A DNA stretch of 64,000 nucleotides from Protonemura montana (lineage: Eukaryota; Arthropoda; Insecta; Plecoptera; Nemouridae): the NCBI GenBank assembly GCA_947568835.1, contig OX387606.1:19129940-19193939 (forward strand), in the 5' to 3' direction. The notes beneath the pieces were generated by a model that saw only the letters and a list, made by a program, of their open reading frames with translations, ran no database searches and was not told the origin of the DNA. The position numbers were made by a program, and so were the translations under genes. This document shows, one piece after another, positions 1 to 64,000 of the stretch. Numbering within the stretch: the stretch's first letter is position 1; every line of letters begins with the position of its first letter.

Positions 1-60
1 CAGCGTTTCGTAACAATTGTACCTGTTACTTTATCAAGGGTTAAAGCAGTCCTGACAATT
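1..60. repeat. Partial copy of the foldback repeat family
   Basis: CGTTTCGTAACAATTGTACC, then TGTTACTTTATCAAGGGTTA, aligns with the arm and loop of the palindrome at 20,038-20,243 (CGTTTCGTAACATGTACTAG, then TTACTTTTTCAAGGGTTAGA). Only this portion is in the window; it lies in the Pvr-like intron after exon 13 and may continue to the left. Confidence 0.55.
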
Positions 61-247
61 TTCTGATAACAAAAGAATCACAAAAAAATTAAAACAATTA
101 CCTAGTTTAAGCATCCTAAATTCTCTATCTAAAATAGTTAAACCTAGTTCAAATATTTATGTAAAAATTAAAATCAATATTTTTCTTATGCAGAGTATCT
201 ATGCTAGGCAAACTGTAATAAATGAATGTGGGTATAAAATAAATTAC

Positions 248-3200
248 CTTCAACCATGTCACAGTTGGCGTAGGACGTCCATTTCCATGACAAGTCAGTT
301 TTGTTATTTCTCCCTCTTTTACCATGTATTCACTGTCATTCATGTTCTCCGATTCAATAGTTGGAATTTCCTGTGCTGTAATTTATAAAATTACGTTACA
401 TATTAGATTCTGCAGTAATACAATTTTATTTCTGTATTATTTATTTCGTTGTTTCATTGCACGATCTGAAAGTTAGTAGTTGCAACTTAAACCCGAGACT
501 GACACATGAGACTGGGACCTACGACTCTGAACTTACCTTGTACAAACACGTAGAAATTCTCCCCGGCAGGTATTCCTTGCATGTCGTTAGCAGTGCACGT
601 ATAATTACCAGTGTAATCTTCCGTTATGTTGTTGAGCATCAAACTGTTCTTGTAGGAAAAATTGGTTTCTTGGGAAACTAAGATAGAAGGAAATATTTTA
701 CAAAAAAACTGCATAATGATCAACCGAGACGTCTTTCTTGAAGGATTTTGATTTATCAGAATTAACATCTTTTGAGAAAATTGCCGTTTTCTTTTAATTT
801 TTCAGTAAAAAAATTAACTTAAAATAAAAGATTTTCCATAAACGGTCTTCAACATTCTCCGTGGATTCATACATACCAGTGTTGTTAACATCGAGTCGGG
901 AAGAACCATTCTTATCCGGACGGAAGGCCCAAACAAGGCTGTTGGTGTAGTTGTACTTGGAAAACCCGCATTCCAGGATAACATCGTCCTGAGCGACAAT
1001 GTCTTTGTTGGGTGGTGCAGCCATTTTTATTTGAGACCCAGTTTCTCCCACATCTGTCCACATGAAACATTGTCAAAGACAAAGGCAGGATTGAATTTCA
1101 TCAGTGTCAAAAAACAGGCTTCTTGCAATTGGCACTGTATTTAATTAGATTGGTTGCACACAATGACCCTGAGGGCAAGTCAGGATGTTTTGATGTTTTG
1201 TGGACTTCCATCTATTAAGTGTGTACTTTTGTTTTGGTGAAATAATAGCTCTATTTGCCAGCAATGAATCAGTTCATTAGTGCAAAATTTCCATTCAGCT
1301 TCAGCTACTTTTTAGTTTTGGCACCTGGTCACACTTTTAACTTTATGCTTTTTACTGTAAGAAATGGTGGACAATTTTGCAACTGGTAATGCCAACGGAA
1401 ACACTGATGACGAGAACTAGAACTTGTTTTGCAAGCAAACAGGCACCCTGGACTACTTTATTGACATAGAATAGAATGTGTGAAATGTGTGGAACTACAA
1501 CTACCTACCTGAAACCCAGAATGGAATCCTTTGCTCCACAGAACCTATTACATTTTTTGCGGAGCACGAAATGTATCTCGACCGTGCAGCTACTAGTAAG
1601 ATTGCGGACCGGTAATGAGAATTTCTTGGAGACACGACCTCTTCCGTCGGGGTTTTCTGAAATTGGGGTAAAATGAATTTAGAGTTTTCAGACATTTATA
1701 TGCGTTATAAAAAGTTCAAATAATCCTACTGTTTTAAAAAGAAATGTTGTAATTGCTGAATCCTTCAGTGTTTTATGATTAATAGATTCCCGTTTCTTTT
1801 TTATTCCATAATTTAATGTTTGAAGCTTTGTTATATTATTTGCCAATAGTAATTTAAAGATTTCTAGTATTTCACATACACAATTTAAATCATCTTCCAA
1901 TGGTTTTTTTAACCACTATTAAACACTGAACCAAATATTAAATCCTATACATATATATATATTATATACATGCATTATATTAATACATGCTATATTATTT
2001 TAATATGAATAAGAACAAGAAGATAATTACATCCATGGGCTTAAAGTCGACTTTGCACTTTGGTGGATTGTCACAGGGAGAAAATGTCCACGTTATCTTC
2101 GGTCGAGGATGCCCGGTCACGTCACACTTCAATTTCCATGTTTTATCCTTAGTATAGTACTCTGGTCCTTCTGATATCATGACCTTGGGGCTCTCTATAA
2201 TTACAATATTGGTTACAGAAATGTAAATACTTTCACATTAACTCACAAGTCACGAGTCCAGTTAAAAAATAGCGTGAAATTAAAGATGAAATTGGAAGTG
2301 TTCGATTGGCTGTGACTATGGAGTAAAACTGGCCTGTTTTTTAGCCAAAAATAGTAAAACTGTCCCTATTTGAAATCTTTAGCATGGTACATACAAACTA
2401 ATAAGTATGTTACGTAACAATGTTCACGCTCACTGCATTGGGTTGGTTAATAATATATTTTTATTTTGTTTCTATTCCAATTTCAAAAGTGCAATGTCAC
2501 CAAATAGTGGTCGCATTCTGAAACTTACTGGATCTCATAGGCCAGTAAGAAAATCTCACTGGGTTACAAAGTTACTGGTATAACTGAAAGTTTTGCCCCA
2601 GTTGGCTTTGCTGAATCCAGTAAAATTGAAATGAAGTAGAGATCATATGCACTGAAATATGTGTAAGTTCGAAGATTTTTGTCGGTCTCAAAAAAAATGT
2701 GTTTACTATTAGGTCATATTAGCCATGAAATTGTGATTACAAGCAAATTTAAGAAACTGTATTATTAACTATCTTATCATACTATTGATATTTTAGGTAA
2801 AAATATAGCACTAACTCTTCTAATTTGCATCCAAGCTGAAGGTTATATATATCTTTGGTCTGAGCTAGTTCCATTTCCGCTACCATTTGCTCCGCCAGCT
2901 ATCCCCTGGAAGCCTAATGGAATCCAGTAGATCTAGCAGGATTCAGAATACGGCCATTTCCTAGTTGTATTTTTTTATATTTTTATAGATGTTACGTTTA
3001 CTTTCAACATTGGATCCGTGCTCTCACCTTCGACTATCAGCGTTAAGTTCAAAATTTTCTCCAATTGCGTGTTGTTAGCTTTGAGCTGGTAGACACCAGC
3101 GTCCCTGAGTGTCACGTTGAAAATTCGTAGTATGACTTCATTCTCTATTTCAGTCGAGTCCAGTTCGTACTTGAGTCTCCCTCGTCCAGTCTGGGAGCCA

Positions 3201-3354
3201 ATGCCGTTTATGATTTTTCCATCAGGGTCAAACCATGCTAAATTTGCAAGTGGATGTGTAGCAATTTTGATCACCCACTGGACCTTTGCCATTTTTGATT
3301 GTACAGTTATTACGTCTGTATCCGTTGACATATTTATGTAGCTTTCATTATGCC
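248..3354 (-). CDS. Pvr: Pvr-like exons 8-13: Ig4 to first half of Ig7
   Basis: Ig4 is one exon (3354-3028, phase 1-1). It keeps the Ig tryptophan (LAWFDPDG) and DAGVYQLKANN but has no cysteine pair, which is the known peculiarity of D4 in Kit/PDGFR/VEGFR receptors, where it mediates receptor-receptor contacts. Ig5 is 2194-2031 plus 1656-1509 (LKCDVTG, YISCSAKN). Ig6 is 1053-877 plus 677-537 (LECGFS, NYTCTANDM). Ig7 starts at 375-248 (LTCHGNGRP, TVTWLK) and is cut by the window edge. The order and intron phases agree with a single receptor gene running off to the left. Confidence 0.88.
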
Positions 3355-6300
3355 CTGAAGCAGAAAAATCATTTGTCACAAATTTTGATGTTAGAAGATA
3401 AATAATTCCATGGAAAGAAAGAAAACTTATTTAAAGGGCAAGATATTGAAACAAAGTATTTTCTAAAATTGTAAACCATTTGAAGGTTCTTTAGCTGAAA
3501 ATTGATCAGAATAGAAATTTTTTGGCGTCTTATGTTGAAAGTACTATGTTATAAATTCTACTACCATCACTATAATCATTACTATATTCATATTTATTAT
3601 TCACTTACTGTTATTATCAGTATCATTACTATATTATTTTTATTTAAACTTTAACTTAGAATTAGATTGGTACCTAGAAATCTAGGTACCTAAAAGTCTG
3701 CAAATCATGTAATATTGATAATGGACAATAAAGAACACTTTGATGGCTAAAGCACTGTTGTCAAACCGTTGAGTCAATCAAAGGTGTGTTGCTTGATAGA
3801 TAAGTGGCTCCAATTTTGTAAAGCCATTAAGAGCTGACATACATACCACTAATATGAAGATACTTTATGGCCAGGTTTTTATTCATGTTGTGATCTTCAA
3901 CATCGCATTGATAGATTCCTGAGTCACTTAATGTCGCATTCTGGATTGTAAGAAGTCGAACAACCTTTTTCGTTGGATTATTTCCCACAGATATTATACC
4001 AAAGTAAGTAGTATCGTGGATGATTATCTTCTTTGTCTGAGCAAAATAAAAACCAATTTAAATAAGGAGAAAACTTCATGGGTTACTCGTTAATGTCCTG
4101 AGCAAATGTGAATTATCACATATTAACAAAACAAAAAAATTCAACGCACCGTTATTGCAGTTGGGTTGGGTACGGTCCAAGAAATGGTAAATATCACTTC
4201 TTCATTAATAATAATGCTGCATTCCAGCGTTACCTTTTTCCCTTCAATTCCAAACAAACGTTCAGTTGATCCATTGATTGAAGGAGCCGGCATGGTGTCA
4301 GTGAATGCTAAATTAACGATGAAACAAAAATATTTGTAAGTTTGAACAACATTTTTTTCAATATGTAATACTTTCGAAATACGCGGTCGATTACAACACC
4401 GTATAAAACTCTTTGTTGACATTGAGGGGCGATTTTAACTGGAGCAGTAATTAGCTTTAAAACATTGATATTTTGGGAATGGCAAAAACAAACAATTTAG
4501 ACAACACACAGAGAAAAAGTTTAAAGTTGTTTTTAACAATGTATTTACTTCCAAATAGAATATTTGATGACATACAAATACAAACAAAATATCAACGGGA
4601 CTACCTACTTTGACCTCTACATCACGGTTTAAAAGTAAAGCCCCCATCCTTCCAAGCGCAAATATTAAAAGGGAATTAGGGTAGAAAGAAAATAGTGACG
4701 GCTGAAAAGGAAATTTTCTTTTATGTGACAGCACTAAGCCTTCATAAACCAATTCAAATTTAAATTCACATTTCTTTTTTTTTTAGTTATCTTAGTTAGT
4801 TTCTTTTAGTTATCTGAACATCCTCTTACAAATCCTTCAAAATGTCGACTTAATGGGAACAATAAATTTTGCTCTGGAATCGACCATAATTTGGCAATAT
4901 GTTGTTACCAATGTTAATCTCCATACTTTCTTTGTGGAATTTTATTTCTGGAAAAAAATATGTATATACGTACGTAGAACTTGTATAATGGTATATTTTT
5001 GATCTGTCTCTCCAAACCCACTAGCATCACAGAAATAAGTATTGGAGTCTTTGATATTGATATTTTCCAATATGAAGCCAATTCTTGGGTTGAATGAGAC
5101 CTTCAAGTTGTCGCCATAACCTCTTTCATACCCTTCATCAATCTAAAGGAAAAAATATAATTATAACAAATCCAAGAAGCAAAATCTAGGAATATATCAA
5201 ATACTTCTACTAACTCTTTCACCATCGGCCATCAAAGTTATTTTAACGTCTGGGGAAGAAGGTCGGCATGGAATCACATGCGTGCTGAATTGAATAACTC
5301 TTTCAAAAAAATGTTCTTCGCCAAGTAACATAAGATTGTTGGTGTCTGAAAATAAACAAAAATGCACGTGAAATTGTGGAATTTCATAGGTATTTTTGCT
5401 TAAATATATGTCGATTCTCTTGCTATTGGAGACTTAAAGATTTCTGCGTAAAATATATAGCAGAAAATTAATGGACGAAACTACATAATATCTTTGTAGG
5501 CAGATAGAATAACTCGACTGAATGTGAATCTGATCTGGTGGTTTCTTACGGGCAGATTGCAACCAAAGTTAAATACATATGGAAGCTTTTGGATACTTGG
5601 CCCACCAAAGAAATGTTTTTTAATTGTAGATACATACTTAAAAATTCTGTATCAATTATAGCACATGAGTTTAACATTTTTAACATCTATTAAATTGTCA
5701 ATGATAAAAATTTAAATAATCCAATGAATGAAAATCAATTGTAAGGAAAAAAATCTAGAAGCGATCTCGTTAAGTCTTGTAAAAATTTCATATTTTGCAT
5801 GTCATAGTAAGTCTTGAAAGCTTTAGAAAAACAAACTCAGACAAATCATATTTATGTGTCACCTCATTATAGTATTTTAGTTCCGAATGAAAACATGATT
5901 TCTGGCAATATCTTCGTATTTGATATGCTGTTACATTATGATCATCCGAAATAACATGTTCTGAATTTGAATGTTTCTTATTTTTGCCCCTAAAGTTTAC
6001 TTACGTACCTTTCACATAAATATACACTTTTGCAACATTTGCTACGTCATCGATTCCTGTTGCCTCATCTTTGCTACAATAGTAGTATCCAGTGTCCTTG
6101 TAGTTACTGGTATTCACTTGGAAGATGGTTGCAAAGCCACTTCTATCCCTTGCTCCGATGATATTAAAAATCGAAGCCTGAGAAATAAAAACCACAACAT
6201 CTATAAATAAATAAAACTTTTTGAATTCGGGAAGGAACAATAATCTGTACTCCAATTACAAAATCGACCTAACATAAATTTATCAAAATTTTGGCATCCT

Positions 6301-9300
6301 TTTTTTGCCATAAATAGTCAGTTAATTTCTAAAACAAAAGGTGGGTGGACACTTGACGACCTTCTTTTTTGTAGGGGGAGGGGGGAGGGGGTAGCTCTTC
6401 TTGTTTTCTTTAAATAGTGGAATCATTGGTTGATAGTTGTGGTTTATAGTTGGCAAAAAGACTTTGTGTAACTAAAATAAGACTTACCCGAAAAGGACGT
6501 TACCATCCTACGTGAATTTGAATCCATGGAATTTTATTTGTTTCAGTAAAATACTTGTAATATTACTCTCTAATTTGTGGAAATTTCTAAAGAAATGAGA
6601 GGCGAACAGTACAAGTGACTGACGGGGTTTTTAAAACAACAAAGCACACTCCGGAAGGACAAAGGAGAGGAAATAGTAATTCACGGAAATATTGTGCGCG
6701 TGGGTTACCTGGTCAACCTAAATTTCCCTGCTAGTGCAATTGTTTCTTCCTGGAAATGAATTATTGAAAAGATTGATCAACTAACTTTGCTTACCTCTAC
6801 TTGCACGAGGAGTTGGGGGTAGGAATTCCAAGCAATCCTGCTAACATCTTTTGACCAAAACATTAGTCCGAAACAACGGGACTGGAAGGAAGTCTGTTCA
6901 ACTACTAAATCTCAAGTTTGTACAAAATAAACTGGTGTATCGTCTACACTCTGAGTAAATTAGAACAGCGCATTGACGAGGCAAAATAAAAATAAAAGGC
7001 ATCTCGAAAATAATTAGGTGGGTGGACGGCGTCCTCCCTGAAAAAAGGGTGGGTGGACGCCGTCCATCCGCGTCCACCCTGAAATTAACCACTGGGTCAG
7101 TGTTAAGCTCTTAAGTATTAAGACTGTCTGCTGGATATATTTTGGCAACCCAAACCATTGTACCTCTTCACTGTCATATTTCGGGTATGATGTCCAGTTG
7201 ACATGTTTTTCTGCTCGGCATTCGAGGGTGAACCCTTTGCCGGCTTCCACCACAAGGTTGCCGTCCGGATATGGCAGAAAGTCTGCCTTTTTGGTCTTGA
7301 TGATTGGCGGAAGGCACCATGCTGCAATATACACCATTCAAATAATTTGCTTTAACATAGTTTCTCATTCAGGCTGCAAACACTTGCATTTGAAAGTTTA
7401 TTACTTCTTGACAAATATATTTTTCTGGATATATCAATGGTCTTCACATTAGAATTGTTCACCAATGGTAGTGAAAGCGTTTGCCAACGGTGATAGCCAA
7501 GCTTGCTTAGAGTGAATGGCCTTAATTATAATTGTATTTCTTACAAATTCGGATCATTTTTTTAACTCTGATTACAAATGAACCACAAAAATAAAAATAA
7601 AATTACCCCGGCTGGGCACCCTCAATACATCCAACTGAAAAATCAAGGTTAATAATTCGAAAATGACCCCAAATAATTTGTGTTTGTGTTTGTTTTTTAA
7701 ATTAATTAGTGTGTGTGGAAAAAAAAATTTTTGCGACTGTCTTTATGCCATGTGATGTAATTCACGTTTTCTACACATTAATTTTTATCTAACCTGCCCT
7801 ATTTTTTTCATGGTGTCTCTTCATGTCATATCTAGATGAAAACTATCATATCTATTGAAGTTACTGCACTGTTTCTTCATTTCTAAAGTTTTTTCCTAAT
7901 TTTTTCTTGAATTTCCTATCATCTAGGCCTAGAACCCCTAGAACCCTGTTAATGGTGCAGGTGCAGAAGGGGTGGGGGGGGGGGGGGATCAGGGGCCAGG
8001 GATATCCGCTTATCAAAGAAAATCTTAAAGAATGTTAAGCTAATCTAATGAAAGTTTGTTTGTCAGAGATTACCTGATTTTTTTAGAATGTCAGCAACGT
8101 ACCAAACCACCCAGACCACACCACAAAGAGAAAAATGTCAACATTTTTATTAGGTTTCTCTTACCGCTAAGACACAGTGACATTTTTTGGTGAGAAAGTA
8201 GGAACAAGAAACCCAGGGTTCGATTGCTGATCTGATCGATCTTAAACACTGCAACTTAATTCCTTGTTGATGCAAAGCAGTCAAAAAATGGATGTGTTCG
8301 GCCCAGTTTTACCAAATTCTTCAAACTTGGCTTCAAAATTCACGGAAACATTTAAATTTCAGTGCCATGGAGGTCGCCATGGCACGTTTTTAAACTTCAT
8401 TTTTAACTAGGAGTTGAGAAAATAGTAAAAACAGCCCTCACGGCAGTTTGAGTGAGCTTAGGGTAAGTGACGTATTCTTTGCACTATTATTGTGTTCCTG
8501 TGATTCCTTATTTCCTTGAGCGTGCGCATGCCTTTTTAAACGGATTTATTAAATCTCTATTTTCCTTAAACTGGGCGTACATTCTCTTTCATTTTATCTT
8601 AATCCTGAAAACCTCATCATTTCCCACATTCTTTTCCGTCGCCATCACCTGCCACCGAGTCTGATTTCCACACACCGCGATAATGTGTTACCCTCTTCCC
8701 TTGCATGCGTACAATAGCAAAGCACAATTGAAATGTTGTTTACCACAAACAGGATTCTATTTGACAGAATAAACCTCGCAAGCGTCATCCAACTTATGTC
8801 ATCAAAATTATAACGCAGATTTCGAGTTATTTATTGTTATCAACCGTAGGTGCGGTTTGAGAGAACAGAAATCAAAAGATAACACATTTCCGGTAAACAG
8901 TCTTGTAACCGAACCAACTAAGACGAAAGGGAGATCTAGAAATATGATTTTATCGTTAAGTTTCCAATAGGATTTAAATTGAGCGATTTTTTAAAAATAA
9001 AAAATGTTTATTTTAATCACATTCAAATTAGTGATGTTCTCCATAATTTGCCATGATTTTAGTTTGTGCTAGTGTGTGGTATACTTTTTCCTCTGGATGC
9101 AAGTTACTTGTTCTGCAGCTACCTAGACTTCTTTTGGGATATTTGCATTAATATGGAGATATCTTGATTTAAAAAAATTATAAAAAAGAGTACTTGAATA
9201 AAAAAATTAAAATAAAAACGTTTGGATTTGTTCGGTCATGGGTTCCGAATTCCGATCCTTTAGTTTGAGTCAAGACATGTATCAAAGTTGACTATCGCCA

Positions 9301-11867
9301 GCCAAAACTATCTCTTCTCGACAACCCGGTTTCCTCAAATGCGGTGGATATGGTAGATAACCGACCAAATGTTAGGTTTTCCGAATGTATCGTTTGACCG
9401 AAACAATGACTGTACATTCTTGGTTTCAAGAATTGTGTCACCGCTGGTTTGTCATGTTGAACGGGCATAATGTTTTATGTACGAATTTACATGTTTCCGT
9501 CCTACTACCTGCTAGCAGCCAAGAGTGCCAGGGCACTTTACTACCTGAGCTATTTTATTTCACGTTCACTTCATTCTGGAACATAAAAGGAGCTAATTTT
9601 ACGCAACGACGCCTGGCAATGCGTAAACATGTCATCAGACATAATGAAGTCATTAAATATTTCATAAGCAAATCAACACAAATATCAATTACGCACTTCG
9701 TTTTATCTCGAGCGGAAGGAAGCAGTGGCCGTGTACCGAACACTACCAGCAAACGAAGTTCTTGGGTGTGTGATGGCGACCTGTGGCGATACTATATATA
9801 CATCACTGGAAGGTGCCAGTAAGTAACAGCAAGCAGCACCAACAGAACTAATGATTTAAATGAGTCGTTCAGCATCACGAAGTGGTGAACTCATTGATGT
9901 CGGCAAACTTATTCACGTCTTATTATTCATGGTTAAAACTATCATCGAAGCCAAAAATCAACGTTCTCGTTTGATTTTTGCATCAAACTCCCTTGCTCCT
10001 TTTAAAAGTCAACAAATGCAAAGTTTTTAAACTAAATTGAAATTCAAACCTCTCTTATGCCGCCTTGGATAGTCAGGCCCAGTGCCAAGTGCTAACAACT
10101 GACGAGATTGTCGCGTAGCGTGGGGAATTCCAAAAAAACAAAACAATTTACATCTTGTAAACTTTGATGTACAAACTAAATTGACGCTTATGAAAATGAT
10201 CCTGTCTATATTTAAACATGTACTAAAACGATTGTTATTTGCGGTCTCTTGAAAAAGAATGTTGGCATTTTTTACTTAGAACATATGGCTAGAGCGTGTA
10301 CATTCTTTGTATATTTAGCACGTGTGCATTCATGAATGTCATCGTTATTCTTATTAACATTTCACTAATGTTCATCGTTCATCGTTTTTCGCTTGGAAGT
10401 CGGAACATAACATTAATGCATACAAAAAATTGGGACAAACCCAATTTGGATGCCGCTTGATACCTTCGAGATTTTGGGCCATATTGTGGTGATAACTGGA
10501 TGCATTTAGTCAAAACTGGCTGGAACCGAGACAACTTTTTGAGCTCAAAGCAATCACCTCAGGAAAGGCGGAGGGGAATGGTGAAAATTATAACGAAGAA
10601 ACGCAGTGCTGGTTTCTTTCAAATTACAATAACAGGCAACAAATAGTTAAATGTCAGCGTTTGGTATTTGCAACGCCAAGTAAAATACCAGCCATCCAAG
10701 GCAGGCAATCGCACCAAGTAGACTTTGAAGCCGACTTCGGCCATTCTCGGACTGGCGCCTTATTGTCTAATTCAAACTTCAAAACCAGATACTCCGTATC
10801 ATTTGCCAGTTGAAACCCGAGGCTTTTTAAGGAATCAAATCAACAATTTGATCACGTCTTCAGCCAGTCGTTCTGAACATTGAAGGTCCGACCATGGGCT
10901 TGACGACGGTGACCGACAAGAACGCAACTCGATGCGTTTGGTGCGTGTGCGTTGCGTCTTATCTGCTAAACCACTTGGCAGGATGATCAAAGGGGTGTCT
11001 GTATTCTAGCTAGAGCAACTGTCGACTAAATCAGGACGATAACAATAACTTCCTTCCTCGGAATAGGAAGAGAAAACTGCTTCACAATGTTTTAATTCTA
11101 GGGTATCAGAGCCTTCAAAGGGCATGATATTATTTTATTGACAATATCTTGAACTGGTTTACGATAAAGATTATCGATACGAAACAATCACTGGTGCAGT
11201 GCTGAACAAAACGCTGGGTACACGGCGATTCGCCTCCGACGAATGGGACGGCGGCAGATTTTAGGGAAGTTACAAAATTGTGTACAGCGATTTTGAATTC
11301 TCCTGTCATTTACGATAATTTCAAGACACTTTTTTGAGTGTGCCTTTTTTCTAGGGATATCCTTGTACATTTTTTTACCAACAAATTTATTTAATTTGGT
11401 AAAACCCTTTAAAATCCAAATTCCCTATCAAAGTTATAGAAGTGGAAGTACAACCAGAAAATAAATAGTGGGTGGGCTGCATACACCCGCGTACATTGCC
11501 TGGATACAGTTTCAGTGTATTGTAATGGAGTTCACGTATCTCTTATCTACACCATGTGAGCTGCCAAGCATAGAGCGACCTACAGGTATTCCAAGGTATT
11601 ACGTAATTTCAGGTGTGACAGCTCCTTCCAAGTTATGTACATCGATACAAAGACTGCGCGCATGACTCATGTCCAGATCTTTCGAGCTCAATTACAAATC
11701 GAAATAAATTTGCGTCAAAAGGTTACAATCGAAAAGACAGAATAATCCAGACACCTTAAAAAGAAAGAGAAGCGTTTGTTTCACACATTCAAGCCACTTG
11801 ACATGCGTGCCATACCTGAGTTGATAGCGTAAATCCAGAGTACTACAATGTAAACACAAAACTTCAT
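248..11867 (-). CDS. Pvr: VEGFR/PDGFR-type receptor tyrosine kinase (Pvr-like), extracellular part, 3' end off the window
   Basis: Thirteen coding exons in transcription order: 11867-11816, 7321-7164, 6177-6009, 5345-5215, 5142-4974, 4307-4150, 4036-3847, 3354-3028, 2194-2031, 1656-1509, 1053-877, 677-537, 375-248. Every intron is GT-AG and every phase matches, giving about 704 residues. The product is a signal peptide followed by Ig1 to the first half of Ig7. Seven Ig domains are the hallmark of VEGF receptors and of insect Pvr, which binds PDGF/VEGF-like ligands at the plasma membrane and acts in haemocyte survival and cell migration. Ig4 lacks the usual disulphide cysteines, as in this receptor class. 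The last exon ends in phase 0 with a good donor (AAG|GTAATT), so Ig7 part 2, the membrane helix and the kinase must lie left of base 1. The class is firm from the Ig architecture; the kinase itself is not seen. Another class III/V receptor paralogue is possible. Confidence 0.92.
3847..7321 (-). CDS. Pvr: Pvr-like exons 2-7: Ig1, Ig2, Ig3 (ligand-binding end)
   Basis: Each Ig domain is split over two exons. Ig1 (7321-7164 and 6177-6009) has the cysteines in LECRAEK and YYYCSK and ends with VYIYVKD, the typical end of VEGFR Ig1. Ig2 (5345-5215 and 5142-4974) has VIPCRPS and TYFCDAS plus the GFILEN segment resembling the VEGFR Ig2 ligand-binding sheet. Ig3 (4307-4150 and 4036-3847) has LECSII, an SWTVPNP core and GIYQCDVE. 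In VEGFRs Ig2-Ig3 form the ligand site, so this block probably binds the PDGF/VEGF-like ligand (inference by family). Several Asn-x-Ser/Thr sites are present, as expected of a glycosylated ectodomain. Confidence 0.9.
6319..7094. mobile_element. Non-autonomous hAT-like element inside a Pvr intron
   Basis: Fills most of the intron between Pvr exons 2 and 3 (6,178-7,163). The right end at 7,082-7,094 reads AAATTAACCACTG, identical to the right terminal repeat of the well-bounded element at 30,170-31,286. The left end near 6,319 reads CAGTTAATTT, as if it had lost a few bases of CAGTGGTTAATTT. Inside both ends lie copies of GGTGGACG-type subterminal motifs, including an inverted pair GGGTGGACGC / GCGTCCACCC at about 7,050-7,079. 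No transposase is seen. The right flank GGTCAGTG is only partly matched on the left, so the target duplication is damaged. Confidence 0.55.
7322..11815 (-). other. Pvr-like intron 1 (4.5 kb)
   Basis: No exon with an Ig signature or convincing splice pair was seen on either strand. It holds a run of about 16 G at 7,973-7,987 and AT-rich low-complexity sequence. A 145-codon open frame on the plus strand (9,385-9,822) has no recognisable domain and is treated as chance. Confidence 0.6.
11816..11867 (-). CDS. Pvr: Pvr-like exon 1: start codon and signal peptide
   Basis: Starts at ATG 11867 and reads MKFCVYIVVLWIYAINS, a classic short signal peptide (Lys near the start, hydrophobic core, small polar end). 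It ends in phase 1 at a donor AG|GTATGG. The next exon (acceptor before 7321) opens in phase 1 with AWCLPP, so the join is in frame. Exon 1 is separated from exon 2 by a 4.5-kb intron (7,322-11,815) in which I see no other coding exon. The start codon was chosen because it gives the signal peptide; a longer overlapping reading frame in the same place has no such feature. Confidence 0.85.
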
Positions 11868-14800
11868 CTTCAATGGCCCATTTCGCGCCGCCTTGAGTCA
11901 ACTTTCTCAACACACTCGCGCTGCGTCAACAGACTCAAGACGACCTGGCCAGTAGGCCTTCAATCCAAGGAAATAGTGGTCGGTAGTGGGGGAAAGCCGG
12001 TTAATGCGCCTTGTTTTTAGACTATTGTTGCTACACATGTGTTCGGCAGAAAACTTGTTCCAGGCGCAATCACCGACAGTTGGTCGGTTATAAATAGCGA
12101 ACGGTGAAAAAATCGAACCGGTGGATAGGATCGAATTTTATAATTTTGCACCCCATTTCAGGCTTAACAATTTGGAACAATTGTCCAGATAGGGGCGATC
12201 GAAGCTGGCTCGCTAATGCCATGGTCCTCGGCTCTGCCTGGGGGCGTTGGTCCACCTTTAAGCCAAGGTTCTCAGGGGTGGGGTATAGCCATTCCTTCCT
12301 GTCTCAGCTTGGTCTCAGCTAGTCTCAGCCTGGGTATGAAGACTTGACGTCACGCTGTAAGAGAACGGGGTTATGCAGCGTGGGCCAGTGTGGGCTATCA
12401 GACATCCGTCCATGATCAGAACCAAAATCAGAACCACTCGATGTTTGGTACATGGTGGTACCGGAAGGGATGGTGTCACAGCAACAAAGCAGTGCCACAT
12501 GGCTAGAGACTATAAACTTGCTATAAACCCAATGACAGTTCGCATGGCTAGGAAGGCGACAACGCCACTATAGGACATTAGGGTAATCTGAGAGTTAAAC
12601 AAAATTATTTTAATGCTACACCGTGTTTATTATTATTATTACAGAATGTGCATGTTGTACGGATACAAAAAGCGTTTCAGCGAGACTGGTCCAGTTTCGC
12701 AGTCTCAGAATAATAAAAGAAAGCACCCCTTAATTGCCAATAATTAATTTTTAAATCCCAGTCCGCTTTGCCATAGAAAAATTCATGTTCAGGCGTGCAA
12801 CGGATCGTAGACACTTAATATTTTTTGATTGCAGGTGCTGGACCATGGCGCCCCTATAATGCCAAGGTTGTATGACAAACGCACGTGTTTTTGACACACT
12901 AGAACGCACGCCGAGTCAGTAACGTCACGCAGCACCTGAATGGATGCAGCGCCGGCATGCAGACCAGAACGGCGTGAAAGAGGTCGCTTTTGAAGCTGGA
13001 CAGTATTTATTTAGGCCGTTGAAAAAAAGAACCGGGAGTGTCATGCAGAAACGATCTATTTCATTCAGAGCTGTGAGATTTCTTAAGACAATTATTTTTA
13101 TTCAAGGAAAATACCTTTCAGTCAAGTTGTGGGTCTGTGCGGCCTCCCACTTTCGCTACAAGCAATCTTGTGGGGCAGATTTCAAGGTTATCATAATTTG
13201 CCAGTCAGAAAATATGCCTTATTATAATTGACCCGATGTATTTTAGTTCAACAAAAAACAAATTTTTAGCTGGCGTTTTTTATTTTATTTTAATGAGGTA
13301 AAATTAGCTATTCGTACAGTAGACAAAAAACCTTATACCATTATAACTCTATGTTTGTAATTGTTTTTCTTTGATGGTTTTATTTTGCGCTAAATTTTCC
13401 TATGCTACCAATTATGTAAAAAGGTAATTTATGATGCGAATTTCCGTTCCCCATCCAATTACTGTACAGGCCCATCATCATCCTCATCATCATGCACTCA
13501 TTCACAGAAGCCATTAGACCAGTGTCAAAGGGTCCTTTGTCAAAACAGTGCGTCGTTAAATGCAATAATCTAATATAATCAAACTAGCCGAGGGGATTTA
13601 GAGAGGGAAGAGGCAGGCATCAGAAGATCTCCATCTGTCATAGAACCAAAGGTGGAGTTGTCACCATTTCTCAGCGTAGGCTGGTGACTTAGGTGACGGC
13701 CAACACAGTTGGTGACTCCTTAGAATTGATATGCGTGGTGGTCCTGATCTTTGGTCCTGATTTAAGAGCCAACTGTCATCCTTTACCCCCGACAAGAGGT
13801 CGTTGATCTGCTTGGGCATGGCTGGTTGCAAAAAGGCGATAATTACGGGTCTTCCTTGCATTGATATTACTAAAAAATAAAATAAATACGTTTTGTTTCC
13901 ATTAGGACACAATACAAATATGAACATATTTTATTGTCATGGTATTTCCTCTCTCCTGGCTTTCTGTATTTCATCAAATAGCTTAGCGTTCACTTTTCGC
14001 TTTCCATTGACCTATTTTAACCTTTGCCTTTCTTTCAGTTACCGAAATGGTATTGGAATTCGGGGTCACCTTACAGCTGCAAAAGTAATGACAAGATTTA
14101 TTTGAGTCCAACATTTTGGTCAACGGAACCGGCATTTTCCTGCTCGATAAATAAGTAAAAAAATCATAGTGGTAGGTAAAATGATATATTTGATATACTT
14201 ACGTAGCTATCAACGTTTGAGCATTACATCATTTTTGTTTGTAAGATTTACTGGAGACGTTTGTCTTTGAAAGAAACAATATTCAATTCAACAGTACACA
14301 AGCAAATCGAAAAACACACAGCAAAGCCTAGTCATCGTGATGTATTATTTTGAATTCGACGCCAGTGAAAGCAGACGTGACGTCAGAACAGTGCAGTGGA
14401 GTGGAGTGGGTTTGGTCGTTGGAGACAGAAGGATAATCGAAAAGGCGATCTATCAGCGTCATCTACTCAGTCAGTTCACCATGCAGCTCTTGTGTGCTTT
14501 GAACCGAACGCAGTTACGTTAATTTAGTCTAATAGATTGTTAATAATTACTCCATGGTAAGACTTCTAAAATTAATTGGGTGTCTTGAGATAGGTATTCG
14601 TCTGGTTTGCCAAGCATGGGCGCCAGGCGAGGACAGTGGGTGGGGTTTAAGAATGCCACATCTTAAAAAATAGTTTGGTAGTCAGTTTATTGTAATCCTC
14701 AGAAGCATACTGTACGTTCACTGTAAAATAATAACCAGAAATAACCGTTCAAATATTTGTTATCGTTGACCTAGCAAGCTGCCACCTGCTGCCACATTAC

Positions 14801-14925
14801 TAATTTACACTGTTTAGTTTCCTCAAACGACAGCACTGCCTGGAGTTTTCATTACCTTTTCCTGGTGTTTCAGGTGCTTGATGCTTGGATGCAATGAAAT
14901 TAATTCGAATCAATGCCCACTAAAT
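11868..14925. other. Divergent intergenic region between Pvr-like and Atg13
   Basis: Separates the start codons of two genes transcribed away from each other, so it should carry both promoters. No canonical promoter element could be called with confidence. An acceptor-like site (polypyrimidine tract then CAG) ends at 14,873, 52 bases before the Atg13 ATG, suggesting a spliced 5' untranslated exon. A SINE tail lies at 13,473-13,563. Short open frames at 13,661-13,927 (minus) and 14,337-14,522 (plus) are not recognisable. Confidence 0.5.
13473..13563 (+). repeat. 3' tail fragment of the 5S rRNA-derived SINE family
   Basis: Contains the ATCATCATC-rich stretch followed by CGCCATTAGACCAGTG-like and CAGTGCGTCGTTAAA blocks that end the SINE copies at 37,828-38,258 and 43,635-44,047. 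The 5S-like head is absent, so this is a 5'-truncated copy, as expected of retroposition. Confidence 0.65.
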
Positions 14926-16745
14926 ATGGCATCTCTTAAGTTAAGTATTCAGGATAAAAAGGACCTGGACAAGTTCACAAAATTTCTTGCTCTAAAAGCG
15001 GCGCAGATCATTGTTCAGTCCCGACTGGGCGATAAAGTACAGACAAAATGCAAACCACACTCATCGGGAACAGATTGGGTGAGCCATATATGTTTCCTTA
15101 TCTAATGGAATATTAAGAATTGCTTGGAAAAAATTACTGACATTTCTTTCCTTCACCAATTGTTAGTTCAACTTGGCGATACAAGACATGCCGGAGATAT
15201 TGACAGAAGCAAAAAAAGCATTGTGTGGTGAAGTTGTTACATCTAGGCTCCCATTATGTGTCGAAATATCTTTAAAAACAATTGAAGGAGATACAATGAT
15301 GCTTGAGACATGGTGTCTGGGAGTTTTACCAGAACAATGTGACCCTTCAATTCGTGTCACATATACAGTTTACAATCGAATGGGAATCTTGCTTAAATCA
15401 CTAGTATCAGTCACCAGAGTTACTCCTGCATACAAATTATCAAGAAGACAGGGTCCAGACTCTTACGGCATCTGCTATAGAATTTATCTCGGGGAGCCAC
15501 AGTTGCATACACTTGGCGAAGGCTACAAACAGGTTCGGATCGGGCAGATATGTACTCCTGTGGGAACAATCCACATGTCTGTGTCGTATCGAACTAAAAT
15601 GACGATATCTCCACAACACACTGGGAGAGACACGTCAATCATGCTGAAGAGTGATCATTTCCACCCAGATCTTAGTCCGCGTCATGCACGATACAAGCAA
15701 AGGTGAATGTACTACGTTGACTCATATACATTTTCATATAAAAATGAAGGTTACATTTTATGAATAAATTTTGAAGGTCAAAGTCAAAGCAGGGATCAAG
15801 CCAGTGTATGTATATTACATTGATACTGATAAGAACTTGCTTGTTGTTTACACTAGAAACCAATAATAATTTATTGTTGATTAGCACACCATTATGTCTC
15901 ATGAATGCCAATTATGAATTTCAGCGAAGAAAACTCAGCTTCGCTCAGCGAAACAATAAAAGTTGGAGCCTTTGCCGATAGTTGTCGCCCCCCGCCACTT
16001 CCATTGGATCCAGACTTGGACAATGTCAATGTTCCTTTTAGTAACCTTCTGACCTCAAGAATCAAAACTCCTCCACAGCAGTCCCCTCTTCAACCTCCTG
16101 CTCATGTAAGTGTAGAAATATCTGCTCTTGAAAACGAAATGGTTAAATTTGATTTTCAAGGATTAATGTCTATTTTTTAGATTCCTGGAAGCTATCACAC
16201 TTCTCCAGGAAACCTCTGCCAGGCAACAGATAATGCGGAAGACGAAGGAAATGGGAATGTAACCCCACGGTGCTCGTCTGCTGCTGACTCTAGGAGGTCA
16301 AGCTGCTCCATGCTCTCTGCTAATGATGACTTTATCATGGTTGATTTGGTAAGATAATCGATTTACATTGCTAGTAATTTATTTATCACAATTATAACTA
16401 GAAAAGCTGGTACATCATCTGGCTTGTGACAAAGTAAAGACAAGTACAACATCCCACTGCTAGATCACATCTCACTGTTAGGACAAAAACCACCTACTTT
16501 TTATTGACTTGTCATTGATGTTTGTTTTGCAGAAAACTCCCTTCGCAGGGGGTAACAGCAACAGTGAATTGAGTACGTTCTACAGAGAATGCCAAACAGC
16601 ACCGCAGCTTAAGATCTTCACAGAGGATGTTTCCGATGTTGCTCAAGCCGAAGATATTACCAAAACCCTGGAAAACTTTGAGTTGAACATAAAAGAATAC
16701 GATGAGATGCTGAACACCCTTTGCATGAATGATAATAACAACTAG
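14926..16745 (+). CDS. Atg13: Autophagy-related protein 13
   Basis: Five exons: 14926-15078, 15167-15702, 15925-16105, 16181-16348, 16533-16745; phases 0, 2, 0, 0; 416 residues. Atg13 is the adaptor subunit of the Atg1/ULK kinase complex that starts autophagosome formation. Residues about 8-190 are the HORMA domain, recognisable from [61 protein letters not shown] and [10 protein letters not shown], all closely matching animal ATG13. A proline/serine-rich disordered stretch follows (about 230-335). DDFIMVDL at about 339-346 fits the LC3/GABARAP-interacting (LIR) motif of ATG13, with F and V at the two key positions. The C-terminal exon ([12 protein letters not shown]) matches the family's end. 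The start at 14926 was chosen because [13 protein letters not shown] aligns with the family start; an in-frame ATG at 14878 lies next to a splice acceptor and is probably untranslated. Slightly shorter than human ATG13. Confidence 0.97.
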
Positions 16746-17135
16746 ATTCGGATGGAAATAATCTAAAGTTACATTCTGTTAAAAAGGTTATTTTTTGTGC
16801 AATTTTTTCAGTGAAGACTTGATGCTGTGAGCTATACCTTGGCGATATTGAGAGATGGGCTTTTTATCATATAAGTATATTCAAATTAGGTTTTGACATG
16901 GATATTTAAAATAATAACATCTTCATAAATCAAGATATTAACTTACGGAAAGTGGTGACGCGATAAAGATGCTTTAAGGGTTGCTCAGCCGGTGACTGAC
17001 TTTGTGGGAAAGCTTTGTATCATTAATAATACTATTCAACTAGCTTTTGTATAAAAGTTCTTAAGTGACAATTTTGAAGACTGATTATGTTAATTTGTTA
17101 TTGATATTTGGACATTTGTGTAATGTTATGCATGA

Positions 17136-17141
17136 ATTAAA
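17136..17141 (+). terminator. Candidate poly(A) signal of Atg13 (ATTAAA)
   Basis: ATTAAA about 390 bases after the Atg13 stop, in an AU-rich 3' region. It is a common variant of the poly(A) signal, but AT-rich DNA makes chance matches likely. The minus-strand AATAAA at 17,156-17,165 could serve the converging SMYD4 gene, so the two 3' ends may overlap. Confidence 0.35.
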
Positions 17142-17775
17142 ATAGCTGTATAATATTTATTTATTTAAAAAATATAAAGTGATACACATTTTTAAGTCAG
17201 CACAATATTAAGTTATCAACAATATCAATACAAAAAAAAATTAAATTAAAGAAATGGGGACTTAAAAGATGGATTTTAGGACAAAAGCATGAACTGCCTT
17301 CCATAACTTGATTTGTAATAAGGAGCCATAGAACTAAAACACAAGAGCCTCTTCTGTGCCTGTAGGGAAAAAGTTATAGCCTTGTGGCTCGCTTCACAAA
17401 AAAAAACTCCAATTCGGAGAGAAGTAGCTTCGCAGTTGCTTCCATTTAACAAGACATGTCTGTCCAGATGAAAGTCACTAATACGGACAAAACTTGCGGC
17501 AAAGCTTGCCGATTTAATTGTAATGGACAGAAAATGAAAAGAATGGTAGCATTTTTGCTTATTATAAATCACTTTTCAAAACTAAGTCATAGTAGGATGG
17601 CTACATTTCATGCATAGAAATTAGGGTCAACCACTGGTAACACTGAGAGATTTCCATGTTAAAGCATGCAACAAATTTCAACTACCCATCGAATAGTACT
17701 TTACATAAAAATGCATTGATTATTTTCTTGCCAAACCAAATCTAAAAAAATTAAATCTTTTGTGCCCAGATGAAA

Positions 17776-20700
17776 TCATTTGTCTGCTTCAATCATTGCT
17801 TCTAGTTCCATCTTCTTGCCAACAATTTCTTGGAGACCTTCATCCCACGGTCCGTAGTAGAGATCCATAATTTTATAAGCACGATCCAAATACTTTTTAA
17901 GTTCCTTGTACTTGCAGCTGAAAAACAAAAATTGTTTAGACACATGTGACCATTGTTGTTATTGTTTACAAGCTCTGATTACGATGAGGTTGCGACAGAG
18001 GCCATTTGGATGAATAACAAACCAAGGCCAGCAATTTCAACAATCCTGTCCCATGTTGCAAAAAAGTAGTATGCAGTGTGATTCTGATGCCAAGAGCTAC
18101 TTTGATATAATTCATTAAAGGTCTTGTCTTGTCGCCCAATATTTAGATACAACTAAAAATATTCTGATGACAATGATCTGGAACCTGGTTCATGAACTAA
18201 TTTTGTCTTGGATTAATTGACAGTCCAATGCCAGCCTAAATCTTCTCTAGGAATACAAATTGGCCCTATGGCTTAATGTAAGCTAGGCTCATAAAAAACA
18301 AGCTAGTTGCAGGTAGCATGATCCCTTTTGCGGGACCTCTAACCTTCTATTTGTGATAGCCAATGTTTTGTAAAGAAGGAGATTGAGACTTACATAAATC
18401 TTTTACTTGTTGGTTGTTCTTTTCGTAGGTCAATAATGAGTACATCTGAGAGTTTCTGCAATTCATTGGCTACTTCGATGCTCTGCTGTCCAAACTGTTC
18501 TTCAACAGCTAGCAGAGCGAGGAGCAAGAACTCTGCACTTTTCTCACAGTCGCCCAAATTCGCATGGCACCGAGCAATCATGTCTAGGCAAGCAGATCGC
18601 TGCCGATGGCTTCGATATAGACACTTATCTTGTATTTCCAAACACGAGAGAAAGTGACACAGAGCGGCTTTCTCATTTTCTGCGTCCACTTTTGTCATAC
18701 CTGTAGACAATCAGTCAATGTGAAATATTTTAAAATTAGGATTTAATATTTTGATTGAGAATCAAATTTTGATTGCACCGTACCTTGATTAAACAGAACG
18801 TCAGCCAAAGCTGAATCTTCCTCGAGACTTTTAGCATTCTGCCTTTTACCACAGTCAAGGCAACTTTTAAGGTGTGGCATTTTTCCTTTGGACGTTTTGA
18901 CAAGCGGGCCTTGGCAAAAGCAGCACAGCAGGCCATGAAATCGTTCCTGGAAAATGGATTCCAAAGGGTTCAAGGATTTTTACATTTGAGGAAATGTGCT
19001 TTAACAATGTCAATTCTACATAGTGTTCATACCTGGAAATCATTTCCTTCAGACTGCAAGCATTGGTTACAAGTGCAATCAAAGAAATACTGCAACTTTA
19101 GAGCTTCCTGTCGTTCCTTTTTAGCCATATGTCGAAAGTGGGGCCCATAACAGTTAAATACTTCCTCCCCTTTGGGAATATCTCCGCTCGCTTTCACGCA
19201 GAGGCGGTGCCCTTCGAAGCTGTTAACAATATTTGGGTCGCAAGAATGGTTCAACATGCTTGCCAAGGGGTAGATGGCAGTTGCCACACGCACTTGTGTC
19301 TCCGTTACAACCTTGCCACAAATATCTGGTGAGCTAAGTTTGGTGATAGCGTGTCCATTGCAAACTAGCTGAGCTATATGAAGTAAAATCACTTCCGATA
19401 CAAAAATGATGTCTTTCTCGCTAGCTATGTTAAAACCATTTTCAAAATAATCTGTGCAGTTCGCCAGATACAAAGAGAGCATTGTAGCAGTACAGCCGTA
19501 CTGAAATATGTCTTCACTGGTCATATCTTCTAAATGTGGCAATAGTTGATAGACATCTTTGTAAACACCGACGTCCGGTGCGAACGGAATATTGTCAGAT
19601 TTTGCAAGTGACTCGTGCTTTTTGCGCAGCGATTCCAAAGGACTGGCCTTCAGCGCAACACGCAGTCCAAGGTGGGCAATGCCAATCGAGTGGAAGATGT
19701 CGAGGCCACCGCACTCCCAGCGGTGGTACTCGTCCCAGGATTTTTGCCGGCACTTATCATCGCAGTACAATGTGAGTGTGCACTTACAGCAACTGAATCC
19801 ATGAAAAAAAAAATGTTTCAACAGATTTGTTTTTGGTTAGAATTCAGTCATTTGCACACTATTACATGGGGGTGGTGCCTAAACGGAGCAAGTAACGTAG
19901 GTAGTTAAGTCATTCACGCTCAACGTCAGACTGGTTTATCAGTAGTTATCAGATCACTGGGTAAATGGCTGACATAAATATGTAAGGTATGATTGTCTTC
20001 AGACAAGATCACACATACTGGGCTTAGGGCCATAGGATTAAGAAAAACTATTTGAAATGGGTTTTGAATGCTAAGTAAAGGGCAACTATATTTCTCGACG
20101 TTTCGTAACATGTACTAGTTACTTTTTCAAGGGTTAGAGCAGGACTGCCCTTAAAGAAGTAGCTAGTACATGTTACGAAACGTCGGGAAATATAGTTGCC
20201 CTTTACTTAGCATTCAAAACCCATTTCAAATAGTTTTTCTTAAAACTAGTGCTAAGGATAAATCAAGTAGACACAAGTCTAAAAACCATCATAGGGCAAT
20301 AGGATACTTCCAAAACCCCCCATTTTTTTTGTAGAATTACAGATCCTTAACAACAAAACATTCTTGTAAATGCAAGCGAGTAACCCCCCACAGTAGGGTG
20401 CCTTTCAATGGTGGGCCCCAAATTTTAGGCTTTGGCTGGTGCATTTCAACTCCCAGCCCAACTCTGTTCATTGTCTTTGACCAGTAATTTAATGATGTGT
20501 AAGCATGCTCTGTTTTGTTACTGAAAGTTTAAGTTTGGATATTTTTAAGGGTTACTTACGGTAGTGGTACAAATAAGTTTGCACAACAGTGATGGCAATA
20601 TCTACTGTACTGATCAGGAAGGAGAACTAAAGCGTACGGTTCTTCTGATATTAAAATTTGGCCAATTTTCACATCATCGTTGGTGATGACATGCCTCCCC

Positions 20701-22154
20701 TGTACCTTGTTATACTTTGAATCCAGTTTTTGTGAAAATTCCGACTTTCTTTCCTCGTTTAAGGCATTTTCGGCCAGTTGCTCATTGACATTCATTTTTT
20801 CCATAGCACATGCTAAAAAGGTATCGAGCTTTTCATTTAGGAATGCTGAAATGAAATAGTAAAACAAAGAAATGAGATGAAAATACTACCTACTTCTAAA
20901 GTTTGTTTTTTGTGTCGTTTTTGGTATCTTTCTCACCTTTTTTACTTTCATCGATGCATTCAGCATACTTTAGGGATTCTCTGGCTAAATCCACAGTGTC
21001 TAAAGCTATATCATACTTATTTAGAGATTCAAAACAATTAATTTTTCTGAAATACAGCTTATGTTGGAGATATTTAGGATAACCTTTTAGAAATGCCATT
21101 TCAATGTCCCTCAGGCATTCTTTGTAATATTTTAGGTGAAAGAGAACTGCAGATCTGTTTCCTAATGCCAGAGACAGCTCAGTGCTTGATTCCGGAGCAT
21201 GACGCACGCTCTCGGAATACATCGACAAACTGGTAATGTTGTCATACGCTTGGAACTTCTCATTACCGCGTGTTCGAAAAAGTCTCGATTTCTTTTCTGA
21301 CTTTTCATACTTTTGCTTAGTGCACATACTTTTCATCCAACGCAACAGTGGATCCCTAAAACACAAAAATGTATCTGTAGTTCAGAAAATATCCTAGGAA
21401 GGATATTCTAGCAAAGGCACTTCATTTTGACAAGTAGTTGGACAAGTAGTAGGGGTGCATGAGAGACGTAAATAAAGTAAGGCATCTCGAAAGTAAAGTG
21501 CCTATTTAGAAGAGTATCTTGCTTGGTGACCAATCAATATATACCTACTTGGTCCCAGATTAAATTGTCAGAGACCTTTTTTTATATTGTTGTGATACTC
21601 CTTGCTTAACCCAATGCCCCGATGCCTAGAAAGTGTTACTTACTTTCTGACATTTTTCAAGGTGTACTTTGAGTTTTAGCTACTTTATTGAAAGTTTCAT
21701 TTAAGGCTTCAGTGAGAAACCTTTCCTCCAGGCACTGACTTTTACAGGTTAACCCCATGGTTAAGAGTATCGTCATGTATCGTAGACTACCTTGCTAATT
21801 ACTAAATGCAAATAGATTTCTTTCTCTTTACAAACAATGCAAAATTATGTTTCTTCTGCTACATTTAACTACCAGCTGCAAATATATTCTCCCATCAAGG
21901 CTAAGGATAATATTAAATTCATCTCTCCTTATGCAAAAACCCACGCTCTGCCACTTGAAACGAAAGGATTGGAATTGGGTTTTAGCAAATTATTTAGATA
22001 GTCTTTCTAAATATTACCTGTATACCTCCTGGTGGTAGCACAGTTCAATAACATTTTTAGAGCACTCTTTCAGTGCTGTATCTTCAAAGGATGGATCAAC
22101 TATTGCTGCTGAAGATAAGGTATTAAGAAGTTCTTGCCATGTTAACGAAGCCAT
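17776..22154 (-). CDS. SMYD4: SMYD4-type SET and MYND domain protein
   Basis: Seven exons: 22154-22018, 21355-20937, 20845-20560, 19792-19033, 18946-18784, 18700-18394, 17917-17776; phases 2, 1, 2, 0, 1, 2; 737 residues plus stop, near the human length of about 800. SMYD proteins are predicted protein lysine methyltransferases; SMYD4 is set apart by an N-terminal TPR region, seen here at about 50-180 (GNEKFQ, LALGNRSAVLFHL, CLRDIEMAF). The SET N-part (VKIGQILISEEPYAL) precedes the MYND zinc finger (CHHC, CCKC, YCDDKC, HRWEC, about 268-310), which spans the exon 3/4 junction. The SET core motifs are intact: MLNHSCDPN near 460-468 and GEEVFNCYGPH near 489-499. A post-SET cysteine cluster (CTCNQC, then Cys pairs in exon 5) and helical TPR-like C-terminal repeats follow. 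A donor at 22,026 was rejected because it breaks the frame; CAG|GTAATA after 22018 keeps it. The substrate is unknown. Confidence 0.95.
20038..20243. mobile_element. Foldback/MITE palindrome in a SMYD4 intron
   Basis: A 206-bp inverted repeat in the intron between SMYD4 exons 3 and 4. The arms of about 86 bp differ at only about two positions (84 or so match), separated by a ~34-base loop. TTAA stands at both outer ends (20,038-20,041 and 20,240-20,243), which could be a TTAA target duplication of piggyBac type, but TTAA is also part of the palindrome. Related sequence (GTTACTTTATCAAGGGTTAAAG type) occurs at bases 1-50 and in a second palindrome at 41,192-41,305. Confidence 0.75.
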
Positions 22155-22741
22155 GATTCAATTTCGTAAGTGGGTTATTTCGCAAGAGAGCAACAAGTGG
22201 GCTCAATGTGTGCGTGACCAACGATGAATTCAATTAGGAATGTGAAAACTTCCAGGAAAATAAGCGAGTCCAGAGTGTTTAGCATGGGCGTTTTTTTATG
22301 CTATTAAAAAGTTAGGTGTTAGCATAGAAAAATTATGGGTTTATTAGAGAAGGATTTTAGAAAAAATCTGTGTATTTGAGGTTAAAAAAGCACCGCAGTT
22401 GTTTGCGGAACGCGTTATTGGTATTTTTTGACGTCCATAGACACAATTCAATCTGAAAATAAGCTGCAGTGAAGTTTAATTGACGGGGTTGAGCCGCGTA
22501 TCTAGGCTCCTAAGCACGGAAACCCACTCTTTTATTTCATGTGTCTCAGGCACTGGTCTCAGGATTACCTCGCTCGAAACGTGAATGTCAGGTTAGGTTG
22601 GTATAGGCCAAAGACTATTGGCTAATGCTGCATAATAAACTGTTCATGGAGACAAGCGCGGTGAAAATGAATACAAAATAATTACTAATATATAATAATA
22701 AATAAGAAAATAAGAAACAAATAATTCGTAGTCAATTGTGT

Positions 22742-22825
22742 CGGTGTACAACAAGAAGGCTGGAACCTTGTTCTTCTGATGTTGCAAAATAGAAGAACGA
22801 TGTTCCAGCCTCCTTGGTGAACAAA
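22742..22825. ncRNA. MicroRNA-precursor-like hairpin (candidate)
   Basis: Arms of about 35 bases enclose a 13-base loop. The core GGCTGGAAC and GTTCTTCT blocks of the left arm (22,742-22,777) are matched by AGAAGAAC and GTTCCAGCC on the right (22,791-22,825), with scattered mismatches as in animal microRNA precursors. The minus-strand reading forms more G-U wobbles than the plus strand. No expression evidence is available, and a short transposon palindrome would look the same. Confidence 0.35.
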
Positions 22826-22947
22826 TATCGTTTGGTGTAGTAAAAGCCTTACGAAGCACTGATGACTCAAATCGCATGTCGTTAAAATCAACGTAATCAA
22901 TCTTAACGATTTGCACAATTAAATTTGGGTGTACCTGAGGTCTCTTC

Positions 22948-23270
22948 GTGTACTTTTTTTAATGTTTTTGTCAAAATGAACACAATTTTCATTTTTGATT
23001 TTGATGTGCTAAGCCTGTAAGTTTTAGATGGTATCGTCCATGCACGAAATACTCATATAAACATGATTTTGGGTCACTTTGAGTACATTTTTATAGTTTT
23101 TTATTAAAGGACACAATCTCTCTTTTTGATTTTGGTGCTTGATTTTGTATTTAATGGTATCATTATCTTTGAACGTAGAACTAAAATTAACTTGATTTTG
23201 AGTGTGCGCGGGATCATTTTGTGGACTTTTCAAGTTATTTTCTATGTATTATTGTTGAAACACATATCTT
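22948..23270. repeat. Degenerate ~135-bp tandem repeat, about 2.4 copies
   Basis: Units start near 22,948, 23,082 and 23,221. Shared landmarks are CACAAT followed by TTTTTGATTTTG, then TGGTATC, then TGATTTTG followed by AGTG/GGTC. Identity between units is low, so it is an old duplication. No function is suggested. Confidence 0.4.
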
Positions 23271-23590
23271 AGATGTCAAAGTACATTGCAATATACTTTG
23301 CTTTATGTTGATTTTATCGTCATGCGAGTGAAGGCACTTATACTTTTTAACGCGTTTGAAACACCAAACGATATTTGAATACCTACACAAGAAACAAAAA
23401 AACACACACATACAAGTGATTTTTTTTCTGGGGTAATTGAAATTGAAGATTTTGCATGCCCTTGCTGCGCCAGGAGTTGGAAGCTGTGAAGGGATGTTAG
23501 AATCATGTGTGTCCTGCTGCTCTCTAGTTCCTGTTTGACTAGACCGGGTGGCTGAAGGAGCAAGTCGCCACCAAACACGTCAGTTAGGAT

Positions 23591-25048
23591 CAGGGCATCG
23601 AACCCGAACCCGTAACTCGAAAAAACCTCAATTATGTGTGGAACCCGAACCCGAACCTGTATTTTAGTTATGAAAAACCTGAACCCGAACCCAAACTGGT
23701 ATTATTTTTCGGGTTTTTTCGGGTTTTTACACATCTTGCGTTTTATTTAAAATTGTGCAGATATCCTTCCAGGAGAGATGTAAGATATTTTTGTTTAGCG
23801 GAACTTTATCAAACCTTTATCTTACCCACCCATTTTCTGTGGGTAAGCACACTTACGCGCCTTTACTTGTCTATGTACCAGGCAGACGTCTCATTGCGCA
23901 GTCGGGCTCAAGAAAAATAATTATTTTATACGGTTTACATCGGTGAATGAGAATTTTTTTGAAATTTCTGCAGAATACTCAACCTGCGAGAGCTGTAACC
24001 TGTAACGTTAGCGTGGCTATCAGCGAACTCGTAGATTCTCTTCAATATCAACAGTGGTCCTACCAACAATTTGCTTTTATATAGCGCCGCTACCCTTCGT
24101 CGGGCAGCGCCGACGAAGCAATGGGACAGTATGGTACAAAAACAAAGACAAACTGGGTTGGGTATCGAGTGAATTGTTTCTAGTTATGCATCGTTTTTAA
24201 TTTAAGGCTTACCCGCTGATTTTGTTACAAATTAACCACTTTAATACCATTTCAAGGGAAATGGACAAAATGTAGGGAAATGGGAAGGGAATATCTTCTA
24301 TTTTAAGAAGTAGCAAGTTTGCACTTTACCAACTTACAACCAAATGTGTTGCTTGCTTTGGCATGCTCGGTCAGTATCAGTCTTTTTTTAATCGTCATAG
24401 GAGGTGGCCGTATTACGCTCTTGTGTTTTATGTACACCTTTGAATCATGGGGCGCAAACAAGAAAGCAAGATCAGAAAATAATTTAGTTATAGCTACGTC
24501 AAAAAGGAATCAAGTTGCAGAATAGACGGCTGTAACGTGATTATGAAGGTAAATTTGCAAATTTATTTATAAGTACATTGTATCGACTGTCGAGACCCAG
24601 TTTACAGTCTGCAGTTTGTATCTATTTCAAACCTTTTTCGTAGGACACATTAGTTATTAGTATTATATTTATAACCACTTAAAACTATAATATTATGCCA
24701 TAACTTAGTTGATATTTTTCATACCACCTAATCAAAATTAAACATCGATCCAAAAGTACCATTTTCATCCTGTACATTATTGCAAACATTTAAATGTCTA
24801 TCACTTTATTGTTGGAAAAATACAATAAACAAAATTTGCGAAAAACTATCGCTTGATCGAACTTAAAGCCATACCCCTTTGGAATCCGATCCCAAGCAGA
24901 CCGAAGGGAAAAAAACCTGAACCTGAACCCAAACAAACCCGAACCTGAACCTGAAAACGTACCAAACCCGAACAAGCAATCTTAAAAAAATCCGAAACCG
25001 AACCTGGAACTGAACCCAAACCGATATAAATTTCGGTTCGATGCCCTG
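23591..25048. mobile_element. Non-autonomous hAT-like transposon with AACCYGA subterminal repeats
   Basis: Terminal inverted repeats CAGGGCATCGAACC (23,591-23,604) and GGTTCGATGCCCTG (25,035-25,048) match perfectly over 14 bp. They are flanked by an 8-bp target duplication, GTTAGGAT (23,583-23,590) and GGTAGGAT (25,049-25,056), with one mismatch. An 8-bp duplication and a CAGGG start are typical of the hAT superfamily. Near each end are arrays of AACCCGAACCTGA-like repeats pointing inward (23,602-23,730 and 24,915-25,020), as expected of transposase-binding subterminal repeats. No transposase frame was seen in the 1.46 kb, so it would need a helper. A 9-bp perfect stem-loop lies inside at 24,095-24,118. 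Confidence 0.8.
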
Positions 25049-25056
25049 GGTAGGAT

Positions 25057-26850
25057 GTTAAAAAGTAGGAAAACCCAACACTACAACATTATATACATTA
25101 TATAGTTAGAATCAATGATTCATATCAGTAAAAAAAAAATGAAATTGACTCATGTTTGTTAAACAAAATTACAAATTTGTTTTGTTCCCACTCTAGCTAA
25201 GCTCTGCAACTGCTTGCACAAGACCAAGAAACGTTCAGCCCGTCTCTGTTGCAGGACTCGGACCTCAAATCCTAACTCGTATCTAGTCCATAGTTAATGT
25301 GTGTAGTTTGTCGTTGTTGGCCTCTTGCTGACCTATGACTTAACGTCTACCTCCACCTCCACGTCATACCAACCCTCTTTGTTCTTTAAAATGTGAATAT
25401 CTCAGAGAGCGACGAGATATGCTTGTTCGAACAGTTCCTACTGCCACAACTGCTCTGGGACTGGTGTTGCTACTGCCTGAAGTGGGTCTTCAAAAGAAGG
25501 CTACAAGAACTCTAGGTCACAGCGAGAATTTCGCTTTTTTGATGCTCGCAAGCAGTGGTGTAACTTGGCATTCTTGGACCCAAGGGCAACATTTATTTAT
25601 TGCCTCCCTGCCTCAAAAAAAAAAGAAGAAAAAAAACGGTAAGATAGACAAACATATTTTTGTTACAATTTGTCTATTTGTTTCGAAAGATAAAACTCAC
25701 CTTTTTATGTTACATGAAGATTATAGCAAATTTTAAATCTAAAAGGAAACGAAGAAAAGCTGGTCTAATCCAAGGGCCCTTATCAAAAAGCTCCACGTCA
25801 ATGAATTGCTTACCTAAGTAACCTAGGTAGGTTTTCAAAACTCCAAATTTAAACCTGAATTTATTTTTGAAAACAACATCATATTTAATCAAAATTAAAC
25901 GCCTCTTTTCACAATTTTTCTCCAGCATCTTCGATCAAAGCCTTTTTTTAAATAAAAAATGCGGCATTTTGAGACCAATATATAGACAGTTAAATCCACA
26001 ACAAAAAAGATAAAATAAAATAATAGCCATATATTAATCAATAAATTGCTGCTGATAGCCATGACAACATTAAACAGAGATAGATGAACACTAGAGCATA
26101 AATATAATGCTTTCCATGTGTTCCCGTTTCCAAATCAATTAAAGATTTATAAACTAAGTATATTTGCATGCACATATTGTGCAACTTTGCAATACCTGTA
26201 CAATTTAATTTAATTTAACTGTATTTTAATTTTTTTGAAAATTTTTTATTTACCTCAATACATAATATACATATACATTACATAATATATATATATATTC
26301 ATTAATTCAACATAATTTCACTGTTTTAATTTCACTGTTTTTAAATGCAAGACATTTTTTTATCATAGTGTTTATTCAGCAAAAATAATGCTTTCTTTGA
26401 TCTTTGTGAACTGTCTAGTTTCTCCTGCATAATAACACGGTAAGAATGTCAAAATTAGATCTTGCAAGAAAATAATGCAAACGTGCAGGGCAAAGACACT
26501 TAAATGACATTCGTAAGGTTGATATTTACTGGTTGCCCAAGAAAAAACAACGAATGAAAATACCCAGTGTTAAGAGAACAACTTGAAAAGGCAGAAAGCA
26601 AAGCTAAAATACCTGGATAAAGAAAATGATTGCATAGAAGTTCCAATAAAAGAGGTAGACGACAGAAAAACTGACATCGCAACACGAAAGGCAGAACTGG
26701 AGTTAGCCAGAACTTTGTTAGAACATGCACAGGATCTCCAAGCATCTCAAAACCAACGTAACAATTATCAAACCTTAGAAAGTACCCTTTTTATTATGAA
26801 GGATAACTTTTTTAATACTGATGACAAATAACCAGCACTTGAGCTGAACC
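25057..26850. other. Gene-poor AT-rich spacer with one short coiled-coil-like frame
   Basis: No exon of a known gene. An 82-codon plus-strand frame at 26,583-26,831 (MKRQKAKLKYLDKENDC...) is rich in Lys, Glu, Leu and Gln with heptad-like spacing, resembling the C-terminal coil of SANT/Myb-like transposon-derived proteins. It overlaps the ERCC1 3' untranslated region on the other strand and has no upstream domain, so it is at most a relic. A second 105-codon frame at 25,419-25,736 ends in a poly-lysine run from an A-rich tract and looks like chance. Confidence 0.35.
26789..26794 (-). terminator. Candidate poly(A) signal of ERCC1 (AATAAA)
   Basis: TTTATT on the plus strand reads AATAAA on the minus strand, 57 bases after the ERCC1 stop codon. 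The position and exact hexamer make it a good candidate, though cleavage cannot be confirmed from sequence. Confidence 0.55.
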
Positions 26851-28357
26851 CTACGTATGTCGTAGAAACGGCTGATGCAACGTACGATAGAGAGTCTTCG
26901 CTTTGTGACAGCCAAATCCTGGCACGAGTTCTAGCTCAGCTTCTGTCGCTTGGATGATTCGCGCCATTGAGCCAAATGTTCGAAGTAACGTAGATGCATC
27001 CGTTTTGTTGACGCAGCGTAGACTTGTTAAGGCATTCGCTACCTGTAACCAGCCAACGATGTTTTAAAATTAAAAAAATAGAACAGAACAAAGCATGGTT
27101 TTGTCTGTGTATGACATGCTCATAAGATGTGGATACCTTTGCATGCAGGCCTTCTTCTTTGCGCTCCATTATCAGATCTGGTGGCTTCCCCTCGAACATC
27201 TTGTAAGTTTCTAGTATCTTGCCGGCTTCTTCCGCGCTCCCGGCAAGCATCAAAGTCAGCCCAGCAAGGAGACATAGCCTGTTGACTTGTTTCAGCATAT
27301 GGCCTGGGTCAGCCTGGTCCACCTAATTTAAAAATGATGGCCAATAATTAAATGCGGCAGAGCTGCATACGACAACCATAAATAATTCCAAAATACTTGT
27401 AACAAATTGTCAGGGCAGGTGGTCGTATTCTCATGTATTGTGATTGTGTCGAGTGTCAAACATGAAGAGTACATCGTAACAATTAACAAGTGGTACAACC
27501 GAAGATGAAATAACAGATCTTTTTTTCTTCCTACCTGTAGCAGAAGTATACGTAGGCGATACTTATTTCCAAGTATTTTGAGCCGTGAATGGATGTAATC
27601 AGGGTTAAGGCTGTGATAGCGAAGGCTGAGGAAAAGCACACACGTAGAGCTGCCGACAACATAGTCAGGTACAAGATCGTCTTCAAACTCCCACGTTACA
27701 GAGGTGATGGACCGAAGCAGGGGGTTTTTCCGCTGAAACAAAAGTCAATTGTCTTTTCACATATCCTGGACCATGGCCTCATCCTCCACATTTCAAAAAG
27801 AAGTCTTCATTACCCCATAAATTGGTGGATGTACTTGAAGAGAACAGAAGAGAATAGATTGTAGGTACCTGACAAGGTCTGACCAAGAGTGATCCAGATC
27901 TTCCAACTTTTGGTACACCCGGCGCAACTGGCCGGCCAACTACAACCGCTGGCTTCAACTCACTTGTTGACGGTTTGACTATCTCGGCTTCTTTGTAGAA
28001 CTCGGACTTCTTTAAGTCACCAAATGCATCTAAAAATATAGCATAGGAACTTACCCAATAATACAAATAAAACCCTAATGCTATTGGAAGTGATGTTGGA
28101 GGAGTTTTAAAACCTACGGTTATTTACGATTCCCACAAGAATAATATAACTTAAAAGGTTAGAAGTATGTCAATAGAAGGTAGTGCCTATGGTAGTGCAC
28201 TCGTTTCCTTACCTGCAAAGTTTGAGCAATGAGCAGCTGGGTCTCGAGGATTATATGCTTTGGTGGGTGTTGTAGGTTTGATAACTTTTGTCGGCGGTTG
28301 TGCGTGAAAGTCGTCCTCGTCCATGTCGGACAAGTGTGTTATATCAAAATCTTCCAT
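26851..28357 (-). CDS. ERCC1: DNA excision repair protein ERCC1
   Basis: Five exons: 28357-28213, 28029-27869, 27732-27535, 27322-27137, 27042-26851; phases 1, 0, 0, 0; 293 residues, against 297 in human. ERCC1 is the non-catalytic partner of the XPF endonuclease and cuts 5' of lesions in nucleotide excision repair and interstrand crosslink repair. The central nuclease-like domain (about 98-230) is unmistakable: [46 protein letters not shown], and [11 protein letters not shown] with [10 protein letters not shown]. This includes the part that binds XPA in human. As in the family, the catalytic GDxnERKxxxD motif of XPF is missing. The last exon holds the double helix-hairpin-helix ([33 protein letters not shown] region), which pairs with XPF and binds DNA. 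The N-terminus is acidic and variable, as usual. The start [11 protein letters not shown] is the only ATG that fits. Confidence 0.96.
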
Positions 28358-28829
28358 ATTACTAAGCTAGATGAGTTTTATTACAAATAAATGGGTTTGA
28401 AAATTCACTTTTTTGAAGTACAATTGCAAAGAGAAGTAAAAGTACTGTTGACATGCGGAAAAGTAGAGAATAATGTTTAATTTTTAAACGATATTAATAA
28501 CGGCCTAAGATGTGTGCGAAATTCATACTCATATAATAATAGATAGATAATTCATAATTTCTATGCATCACTTAAAAGGTGCGAATGAATAATTGTCTGT
28601 TAAATATGATATGTCTTTCGACTCTTTTGAGTACTCTGCCGCGCCGAGCTGCTGCTTTCTGTATTTTTGTTGGCCTTGGGTTTGACAGCCCGTTTCAGCC
28701 AGCTGTTTATTGTTTTTGAACTGGATTTACTTCATTATGTGCATGTGATGGGAAGTATATACATCAGAGTAAACCTAAACGATCGTGCTCTCATGAGCCA
28801 TGTTTTTGTTAATATTAATTTGTTATTAT
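28358..28829. other. ERCC1 upstream region
   Basis: AT-rich sequence directly upstream of the ERCC1 start on the minus strand. It should hold the promoter; no TATA-like element at a convincing distance or other feature was recognised. Confidence 0.4.
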
Positions 28830-30169
28830 TATAAATGTATATACATATTTTTTTCCTTTGTCAAGTTGGTATTAGTACTACTTTGGCCATCTGTGGCCAG
28901 CTTTGCGAAACTTCTTGAATTGAATTTTGATTGAATTGATTTAGATATTAGTAAATATTCGTACAATTCCCTGTACATTTCTTTTAAGTTTAAAAAGTCT
29001 TCTTGAAGTCTAAGTCTAGGCGTAGTATAGATGTATATATATATAATACATTGTAGGGTCTGCTTAGGACTAGGTTCATCTGTTTTAATTATTTTCGAAT
29101 ATTTTTCTACTGTTTTTGTTGTGTTGTTTCTCTTGTGCACTTCCAGAATATATCGTCTATTGTCTTTATTTTGTTGCATTCACATTTGTTTGAGGCTAGA
29201 ACTCCTATTTTGGCTGGCTGAGTGTCCTTTTGTTTGCAGATGTCCAGTTATAAAGTGTATTATTGAGTTGATCTGCTCTCGGTTCATTCTTTGATCTTTG
29301 AACCATGTTTTGCTTTGATTTAGGTTCCCCCTTAATAGTGTGTACCTTGGTCTATGACCTATGTGTATCTTTGTATTCTTTCCAATTGTTTTTCCAGAAG
29401 GTGTTGAATTTATCTTTGATGCTTGGTATTATATCAGTATTTGCTATTTTGTCAATAAGTATAGCTTTGTTTACTTGGATTGCAGGCACCGTCAGGTTAG
29501 CGATAATATAGGCGTAGAATATTGATAAAAGTTAAGTATAAGCACTAATAATAATAATTGGTTTTGTTCAAAGAGATTTACATATTTACAGATGACAGTT
29601 TTGCAAATTGCTAGATAGGTAATATTCTTCAAGGGAGTAGAAGGGGTTGTTGAGAAGGAAGATACGCAGTTTAGAGTCAAAGGAGATGCGGGCAGGGAAG
29701 TTGATTGTTGATTTTGGTACAAAGGTATTAAGGGCAGTATTCGAAAAGTGTGGTTTTGTGGGGGAGGGCTCGTATTTTCTGTCTTTTCTTCATTGCGTGG
29801 GAGTGAACGGAGGAGTTAGGTGGGAATAGGTCAGGGTGGGATCTAACTAGGGTGCTTGTGATTTGAATGAGGGTGCAGGTTTCAAGAATTTTGAAAGTTA
29901 TGAAGAGGTGTTTGAATGTCTTACGGCGGGATACTCCTGCTATGATACGGACCGTTTGTTTTTGGGCAAGAAAGATTCTTTTTGCTTGGGAGGGAGGTGC
30001 CCCAGAAAAGGAGGCCGTAGGATAGGTGTGGGTGTAGGTGTGCATGATAAACTAGTTTGACGGTGTGGGGTTGACTATCATTTTTAGTTGGCGAAGGAGG
30101 AAGCAGGTATTTTTGATGTTGGAGAGGGTTTTTTGAACATGTAGCGACCAGTCTAGGTTTGGGGTGATG

Positions 30170-31286
30170 CAGTGGTTAATTTGTATCGGAAAAGGTGGGT
30201 AAACCCTAACTTTATTGAAACAGTGTGGGGGGGGGGGGGGGGGGGTTGGAGGAGAATAGTGTGCGCCATTTAAGAATTTGGTACCTACTGGGATGGTTAT
30301 AGGTGAGCAACCTCCTGATAGCATGGATTGGTGGATATGTCATGCTTTATTATGTATATCGTTCTTCGCAAGATCGTGAGAGCGTGTGGGCAGGCGGTAG
30401 CCAGCCCTTGGTGCGCTTTTACACCATTAACCTATTTACCGATATGTATACCATGGGCAATTTCACAGCTCACAGGGCAGTGTCAAGTGCGTAGTTCTAT
30501 TTATTTTATTGTACGTTTATACTATCATAATTGAATTACCTTCGAGAACCATACTATTCTGGACCATGGCGATTTCTCTTTCGGGCAACGACGTCTCTGC
30601 ATCTCGACCATTCCCAGTTGCCGAAGAACATGAACTTGCATTGACATCAACAACACTTACTGCATTAACTTGAGTAAAAAAACAAGTAATTTTGGATTTA
30701 CTGTTTGAGTGTGAGCCCGACCCACCAGCGTCGACCCCGCGCTTCCCTAGCGGCATGTTGGCCGATGAAAAGAACGCAACTTCCTCGGTTTAAGAAAGCA
30801 TCGCGACTGCATGATTGAGGGATTTTTTACTAAATAAATGGGAGTAGTGGGGATGAAAAATATGAAGCTGTGTCCCAGGAAAAAAGGGGAAATTTTTCTG
30901 AAAGTTTAGCTTTTAAGTTTTCGGAAAATGTTGGTCCGAACGCTGGCTTTGTTTCGTCGGCGCTGCCTATCAAAGGGTTGCGGCTCGCGCACAGCTAGGA
31001 ATACTATGTAACGATGCTAGGAGCTCCTCGATGCATTCGCGTGAATCTCAGTTATTGCTACAAACCTTAGAGTTAGACATAACATAAAACTCGGCTTTTC
31101 TTGCTATTGAAGCATGTTGGTATTAAAAATATTGTTTTGGCTTACACGATTGTTAGAAATCACATCATTTACACGGGCTACTGCGGTTACTGGTATAGGA
31201 ATAGGGAAGGTGAGTAAACGGGGTTTACGCATGAAAATAGGTAGATAAACGGAGTTTACGTGAGTTTACGCACAAATTAACCACTG
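30170..31286. mobile_element. hAT-like DNA transposon, 1,117 bp, with perfect 8-bp target duplication
   Basis: Terminal inverted repeats CAGTGGTTAATTTGT (from 30,170) and ACAAATTAACCACTG (to 31,286) match over 15 bp. The flanks are GGGTGATG (30,162-30,169) and GGGTGATG (31,287-31,294), a perfect 8-bp target duplication, the hAT signature. The duplication lies in the RT codons for ITP of the surrounding LINE, so excising the element would restore that reading frame. Subterminal GTAAAC/GTTTACG motifs repeat near the right end. It holds a candidate first transposase exon on the minus strand (30,756-30,540) but no full transposase. Confidence 0.88.
30540..30756 (-). pseudogene. Candidate first exon of a degenerate hAT transposase
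   Basis: The frame starts at ATG 30756 in a favourable context and reads MPLGKRGVDAGGSGSHSNSK followed by SKITCFFTQ, with a CAG-less but plausible donor AAG|GTAATT after 30540 (phase 1). Basic starts of the KxSKITSFF type are common before BED fingers of hAT transposases, and the exon lies wholly inside the hAT element. No BED finger, catalytic core or dimerisation domain follows, so it is at most a remnant. Confidence 0.3.
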
Positions 31287-32232
31287 GGGTGATGTAGATG
31301 CCAAGGAAATTTGTCAAGGGGGCACTAAGGAATTCCTTTACTGTTGACTCGGATGAGGAGGGAGTAGTCAGGGGAGTTTTTCTTAGTGTGGAAGTTGATG
31401 AAGGTGGACTTTGCTGGCTGTAGGGCTAGTTGGGTGTGTAGGCAATAGGATGAGATGATACTTGTTTGGGAGTTTGCAGCTTTGGTGAGTGAGCTGGTAG
31501 GTTGGGATTTCGGGTTGGTGAGGAGGTTGGTCGTGTCGTCTGAAAATTGGAAAAGGGAGCCTTGAGTTACAAGTTGGGGAAGGTCGTTGAGGTAGAGGAG
31601 GAAAAGCAGGGGGGGAGGAGCACAGAGCCTTGTGGTAGGGAGGGGGGTTTGCCGGGGGTTGAGGAGTTATTACGAACAACTTGGGTGTGGCGGGAGAGGT
31701 TGTTTTCCAGACTGTATAGTACGCTTAATAAATCGGAACATTCGATGAACTTGTTTTTGGGTATATTTTGTAGTATTCATTTTAATGCTTTGTTGATGGT
31801 TGTTGCCTCTGCTGTAAAAATGCTTGCTTTCTCGTTGAGCTTGAATTGTTTGTCAATATTTATAGGAGTTGAGATATGTATTGCGGCCCCTACATGCTCT
31901 CTCTCTCTCTTCTAGTTTTGATGTGTAGATGGGTATATGTGATAGCCATTTGTTTGATAGAATTTTGTTGTATTTGATAGAATTTTTGGTTCTGATTCTT
32001 CAGGATGGTTTATTGGTGTGTCCTGAATATTTATCTTTTTCATTAGTATTTTGTAATCTAATTCATAGCACAGGGCTTTATTACTTTTTCTAATTTGATG
32101 TTTATATGGTAAAGTTTCTGCGTATAAAGTTGATATTGCCCTTACAGAAAAATTGAACAAGCCAACTGGTCGCCACTTACCTAAATAATTTGAGGAGACC
32201 AGCAGGTATAAAATGTCGAAGGATAATACCAC

Positions 32233-33880
32233 TTGCAGGTCTCTTCAGAGATATCTTGGCAGTCGTTTTTCCTTCCCTTTGAATCCTTGGAATCCTTGGT
32301 TTGAGCTCGTCGCCAAACAACAGCGTCACGGTTTCTAAGCGGTACTCACGAGATTTTCTAGAGATATTCAACTGGAGTTTCAATGGTATGCCAGACAGGT
32401 CCAATGACGTAATTAACGTAATAGGAAGGATTCTTGACAGTGGACAATGGCATGTTATTGCTTTTGGTATACACTTTAAGGGTATAAATTTGACTAAGGA
32501 TAAAACTTCTTTAAAATGTGAATTACAGAACCAAAAGAAAGTGATGTGTAACGGAATAACCAATTCAATATTCGATGTTAATTTTAAATTAATTTTATTT
32601 ATCACAACAACCCTAAACTAAACTAAAACGGTATGTTTCAAAATATGCAATAGAGTCAGATGAAATATAAGTGGAGAGCACAGAACTAAATTCATATATA
32701 TATATGCACGGAATCGTTATCACAACCGAAGGTTGAATACTAGTATCTTTGGTTATTTCTATCTATATCTAATTTCGAATATTACTTTCTAATAATAGTA
32801 ATAACTATTCCACTCACAAAATGTATCCAACAGTTGATTTCTTAGAATATGAAATTGTGATTTGTAGAAAGAGGCCCCCAAAATTATCTAAATAAGAGTG
32901 ATGACGCACATTTGCTTGTGATACGACTGATACATTTGCAGCTATTTCAAAACAAAGTGTGAACTACATAATCGTTTTACAATGCCAGAATTGAATTAAA
33001 ATGCAATCGTGGCATGGCTGGTTTACATTCAGTCGGTACTCACCCTGGAATTGGCTCGGTGGTAGCCATGGACACAGCAACTGGTTCGGGAACCTCTGAA
33101 GGTGATACAGGATGAGGCAATAGATTTGCATTTGCAATGTTTTCTAAAAAACACCTGTTTCCCCGATCGCTTCCTGATGGCGGCATTGGTATTTTTAAGA
33201 GGGTCGTGTTTTTGACCATTGCTTGGGCTGCATGGCTGCACACTACACAATAGGGATGGTAACGGCACAAGCAAAACAATTCCTCACTGAGTAAGGCACA
33301 GAGATGGACTGTCGAACAAGATCCCACGCTGCAGATGTTCACGCTATTCGCAGGTCATTTCGCAGGTTCGAACGCAGGTCATTTATACCTACTTCGATTT
33401 TATATTACTAACTTAAGCCTAGTTTACATGGATCAAGACATTTCTATCAATTCCTTGATCTAAATTTTGCACATCAATGCAAATTTGAGCGAAAAAGTCT
33501 TGATCAAGACAATTGAGCTCAATTTTTCTAAATTAGAACAAACTCTATTTTTCGTTCAATCTAGAATGAAACAAACCAATCAGAGGCTATTTATGTGAAA
33601 CCACAACTCTTTCCCTCTTATACTTGGAAATTGGCACCTTTCTCGAAATTGCGAAAATTGCTTAAAATCGACTGATATTTTTTCTGATGGTTTGGAATTG
33701 ACGGCTCCTCTTTGGGGGTACGTTTGAATCTCATTTAGTGCGAAAAACCTTGCGTGCAAAACACTTTTCGTGCGTGACACTTAACATAGTGTGTGCCACA
33801 GGTACTGTGCCGCGTCCAGAGGGTGCCTAGGGTGAAGCCCTAGTCTCAAATAACTCGGATAGAGCAGAGGATCTTGGCAA
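32233..33880. other. Unassigned region between LINE relics
   Basis: Open frames on both strands overlap (for example 32,177-32,605 minus and 33,040-33,342 minus, the latter Cys-rich with a donor-like GG|GTGAGT at 33,046). No domain is recognisable, and the surroundings are transposon-derived, so no gene is called. Confidence 0.4.
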
Positions 33881-34398
33881 TTGGAATCGGAAATAACCTG
33901 GATAGATGGCAAAACATTATTGTTTTATGTATCCAATGACGAAATGTTTAACTTACCGGCCGTGAATCACAAAAACCCCTACCTTTTACGTCACGACAGG
34001 GCTCATAACATATTATGCTATTCAAACATAAAAAAGACGATGAAAAGCCCTTTGAGAGCAGGAAATAAGCTTTGGAGTGCGCTTCCCCAAGATTTAAAAG
34101 AAGTGGCAAAAACTAAGGACCACAAACATTTTGAAAACCAATTAAAAAAGTGGCTAATAACAAAATGCTTTTACACAATTGACAGCTTTTTGACCGGAAG
34201 TTAAGCATTGATTTTGAGTTTTAACATTTATGTCTATTTTAACATTTATGTCTATTGTACAGTGCATATTAGTGCAAAATTGTATATTTTATTGTATATT
34301 TGTACATTGACTTTTGGACTGTCCTCATATCATGTATGTGATCCTGTCGACGCTAAACATTCAAATAAAAAAATAAAAAAAAAAATAAAAATAAAATC
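33881..34398 (+). mobile_element. 3' end of a CR1/L2-like LINE, plus strand
   Basis: The plus-strand frame to 34,204 carries the C-terminal part of a LINE reverse transcriptase: NPYLLRHDRAHNI, then SPLRAGNKLWSALPQDLKEV, FENQLKKWL and CFYTIDSFL, the usual ending of this group. An untranslated tail follows and ends in an AAATAAAA-type simple repeat at about 34,362-34,398. It is 5'-truncated; about 107 codons remain. Confidence 0.68.
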
Positions 34399-34652
34399 AA
34401 CGCCCGGCTAATGTCAACACCGGGTTCCACCGTATAGGCGAGGCAATGTTATATGTCAGCACCGGGTCATCACCTGGTCAAGAAAAAATATGGTGTGATT
34501 ATATTTTAGGACCTCTGTAACTAATAAAGTCTGGCGGCAAAATAAAGAACGACAACAAACCATGTAGCCAAAATTTTGTTTCCATAGAAAAAACAAAAAA
34601 AAAAATTCAAATAAGCAAGTTAAATTAAAGAAATAAAAAAAAAATATATATA

Positions 34653-34715
34653 TCAGTCGGGATTCGATCTTAGATGTTCTGCTTTGGAAGCAGTCAACTA
34701 AGCCGCCCGGCCACC
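34653..34715 (-). repeat. tRNA-like sequence (SINE head or pseudo-tRNA)
   Basis: On the minus strand GGTGGCCGGGCGGCTTAGTT resembles a D-arm/A box, CTGC-TTCCAAA-GCAG can form an anticodon arm (CCA at the loop centre), and GATCGAATCCCG is a B box. The acceptor ends do not pair, so it is not a normal tRNA gene. AT-rich sequence follows it. Confidence 0.5.
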
Positions 34716-35407
34716 ATATGATAACTGAGGAGGCTGGTTATTTTGGTGCCTATAAATTGCTACTTGATAATGCAAGCCGAGCGAGTAGTATTCGGTTACC
34801 GATCGATGTCCAATATTAATAGATCAAGTTCGTTTGATACCCAACAGGTTGTGCTAGCGATCATTTTGCTACTTAACTCGACTGCGGGTTCGGTGATACT
34901 TGTTATAAGACCAGGGGACGAGTGGAGAAGTTAGGACATCGGCTGGCTCACCACCAGTCGGGCTCCATCGTCTTGCGGATTCATGTGGAATCTTGGCAAA
35001 CGATGGATGCCATTGTGAGTTGGAGTAGCTAAAAGCTACTCCTCCCCGTCGCTGGAGGCAGAATACAGCCTAAGGGGGGACTTTCCTCACTCTGTGCACA
35101 TAACGCATGGAGATTTGGTCATCTATAGGTGAACGCACTGAACCAGTGCACATGTGTGTTATCTGCGCAGTCCCTAGGGCTTATCGCCTGGAGTTATACA
35201 TCTGCGCGAGCGCCTTGTGCCAGGCATACTTGCGACCATACCTGGAACTACTTAATTTTTCGCCATAATTTTTTTTTCTACTCTGGGTAGTAGTCGACGC
35301 TGTCGCCACCTGGTAGCCAAGCTGGAATTAAATTTTCCTCGAAAATTTCATCGAAAAAATATTTCTTGCTCTGAAGAATGAATGTGTGATTAATAAAAAA
35401 AAAATCA

Positions 35408-35483
35408 GTACCTGTCGGGGATCGAACGCTATACCCTGTGTGTTTGTATCAACCACTCTATCCACTCGACCACTCGGCACTCC
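35408..35483 (-). repeat. tRNA-like segment in composite repeat A
   Basis: The minus strand reads GGAGTGCCGAGTGGTCGAGT at the 5' side, like the D-arm of class II (Leu/Ser) tRNAs, and GCGTTCGATCCCCGAC, a good B box, at the 3' side. The acceptor stem is not formed and it is embedded in repeat sequence, so it is a SINE-type relic, not a working tRNA. Confidence 0.5.
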
Positions 35484-35871
35484 TTAGTGGTGTAGGTTTT
35501 TTGGTATATATAAACTATTCAACTTCGGCCAAAAATTCCGATCAAATGTCTACCAATGCATTGATGAATTTCAATCAAAAATAATTTCGACTCCATCAAT
35601 ATACAACTTCAATATTTTCCATCTTCGTAAAACATTAAAACTATTTTCGGATTTTTGTTATTCGGTTAACTCATCCTGGAACTTTCGCCATGGATGAGCA
35701 AACATAAACTAACTACCATCCAGCATAACAATGCGCCCAAATGAAGAACAGTATTTGAACTGTTCGACTTATATGAGTCTAGGCCTGTGACCCGCACTAC
35801 CCAAGTAATTCGAATCCTGCCGCCAGCGGCGAAGCACATTATTGCACTTCACCACACAGGCCTCGACTGTA

Positions 35872-36427
35872 TGCAGCGTATCGCCGCCGGGCCTCCATGA
35901 CATCACATAGGAATGTTGGATCGGGTTGAAGTAATTTAGTTTGATATTTTTGTTGCAATCAGCGCTACCTGTTGGCAGAATCTGGCATACACTCTGGACA
36001 GCGACTCGTGCTTGGCGCTGCCAAAAAGCTACCTGGACGGGATTTGAACGCACGTCCTTTGTTCAGAGAGCAAGCACGTTAACCACAGCCCCACTGCGGT
36101 GTTCTAGTAACGGCGCGGAAATAAAACAACTAAAGCTCGAAGAATCAAATGCAGCGTATCGCCGCCGGGCCTCCATGACATCACATAGGAATGTTGGATC
36201 GGGTTGAAGTAATTTAGTTTGATATTTTTGTTGCAATCAGCGCTACCTGTTGGCAGAATCTGGCATACACTCTGGACAGCGACTCGTGCTTGGCGCTGCC
36301 AAAAAGCTACCTGGACGGGATTTGAACGCACGTCCTTTGTTCAGAGAGCAAGCACGTTAACCACAGCCCCACTGCGGTGTTCTAGTAACGGCGCGGAAAT
36401 AAAACAACTAAAGCTCGAAGAATCAAA
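35872..36427. repeat. Direct tandem duplication, 278-bp period, two copies
   Basis: Unit 1 is 35,872-36,149 and unit 2 is 36,150-36,427. They look identical over their full length, so the duplication is recent (or is an assembly collapse/expansion point). Each unit carries a tRNA-like segment on the minus strand (36,028-36,101 and 36,306-36,379) with A-box-like GTGGTTAACGTGC and B-box-like GTGCGTTCAAATCCC. Confidence 0.93.
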
Positions 36428-37691
36428 TGCAAAAATTTTTTTACCATACGCAAGAAACGGTACAAATTTGTTTTTATCAATAAACATTTAATTACACATT
36501 TACATAATCCCACCAACACTTACGTAACAACAAAAACCTCACCGACATCCAACACCAACATCCAACCACCAACATGTAAACTACGGGGATATAGAGACAG
36601 AAGGTTTCGCTTCTACACTATGTGTAAATGCCAGACTTGTCCCCAACACCAAGCAGTGCTGGGACACTCGCCCCACTCCAAAAAAAGTCTGGGCTTTCAC
36701 CAGTTGCCACGATCTAACGCGAAAATTGCAAGCCTTAGAGCCTGACTGGAGGAAGGCCAGTCGAGCCCCGGTAACTTAACATGGGTCCCCTGGTCAATCA
36801 TACCAAACAAGTGTCACCGAACACGCAGTCGAGTTAAGACGCAATGTGATTGTAACCACAGCCTGTTGGATATAAAATGTACTTGATCAATTAAAATGTC
36901 GATAAATCACGGCCATCGGTCGGTAACCTATATACCCACCTCGTCTAGCTGTAGCAGGTAGTACACGCTAGTATCGCAGACAACCGGCCCATGATGTCCC
37001 ACGCTCGAGACGAGCCTAGCCTACGTGACCCAAGGCAACAGCTTAAATACTGCCGTACAAAAGTTACATTTTCTTCCATTTAATAATGATACTAAACTGG
37101 TGAAAAGTACAAGAAAATGTCTGGTGAAAATGCCTGATTTTCATCACCAAACACCCTTAATGCCAAATGAACTAAGGGTATTTAGAGACGGAAGGATTGA
37201 GCCCGACTGGAGGAACGCCAGTCGAATAGAAAAATAAATGGGTCATCCCTTAAATAAAAGCACACATTAGGTGTAGATCATGTTTGTTTAATTAGCACAT
37301 TATGATCCTACCTATAGCTTTATACAGTGCGTGCCAAAATAACAGTGAGATCAATTCACTTCAATTCAATTCAATGTTTTTATTTTTTAATTTCTTTTTA
37401 CAGAACACTCGTAATGTTTAAGGAAAACAATGAGCACGAAAAAAAGTCAACAACTCACACACTTATTACAATACCATATTATAGCACCGTGTTTATTTGC
37501 ACCGTGTACTTTGGAACTGTGTTAATTTTTTAGGATTAAACCTTGCATGTCCGCACATCAGAGATTCCTGTTGCATGCAACGGGCTGCACAATCTTTGGT
37601 AGTGCGAGGCTGAGGCGATGTAGTGTGAAGCGATCGCTTTGCTGCCGAGGCGGGATGGTGGCCCCGGCAAAAAAAAAAAAAAAAAAAAATG
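36428..37691. other. Repeat-rich spacer between the two composite repeats
   Basis: No gene is called. Two short related hairpin blocks, GACTGGAGGAAGGCCAGTC (36,743-36,761) and GACTGGAGGAACGCCAGTC (37,205-37,223), end otherwise weakly similar frames (...EPDWRKASR and ...EPDWRNASR), suggesting two decayed copies of one element. An A-run at 37,670-37,689 precedes composite repeat B. Confidence 0.4.
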
Positions 37692-39180
37692 ACATTGGCT
37701 GGTTCACCACCAGTTGGGCTCTACCGTCTTGCGGATTCACGTCGAATCTGGGCAAACTCGAAATTAAGAATTTCACTAAATTTTTTTACGTGACTTTCTC
37801 TGTTCCCATGCAATATCTCGCGTCAGAGCTACGCTTCTCCTACCGAACAGTTTGGCGTGTTCGAAACACCGGTTCTCGTGAGATCATTGGAGTTAAGCAA
37901 CACTGCGTGGAGTCAGGTGACCATCATACACATGACCAGTTCTGTTCGGGAGAGAGGTTACAGGGATGAAAGTTAGTACAACAACTTTATTCGCCTTGCT
38001 TATTAACCTCTCGACAGAATGGATTTGTGGAAGAATCCTGCTGTTTGAGTTGACCGGCCTTCGGAAGGGACGCTAAGCCGGTGGTCCCCTTGGTGCTCTT
38101 CGACAGGAGTAGGCTACGTGCCTGCACCGGGTTTACCCTCCTTCCTTTCTAGGCTTGGTTAGGATCATCATCATCCTCATCATCATCTACTCATTCACCG
38201 ACGCCATTAGACCAGTGCCGCCTGGCCAGATGTCAAAACAGTGTGTCGTTAAACACCACAAATAAATATATAAATAAAAGAAATCTGGAGGCAGGGTCCA
38301 GTAAGTGGGGACTTTCTTCACTCTGTGCACTTGATGCATGGAGCTTTGGTAATTTACAGATGAACGCTCTGATCGAGTGCACATATACGTCATCTGCGAA
38401 GCCTCTGGGGCTTATCGCCTGAAATCCAACATGTACATGAGCTGGTGTTGACGTCAATGGTACCTGAGAGGAAACCTGCAACTACAAATATTTTGTCACC
38501 TTTTCATAGTATAACCTTAGATCGCAGCGTGACATTGACGAGACGTGGTAGCCAAGCTGAAACTAAATTTTCCTCGAAATTTTTTTTGAAAACGTTTTTC
38601 TTGCTTTGAAGAATGAATGTTATGATTAATAAAAAGAAATCTGCTCAGGACACAGGTTTTTCTAAAAACCATTAGAACTATTTTCGGAATGTTCTCGTTC
38701 AGTTTAGTCATCCTGGATCTTTCGCCAAGGATGAACAACCTGCCATCTAACATAACCATGCGCCTAAATAATGTACGGAATTCGAACCGGTCGCTTTGGT
38801 CGACTCATATGAGTCTAGGCCTTTGCACCCAAGTGATTCGAATCCCGCCGCCATCGAGCACATCGCTGGCGGGCATCCATGACACCATGCACATTACATA
38901 GGGATATTGGATGCAATATTGGAATATTGGATGCTAGGGTTGTAGTGCTTTAGTTTGACATTTTTGTTGCAATCAGCGCTACCTGGTGGCAGAATCTGGC
39001 ATTCTCTCTGGACAGGATCTCAGTTCCATGTTTAGATACCAGAGCAACTCGAGCTTGGCGCTTGGCGCCAAAAAGCTCCCTGGTCGAGAAACGAACGTAC
39101 GTCGAGAGCCAGCACGTTGTCCAAAGGACCTCGGCAGAATCGAGAGATCAAAGCGGAAATAAAACAACTGAAGCCCTAAG
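37692..39180. repeat. Composite ~1.5-kb repeat, copy B, with an inserted SINE
   Basis: Collinear with copy A (34,936-36,427) at its ends and middle, but the region after GGGCAAACTCG is interrupted by the 5S-derived SINE at 37,828-38,258, after which the homology resumes with GGCAGGGTCCAG. It has a single, more diverged version of the 278-bp unit that is duplicated in copy A. A (TATC)n microsatellite follows at 39,232-39,258. Confidence 0.62.
37828..38258 (+). mobile_element. 5S rRNA-derived SINE (SINE3-like), copy 1
   Basis: The head reads like 5S rRNA: ACACCGGTTCTCGT, GATCA, AGTTAAGCAAC (5S A box) and GGTGACC (5S C box), in the correct order and at about 5S spacing within 37,828-37,940. An unrelated body follows (TAAGCCGGTGGTCCC, GTGCTCTTCGA), then an ATCATCATC-rich stretch, and the tail ends GTCGTTAAACACCAC followed by an AAATAAATA-type repeat. 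The arrangement matches the SINE3 class, in which internal 5S promoter boxes drive RNA polymerase III transcription (family knowledge). Copies at 43,635-44,047 and 13,473-13,563 share the body and tail. Confidence 0.8.
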
Positions 39181-39231
39181 TACCGACTGCACAACGTACA
39201 TTTTATGACTGAGTCTCTCTGAGAATCCATC

Positions 39232-39258
39232 TTCTATCTATCTATCTATCTATCTATA
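39232..39258. repeat. (TATC)n microsatellite
   Basis: Six or so perfect TCTA/TATC units at the right end of composite repeat B, a common position for simple repeats at SINE/LINE tails. Confidence 0.85.
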
Positions 39259-39946
39259 ATAATAAGTTCATAAGTCTACTTAAATTAAAGCGCCTGTACT
39301 GCAACGCGGCCGGTGGGCGCCCACGGCGATGCCCTGGTCTTATTACTTGTTATAGGGTAGTCAGTTATAATGATGGACAGTATATCACCTTCCCAGGAAA
39401 TCAAAGACACTTCAATTCCCAGTTAACATTTATATGTATTTATTTTCACAATAATTTAAATAATTTAATTTATTAATGAACACCGGGGGATTTGGAATCT
39501 GATTTTCTTTCCGGTCTAACATCAATTTATAAATTTGAGCTTCCTCTTCTCTTGCAAGAAGAAATGTTTAACACTAAAATGCCTCGAATCTCCGAAATCA
39601 CTCTGACGATTATCGCAGTCTTTGTTAGCCTTTTCAATAGACCTCTAGAAGCCAGAGGAATCTTTCTCACCTGAGTCACAACTTTCGTTTAGCTAACTTA
39701 TCAAAATTCAGTCTTCACTCTTGACCACTTGAAGGAGCACAATTCAAGATCCATCTCGGTTTCTTATATCGATATTCTCTTCATTCAAATTCAGATGTTC
39801 CTCTTCTTACATAATATTTTGAGATACACAAAATCTCTTCAAAATCCGATCACGTCAAGTCTTGGACCTTACATACACACGAAACACACCGTGAAATATG
39901 TTAACCGCTCTCAATATCAGATACTCATCTCCTGCACTGTCAACTG
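39259..39946 (-). other. Dscam2 3' untranslated region and flank
   Basis: Downstream of the Dscam2 stop codon. AATAAA-type hexamers on the minus strand occur in the AT-rich stretch at about 39,430-39,480 (plus-strand TTTATT), 470-500 bases after the stop, and are reasonable poly(A) signals. No other gene is recognised here. Confidence 0.4.
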
Positions 39947-41585
39947 TTAAACAGCGATGGAATAGTCTGACTGATTATTAGCGGTGGGTCGCGACCACAG
40001 CGATGATCTCAGACCGAGTTTGAGTTTTTTCAATGTATCGATGTCGCATTCGGCCTCGCTGAGCTCTGGGCGGTCCGACTGGTCCCTCTGTCTACCAGAA
40101 AAGGTCGTCTCAGCTGCGTTGGTGGCCGGCCTAAGCGTAGATCGTCCCGGCGCAAGCCATCTGTAATACCGCTTTTAAAGTTTTAAAATTTTAGCCGACT
40201 TCTATTAACGATTCTTGCATTTTTTTTTGTCTGTGAGTAGGTGCTGATTTTTGTTAATAGCTGTGTGGTTAGAAGTCTTGAGCTATGCATGTCTGGTTAT
40301 GAGTTGTTTACCTTGACCTGCCTCGTCGAGGAAGAGTTTTTTGTTCTGACATTGGCGAGATGTCAGATGATGTGCTGGATTGTGCGCCGTGGTAGATGAA
40401 ATCTGGAATTTGAACTCAATCAATTTCGGGTGCTTTCACTTCATTAAAAACTAATTGTAAAGTGCTTGTCTCCAATCAGGTACTTTACTAAGCAGGCTAA
40501 GAAAAACCTGACGGAATGGAATAGGAAGACAGTAATAAATGATTGAAATAAGCTTAAAATGATGAGATGATTAAGATAACGTTAGAAGAGTTCGTCCACT
40601 TACTGCTTTTCATTTTGCTTGTTTCCAGATGATTTGATGACTCCGTTCTGCTCGAAGTCAACTGGTCTGGGTCCGAGTCGGATTCGTCAGAGTCGACATC
40701 TGTTTTCCTGCTGCTGCGACGGCGCCCCCTGCCCTTGATTCCTTGCTGTTTGGAGGACAGAAATTTCTAAATTGATCAATGTAGACGGTACTATGCTGGA
40801 TTTCTTGCTGTAAATATTTCCCTAGGGGTGTTCGGGCAATACGTACTCCGCTAGGAGGTGGCGAGGCACATCCTTCGGTGATCGCCTGCTCGTGGTACAT
40901 GAAGCTATGGAGGAGGGTGTTGTTAGGGTCTCCTCCGGGGCCGGCCAACTGGAATGTTGCATACGGGGATATGTCTTCTGAAGTTTCTGTAAGAGAAGAC
41001 ATCTTTTCTGAATTATTTCTATTTAAATTAGTGTAGATTGTGTGGTTGCTTGGTTGAAGCTAATTGCTTGTTGAAGGCATTTTGATCAGGGAACATATAA
41101 AAGTTATTTTAGACTCACGTCTACTTTATCTAACCTTAGCACTAGTTAAAAAAAATTAAAACAGAGTGTTTTAATACCAAGTAAAGCACCTTATTTTCCT
41201 AACTTTTCACAACTTATGCCTGTTGCTTCATCAAGGGTGAACGCAGGTGTTTTTCTTACTACCCTTGATGAAGTAACAGTCTTAAGTTGCAAAGCATCGG
41301 GAAAATGAGTAGAAAACAAATTTTCTTTTATTTTATTTTTTATTTTTTCCAGCATGAAAGCTATGTGCACTTGTTCGAGTGCAGTGGAATACCTCTACCA
41401 GCTTAATGAGACAGCAAGTATTAACAAAAACTGTTTGCTTTGAGCTTGATTATAAAAATAAAGCAAGTAAGTACCTGGTATTTTATCTTGCAATGATACT
41501 TTGTGAATTGTAGCATAGTATCGTTCTCTCTGCGTCTCGGCGTTCTGTTGGTTATCAAGTGTTTCTTTCACGAGCCGAGATTTTT
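39947..41585 (-). CDS. Dscam2: Dscam2 cytoplasmic tail exons
   Basis: Five exons: 41585-41475 (NAETQRERYYATIHKVS), 40986-40847 (SEDISPYATFQL, EGCASPPPS), 40745-40604 (GRGRRRSSRKTDVDSDESDS), 40402-40312 (STSSDISPMSEQKTLPRRGR) and 40160-39947 (SEAECDIDTLKKLKLGLRSS, ending SDYSIAV). The first four match the Drosophila Dscam2 tail closely. Visible signals are tyrosines in YYATI and PYATF contexts (possible SH2/ITIM-like sites), proline runs (possible SH3 sites), a very basic stretch, and a C-terminal SIAV that fits a PDZ-binding end. The long repetitive tail extension of the fly protein is absent. Confidence 0.92.
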
Positions 41586-44500
41586 CTGCAAGAACCGATA
41601 CAAATAATTTTTAATATTACTCATGAGTCATGACAATAAAACATGCGATATTTAACTTCTTTACTTTGTGGCAACTTGGTAAGTGAATGTTTTATGGATA
41701 AGGATGACCCACGACCGTCGGATCTAAATCTAGATATATTTTTCGAAGACAAGCACGACTTACTTCGTCTCCAGCAGACGAGGATCGCTAGACACGAAGC
41801 GAACAGTGCCAGCATTGCGCCAGCAAGTGGCACGATGACCTTCAGGTCCATGTAGAATGGTGCGGTGGTGTGACCCAGCGTTGCCAGCTCGGGAGGTGGT
41901 TGCTCCCCCTCCCTGGTCAGCGTGATGGCCGTGTACTCGGCGGACGAGGACCCAGCGATGTTGTGCGCCTCCACCTTGAGATGGTACACTGACGACGGGC
42001 TCAGGCCAGAGATGGTGAAACGCCGCTGCGGCTTCAGAGCGTTGGACACTGGAACCGAGCGGGAGCAGAGTTTTATAAAACGTGATCACACGTAAAATGG
42101 CTAACTGGTAAATGTACCATAACACATGAGAAAATTCAATGTATAATGGTCATAAATGGCTTGAGCAAACCGAATGCAAAATTACATTTTTCTCGAGTGA
42201 AAATGTCTGAAAATGTTAAAGCCTTTAAAAAGCTATAAAGTTTTGTAAACTGAGTTATATGGAGAAGACAGTGAAAAATGAGCTATATTTTCGATTCCTG
42301 GCATTGAGAGCTAGATTGAAAATATCATCTCTCTTAAGTACGCTCTTGTACCAATTTGACCGATGTCAAATCCTAAAATTGTGCCTCCTCTGCCGCCTGT
42401 ATAATCGCATCCATTGGCTAAGATAAGCTCGTTTCATTCTGATACACTTTCTTATCAATCCAAGCTTTAACCATCTCTTAAATTTACCGCTGCAGCACCG
42501 TTGGCTTACGCTAATAAACACAAGGTAAAAACGAAAGTTACCCAACGTCCAGTGCGCGCTGTTGCTGGGGCGATATTGAAGCACAAAGTAGGTGAGTGGA
42601 CAGCCATTATCCGGCCAGACGTGCAAACGCAGCAAGATGGATGTGGAGTTCGGCGTGAAGAATGCGGCGGCCGTCGGGATGCCAGGCGCCTGGCCTTGCG
42701 TGCGCACAGACAGCGTCGCGCTCGCGGGCGATGCGCCGATCTTGTTTAGTGCCAAAAGGTACAGATGGTATGTGCTCCCTGAAGAAAGGCAGGTGAAGGG
42801 TTAGAACGCTTCGTTGCTGTGGTCGCCCAAATGTAGGCATTTCATTTCATTTGAATTTCTTTCATAATGCTGTCATGGGAAACAATAAATACACCGAATA
42901 AACCTTATCTTCTCCTTATCTTCTTTTTGTTTTTGACCTCTTCTTGTAAATGATTGCAACATCTCCTTAAAACTGTAGAAATGCGATGAAACGAGATTCC
43001 CTGCATTCGTTCCATTGTGAGCACTAGGAAAATATCATCTGGGGTACATTTTTTTGAGAGGGTGTTCATAATATAAGATAATCTGCTTTTTGCGTGCAAT
43101 CGCCATTGAATTATGACTGAAACTGCTAATCTTTTCAGTGTTTGGAGAAATGCTAGTGCCACGACATGATCAAAGGATTGATTCTCGACCACGGCCCACG
43201 AACGCATTCAAAGTTAAGTTGTGTGTAGTTGAAGCATAAATTAGAGCAGGTCCAATGACCTCCTGCGTCGATAAATAACAGGACAGACAACATTTTCTGT
43301 CGCCAAAAATTAGACAGGTGAGTCTTGCTTACCACAAAAGAGCCCCCTGAGCTCGTGGCTGGTGGCGCGCCTTGTGAGATGCAGCTCGTCCAGGTCGCCG
43401 TGCGTCCGCCGGAAGTTGAGGGTGAACCCCGTGAGAGGTGCGTTGCCGCGGTCCCCGGCCTTCCAGTGCAGAAGTATGCTGCTGCTGGTGGCGCTCGTCA
43501 CGTAAAGAACCGGCGCCGCGGGGGGCCCTGGGATCAGGGGGAAGTTTTCAACTTGACCGTCGCTTGAGTTGGAGGAACCAGTCTTTGAAACCGACGCTTG
43601 GCAACACTGACAGCAAGTGATGAACTTGTGATGAGCTTTGTGACAAGAACGGTTGGCGTGTTGAAAACACCGGTTCCCGTGCGAGCACAGAAGTTTTTCA
43701 ATACTGCGCTGGATTAGGTATTGGAGAGGTGACCACTGACCATCGGGTGCATGACCAATTATTTTCGAGAGGGAGGCCAGAATGATTGAAGTTAGTTCAA
43801 CAACTTCACTCGCCTTGCTTATCAACCTCCCAATAGCATAGGTTTGTGGAGGAATCCTGCTGTTCGTGCTACACCGTCATTCGGACGAATAATTGAGAAA
43901 GGTACCCTGGTGCTCTTTGATTCGAGCAAGCCACGTGCCGGCACCTTGTTTGTTCCCTTCTAGCCTAGGCTAAGATCATCATCATGATCACCACCCACAC
44001 AATCACCTGGGTCATAAAATATTAAACAGTGCGCCATTAAACACCACTTATCAGTGAAGCTTACTTTGTTTGGTGCTTTTCAGTAGAAGTGGCAACAGAC
44101 TGGGACATACTTGAAATTTCAAAGCTGAATGTAGATTTTTAAATTTGTTTTGGAGGTACCGGGTTTTTAGCTCTGCGGGCTGCGTTCAGGGGTTCAAAAC
44201 GCACCTTTTTCATTTAGCTATGCCATTAAACCAGCGCCACAGGATCCGTAGTACAGGGATGGCAATTTACCTTGCACGACGAGCTGGTACATGATCCTGT
44301 CCGACCCCTGGGAATTTTCCACGTGACAGGAGTAGTTCCCGGCGTGCGTTTGCTGCAACCCCGACAACACGAGTTCACCAGACTCCATCAGGTGGGCGTA
44401 GTGTGGGCTACCGGTGCGGATCGGTTGGTCGCCCACCACCCACTCGCGTCGCGTTAGAGGCTGACCGACGGCCACGCACGGCAGGGTGACCGTCGAACGC

Positions 44501-47500
44501 CAAGGACGAACCACGAACCCGCCAAAGGACGCGATGCGACCGGGAACTGCAGGGTCGACAAAGACTTAGGGGTTGGATACGACCAGTTGATGGGCATCTC
44601 TGGGAGTAATTTTCAACATTTGAACTTAAAAAAGGGTGGGTGTTGTCTCATGTACACCTTGCTGGCAGTCGGATTGCAAAAATCAATTTTAATATTTATG
44701 GTTTGAAACTTTTAAGATTATATCTATATCAGTGGCTGTCAAACTTCACAATTGGTCATGTAATTGAAGACGGCATTGGTTGTGAGCATGGGTTGTGAGT
44801 ATGGGTTGTGAGTGGGTTGTGGCCTCTGGCCTCTGGTACCCTGATCTGACCTGATCTTAAACTGTCAAACAGTCAAACTAACCTCGGGTGGACGGAACTT
44901 GAGCGACTACACCCGAGCTGTCGCCCTCTCCAACGCGGGTGGACGCAGTCACGTAGAACTGGTATTCCACCTGCTGCTGCAAGTTCTTCACTTCGAAGCT
45001 CTGGTGCTGACTGGGAAGGTTACGCTTCCCGTGCGTGATTTCGTCTCTGCCGTCGATCACTCTGCACATGGTCAGAATGTTTAGTAGAGTCAGAACTGCT
45101 GACAAAGGTTTTTGAAGTAGTTCTTGGAGAGACTTTCAAACCTTACCTAGTGTATAAAATGTATTTCGTAATGATGCCGTTGAGCTGTGTTGGAGGAAGC
45201 CACGATACAAGAAGCGATTGGGATGAACTGACCACGACTTTAATGTCAGCTGGCGGCCCGGGAACTAAGTGCACCGAGAAAGAATGTCATTGAAGTGGCA
45301 AGTCTTGGAATTTTCCACGTGCAGAGGTGCTTGGGGTGGTAAACTTACCATCTTCCTCGGTGTTACAGTTGACAGGCTTGGCGCCGAGGCCTTCGCCGAT
45401 GCGTGTGAATGCAAAAACTTGAACGCTGTAGTTTGTGAAGCGTCGCAGGCCCGTGATGACCGACGTCAACGCAGTTGTCTTCCTCGTGTCAACGTCATCG
45501 CTCTCTGTAACGATACAGCATACATGTAAGTGTATGCTAAAAAACACACAATGCTTGTAAGTCTGCGATTAGGGGTACACATTCCTCCACAGGGAACCAC
45601 ATCATGAGCCAGAGAGTCGAGCGCGAGACACTTGCCTTGCAGGATGTCTTCAGCGACCGGCTCGTAGTAAATCTTGTATCCCTGTATGATGCCGTTAGAG
45701 TGGACTGTCGGAGGCGGCTGCCAGCTGACTTGGAGCGACTGAGAAGTCAGCCCAGTGCAACGGACGTCTTCGGGAGGCGAACTGGGGACTAAACAACGAC
45801 AACGACGTCAGCGACATATTTTTGCTACATTTTCTTTAGTACAAAGGGTATTATCGAACTGGGATTTTAATTTTAATAGTTTTAAATTAAAAATTAAAGC
45901 TATTTTTGCACTTTTTTTGATAATATCACTCCAGTGGATGGTCGAGGAGGCTGCCACCGATACTTTCCCTGATGGCAGTGGAATATCAATAAGAAATACA
46001 TTGAGTTGACTGCATTTTAGTAGTTTTTATCCACCGCAAGTAAAAACTACAGTCAGAAATTTGGCTCATAGAATTGACTGTTGCAAGTGTTCAACTGAGA
46101 GTTGCGTCCCTCCTTGATTGAAAGTGTGACTGTCCTCACCATCTTCTAGAGTTTGCGCGGTGGCCGGCTCGGAGAGTGGCCCTGGGCCGACCTGGTTAAA
46201 CGCCTGCACCACGACCAGGTAGCGAGTGAACTTTGACAGGTCGCCCATCAACATTTCGGCGCCGCCGTCGTCGCCGTCACCGTTGATCGACGTGAAGTTG
46301 TAGCTAGACATGCCCGAGCTGTGCGCTCAGCCAAACAAGCAGCTATCAATTGCAACTCGTTAAATTGAGTTAGAACTTTTATAATATGAGATGACATTTT
46401 GAAACACTTCTTTATTTTACATGAAGTGTCGATGGGCCTGTACAATTTTTTCTTTATTTCGTTTTGCAACAAGACTACGTTTTTTTTTTTATTTCTACGC
46501 TCCAACTACCCCGTACTTTTTATTTGATTTCATACACTCGAAAGTTTCGAGTGTAGACATGAGTAGCTTCGAATAGATAATCTATAGTTTTACGTTTTTC
46601 CATTTGAAGTTACTCCCATTGATTTCAGTGGCTTTATTATATTCTGTTTCAAGCAGAACTTTTCAGAGAAATTCATTCCGATGCAATGGAGTTTTCATAA
46701 CTTCACAAAGCACACGAAAACAAGTATCCTCGCCGCAAAATATCGTTTCCTCTCCGTCGTCCAGCTTCATCTCCACGACGTACTCACGTAGTATCCCTGA
46801 ACCCCACGTTGTACCCCTGGATCTCTCCGTGCCGCAGCTCTGAAATGGGGGGCGCCCATGTGACCAGCAGCTCGGTGGACGAGACTGGGCGCACGGATAG
46901 GTTGGTTGGGGGTCCCGCCGGTCTCTGGGGCTCTGTCTTCAACGTTAGCTCGGGGCTGGGGCTGCTCCGGCCCGCGGGGCCCTCGGCCACCACACGGAGG
47001 ATGTACCGCGTAGCCGGCTTCAGGTCTTCGATCAGTGTTGTGTGCTGAGGGCCGGTCACCTCGTGTTGCTGCCAGGAGTCTGGCTCTGTGTTGAGGATAG
47101 AAAGAAAGCGTTTAGCTTCAAAGTCGCACCGTTTGAAACGGAAAAAGGCATACCACTTATTTTCTTAAGTCTGGCTCTACAATATTGTTGACATTTTGCT
47201 TTGTTTCTTCCAAGGAAATGTTGCCTTATTCTTAATAGTCCTAACATCTCTATTTGATATTATTTAGATTTTCACAACAATTACTTATTTTCCACATTTT
47301 AGAAAGTTTTCAATAAAGTGGTCCAGAATATAAGAGCCAAGCGCTCAGATATTTCAGCCCGGGTTCTTGTTCTTGGCTTTTGATGCCAGTTCTGTATGCT
47401 TATCTGGTCAGCATAGATGTTGCATGGACTTTGGTCCAAGACTAAAAAGTCCTTGCCCGAGTGATGTGACGAAGGTCTCGGGGGAAATTTCCCTTAGTCC

Positions 47501-50500
47501 CCTTTGCGCCTGCCAATCCGAACAATTCCAGAGATTCGTCGTCGTTCGATGCTAGTTTAGAGTAATTCGACACAGCAATACAGATGGGCCAAGGCCGACA
47601 TTGTGAAGCTGGTATTCGAATAAGTTTCTCTCTTTCCAAGTTGTAATGGCTTTTGAAAGTTTTATTTGACTTACTGTCCCCTTCGCGATACTGGACGATG
47701 TACTTGGTGACTTCGCTACCGTCGCTCAACTGGTGTTGCCACTGGATATTAACAGATCTGCTGCTAATCATCACCGACTCCAAGCGGTTCGGATTCTGAG
47801 GAGGCTCTGAAAGTTTAAGATAAAACCTCTCAACAAACTTTTCGTCGCAAAAATCCTTTTTCAACAGATTTGCGATTTCAATCTAAAAATTACCTTGCAC
47901 TAGAAGTTGCACCAGCTGTTGGTCTCTGCCGTAGAGGTTATTGGCTTGACAGAAGTACGTGCCAGTGTCTCCAGCTTCCGCTCCAGCCAACTGCAGTTCG
48001 GCGCTAACGCCTTCAGGAGTCAAATCTTGCTTCACCGAAACCCTGTTGACCATTATACAAGAATTTATTTTGTATTCTGTGAGATGCAACATTATGTATG
48101 CATTGCACTTGCATCAACGAGCGTTTGTTGTGTAAGAATTTTATATAAAATCGGAAACATCATAAACAACAGACAGAAGTAGAATACATTATGCAAGGAG
48201 ATCTGTTCTTGTAGCTCAAACTAAAAGCACCAACAGAGCAATAAGACAACCAAGACCAGAAACACCGACAGTCTTGTGTTGTTTGTTGCAACTTGCCTGT
48301 AATTTGAGGCCGGCGTCAGCTCCAGTTTGCCGCTTCTCAGCCAGAGCACGCTGATGGGCTTGTCGCCGTTGACGTCGCAACGAAGGGTGGCGGTATCCCC
48401 TTTTTTGACAGTAACCACGCGCGACGGTGCCGAGAAGTACGGCGAGGCTGGAAGATGAGGGGGAAATTCGGGGCTTAACGAATACTTAGCAAACGTTTAA
48501 ACGGGTGTTAAAAGCAGCTTCGTACGTCACCTGGCTCTATGGTGTAAAAAAGGCACACGACAACTAGAAACAAAACTATTGGCATCCAATTGATTTTGAT
48601 TACGAATTATTCGAAGCACAAATCTCTTATTCTTTACCGTTATTTAACTCTTTCTATTGCAGTCAGTTTGATTTCAACTGCTCAAAAGTTGGGGTAGGCC
48701 TTTCCGTGAATGTTCCTTCGCTTTTTAACTAAACCTTTCTCTCCTGCCCAAGCCCCTAAACCCAGCCCATAGAACAGAAAACACGTATCTTCCACTAAAT
48801 CAATATGGTTAAGATTTTCCTTATCTCTACAGCGGCTGAAAAATATTCTAACATCATCAGAGATTCCCTCTTTAGCCCCTAAACGCAGCCCGTAAAACAT
48901 AAAACCCGGCACTTCCACCACATTTTGATACTACTAAGCTAGGGTTGATATATTGATTCCGTCCTAATTTCCCCTGTCTCTACAACAGCAGATTTTTTTT
49001 TTAATTATCAGAGTTTTACTTCGTTAGCCCCTGGACGCAGCCCGTAGTGCAATTGCGGCACCTCCACTAAATATTAAATTGCTCGCAAAATTGACGCAGG
49101 GTTCGTAAATTTCCGTTTAAGAGAATCCGAGGACATTTGGCCGCATATCGAACTGACCACTAGACACAATTTATAATGGAAACACGATAGTATTTTCATC
49201 ACATCTAGAAAATGCAATTACCACACGTCACCACAGCAAGTATAGATTTTCATGGAAAATTTCAGATTAAAATTAGCTGCCATATATCTATAATGTTAAC
49301 ATGAAAATGAAGTAAAAATGATCAACCACCCTTGAATCCTTCACTAATTAATATATTTATAAAATACAACGCATATTTGGTTAAGCATTGATACACGATC
49401 ATGAAGCAGCTTATTGCTACAACGATCAAACTGACACTTTATTAATGTAAATAAATCGTGTATTATATTGGTCGTAAGTACTTACAGTTGACTTTGAGCT
49501 GGATCACCTTGCCGATCCCGGTGCCGATTCCGTTGTTGGCCTGGCAAAGGTAGAAACCCTCGCGGTCTTCCTTGACGTTCTGCAGTAGCAGCGATCCGTT
49601 GCTCAGCAGCTTCGTGTAGATTCGCTCCCGGATTTCCTCATAGTCTCCGGATTTGCTCCCTACATAATTGCACAGAATGAGCCCAAGCACTGCAAGCGCT
49701 ACCTACCCGATAAATTATTCGTGAGGTGGGGAAATGGACTTTTCTACCTGCAGCCTTCTTCCAAGTGACCGTCGGCTGCGGCACTCCTTGTGCCTGGCAA
49801 TGGAGGAGCACGTGACGGTTTCGTTCGACGCTAACGTCTCGGGGTTCGACGACCCAACGGGGAGGCACTGTACAGAAAAGCGGTGTCCTTCTACAAGTCT
49901 GTCAAGAACCAAACAGGGCGAAGGGTTTGACCAAAATAAAGATGCCTTTTGCATCAGTCAACCAATTAAAAGGTGCGCTAGAATAATATTTGTGCGATAC
50001 ATTTTTGGCTTGTAGGGCAATGAAAAAAATATTTTATGTGTGCGTGAACGGTCAGAAAACAAAGTTAACTCTGGACATCATATTTGTAACCAGATGGCGA
50101 TGTTGTTTAACCATACAAAATTAATTGGAAAACGGGGATATTTACATTAGTGGTCGCTTCCAACATGGTGTTCAAATATGTACATAGAGACAGATGGAAC
50201 TACTGTACGTAATCACGCTGTAAGCAAAAACTCTGAATTATATAAATGAATGGGGTAAAAATATTTAAAAAATTAAATCTAGTGAGTAATATTACATGGT
50301 TTAGCTAACTACGTTTTTTTGGGGTGTTTGTAAGTGGGAAAGAAGAGTTGAGAGAGTGAAATGTTTAAGTTATGTGATAGTGGGAGGTACACAGCAAGAA
50401 GCAGGCAGGTTGCAGAAAAGTTTGAAAAGTAAGTAGAACAAAAATAGGTGCAAAAATTACCTTTTTTAACTCGCAATCGACCGAAATACAGTAAAATTAT

Positions 50501-53500
50501 CTCACAGGTGCCAAAGCAACGAAAACTTTTAAACACACATACGTAACTCGGGCTGCGTTTGGAAAAGTCATCTGCTACCGCGACAGATTTTTGGAGAGCA
50601 TTGTGTCTTAAAATTCGAGATCCAAGAACTTCTAACGCCTCACGAGGGCCCAACAATCTGCCATCAGTTTAACACGAATTAAAATATCACTACCTTGCTT
50701 TAAGTGTCAACTATGACCGAATCTAAAAACACACAACTTTATCAGTCCGGTATATAGACTCCTTTATGGCTACTTGGCTTTCCATAATTCAAAAAATAAA
50801 GCTAAAAAACCGTTAGTTCCTGTCCTACTGTCATATAAACGTGGTGTTTAGCCCCTAATGTGGCCATTGACCCCAAAGCAGCCGATGACTTTCCCGACGG
50901 CGAGGCCATAGTGTGTCCACGGTACCTTTCACCTGGAGCTTAGCGGTGAGGCGTACCTCTGCCGCTGGGTTAGCGGCGACGCAAGTGTAATCGCCCGAGT
51001 GGGCCGAGGCAAGACTAGAAATGCTCAGCAGGCTAGAATAAAGATCAAGAGCGGACACGTTTGCGCCCAGCGCGTGGCCCATCGGCTGGCCATCCTTCAG
51101 CCAGGTGATTGAGATGGGGGGATCGCCCCTGCTGACACCACACACCGTTCGCGTTCGCATGCCTTCAGAAAGCCCCTCTTGGAAGGAAAAAGGCTCAATT
51201 ATAGGAGGAACTGGAAAGAATTCAAAAAGAGAGAAGAATGTACAAACACGAGAGATAGATCGTAAGAGAGTTTTAAGAGTAATTTATAATATAAATGTAT
51301 ATTATAAATGTAATATAATAAAAAAACACTAGAGATAACAAGAAAGAGAGAGAGAAAAAAAGCAAGGCGTATTGTAGCTGGTGTAAGTTTGATTCTTTTT
51401 TGGTGTTAGTTTTTGGAGGCTATTTTTACCGTTGACCACGAGCTGCTGCGAGTGCGCGACTTCTGCCGCCGAGTTACGAGCTACACATGAATAGTTTCCG
51501 TTGTGATCTGGAGATAAACTTTCAATCAAGAGAATGCTATTGAATTGATCGACTTGAGTGATGGCGACGCGATGGGCGGGGTCCAGCGAGCGTCCGTCCT
51601 TGAGCCAGGTCATCGAGAGGGGCAGATCGCCCTTGGTCACCGAGCATGTCAGACTCGCACGCTCCCCCACGTGCTGGGTTCGGGTCGGAGAGAACGGGTT
51701 TAATTTGGGGGGAACTGAAACGCACAAGAACAGTGTCACAAGACAGCAAGGCTGGCTGAAGATGGAGTAGTTGTTGAGTTTTATGCGGATACGAAGTCGG
51801 CTGAGACAGACAGCCAACAAGGAGTAGGACACGAGTGAAATATCAGGGAAATTTTAAAGTTCGTTCGGAAAGGCGAGCTCTTTTTCTCTCTCTGTTACTA
51901 TGCTGTACCATACATGTTTTTAACTTTGTTAGGCAAAGTAATGCACTCATTTGGTTAATTTATATAATTTTCCTATTTTCATTTTCATTTTCATTTTCAT
52001 TGTCATATTCATATTTTACTTTAAATGCTATGTACACAAAAACGTTGATTCATATTTTTTGAATTGTTTTTCATAAATAATGAAAAGAAAGAGTTTCCAT
52101 TACGTGAAACGTATAATCTACTATTGTAACCAGATTTAATTTCAAACATGGTGCATATCCCACCCTCTGCCGGGCATGAACCAATCGTTACTCTAGCCCA
52201 AGCTTTCCAAGAAAGCGTTGATTTTTGAAAGCGTTACGAACCTATGACGGCGACCTCTCCGCTGCGCCTGGCACTGTGCCCCTGTTTGTTTCTTGCCGAA
52301 CACGTGTAGACCCCAGCATCAGTCGCTTTCTGTACCGGACTGATGGTTAAGGTGCCATCGGCAAGCACCTTCTGGCGGAGATCATCTGGAAGCTCGCGAC
52401 CACCTGCAGATCACGTGGCACGTACATTCATACTGGTTTTGGGACGTTTTGTTGCGGGCAAGCGATCACTTCGAGAGTAGCCGGCACTTCACGTTTAGTA
52501 TATTTTAGTGTAATTTTAAGGCTGTTTTACAAAAATAAAGGAGGGAACTTCGATATCAGTTAAACTCCGGGAAAGTTTTTCGTGTTTTATGATCATTTAT
52601 AGGTTACTAGCTATGAGACCGGCTTATCTCTTTCATAGCCCTTAACCTATCAGTCAGTAAAATTAGAAGAATTTAAATTGACTCTCTTGTGATCAATAAG
52701 AATTTAGGCTACCTTTTACCTTTTGAATCACAAAGTTGCGCTAGTTTAAAAAATATAAAATGTGTTTGGTCACTTAATTGCTCCAGTTCATTATGACAGG
52801 TTAAAAAATTACCTTCACTAAATAAATGTTTACCACACAACTAGCAATTTTTTAAATATTTTCCCCACACATTCTCCAGCCTCCGCTTCAAGGCAGTTTA
52901 ATATTACTATGTTTCCTTCTAGCTGTATTATTTTTTATTAGAAAATATTTATCTCCGTTTTTCTTTCTTTTCTTATAACTGTCTTCAGTGAAAAGGTGTA
53001 TTTGATTTTCTATTGCGTCCACGTCAAGTCGATACAACATTTTATCGACAGCTCGATGAGGGTATGCCGCTGGCAGCTTCATTTAGACCAATTTATTGAG
53101 CGATCTCGGCACTCACTTCTCTCCCAGCGAATCTCTTCTATCGGAAAACCAGCGACAGGACACTTTAGCTGCAGCTCCTCGCCAGCAACGGCCGTCACCT
53201 TGGGTATCAGTCGAATGTAGGGCGACCCTAAATCACAGGACAAAGTCGTTAATCACGTGGGTCTACAAGGTGAAATTAAATCAGTCCCAATGGAGGTGTG
53301 AAGAGAGTCGAATGTGAAATAGAATGCGTTCCATGATTGGAGGCGTCGGGATCTTCATTTGAACAGAAACGAACTCTTGAAACCGTTGTGAAGATAAAGG
53401 TATTGCAGCCTAATTTACTAAAAATGAAGAAAAAGCGTATCTTCCAACTAAAAAAAAAATTAAAAATACGTGTTAAAATTTATGCTACAAAAGCTTTTAG

Positions 53501-56500
53501 TTTATCAGTGAAATTTATGCAAATTTTGCCTCAATTACGCGGACTGGCACTTTGCATATTTTTTTAAAGGGATAAAAATCTGATTCAATATTACTTGTCA
53601 GGACTTGAAAGGCCATGATGTATGACCAAAAAAAGAGACTGTACTATTTTTTTTTTTCAAAGCTCTATGCAGATTAAACAATGAACTATTTTACAGCAAG
53701 CGAAGTACTGGATAGCCCGAGAACTCCGTAACACACAGGTTATGCTACCCCACGACTCGTTCCGGAGGTCGATCCACCTGATTGGTCACCATCTCTTGAG
53801 GTGACACACCAATAAATGGTTCAACTGTCACGGACAAGATTTCGACATTATCGTTCTAGGTTCAAGAACGCTTTACTTAGCTAAAGAAAGTCTCATTTTC
53901 TAGAGTGGTTTGCGAATTACACGCGTCTCCAAGACCGTGTCGATGAACTAACTGCATTAAATTCCCCTCAAAATTACCCAAATTGGTCGCCATGCTCGAA
54001 AACTTAATATACTGTTACCATAGATCACAACACAAAAGTGTTATCACAATCATTTGAACTTTTAAGTGGTTACCGTAAACGTTGAGCCTAGCCGAGTGTG
54101 CCGTACGACCTGCACGGTTGTCAGCCACGCACGCGTACTCGCCCCCGTCCTCCACGGTCACGTGGCTTACGTTCACGTGGCTGATCACGTCGCCGTGCAC
54201 GGTAACATACTGACCAATCACGAATCTGTGAAGACATGACGCAAGACTGTAGTACTTCTAGAAGAATTGTCACCGCTCAAAATGGCCTAGCGACGCTAAC
54301 CCATAAGACATGATAGGTTATTGTTGCAAGATGGCCGGCTGTCGGCCATTTTTATTGCTCGTTCTTATCTTGAAAGAACTGTACGAGTAGTACTATCTAA
54401 ACTAGTCTTTGCTGGTCCAAGTAAATAAAATAAAAAATCACAAACTCACAAACGCACACAAAAGTATTGAATATACAGGGAAATTTTGCTTCTACTACGG
54501 GAAGCATGAATAAAAGATTGTAAAGATTGAAAAATATATTGGAAACAGTTCTGCAACCTGCTCTTATTTTTTAATTGTAGAAGACAATTCTTCCGACATG
54601 GATGTTGATGAGGCAAGTTTGCAAAATCTCAATCGGTGAGTTTTCTAGAGGCTTGACATTTTGTCATTTGTAAACATTGTGTAAAAATGCCGCATTTTTC
54701 TACAACTTTCCACAAAAAAAAACGCATATTCGTTTTAAAAAGCTTTCAAGTTATTGGTCCCAAATCATTCTTTTTTCACGAATCGGCGGAGATTTTTTCC
54801 ATATTCCTCCGGGTATGCCAGACGAAGCGAGGACAGGAAGTGAAGGAGATAGAGAGCACGTCTTTGACATGTCGTCAGTCATTTTACATCGTTCACCTAT
54901 ACGTGTGCAGAGTCGCGCTGCCCCGGACCGCTGGGATGACAAGGGATAGACTGGGATAACGGGATGGCTGGAGGCTGACAATGTGCACGTCGCTAATGCA
55001 CTGTCGTCCTTGCCCCGTCGACAATTTCGGGAATTGACATTTCGTAAAGAGCGACCGGAAAGATTTATTATTTACATATATGGCGAGTTACGAAAAGAAA
55101 TATGGAGACGGCCATGCATTCACTGAAAGTCCCTACCTTCTTCGAGAACTATTGTTGGCGAACGCGATCAGCGAACAGTTGATCGATTTTGGGAGACCAG
55201 CGGTCATCGATTTTGAGCCTGGCATTACATTTTATTTGATTCGCGGTGATGGCGCACAATGTATGTTGTTTTAGTCCGGCTTGATTTGTGATTTTGTCCG
55301 GGACACGGCATGCAGCAGCCATTGATTGCAAATTGATACGACCAACACATTCTACGGCGCTGTGCGAAATTGGAATGCCTTCGCGTATAAAGAATTTGTT
55401 CAAACAGTTGGTTTTCGTTTGACTTTCAAATAAATTATTTTTTACAGAAACAAAAAAAAAAGATCAAAGCAACATTAAAGCACAGTTTTTCCAGCAAAAA
55501 CAAGTTGGATAAATCAGTACGCGTTTCAGCTTGAGCTGGATTTATGAGGCACTTCTATTAAAATTATACACAATTATATTTTAAGCGACTAGCATCTCGT
55601 GTATATTACAGAAGTGGTATCCCAAACCGAATTCACGGTCCTACAAGCTGAGCACGATAGAAAGAGAACTGGAGAGAGGAGTAGCTGTGGCAACCATGCG
55701 CAACTAACATCGCAATAGAACGTACATTCTGTCAGAGAGATGTGAATAGATTCTCCCAGTTCTGGCTAGGTAACGAGACAACTATTGTGTTTCGCATTAT
55801 TCTTCATATCAGTGGAGCTTGCAGATTGAATTCGACCATCCGTAAACAGAGATATTTTATGCTACACGTCATTCGCTAACATCCTTTCAATTTTCAATTC
55901 AATACGTTACTCGCGATGTCGTCCCTCTTTCTTCCAGATTATTCGTGTGTAGCATGCTGCTGATGAATTCAGGTGGCTGCAGAATGAATGGTGCAGCTGA
56001 ACATTTTATTTGACACAAAAAGTACTTGTACCTCGACGGTTGAAACATCCAGACTAAATTATATATGAAAAGAATGTTTCACACAAAAGAAGGAATCTTC
56101 TTTTTGTGCTACCGAATATTTTTAGTGCACACAATCTCGCTTTATATCTAGCGCAAATTCTTTCAAAGAATAGTCAACATCCCAGGACTGGGCCATCGAG
56201 TCAAGTTAATCGCTGTCTCTTGAGTTTTGATACAATTGAAGTCACGTTGTGAAATTGCAAACTAGCGGTCAACCAAACTAATAGGCTCCCGGGGAAGGTT
56301 TCTCTATAATAAGGGATGAATTCTTCACAGACCTGCCGTTGGTAGGCAGCGGGAAGCCATCCAGCATCCATCGGATCTGCGGCGTCGGGTTCCCAGCAGC
56401 ACTGCATTTTAGCGAGACCGCTGGCCCCGGCTGGAGGGTCTGCTCTATAAAGCTGTACAACAGCACGGGCGGTGCATCTACACAGGAAAACACAGTAACA

Positions 56501-59500
56501 CATCCTATTAGTGACTTAATTGGGGGGTGAGAAAGAAAAACAAATACAGATACTTATCCATAAATGGCAATCACATTTCTAAGCAGCATATTTGGAGCCG
56601 AAAAATCAGGGTTTGGTAGTGTATCTGTAATTTTTTGTACGTTAAAAGTTCTTTACTGATTTGAGAGAAGTTCTTACCTTCTTCTGATGAAAAGGTAAAG
56701 GTTTTATAATGCACGCGCATATCGCAATGTAAAACAATAGCCCTGCTTTAACCCTATTTAGTTCACGCTTTAAATTGTGATATAAAGCATTACTGGAGCC
56801 AGTTGAACCCTATTACTGAAGCAAGACGGTAATAAGATTCGTATATAGCTATACACTCCTTGTTAGGTTCGCGAGGTCTTCACGTTAAAACGCTCGCCCC
56901 ACCTCCGAAAAGTAGCTCCATTATCTCGCCTATATTGCGACTCTGGGAAAAGAGTTTTTGTCTCTTATTTCTCGTTTTACTTAATTGCGTCGCGTTATTC
57001 ACAGATGGTTGGTATTGTCTCAGCTTACTCGGGCGTACAATGTCGATCATTTCACTTATAAACTCGGCGCACGGGAATGTTTCGCTTCAACTTCGTCGGC
57101 TGCGAGTTGAATTGTAAGGCGCGCTATTTCGCTCCTCGCTCAACTCGTGGCCTGCCAATTTAAACGAAACATTACGTTGCCTGTAATTAAGTCAACGATG
57201 AAGTGCGTATCGGCAGTTCGCCGAGTTCGGGTTGCTTTATCATAAATAAGCAATTTTATCTTCGCAGTTGTGTTTCGGTATAGGTGGAGATCCTAGGAGA
57301 ATACTAGGATATAGGAGGATATAGGTGGAGGTTGGGTTCACAGCTAATAACTATTCACAAACTATCACCAATGACATCTAAATAGTTCTATTTTCTTAAA
57401 AAATATCGTTGAAAAGACATGTACTTTTAATAAACGTTCTATACATTCTATGTGTATCTACTGTAGCTGCAGCAACGATGTAATGCTCAGCCTCGGAGTT
57501 TAAAAAATATCTCCTATCGGCAATCACGATGAAAGCAAAAATGCGTTTGACTTGATCACAAAAGCCTATCGTCGTTTTACTCTGTAGAGATATTTTAATT
57601 TACTTTACGCTTGAGTGAAGCTCTCTTCGATAACGTTTTCTTTTACATGAGCTCTTTCATGACTTAAGAAAAGTCTGCACGCCTGATTAGAGATGCTCTG
57701 CAATCTCGACTCGAGACCTCCGAAGGTTGCGCCTTTCCAGACTTGAATAAATTATTATGTCGTTATTTATAATGAGATCTAGAATCTGCAAGTTTCGAGG
57801 GCACCCGCTTATTTTTATTTCAAAGTGCTGTTGATCTTTGTGGCTGAAAGGAACCAACTTAACAGTGTTTAAATAATATTTTCATTATGTTAGCCCTGAT
57901 TTTACTTTTTTTAAATAATGTTCACAGAGTTCGTAGAGAGCCTGTATAGGTAGCGCCTCGAGACCGGTGATAATTTTATTTCTACTCTTCGAAAGCACGC
58001 CTTCCTCCATTGATGAGGATAAGTGAAACCTTTGATCAGGCAGGAATCGAATTAGCATTTTGCCAGCCTGCAACGCGGACATAAAAGCTTTCTCTTCTCA
58101 TTAGACCCACGTCCCTGGAAGAGTTTCAGTTAAAGTAGTTTGCCACCAAGTTTGTTCTACCAAATCCACGCAGCCGATGAAATCAAAGAATAAAAACCGC
58201 TTCGAAAGCTGTAATCATTATCAAGGTTAGTGTTACAGAGATTTTTCTCGATTTACTCGGTGAAAGTTTCACCCTCTTAGATTCGCGCGATCGCAAACAG
58301 AAAGTAAAAGAAAGCAACCACTTCAACTAAAAACTTTCCTTTCTTGGGATCAACGTGGAAACGCCAGGTTGAAAAGCATGCAGATAATTAGATCTTCGAT
58401 TTTACTGGCAGGTGTTGTTGGTGCGTTAACTTACCTTTGAAACAAAGCGACGACGACAAGCATTCCAATTACTTGTTTACTAACGCCCCAGCCAGCCCCT
58501 CTCCTTTATTTACCAGTATTTCACTCACCCCCAAGTTGTAGTTCCGCCGATCCCTGTGCAGTCTCGCCCTCTGCCCGTCGTACTAGACACTGGTACATGC
58601 CCCGGTCTTCTCGACCGACGTTCGTCAGGAAGAGCCGATCACCTGAACTTCGTCCTGATCCTGGCAGGACCCTCCCATCCTTGTGCCAGGTGATCATCAA
58701 AGGGGTACTGCTGTGATGCGAGGTAGACGTCTCTGTGCATCGGAACTCGGCACTACCACCTGCAAAGCATGACCTTGTAGAGGAACCTTTATGTCAAAGC
58801 TAAACATATGTTTATCTTGCTGAACTCAAACTGTGCTTTTTTACTGAGAGGCAAACGATTTTAACACATTTCTAGTTCGCCTCATCACTAATACTTGCCA
58901 CTCTGACGCGGGCAGCAACTAAGTGTTTTTGAAAGTGTGGTTTGGGCGTTAGAGTGCGTGGTCACTGGATTTGAAAGCACGGGCTGGACAATTACGGATG
59001 AAAATTATTGTAAAAGCCTTTGTTATAGAGAGAGAGCTGCTCTGCATGGATACAGGGGTAAAACCAAAAGCGCTTAAAAGCAGGAAAACAATCAAATTAT
59101 TGGTGGAGGTTGGATTAGGAAATGATAAACCGGCCGACCTCCTGTAACACTCTGATCTTTCAAAGAGAACTCTGTGTCCGATGTTGCGACCAGCTAAACC
59201 AAAATGAAATCAAAAGGAAACCATCGCCTTGTCAAGGTATCTAGGGGAGAAGTCGAACTCACCTAGGTGTACGCTGAGGAGCGCCGGAGTGACCTCCACG
59301 TGGAGGGGCGTTGAGACTACCAGACGCAGTTCGGCGCTCGCCTCGCCCCCTGCGTTGGAGGCCGAGCACCGGTACATGCCCGAGTCTTCGGGGGTGACCG
59401 CCTCGATGACCAGCACCGGACCCAGGATACGTGTCCGCGGCCCCGGCACCATGGTTAGCGACTCGGAGGCACTCGATTGGAGGTCGTACCATCTGTTCGG

Positions 59501-61629
59501 GAGAGAGAAGGATATCCTTCTAGTATTCCTGATGTCATCATACTCGCTTTCAAAAGTCACAAGTTTGACGAAATAAATGTCTTGATCCAAGAAGCTTGTG
59601 CCAATGGATTAACTCACTGGCGACTTTTAAAGTGTTGCAAAAATCAAACTGCTTTTTGTTTGGTTCCCTGAGTTAAATTTTCTTTTCAGCAAACCAAATT
59701 TTGTTTAAAGCTTGTGGCTGCTCTTCATATCTAGCACCTTTAGAATCTAGCGGCTTTTTCCTGGGCAAAATACAAACTGTTACATCAAAGCGCCCCTTTA
59801 AGAGACCATTTCAATTTGAAGTGAATTTGTAACAATTAAATAATCATTTCTAATTCCTACCCCTCTTCTGAAAGCAAACATAGGGCTCACTGCTTGTGAG
59901 AACTGTGTTGCCTGGGTTCTGCCGTGTTCTTGCGATAGCCAAATTGCACGATCAATTAGTAAAGTAGTCGGCAATTCTAGGGCAGACATGCTAGCATGGA
60001 TGTTGTACTATAGGATAGGCGGGCTGGTCGCGAGGGGCGGGGGTGGGTGGGAGGGACGAAGATTAAGCGCTGGTAAACCCGCGATATAACTTGCTAATCT
60101 TGCGAATATCATAGGAAAGTCAGTGTTCCAACTGAAATCACGTGACTGAATAATATGCGATGTCTCGAATGTGTGCTATATAGGCTGGGCACCTATATTT
60201 AGAAGGAATGCATGCATCTTAAGGTTGCTGCTTAGTGAAGATAGCCATACCAAGCATACAACCTCACTGCCTGCCACCATTTTAATCATTTTCTACTAAT
60301 GTAAAAACGGGTGGAAATCCGCTGCACGATGAATTGGAATGAAAGGGAAAGTTTCATTGCAGAAACTTGTGCCAGCGAGTTGCTCATGCTTCCACCACCG
60401 TATTGATAACTTGCATTCTGACATGGCACTCCAGGAGTCGGCTAGCTAGAGAGCCGTTAAGTTACAAAAACACATGTTTTGAAAACATGCTCTCAGTTTT
60501 TAATGACACATAACTTTCAAAATAATTAGATTTTAGCTGCACATCCAGACTTTGTGTTTACAGTTCTAAATTCACAGTTGATGAAAGCTAGAATTTTTAT
60601 CGTAGCTGTTTCAATTTTTTTGCAACCCATGCAATTATGAATGTTTGCGACTGCGATGGATTAGAGAGAACATTGACACAGCCTTTCCAGCCCTCATCCA
60701 CCCTCACCCACCCCACAGCAGCCACCCCTTTCTGTCTGTGCGTGACCCACTGCATGAATATTCATTGTGAAAGCTCGGCCGCTGCGAGAAATATAATTTA
60801 TAGCGTCAGGATTTTGTATTTCATACAGATTGTTCCGTTTTTTTATGCATTTTTGCTGGAATGGTAGAATTTAGTCCGTGTCAAAACTTAGATAAGGCCA
60901 TGTTTGAGGTTACAATAGTAATCTGTTAAATGTATTTTGTGTAATGTTGTCATTTTTACCCCAAAATGGCTCCCATTTAAAAGCCATGTATTTTCGTATT
61001 AAATGAATGTTCCAACAACATGTAGGGCGTGTTCAGTAGCACGTTCAGTGGCCTTTGCTCGTGGAAATGCCTCAATTTATTTATCTGACAAAACGTACAC
61101 TTTTATAGGTATGTAGATCAATGGATGTGTCACATTTGTGACATTGACAGAAAGCAATATGTCGCCAAAACACGATCACCAACGAAACATAAGCGATTGC
61201 ATTTTCTTAGTGATACCTAAATGTTGAAAAAAGTGCTTTTTCAGTTATAAAATACCAGCAACTATCATTTCAGTACTTGTTTTCACCAACATGACCAGTC
61301 ATATTGCAAGATATATGTGAAACCATTCTGTTAACGCCAGAAGGCAGCAAGCATTCGGGATGTATTGAGGTTCCAAAAGATCATACAGAAAAAAACAATA
61401 ACTTATGTATAAAATGAAAAGCACATTTTTTTCCTGTCCAGGGATTCTACGCAAATCAAACAAAACAAGGACTTTTTTTCTGAAGAGCATGTCATGATTG
61501 ACGAGACTCACTTGTAGTCAGGAGCCGGACATCCTTGTGAGATGCAAAGGAGGACGGCTCCTTCGTCCTGAGCGACGTGGACATTTCCGGTGTGCTCCAC
61601 GATCATTGGCGACACGATCCCTCTGTGCT
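39947..61629 (-). CDS. Dscam2: Dscam2-like Ig/fibronectin cell-recognition receptor, Ig3 to stop; 5' end off the window
   Basis: Exons in transcription order: 61629-61512, 59492-59263, 58759-58529, 56477-56333, 54225-54074, 53227-53117, 52403-52242, then alternative 51714-51430 or 51210-50926, 49867-49748, 49659-49486, 48447-48297, 48042-47894, 47806-47675, 47085-46788, 46318-46140, 45788-45636, 45504-45349, 45264-45147, 45061-44883, 44546-44271, 43527-43333, 42778-42542, 42048-41764, 41585-41475, 40986-40847, 40745-40604, 40402-40312, 40160-39947. All phases agree; about 1,640 residues with one Ig7. Order Ig3-Ig9, FN1-FN4, Ig10, FN5-FN6, membrane helix, cytoplasmic tail is diagnostic of Dscam. 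Segments such as VERNRHVLLHCQAQGVPQP, EPQRPAGPP and SEDISPYATFQL match Drosophila Dscam2 better than Dscam1. Dscam2 gives homophilic repulsion between neurites. Ig1-Ig2 and the start lie beyond 64,000. Confidence 0.95.
41192..41305. repeat. Second copy of the foldback repeat family
   Basis: In a Dscam2 intron (between 40986 and 41475). The left arm (CACAACTTATGCCTGTTGCT, then TCATCAAGGGT) and right arm (ACCCTTGATGAAGTAACAG, then TCTTAAGTTGCAAAG) are inverted copies, about 45 bp at roughly 80% identity with a 22-base loop. The ACCCTTGATGAAGTAACAG core is shared with the palindrome at 20,038-20,243. Confidence 0.65.
41764..43527 (-). CDS. Dscam2: Dscam2 exons for FN5, FN6 and the membrane helix
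   Basis: FN5: 43527-43333 (PAAPVLYVTSATSSSILLHW, SHELRGLFCG) into 42778-42542 (STYHLYLLALNKIGASPAS). FN6: the rest of 42778-42542 (WPDNGCPLTYFVLQYRP) into 42048-41764 (VSNALKPQRRFTISGL, VYHLKVEAHNIAGSS). The last exon then encodes a linker and one membrane helix, about VIVPLAGAMLALFASCLA plus ILVCW, stopped by basic residues RRKK across the next junction. This marks the outside-to-inside transition. Confidence 0.94.
43635..44047 (+). mobile_element. 5S rRNA-derived SINE, copy 2, in a Dscam2 intron
   Basis: Lies in the intron between the Ig10 exon (44271-44546) and the FN5 exon (43333-43527), antisense to Dscam2. The 5S-like head (GGCGTGTTGAAAACACCGGT, GGTGACCACTGACC) is more decayed than in copy 1, with AGTTAAG lost, but the body (TTGGTGCTCTTCGA-like block, GCCACGTGCCGGCACC) and the tail (CAGTGCGCCATTAAACACCAC) align throughout. 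Confidence 0.72.
44271..44546 (-). CDS. Dscam2: Dscam2 exon for Ig10
   Basis: One exon, phase 1-1: VPGRIASFGGFVVRPWRSTV, TLPCVAVGQP, then GNYSCHVENSQGSDR. An Ig domain placed between FN4 and FN5 is specific to the Dscam family. RPWRSTVTLPC is a strongly conserved Dscam2 segment. Confidence 0.94.
44883..47806 (-). CDS. Dscam2: Dscam2 exons for fibronectin type III domains 1-4
   Basis: FN1: 47806-47675 and the first part of 47085-46788. FN2: the rest of that exon (EPQRPAGPP, ELRHGEIQGYNVGF) and 46318-46140 (YLVVVQAFNQVGPGPLSEPA). FN3: 45788-45636 (SPPEDVRCTGLTSQSLQVSW, SNGIIQGYKIYY) and 45504-45349 (RKTTALTSVITGL, NYSVQVFAFTRIGEG). FN4: 45264-45147 (LNGIITKYILYTR) and 45061-44883 (EYQFYVTASTRVGEG). 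The intron after 45636 starts with GCAAGT, a second GC-AG intron, again demanded by phase and conservation. FN domains form the membrane-proximal stalk. Confidence 0.94.
47894..49867 (-). CDS. Dscam2: Dscam2 exons for Ig8 and Ig9
   Basis: Ig8: 49867-49748 (VPPRWVVEPRDVSVERNR, TVTWKKAAG) and 49659-49486 (NGSLLLQNVKEDREGFYLCQ, GIGTGIGKVIQLKVN). Ig9: 48447-48297 (VKKGDTATLRCDVNGDKP) and 48042-47894 (NYRVSVKQDLTPEGVSAELQ, TYFCQANNLYGRDQQLVQ). These are among the most conserved Dscam2 segments. The intron after 48297 begins GCAAGT instead of GT; phase and the conserved protein both require this site, so it is a GC-AG intron. Confidence 0.94.
48740..49085. repeat. Intronic tandem repeat, three diverged units
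   Basis: AGCCCCTAAACCCAGCCCAT, AGCCCCTAAACGCAGCCCGT and AGCCCCTGGACGCAGCCCGT start units at 48,751, 48,873 and 49,025 in the intron before the Ig9 exon. Each is followed by a C(A/T)TCCAC(T/C)A block and then TCTCTACA. The spacing is 122 and 152 bases. There is no coding meaning in the Dscam2 frame. Confidence 0.7.
50926..51210 (-). CDS. Dscam2: Dscam2 Ig7 exon B (downstream member of an exon pair)
   Basis: 285 nt, phase 1-1, one full Ig domain: VPPIIEPFSFQEG, TVCGVSRGDPPISITWLKDG, SGDYTCVAANPAAEV. Acceptor TTTCCAG, donor AAAG|GTACCG. It is clearly homologous to exon A (shared SR/TKGD-P-ITWLKDG core and AAEV end) but strongly diverged, so the duplication is old. Either exon joins in frame to Ig8 (VPPRWVVEPRDV). 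The intron between A and B is only 219 nt. Confidence 0.92.
51282..51309. promoter_or_regulatory. Stem-loop between the two Ig7 exons
   Basis: ATTTATAATATA - AATG - TATATTATAAAT forms a perfect 12-bp AT-only stem with a 4-base loop in the 219-nt intron separating Ig7 exons A and B. On the transcribed (minus) strand a CTCTCTCTCTTTCTTG polypyrimidine tract lies 5' of it at about 51,342-51,358. Either could affect the choice of exon, but AT-rich palindromes also arise by chance. Confidence 0.4.
51430..51714 (-). CDS. Dscam2: Dscam2 Ig7 exon A (upstream member of an exon pair)
   Basis: A complete Ig domain in one 285-nt exon, phase 1-1: VPPKLNPFSPTR (V completed by the upstream G), LTCSVTKGDLPLSMTWLKDG, GNYSCVARNSAAEV. 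Acceptor TTTCAG and donor ACG|GTAAAA. It lies between the Ig6 exon and Ig7 exon B. Exon B has the same length, phase and domain, so the two are probably mutually exclusive, as known for exons 10A/10B of Drosophila Dscam2, which also encode Ig7. Inclusion of both would also keep the frame and cannot be ruled out from sequence alone. Confidence 0.92.
51976..52010. repeat. (TTTTCA)n hexanucleotide repeat in the intron before Ig7 exon A
   Basis: About five near-perfect TTTTCA units. On the transcribed strand this is a GAAAAT-rich run roughly 260-300 bases upstream of the Ig7 exon A acceptor. Confidence 0.75.
52242..61629 (-). CDS. Dscam2: Dscam2 exons for Ig3-Ig6
   Basis: Ig3: 61629-61512 (VLLCISQGCPAPDYKW) and the first part of 59492-59263 (EDSGMYRCSASN). 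Ig4: the end of that exon (PALLSVHLG) plus 58759-58529 (AEFRCTET, DRGMYQCLVRR, AELQLG). Ig5: 56477-56333 (QTLQPGPAVSLKCSAAGNP) and 54225-54074 (RFVIGQYVTVHGDVISHVN, GEYACVADN). Ig6: 53227-53117 (LKCPVAGFPIEEIRWERS) and 52403-52242 (GVYTCSARNKQGHSARR). All are family-typical. The Ig5 donor at 56,333 (AG|GTCTGT) is weak but is the only one that fits the phase. The Ig3 first-half exon is single; no tandem alternative copies are seen around it. Confidence 0.92.
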
Positions 61630-64000
61630 CTATTTGGAAACAAAGAAAAAACAGAGACTTTGAGGTTTTTGAAGAATAACACACAAATCATGGGAAAACT
61701 CTGAGGTTTACCTAAAGATTAAGATTAAAATCCAAACATAAAGATTAGAAAAATGCCATGTAGCTTGATAACTCATTAGCAAATAATTATCTGCCGGCAT
61801 TGATTGATATGGTTGATACCAAACCCTCACGTCTAAACTTCACCCCGAATGCCTATAAGTTTTAATTACTTGGTCTTGTGCTGACATGTCATTAAAATAT
61901 ATATCCTTAGAATGGAGATAATGAGCTTGTCTCAAGCGAAGTTTAAGGAAAACATGTTGCTTCATACCGACACTTAAATATTTTCGGAAAATGGTCCAAG
62001 ACTTCGGGAAAACTCACAAACGCTTTCAGAAACACTAGGAAAAATGTCTCGCATAAGCTCTGCCGCTGTTCTTGATGTGCATTTTGATTGATAATTATCA
62101 TTCATTATATAAACAATATTAATAGCATTCTATGTTATTAGTGTGATATTTCAGCTATAATCCTGGCACCAATTAATCATCCTAACGCGACATGCAACAT
62201 TATACATCATTAATCAATACGCCCGCCTCATTCATCTAGTATTACCCCATGTAATGTTGGAAAGAAGAATCTGCGAATATTCGGGTACCGTGGTGCTGTG
62301 CTGCGCTGTGATGAATTATTAAAAAATGGATCGCCACCCCGTTTCATCATTTTATCTTTCCATATTTCCGAATATTCTGGCACAAAACAATAAAAAAATG
62401 AAAACAATAGCGATCCTGGTGAGGCAGAGAAATGTTATCAGCTCAGAGTTTAAAAGCATTTTTAGGTGTAGTTCATGCATGCCCATACCAACGCGCTGGT
62501 GAGTTTTCAAGTTGATGGAGTTATTACAAAAGATTACCTACTTTCACAACAGCACTTCCTCCCGACAGACCAGGCATTCTAAAATCTTGGAAACAAATAT
62601 TTGTTCTATCCTCAGAAACAATAATCTTCTTTCAGTTAACTCAATTCGGTTCCTCTACGCTTGTCAGTATCATCATATACCGTTATATATTCCTCCACAG
62701 CAGCATATACTATACATATTTTATACAGCTCGGTCGTACTTTTATTTTCAGCTTATTAAATCCGAGTAAAGCTGTACGTTCGAACGAGCGGCTATGTATA
62801 TCGACAGTACCACCAAAAAGATACTGTTATCCCGAACAGAAGACGGGAGCCGCTGGATTAGATTGGTCTCCCGGGATATTCCTTTCACAGAGCCCGATTC
62901 TGTCGTGGGCCGGATCCTCAAGTCTCCTAGTCGTTATTTAATAACGAGCCAGAAGCCGAGGTTCTAGCGCACCCACAGGAGCAATCAGTTTTCATATAAC
63001 AACCAAGCATTGCTTGCTGCTGCCGGCTGGAAGAGCCGGGCATAGGGAACAACTTGGAATGGAACGTACGGCCATATATCCGAGAGACTTCCTAGATGAA
63101 AGACAACTTAGAAAAAGAAAGGATGGTTTATATTATATGAAGGCTTACTAAATACTATGTGCTGTAGAATGCTGATAAGGAACCAGGTGGCTTAGAGCAC
63201 CGATTAAGCGAAACGCACGTGATTGTGACAATATCATTTTTACTTGAATTTAACCTAACTTTATTTCGGGGCATGTCGTAAAAGTTTAAAATATAGTGGC
63301 AAAAAACGAGCTCATTTTGGCTTTAAAACCGTCCTTTTACATCCGATACAAATTTCAATGGAATGAATTCCGCCGAACACTTCCTTAATTGTTTTCAAAA
63401 GAAGCTATTATCGAACAGAGACAAAGTTTTGTTAGTTGGAAAAGTTCGTCAATTTAGCATTCTTCGTGTGTTCACCCGGTCGCTTCCTGCAACTAGGCCG
63501 GCATCTTATTCTGCTAGTTACTCAAATAAATGTTACTAATTTACTACTGGATTGAAACTTTAAAAGCCAGAGTCATCAGTTTTATTTTTGTCCTTTACGA
63601 ATTTTTACTTTGTTCACATTGAAATTAGGAAAGTTCAGGCATTAACTGCGCAATAAAAAGGACTTAGACCTACACTTAACATCTTTTGGGTGAAACATTT
63701 TGTTCCATCAAGCAGAATGAAGAGTGTACATACCATCAATTGAAATGTTAACTTTGCTCGTTTCCCTGCTGTATTTATTGTCAAATAGAATCAATAAAAA
63801 AAGTAAAATCGAAACGATAGGTACAACAAAATGCCAATTTGAATAATTAATTGACTCATATTACTTGCTTTGTTTATCTGCATAATTGGAAAAGGATATG
63901 GAATATTCGAACCAGTTTGGTTTACATTTTAAGCTCTCATTCGTTTTCTGTTCCTGAAAACCGTTCCGCTCAAACGGTCTGGTATTTTACAAAATCGAAG
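61630..64000 (-). other. Dscam2 intron upstream of Ig3
   Basis: No Ig2-type exon is visible in this 2.4 kb, so the preceding coding exon is likely beyond the window. A 35-nt segment at 63,734-63,768 is flanked by AG and GTATGT and would fit the phase, but its short sequence does not resemble the end of Ig2. Confidence 0.45.

Follow-up and report, generated by a model that had tools for sequence, protein, structure and literature searches.

Two intact Ig7 exons of equal length and phase, probably used as alternatives, in a DSCAM-family gene of Protonemura montana

In the window, namely the whole 64,000-nt stretch of Protonemura montana DNA analyzed here, an otherwise normal nerve-recognition gene of the DSCAM type was shown to carry two intact Ig7 exons of one length and one phase (hereafter exons A and B) between its Ig6 and Ig8 exons. 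We consider that A and B arose by tandem duplication of the Ig7 exon in a canonical Dscam gene and are used as alternatives, and place the probability of this reading at roughly 0.78. From the layout, the ten-Ig canon of Dscam proteins, and the precedent of Drosophila Dscam2 and Strigamia, we infer that A and B are used one at a time; each mature mRNA would take either A or B, and the two resulting receptors would differ in Ig7 only and presumably display isoform-specific binding.

As listed in Table 1, A and B lay on the minus strand and, just as the initial annotation had stated, were adjacent and identical in length (285 nt) and phase (1-1). Each consisted of 2 nt, 94 codons, and 1 nt without any stop, encoded one complete Ig7 domain, and was bordered by an AG directly before and a GT directly after the exon. 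The joins from Ig6 to Ig8 via A alone and via B alone were both open, in agreement with the earlier claim that either exon connects the two domains in frame, and the join via A followed by B was open as well. Homology, equal length, equal phase, and adjacency, all of which are expected of a mutually exclusive pair, were found together in A and B. In a tblastn search of the window with A, B, and the Ig7 of Drosophila Dscam1, the only full-length Ig7 domains among the matches listed were A and B themselves, the remaining ones being weak, or partial to other Ig exons; among these matches, exactly two Ig7 exons of one phase thus lay between Ig6 and Ig8.

Table 1. Positions of the Ig7 exon pair, the surrounding exons, and the candidate intronic helix arms.
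Feature	Position in window	Strand	Properties
Ig7 exon A	51430..51714	(-)	285 nt, phase 1-1; AlphaFold2 mean pLDDT 87.2 (input alignment of two rows only); best 12 PDB chains Dscam/sDscam
Ig7 exon B	50926..51210	(-)	285 nt, phase 1-1; AlphaFold2 mean pLDDT 85.0 (input alignment of two rows only); best 12 PDB chains Dscam/sDscam
Intron between A and B	51211..51429	(-)	219 nt, 28% G+C
D element, candidate docking arm, intron between Ig6C and A	51877..51893	(-)	17 nt, GA-rich; 163-179 nt before exon A
S element, candidate selector arm, intron between A and B	51347..51363	(-)	CU-rich; pairs with D, encloses exon A
Ig6 C-half exon, constant, precedes the pair	52242..52403	(-)	
Ig8 N-half exon, constant, follows the pair	49748..49867	(-)	
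Seven exons Ig3N, Ig3C-Ig4, Ig4, Ig5N, Ig5C, Ig6N, Ig6C	52242..61629	(-)	
Single Ig3 N-half exon	61629-61512	(-)	sole one among the tblastn matches listed
Seventeen exons from Ig8N to the cytoplasmic part	40846..49867	(-)	Ig8, Ig9, FN1-4, Ig10, FN5-6, TM, two cytoplasmic exons

The homology between A and B (tblastn E 8e-22) excluded a chance likeness. In an ungapped comparison, 39 of 94 amino acids were identical, together with 53% of the nucleotides, and identities at codon positions 1, 2, and 3 were 59, 64, and 35%, respectively; the strong divergence described in the initial annotation was thereby substantiated. Such a codon-position pattern points to conservation at the protein level and not to a recent copy. 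Both exons scored above the Pfam gathering thresholds of Ig_3 and I-set, and retained the two Cys residues, Trp36, Tyr74, and the splice borders. In the PDB sequence search, the top whole-sequence match of either exon was a six-Ig titin chain, the score of which is a sum over six domains, and ranks 2-3 were taken by Drosophila Dscam1 (3dmk) and human DSCAM Ig7-9 (6zr7). The stretch of 3dmk matched by A and B was the Ig7 of Dscam1, from residue 619 on. Furthermore, when the AlphaFold2 models of A and B were submitted to Foldseek, the best 12 chains for each were all Dscam or sDscam entries (Table 1).

By its domain content, the gene around the pair belongs to the DSCAM family, and from Ig3 through the tail its domains follow the canonical order. 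A hand-built model comprised 26 exons running from 61629 down to 40846, with 1495 codons and no stop when A alone was included; its low end is an arbitrary stop inside the last cytoplasmic exon, not a splice site, and its TM segment is a hydrophobic stretch judged by eye. Along this model, Pfam detected seven Ig stretches (Ig3-Ig9), four fn3 domains, one Ig (Ig10), and two further fn3 domains, in this order, the final fn3 being FN3_DSCAM-DSCAML_C with 125.7 bits against a cut-off of 39. No counterpart of the Ig1 and Ig2 N-half of Drosophila Dscam1 was detected above 61629 within the window, and the 5' part of the gene probably lies beyond it. Two introns of the hand-built model have GC donors (CAG/GCAAGT after Ig9N at 48296 and AAG/GCAAGT after FN3N at 45635, with the border at the slash), since the reading frame requires them. 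The intron between Ig8C and Ig9N (48741-49046) contained a short repeat with the core AGCCCCTAAACGCAGCCCGTA in three diverged copies, spaced by 123 and 152 nt. Two same-strand segments located in two Dscam introns, 44002-44220 and 48732-49258, gave a local pairing score of 75.5 in the random control mentioned below, and are possibly inverted repeat copies.

Since A followed by B is in frame and the 219-nt intron between them is long enough to be spliced, the exclusion of one exon by the other must come from regulation. Enforcement by the reading frame was ruled out by the open A-B join, and steric exclusion through a too-short intron is unlikely at this intron length. No U12-type borders were recognized by eye, the donors being GTAAAA and GTACCG. 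Weak donors were not supported as the cause either: the donor strengths of A and B were ordinary for the gene, and 10 of the 17 donors scored by U1 pairing energy were no stronger than that of B. Dscam2 is reportedly regulated by Muscleblind, to go by a 2019 title of Li and Millard. Enrichment of the Muscleblind-type motif YGCY was not seen here, its density in the flanking introns being 9.1-11.4/kb as compared with 0-22.7/kb over 17 introns, and this ordinary density bears only weakly on Muscleblind control in either direction.

Meanwhile, the intron between A and B proved to be the most CU-rich of the 17 scored, with CTCT at 50/kb and TCTT at 32/kb (runner-up values, 16 and 16). Its S element forms with the D element a helix of 17 bp including one GU, which joins the introns on both sides of exon A. 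The local pairing score of D:S was 46 versus 24.1 ± 3.0 and was reached by none of 60 shuffles. In real-sequence controls, the same score was attained by one of 316 same-geometry region pairs and by 6 of 3923 random same-strand pairs. When flanking complementarity was compared over 16 internal exons with the flanks limited to 600 nt, exon A alone stood out with a z of 9.9, the other 15 ranging from -0.7 to 1.7. The pair probabilities of the D:S core were 0.94-1.00 in a 2656-nt fold. In addition, only three uninterrupted helices of at least 17 bp (arms separated by 60-1500 nt and no more than one GU) were counted on the minus strand of the 64 kb, of which D:S was the sole one in the gene and two were outside.

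The signal was confined to this core. The D:S flanks beyond the 17 bp paired at chance level (score reached by 187 of 500 shuffles), and no signal was left in the introns upon removal of the core (57 of 100 shuffles). A second selector for D above chance was found in none of seven other stretches, including those before A and after B, and when the intron downstream of B was scored locally against either the intron upstream of A or the A-B intron, the result was at chance (21 of 30 shuffles in both cases). With regard to whole-region duplex energy, the up-mid and up-down combinations were each matched by 2 of 100 shuffles; the duplex energy of D was -37.0 with S and hardly higher, -36.9, with the strongest chance partner elsewhere in the window. 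A full docking-selector competition was therefore not what we saw at A/B, but a single strong pair, D:S.

In exclusive exon clusters as described in PMC6071210, the left intron pairs with an internal intron, and pairing beyond the first exon loops that exon out; for exon 9 of Coleoptera Dscam, a docking site upstream and selectors downstream of the variable exons have been described (PMC8042237). If the first-exon loop-out model (PMC6071210) is applied to D:S, the pairing would favor B. Namely, the GA-rich arm before A and the CU-rich arm after A would pair, so that exon A is looped out and B is brought beside Ig6; with the helix open, or with the CU tract covered by a protein, the acceptor of B would be passed over and A be used. 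We put forward the D:S helix as a lever of exon choice only tentatively, at somewhat less than even odds. It is narrowly probable that D:S reflects a GA tract and a CU tract that happen to complement each other, or that it serves a role other than exclusion, e.g., the formation of circular RNA from exon A. The low complexity of both arms, the unpaired flanks, and the single selector speak for this view. Against it stand the rarity of the helix in the real-sequence controls, its location precisely around one member of the duplicated pair, and the report that, in mutually exclusive clusters, it is the left intron that pairs with an internal one (PMC6071210).

As for the name of the gene, the label 'Dscam2' in the initial annotation is an assumption, and should read 'Dscam with twin Ig7 exons'. 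We give even odds to the gene being, instead of Dscam2, a paralogue from a different Dscam clade or lineage, such as a myriapod-type Dscam whose Ig7 is duplicated. In the centipede Strigamia, 60-80 canonical Dscam paralogues are described, 40 of which have two to five Ig7 copies and single Ig2 and Ig3 (PMC4244043). In the same direction, Ig4-Ig6 are split here into more exons than the numbering of Drosophila Dscam1, in which Ig7 is exon 9, would allow, and Ig7 is given as exon 11 in Daphnia and exon 14 in Parhyale (PMC5111886).

Because A and B were each nearer to the Ig7 of human DSCAM (48 and 46% identity, respectively) than to each other (41%), the pair appears to be either old or fast-diverging, and the identities fit both; the ancient origin proposed in the initial annotation is one of these two readings. 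For the neighboring Ig8, the identities with human, Drosophila Dscam1, and sDscam were 39, 40, and 42%, respectively. In a 9-row tree, B joined scorpion sDscam Ig1 (76/84) and A the human domain (35/0), and neither placement was firm; a single clade of A and B was not rejected in this tree (p-AU 0.265), nor was it shown. In a 15-row tree, 9 of the 12 inner branches were open.

The alternative that some or all transcripts contain A and B one after the other, which would give an 11-Ig Dscam, was judged to be improbable. The two exons can indeed be joined in frame without a stop across an intron with ordinary borders, and the tripeptide VPP begins A, B, and Ig8 alike, so that the A-B junction resembles the B-Ig8 junction. 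However, an 11-Ig protein would be unlike the 10-Ig Dscams described in PMC5775551, the Dscam classes described there and in PMC4835542 having at most 10 Ig domains, and in both Drosophila Dscam2 and Strigamia the tandem Ig7 exons are reported to be alternatives (PMC3364881, PMC4244043). That only one of the exons is in use, constitutively, and the other is a relic is very improbable: both are open over 94 codons with their Ig hallmarks and splice borders kept, codon position 3 has fallen to 35% identity while positions 1-2 stand at 59-64%, and confident Ig7 folds were predicted for both.

According to PMC10154414, the ABED face self-pairs in Dscam1 Ig7 and sDscam Ig1, and a glycan motif on strand F, shielding the CFG face, is present in all compared sDscam alpha Ig1 isoforms. 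With the strands taken from the predicted models, exon A was found to have an N-glycan motif, N73-Y-S, on strand F, whereas exon B has D73 instead and, as its only motif, N50-V-S on strand D. An alignment of eight Ig7-type domains showed the F-strand motif in all but B and a single Drosophila variant, thus in six, and the D-strand motif in B alone. Judging from the alternation along the strand, N50 of B probably points out of the ABED face. At the outward ABED positions, A and B were identical in 1 of 10 residues versus 38 of 84 elsewhere (Fisher 0.031), which agrees with the reading of two isoforms; an ABED divergence peculiar to A/B was nevertheless rejected, as other Ig7 pairs were similarly low (e.g., A-human, 1 of 10). 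It may be imagined, as an unlikely extension, that the exon switch goes beyond a choice between two self-binding specificities: A would retain the F-strand motif, which in sDscam leaves the ABED face free to self-pair, whereas B would cover that homophilic face with a sugar and leave the CFG face exposed, Ig7 self-recognition would be turned off or redirected to another partner, and the single intronic helix around A would act as the lever. If the glycan motif of B truly lies on the homophilic face, the splice switch would alter whether Ig7 self-binds at all, and not only with whom it is matched.

Several other elements were noted in the window. Pieces of other genes comprised an ATG13 domain (15167-15706, plus strand), a SET domain (19027-19836, minus strand), and an Ercc1/Rad10 binding domain (26936-27322, minus strand). 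The minus-strand Ig-like pieces at 149-382 and 2975-3430, for which the Pfam Ig scores were below the curated cut-offs, belong to another receptor gene, which we take, as an impression only, to be VEGFR/PVR-like. A perfect tandem duplication at 35871-36426 consisted of two 278-nt copies arranged head to tail with 100% identity. A long near-perfect inverted repeat at 20038-20243, which forms a helix of 57 bp when read on the minus strand and of 73 bp on the plus strand, looks like the end pair of a mobile element. A further inverted repeat at 22822-23377 included a 17-bp helix (22822-22838 with 23377-23361) and gave the best same-geometry pairing score, 77.5, near 22896/23303. Neither Rfam at the gathering score nor ARAGORN returned any match or gene in the window. 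A pattern search with the Ig8 C-half exon gave 189 pattern matches in microbial contigs and 10 in viral contigs, none of which was confirmed in either; such collections say little.

The layout itself is already known from Drosophila Dscam2 and the Strigamia Dscam genes, and the present observation is real and biologically plausible. New, in a modest sense, are the candidate single-helix lever and the predicted shift of the glycan motif of B onto the homophilic face. Switches between two Ig7 exons are found repeatedly among the Dscam genes of arthropods, but how one exon is chosen exclusively when a cluster has only two is understood less well than for the large Dscam1 arrays. A compact pair with one candidate helix would offer a small test case of whether a duplicated exon and one stem arm are enough to start exclusive splicing.

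Among the known systems, Drosophila Dscam2 has two alternative Ig7 exons, giving isoforms A and B (PMC3364881), which are described as binding homophilically in an isoform-specific manner, with neurons typically expressing one of them (PMC3364881, PMC11292952). The gene described here is likewise a canonical Dscam and, among the tblastn matches listed, has precisely two Ig7 exons, placed between those of Ig6 and Ig8; it differs in that no Muscleblind counterpart was visible from the ordinary YGCY density, and in that its exon B moves the N-glycan motif. For the duplicated Ig7 exons of Strigamia maritima, transcripts suggest mutually exclusive use (PMC4244043, PMC5465998). As in those paralogues, Ig7 is duplicated here (there in 2-5 copies) and Ig3 is not, whereas duplication there concerns 40 of 60-80 paralogues and a single gene was seen here, with Ig2 not found in the window. 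With exon 9 of Dscam1/Dscam-hv, the gene has in common that one exon with alternatives encodes Ig7 and, with D:S as a candidate here, long-range intronic pairing (PMC8042237). In contrast to Dscam1/Dscam-hv, it has two Ig7 copies instead of dozens and, among the tblastn matches listed, no Ig3 N-half array; with two Ig7 and one Ig3 N-half in the window among these matches, and Ig2 not found in it, the initial statement that large Dscam1-style arrays are not seen held true, and membership in Dscam-hv was rejected for want of large Ig3 or Ig7 arrays in the window among the same matches. Finally, the Ig1 of chelicerate sDscam is a homologue of Ig7, i.e., the same domain, and was nearest to exon B in the best tree, weakly (76/84). 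Unlike sDscam, which is described as being without Ig1-6 and as using 5' cassettes with promoters (PMC4835542), the present gene is canonical and has Ig3-Ig6 exons upstream of Ig7 in one open frame, by which membership in sDscam was likewise rejected.
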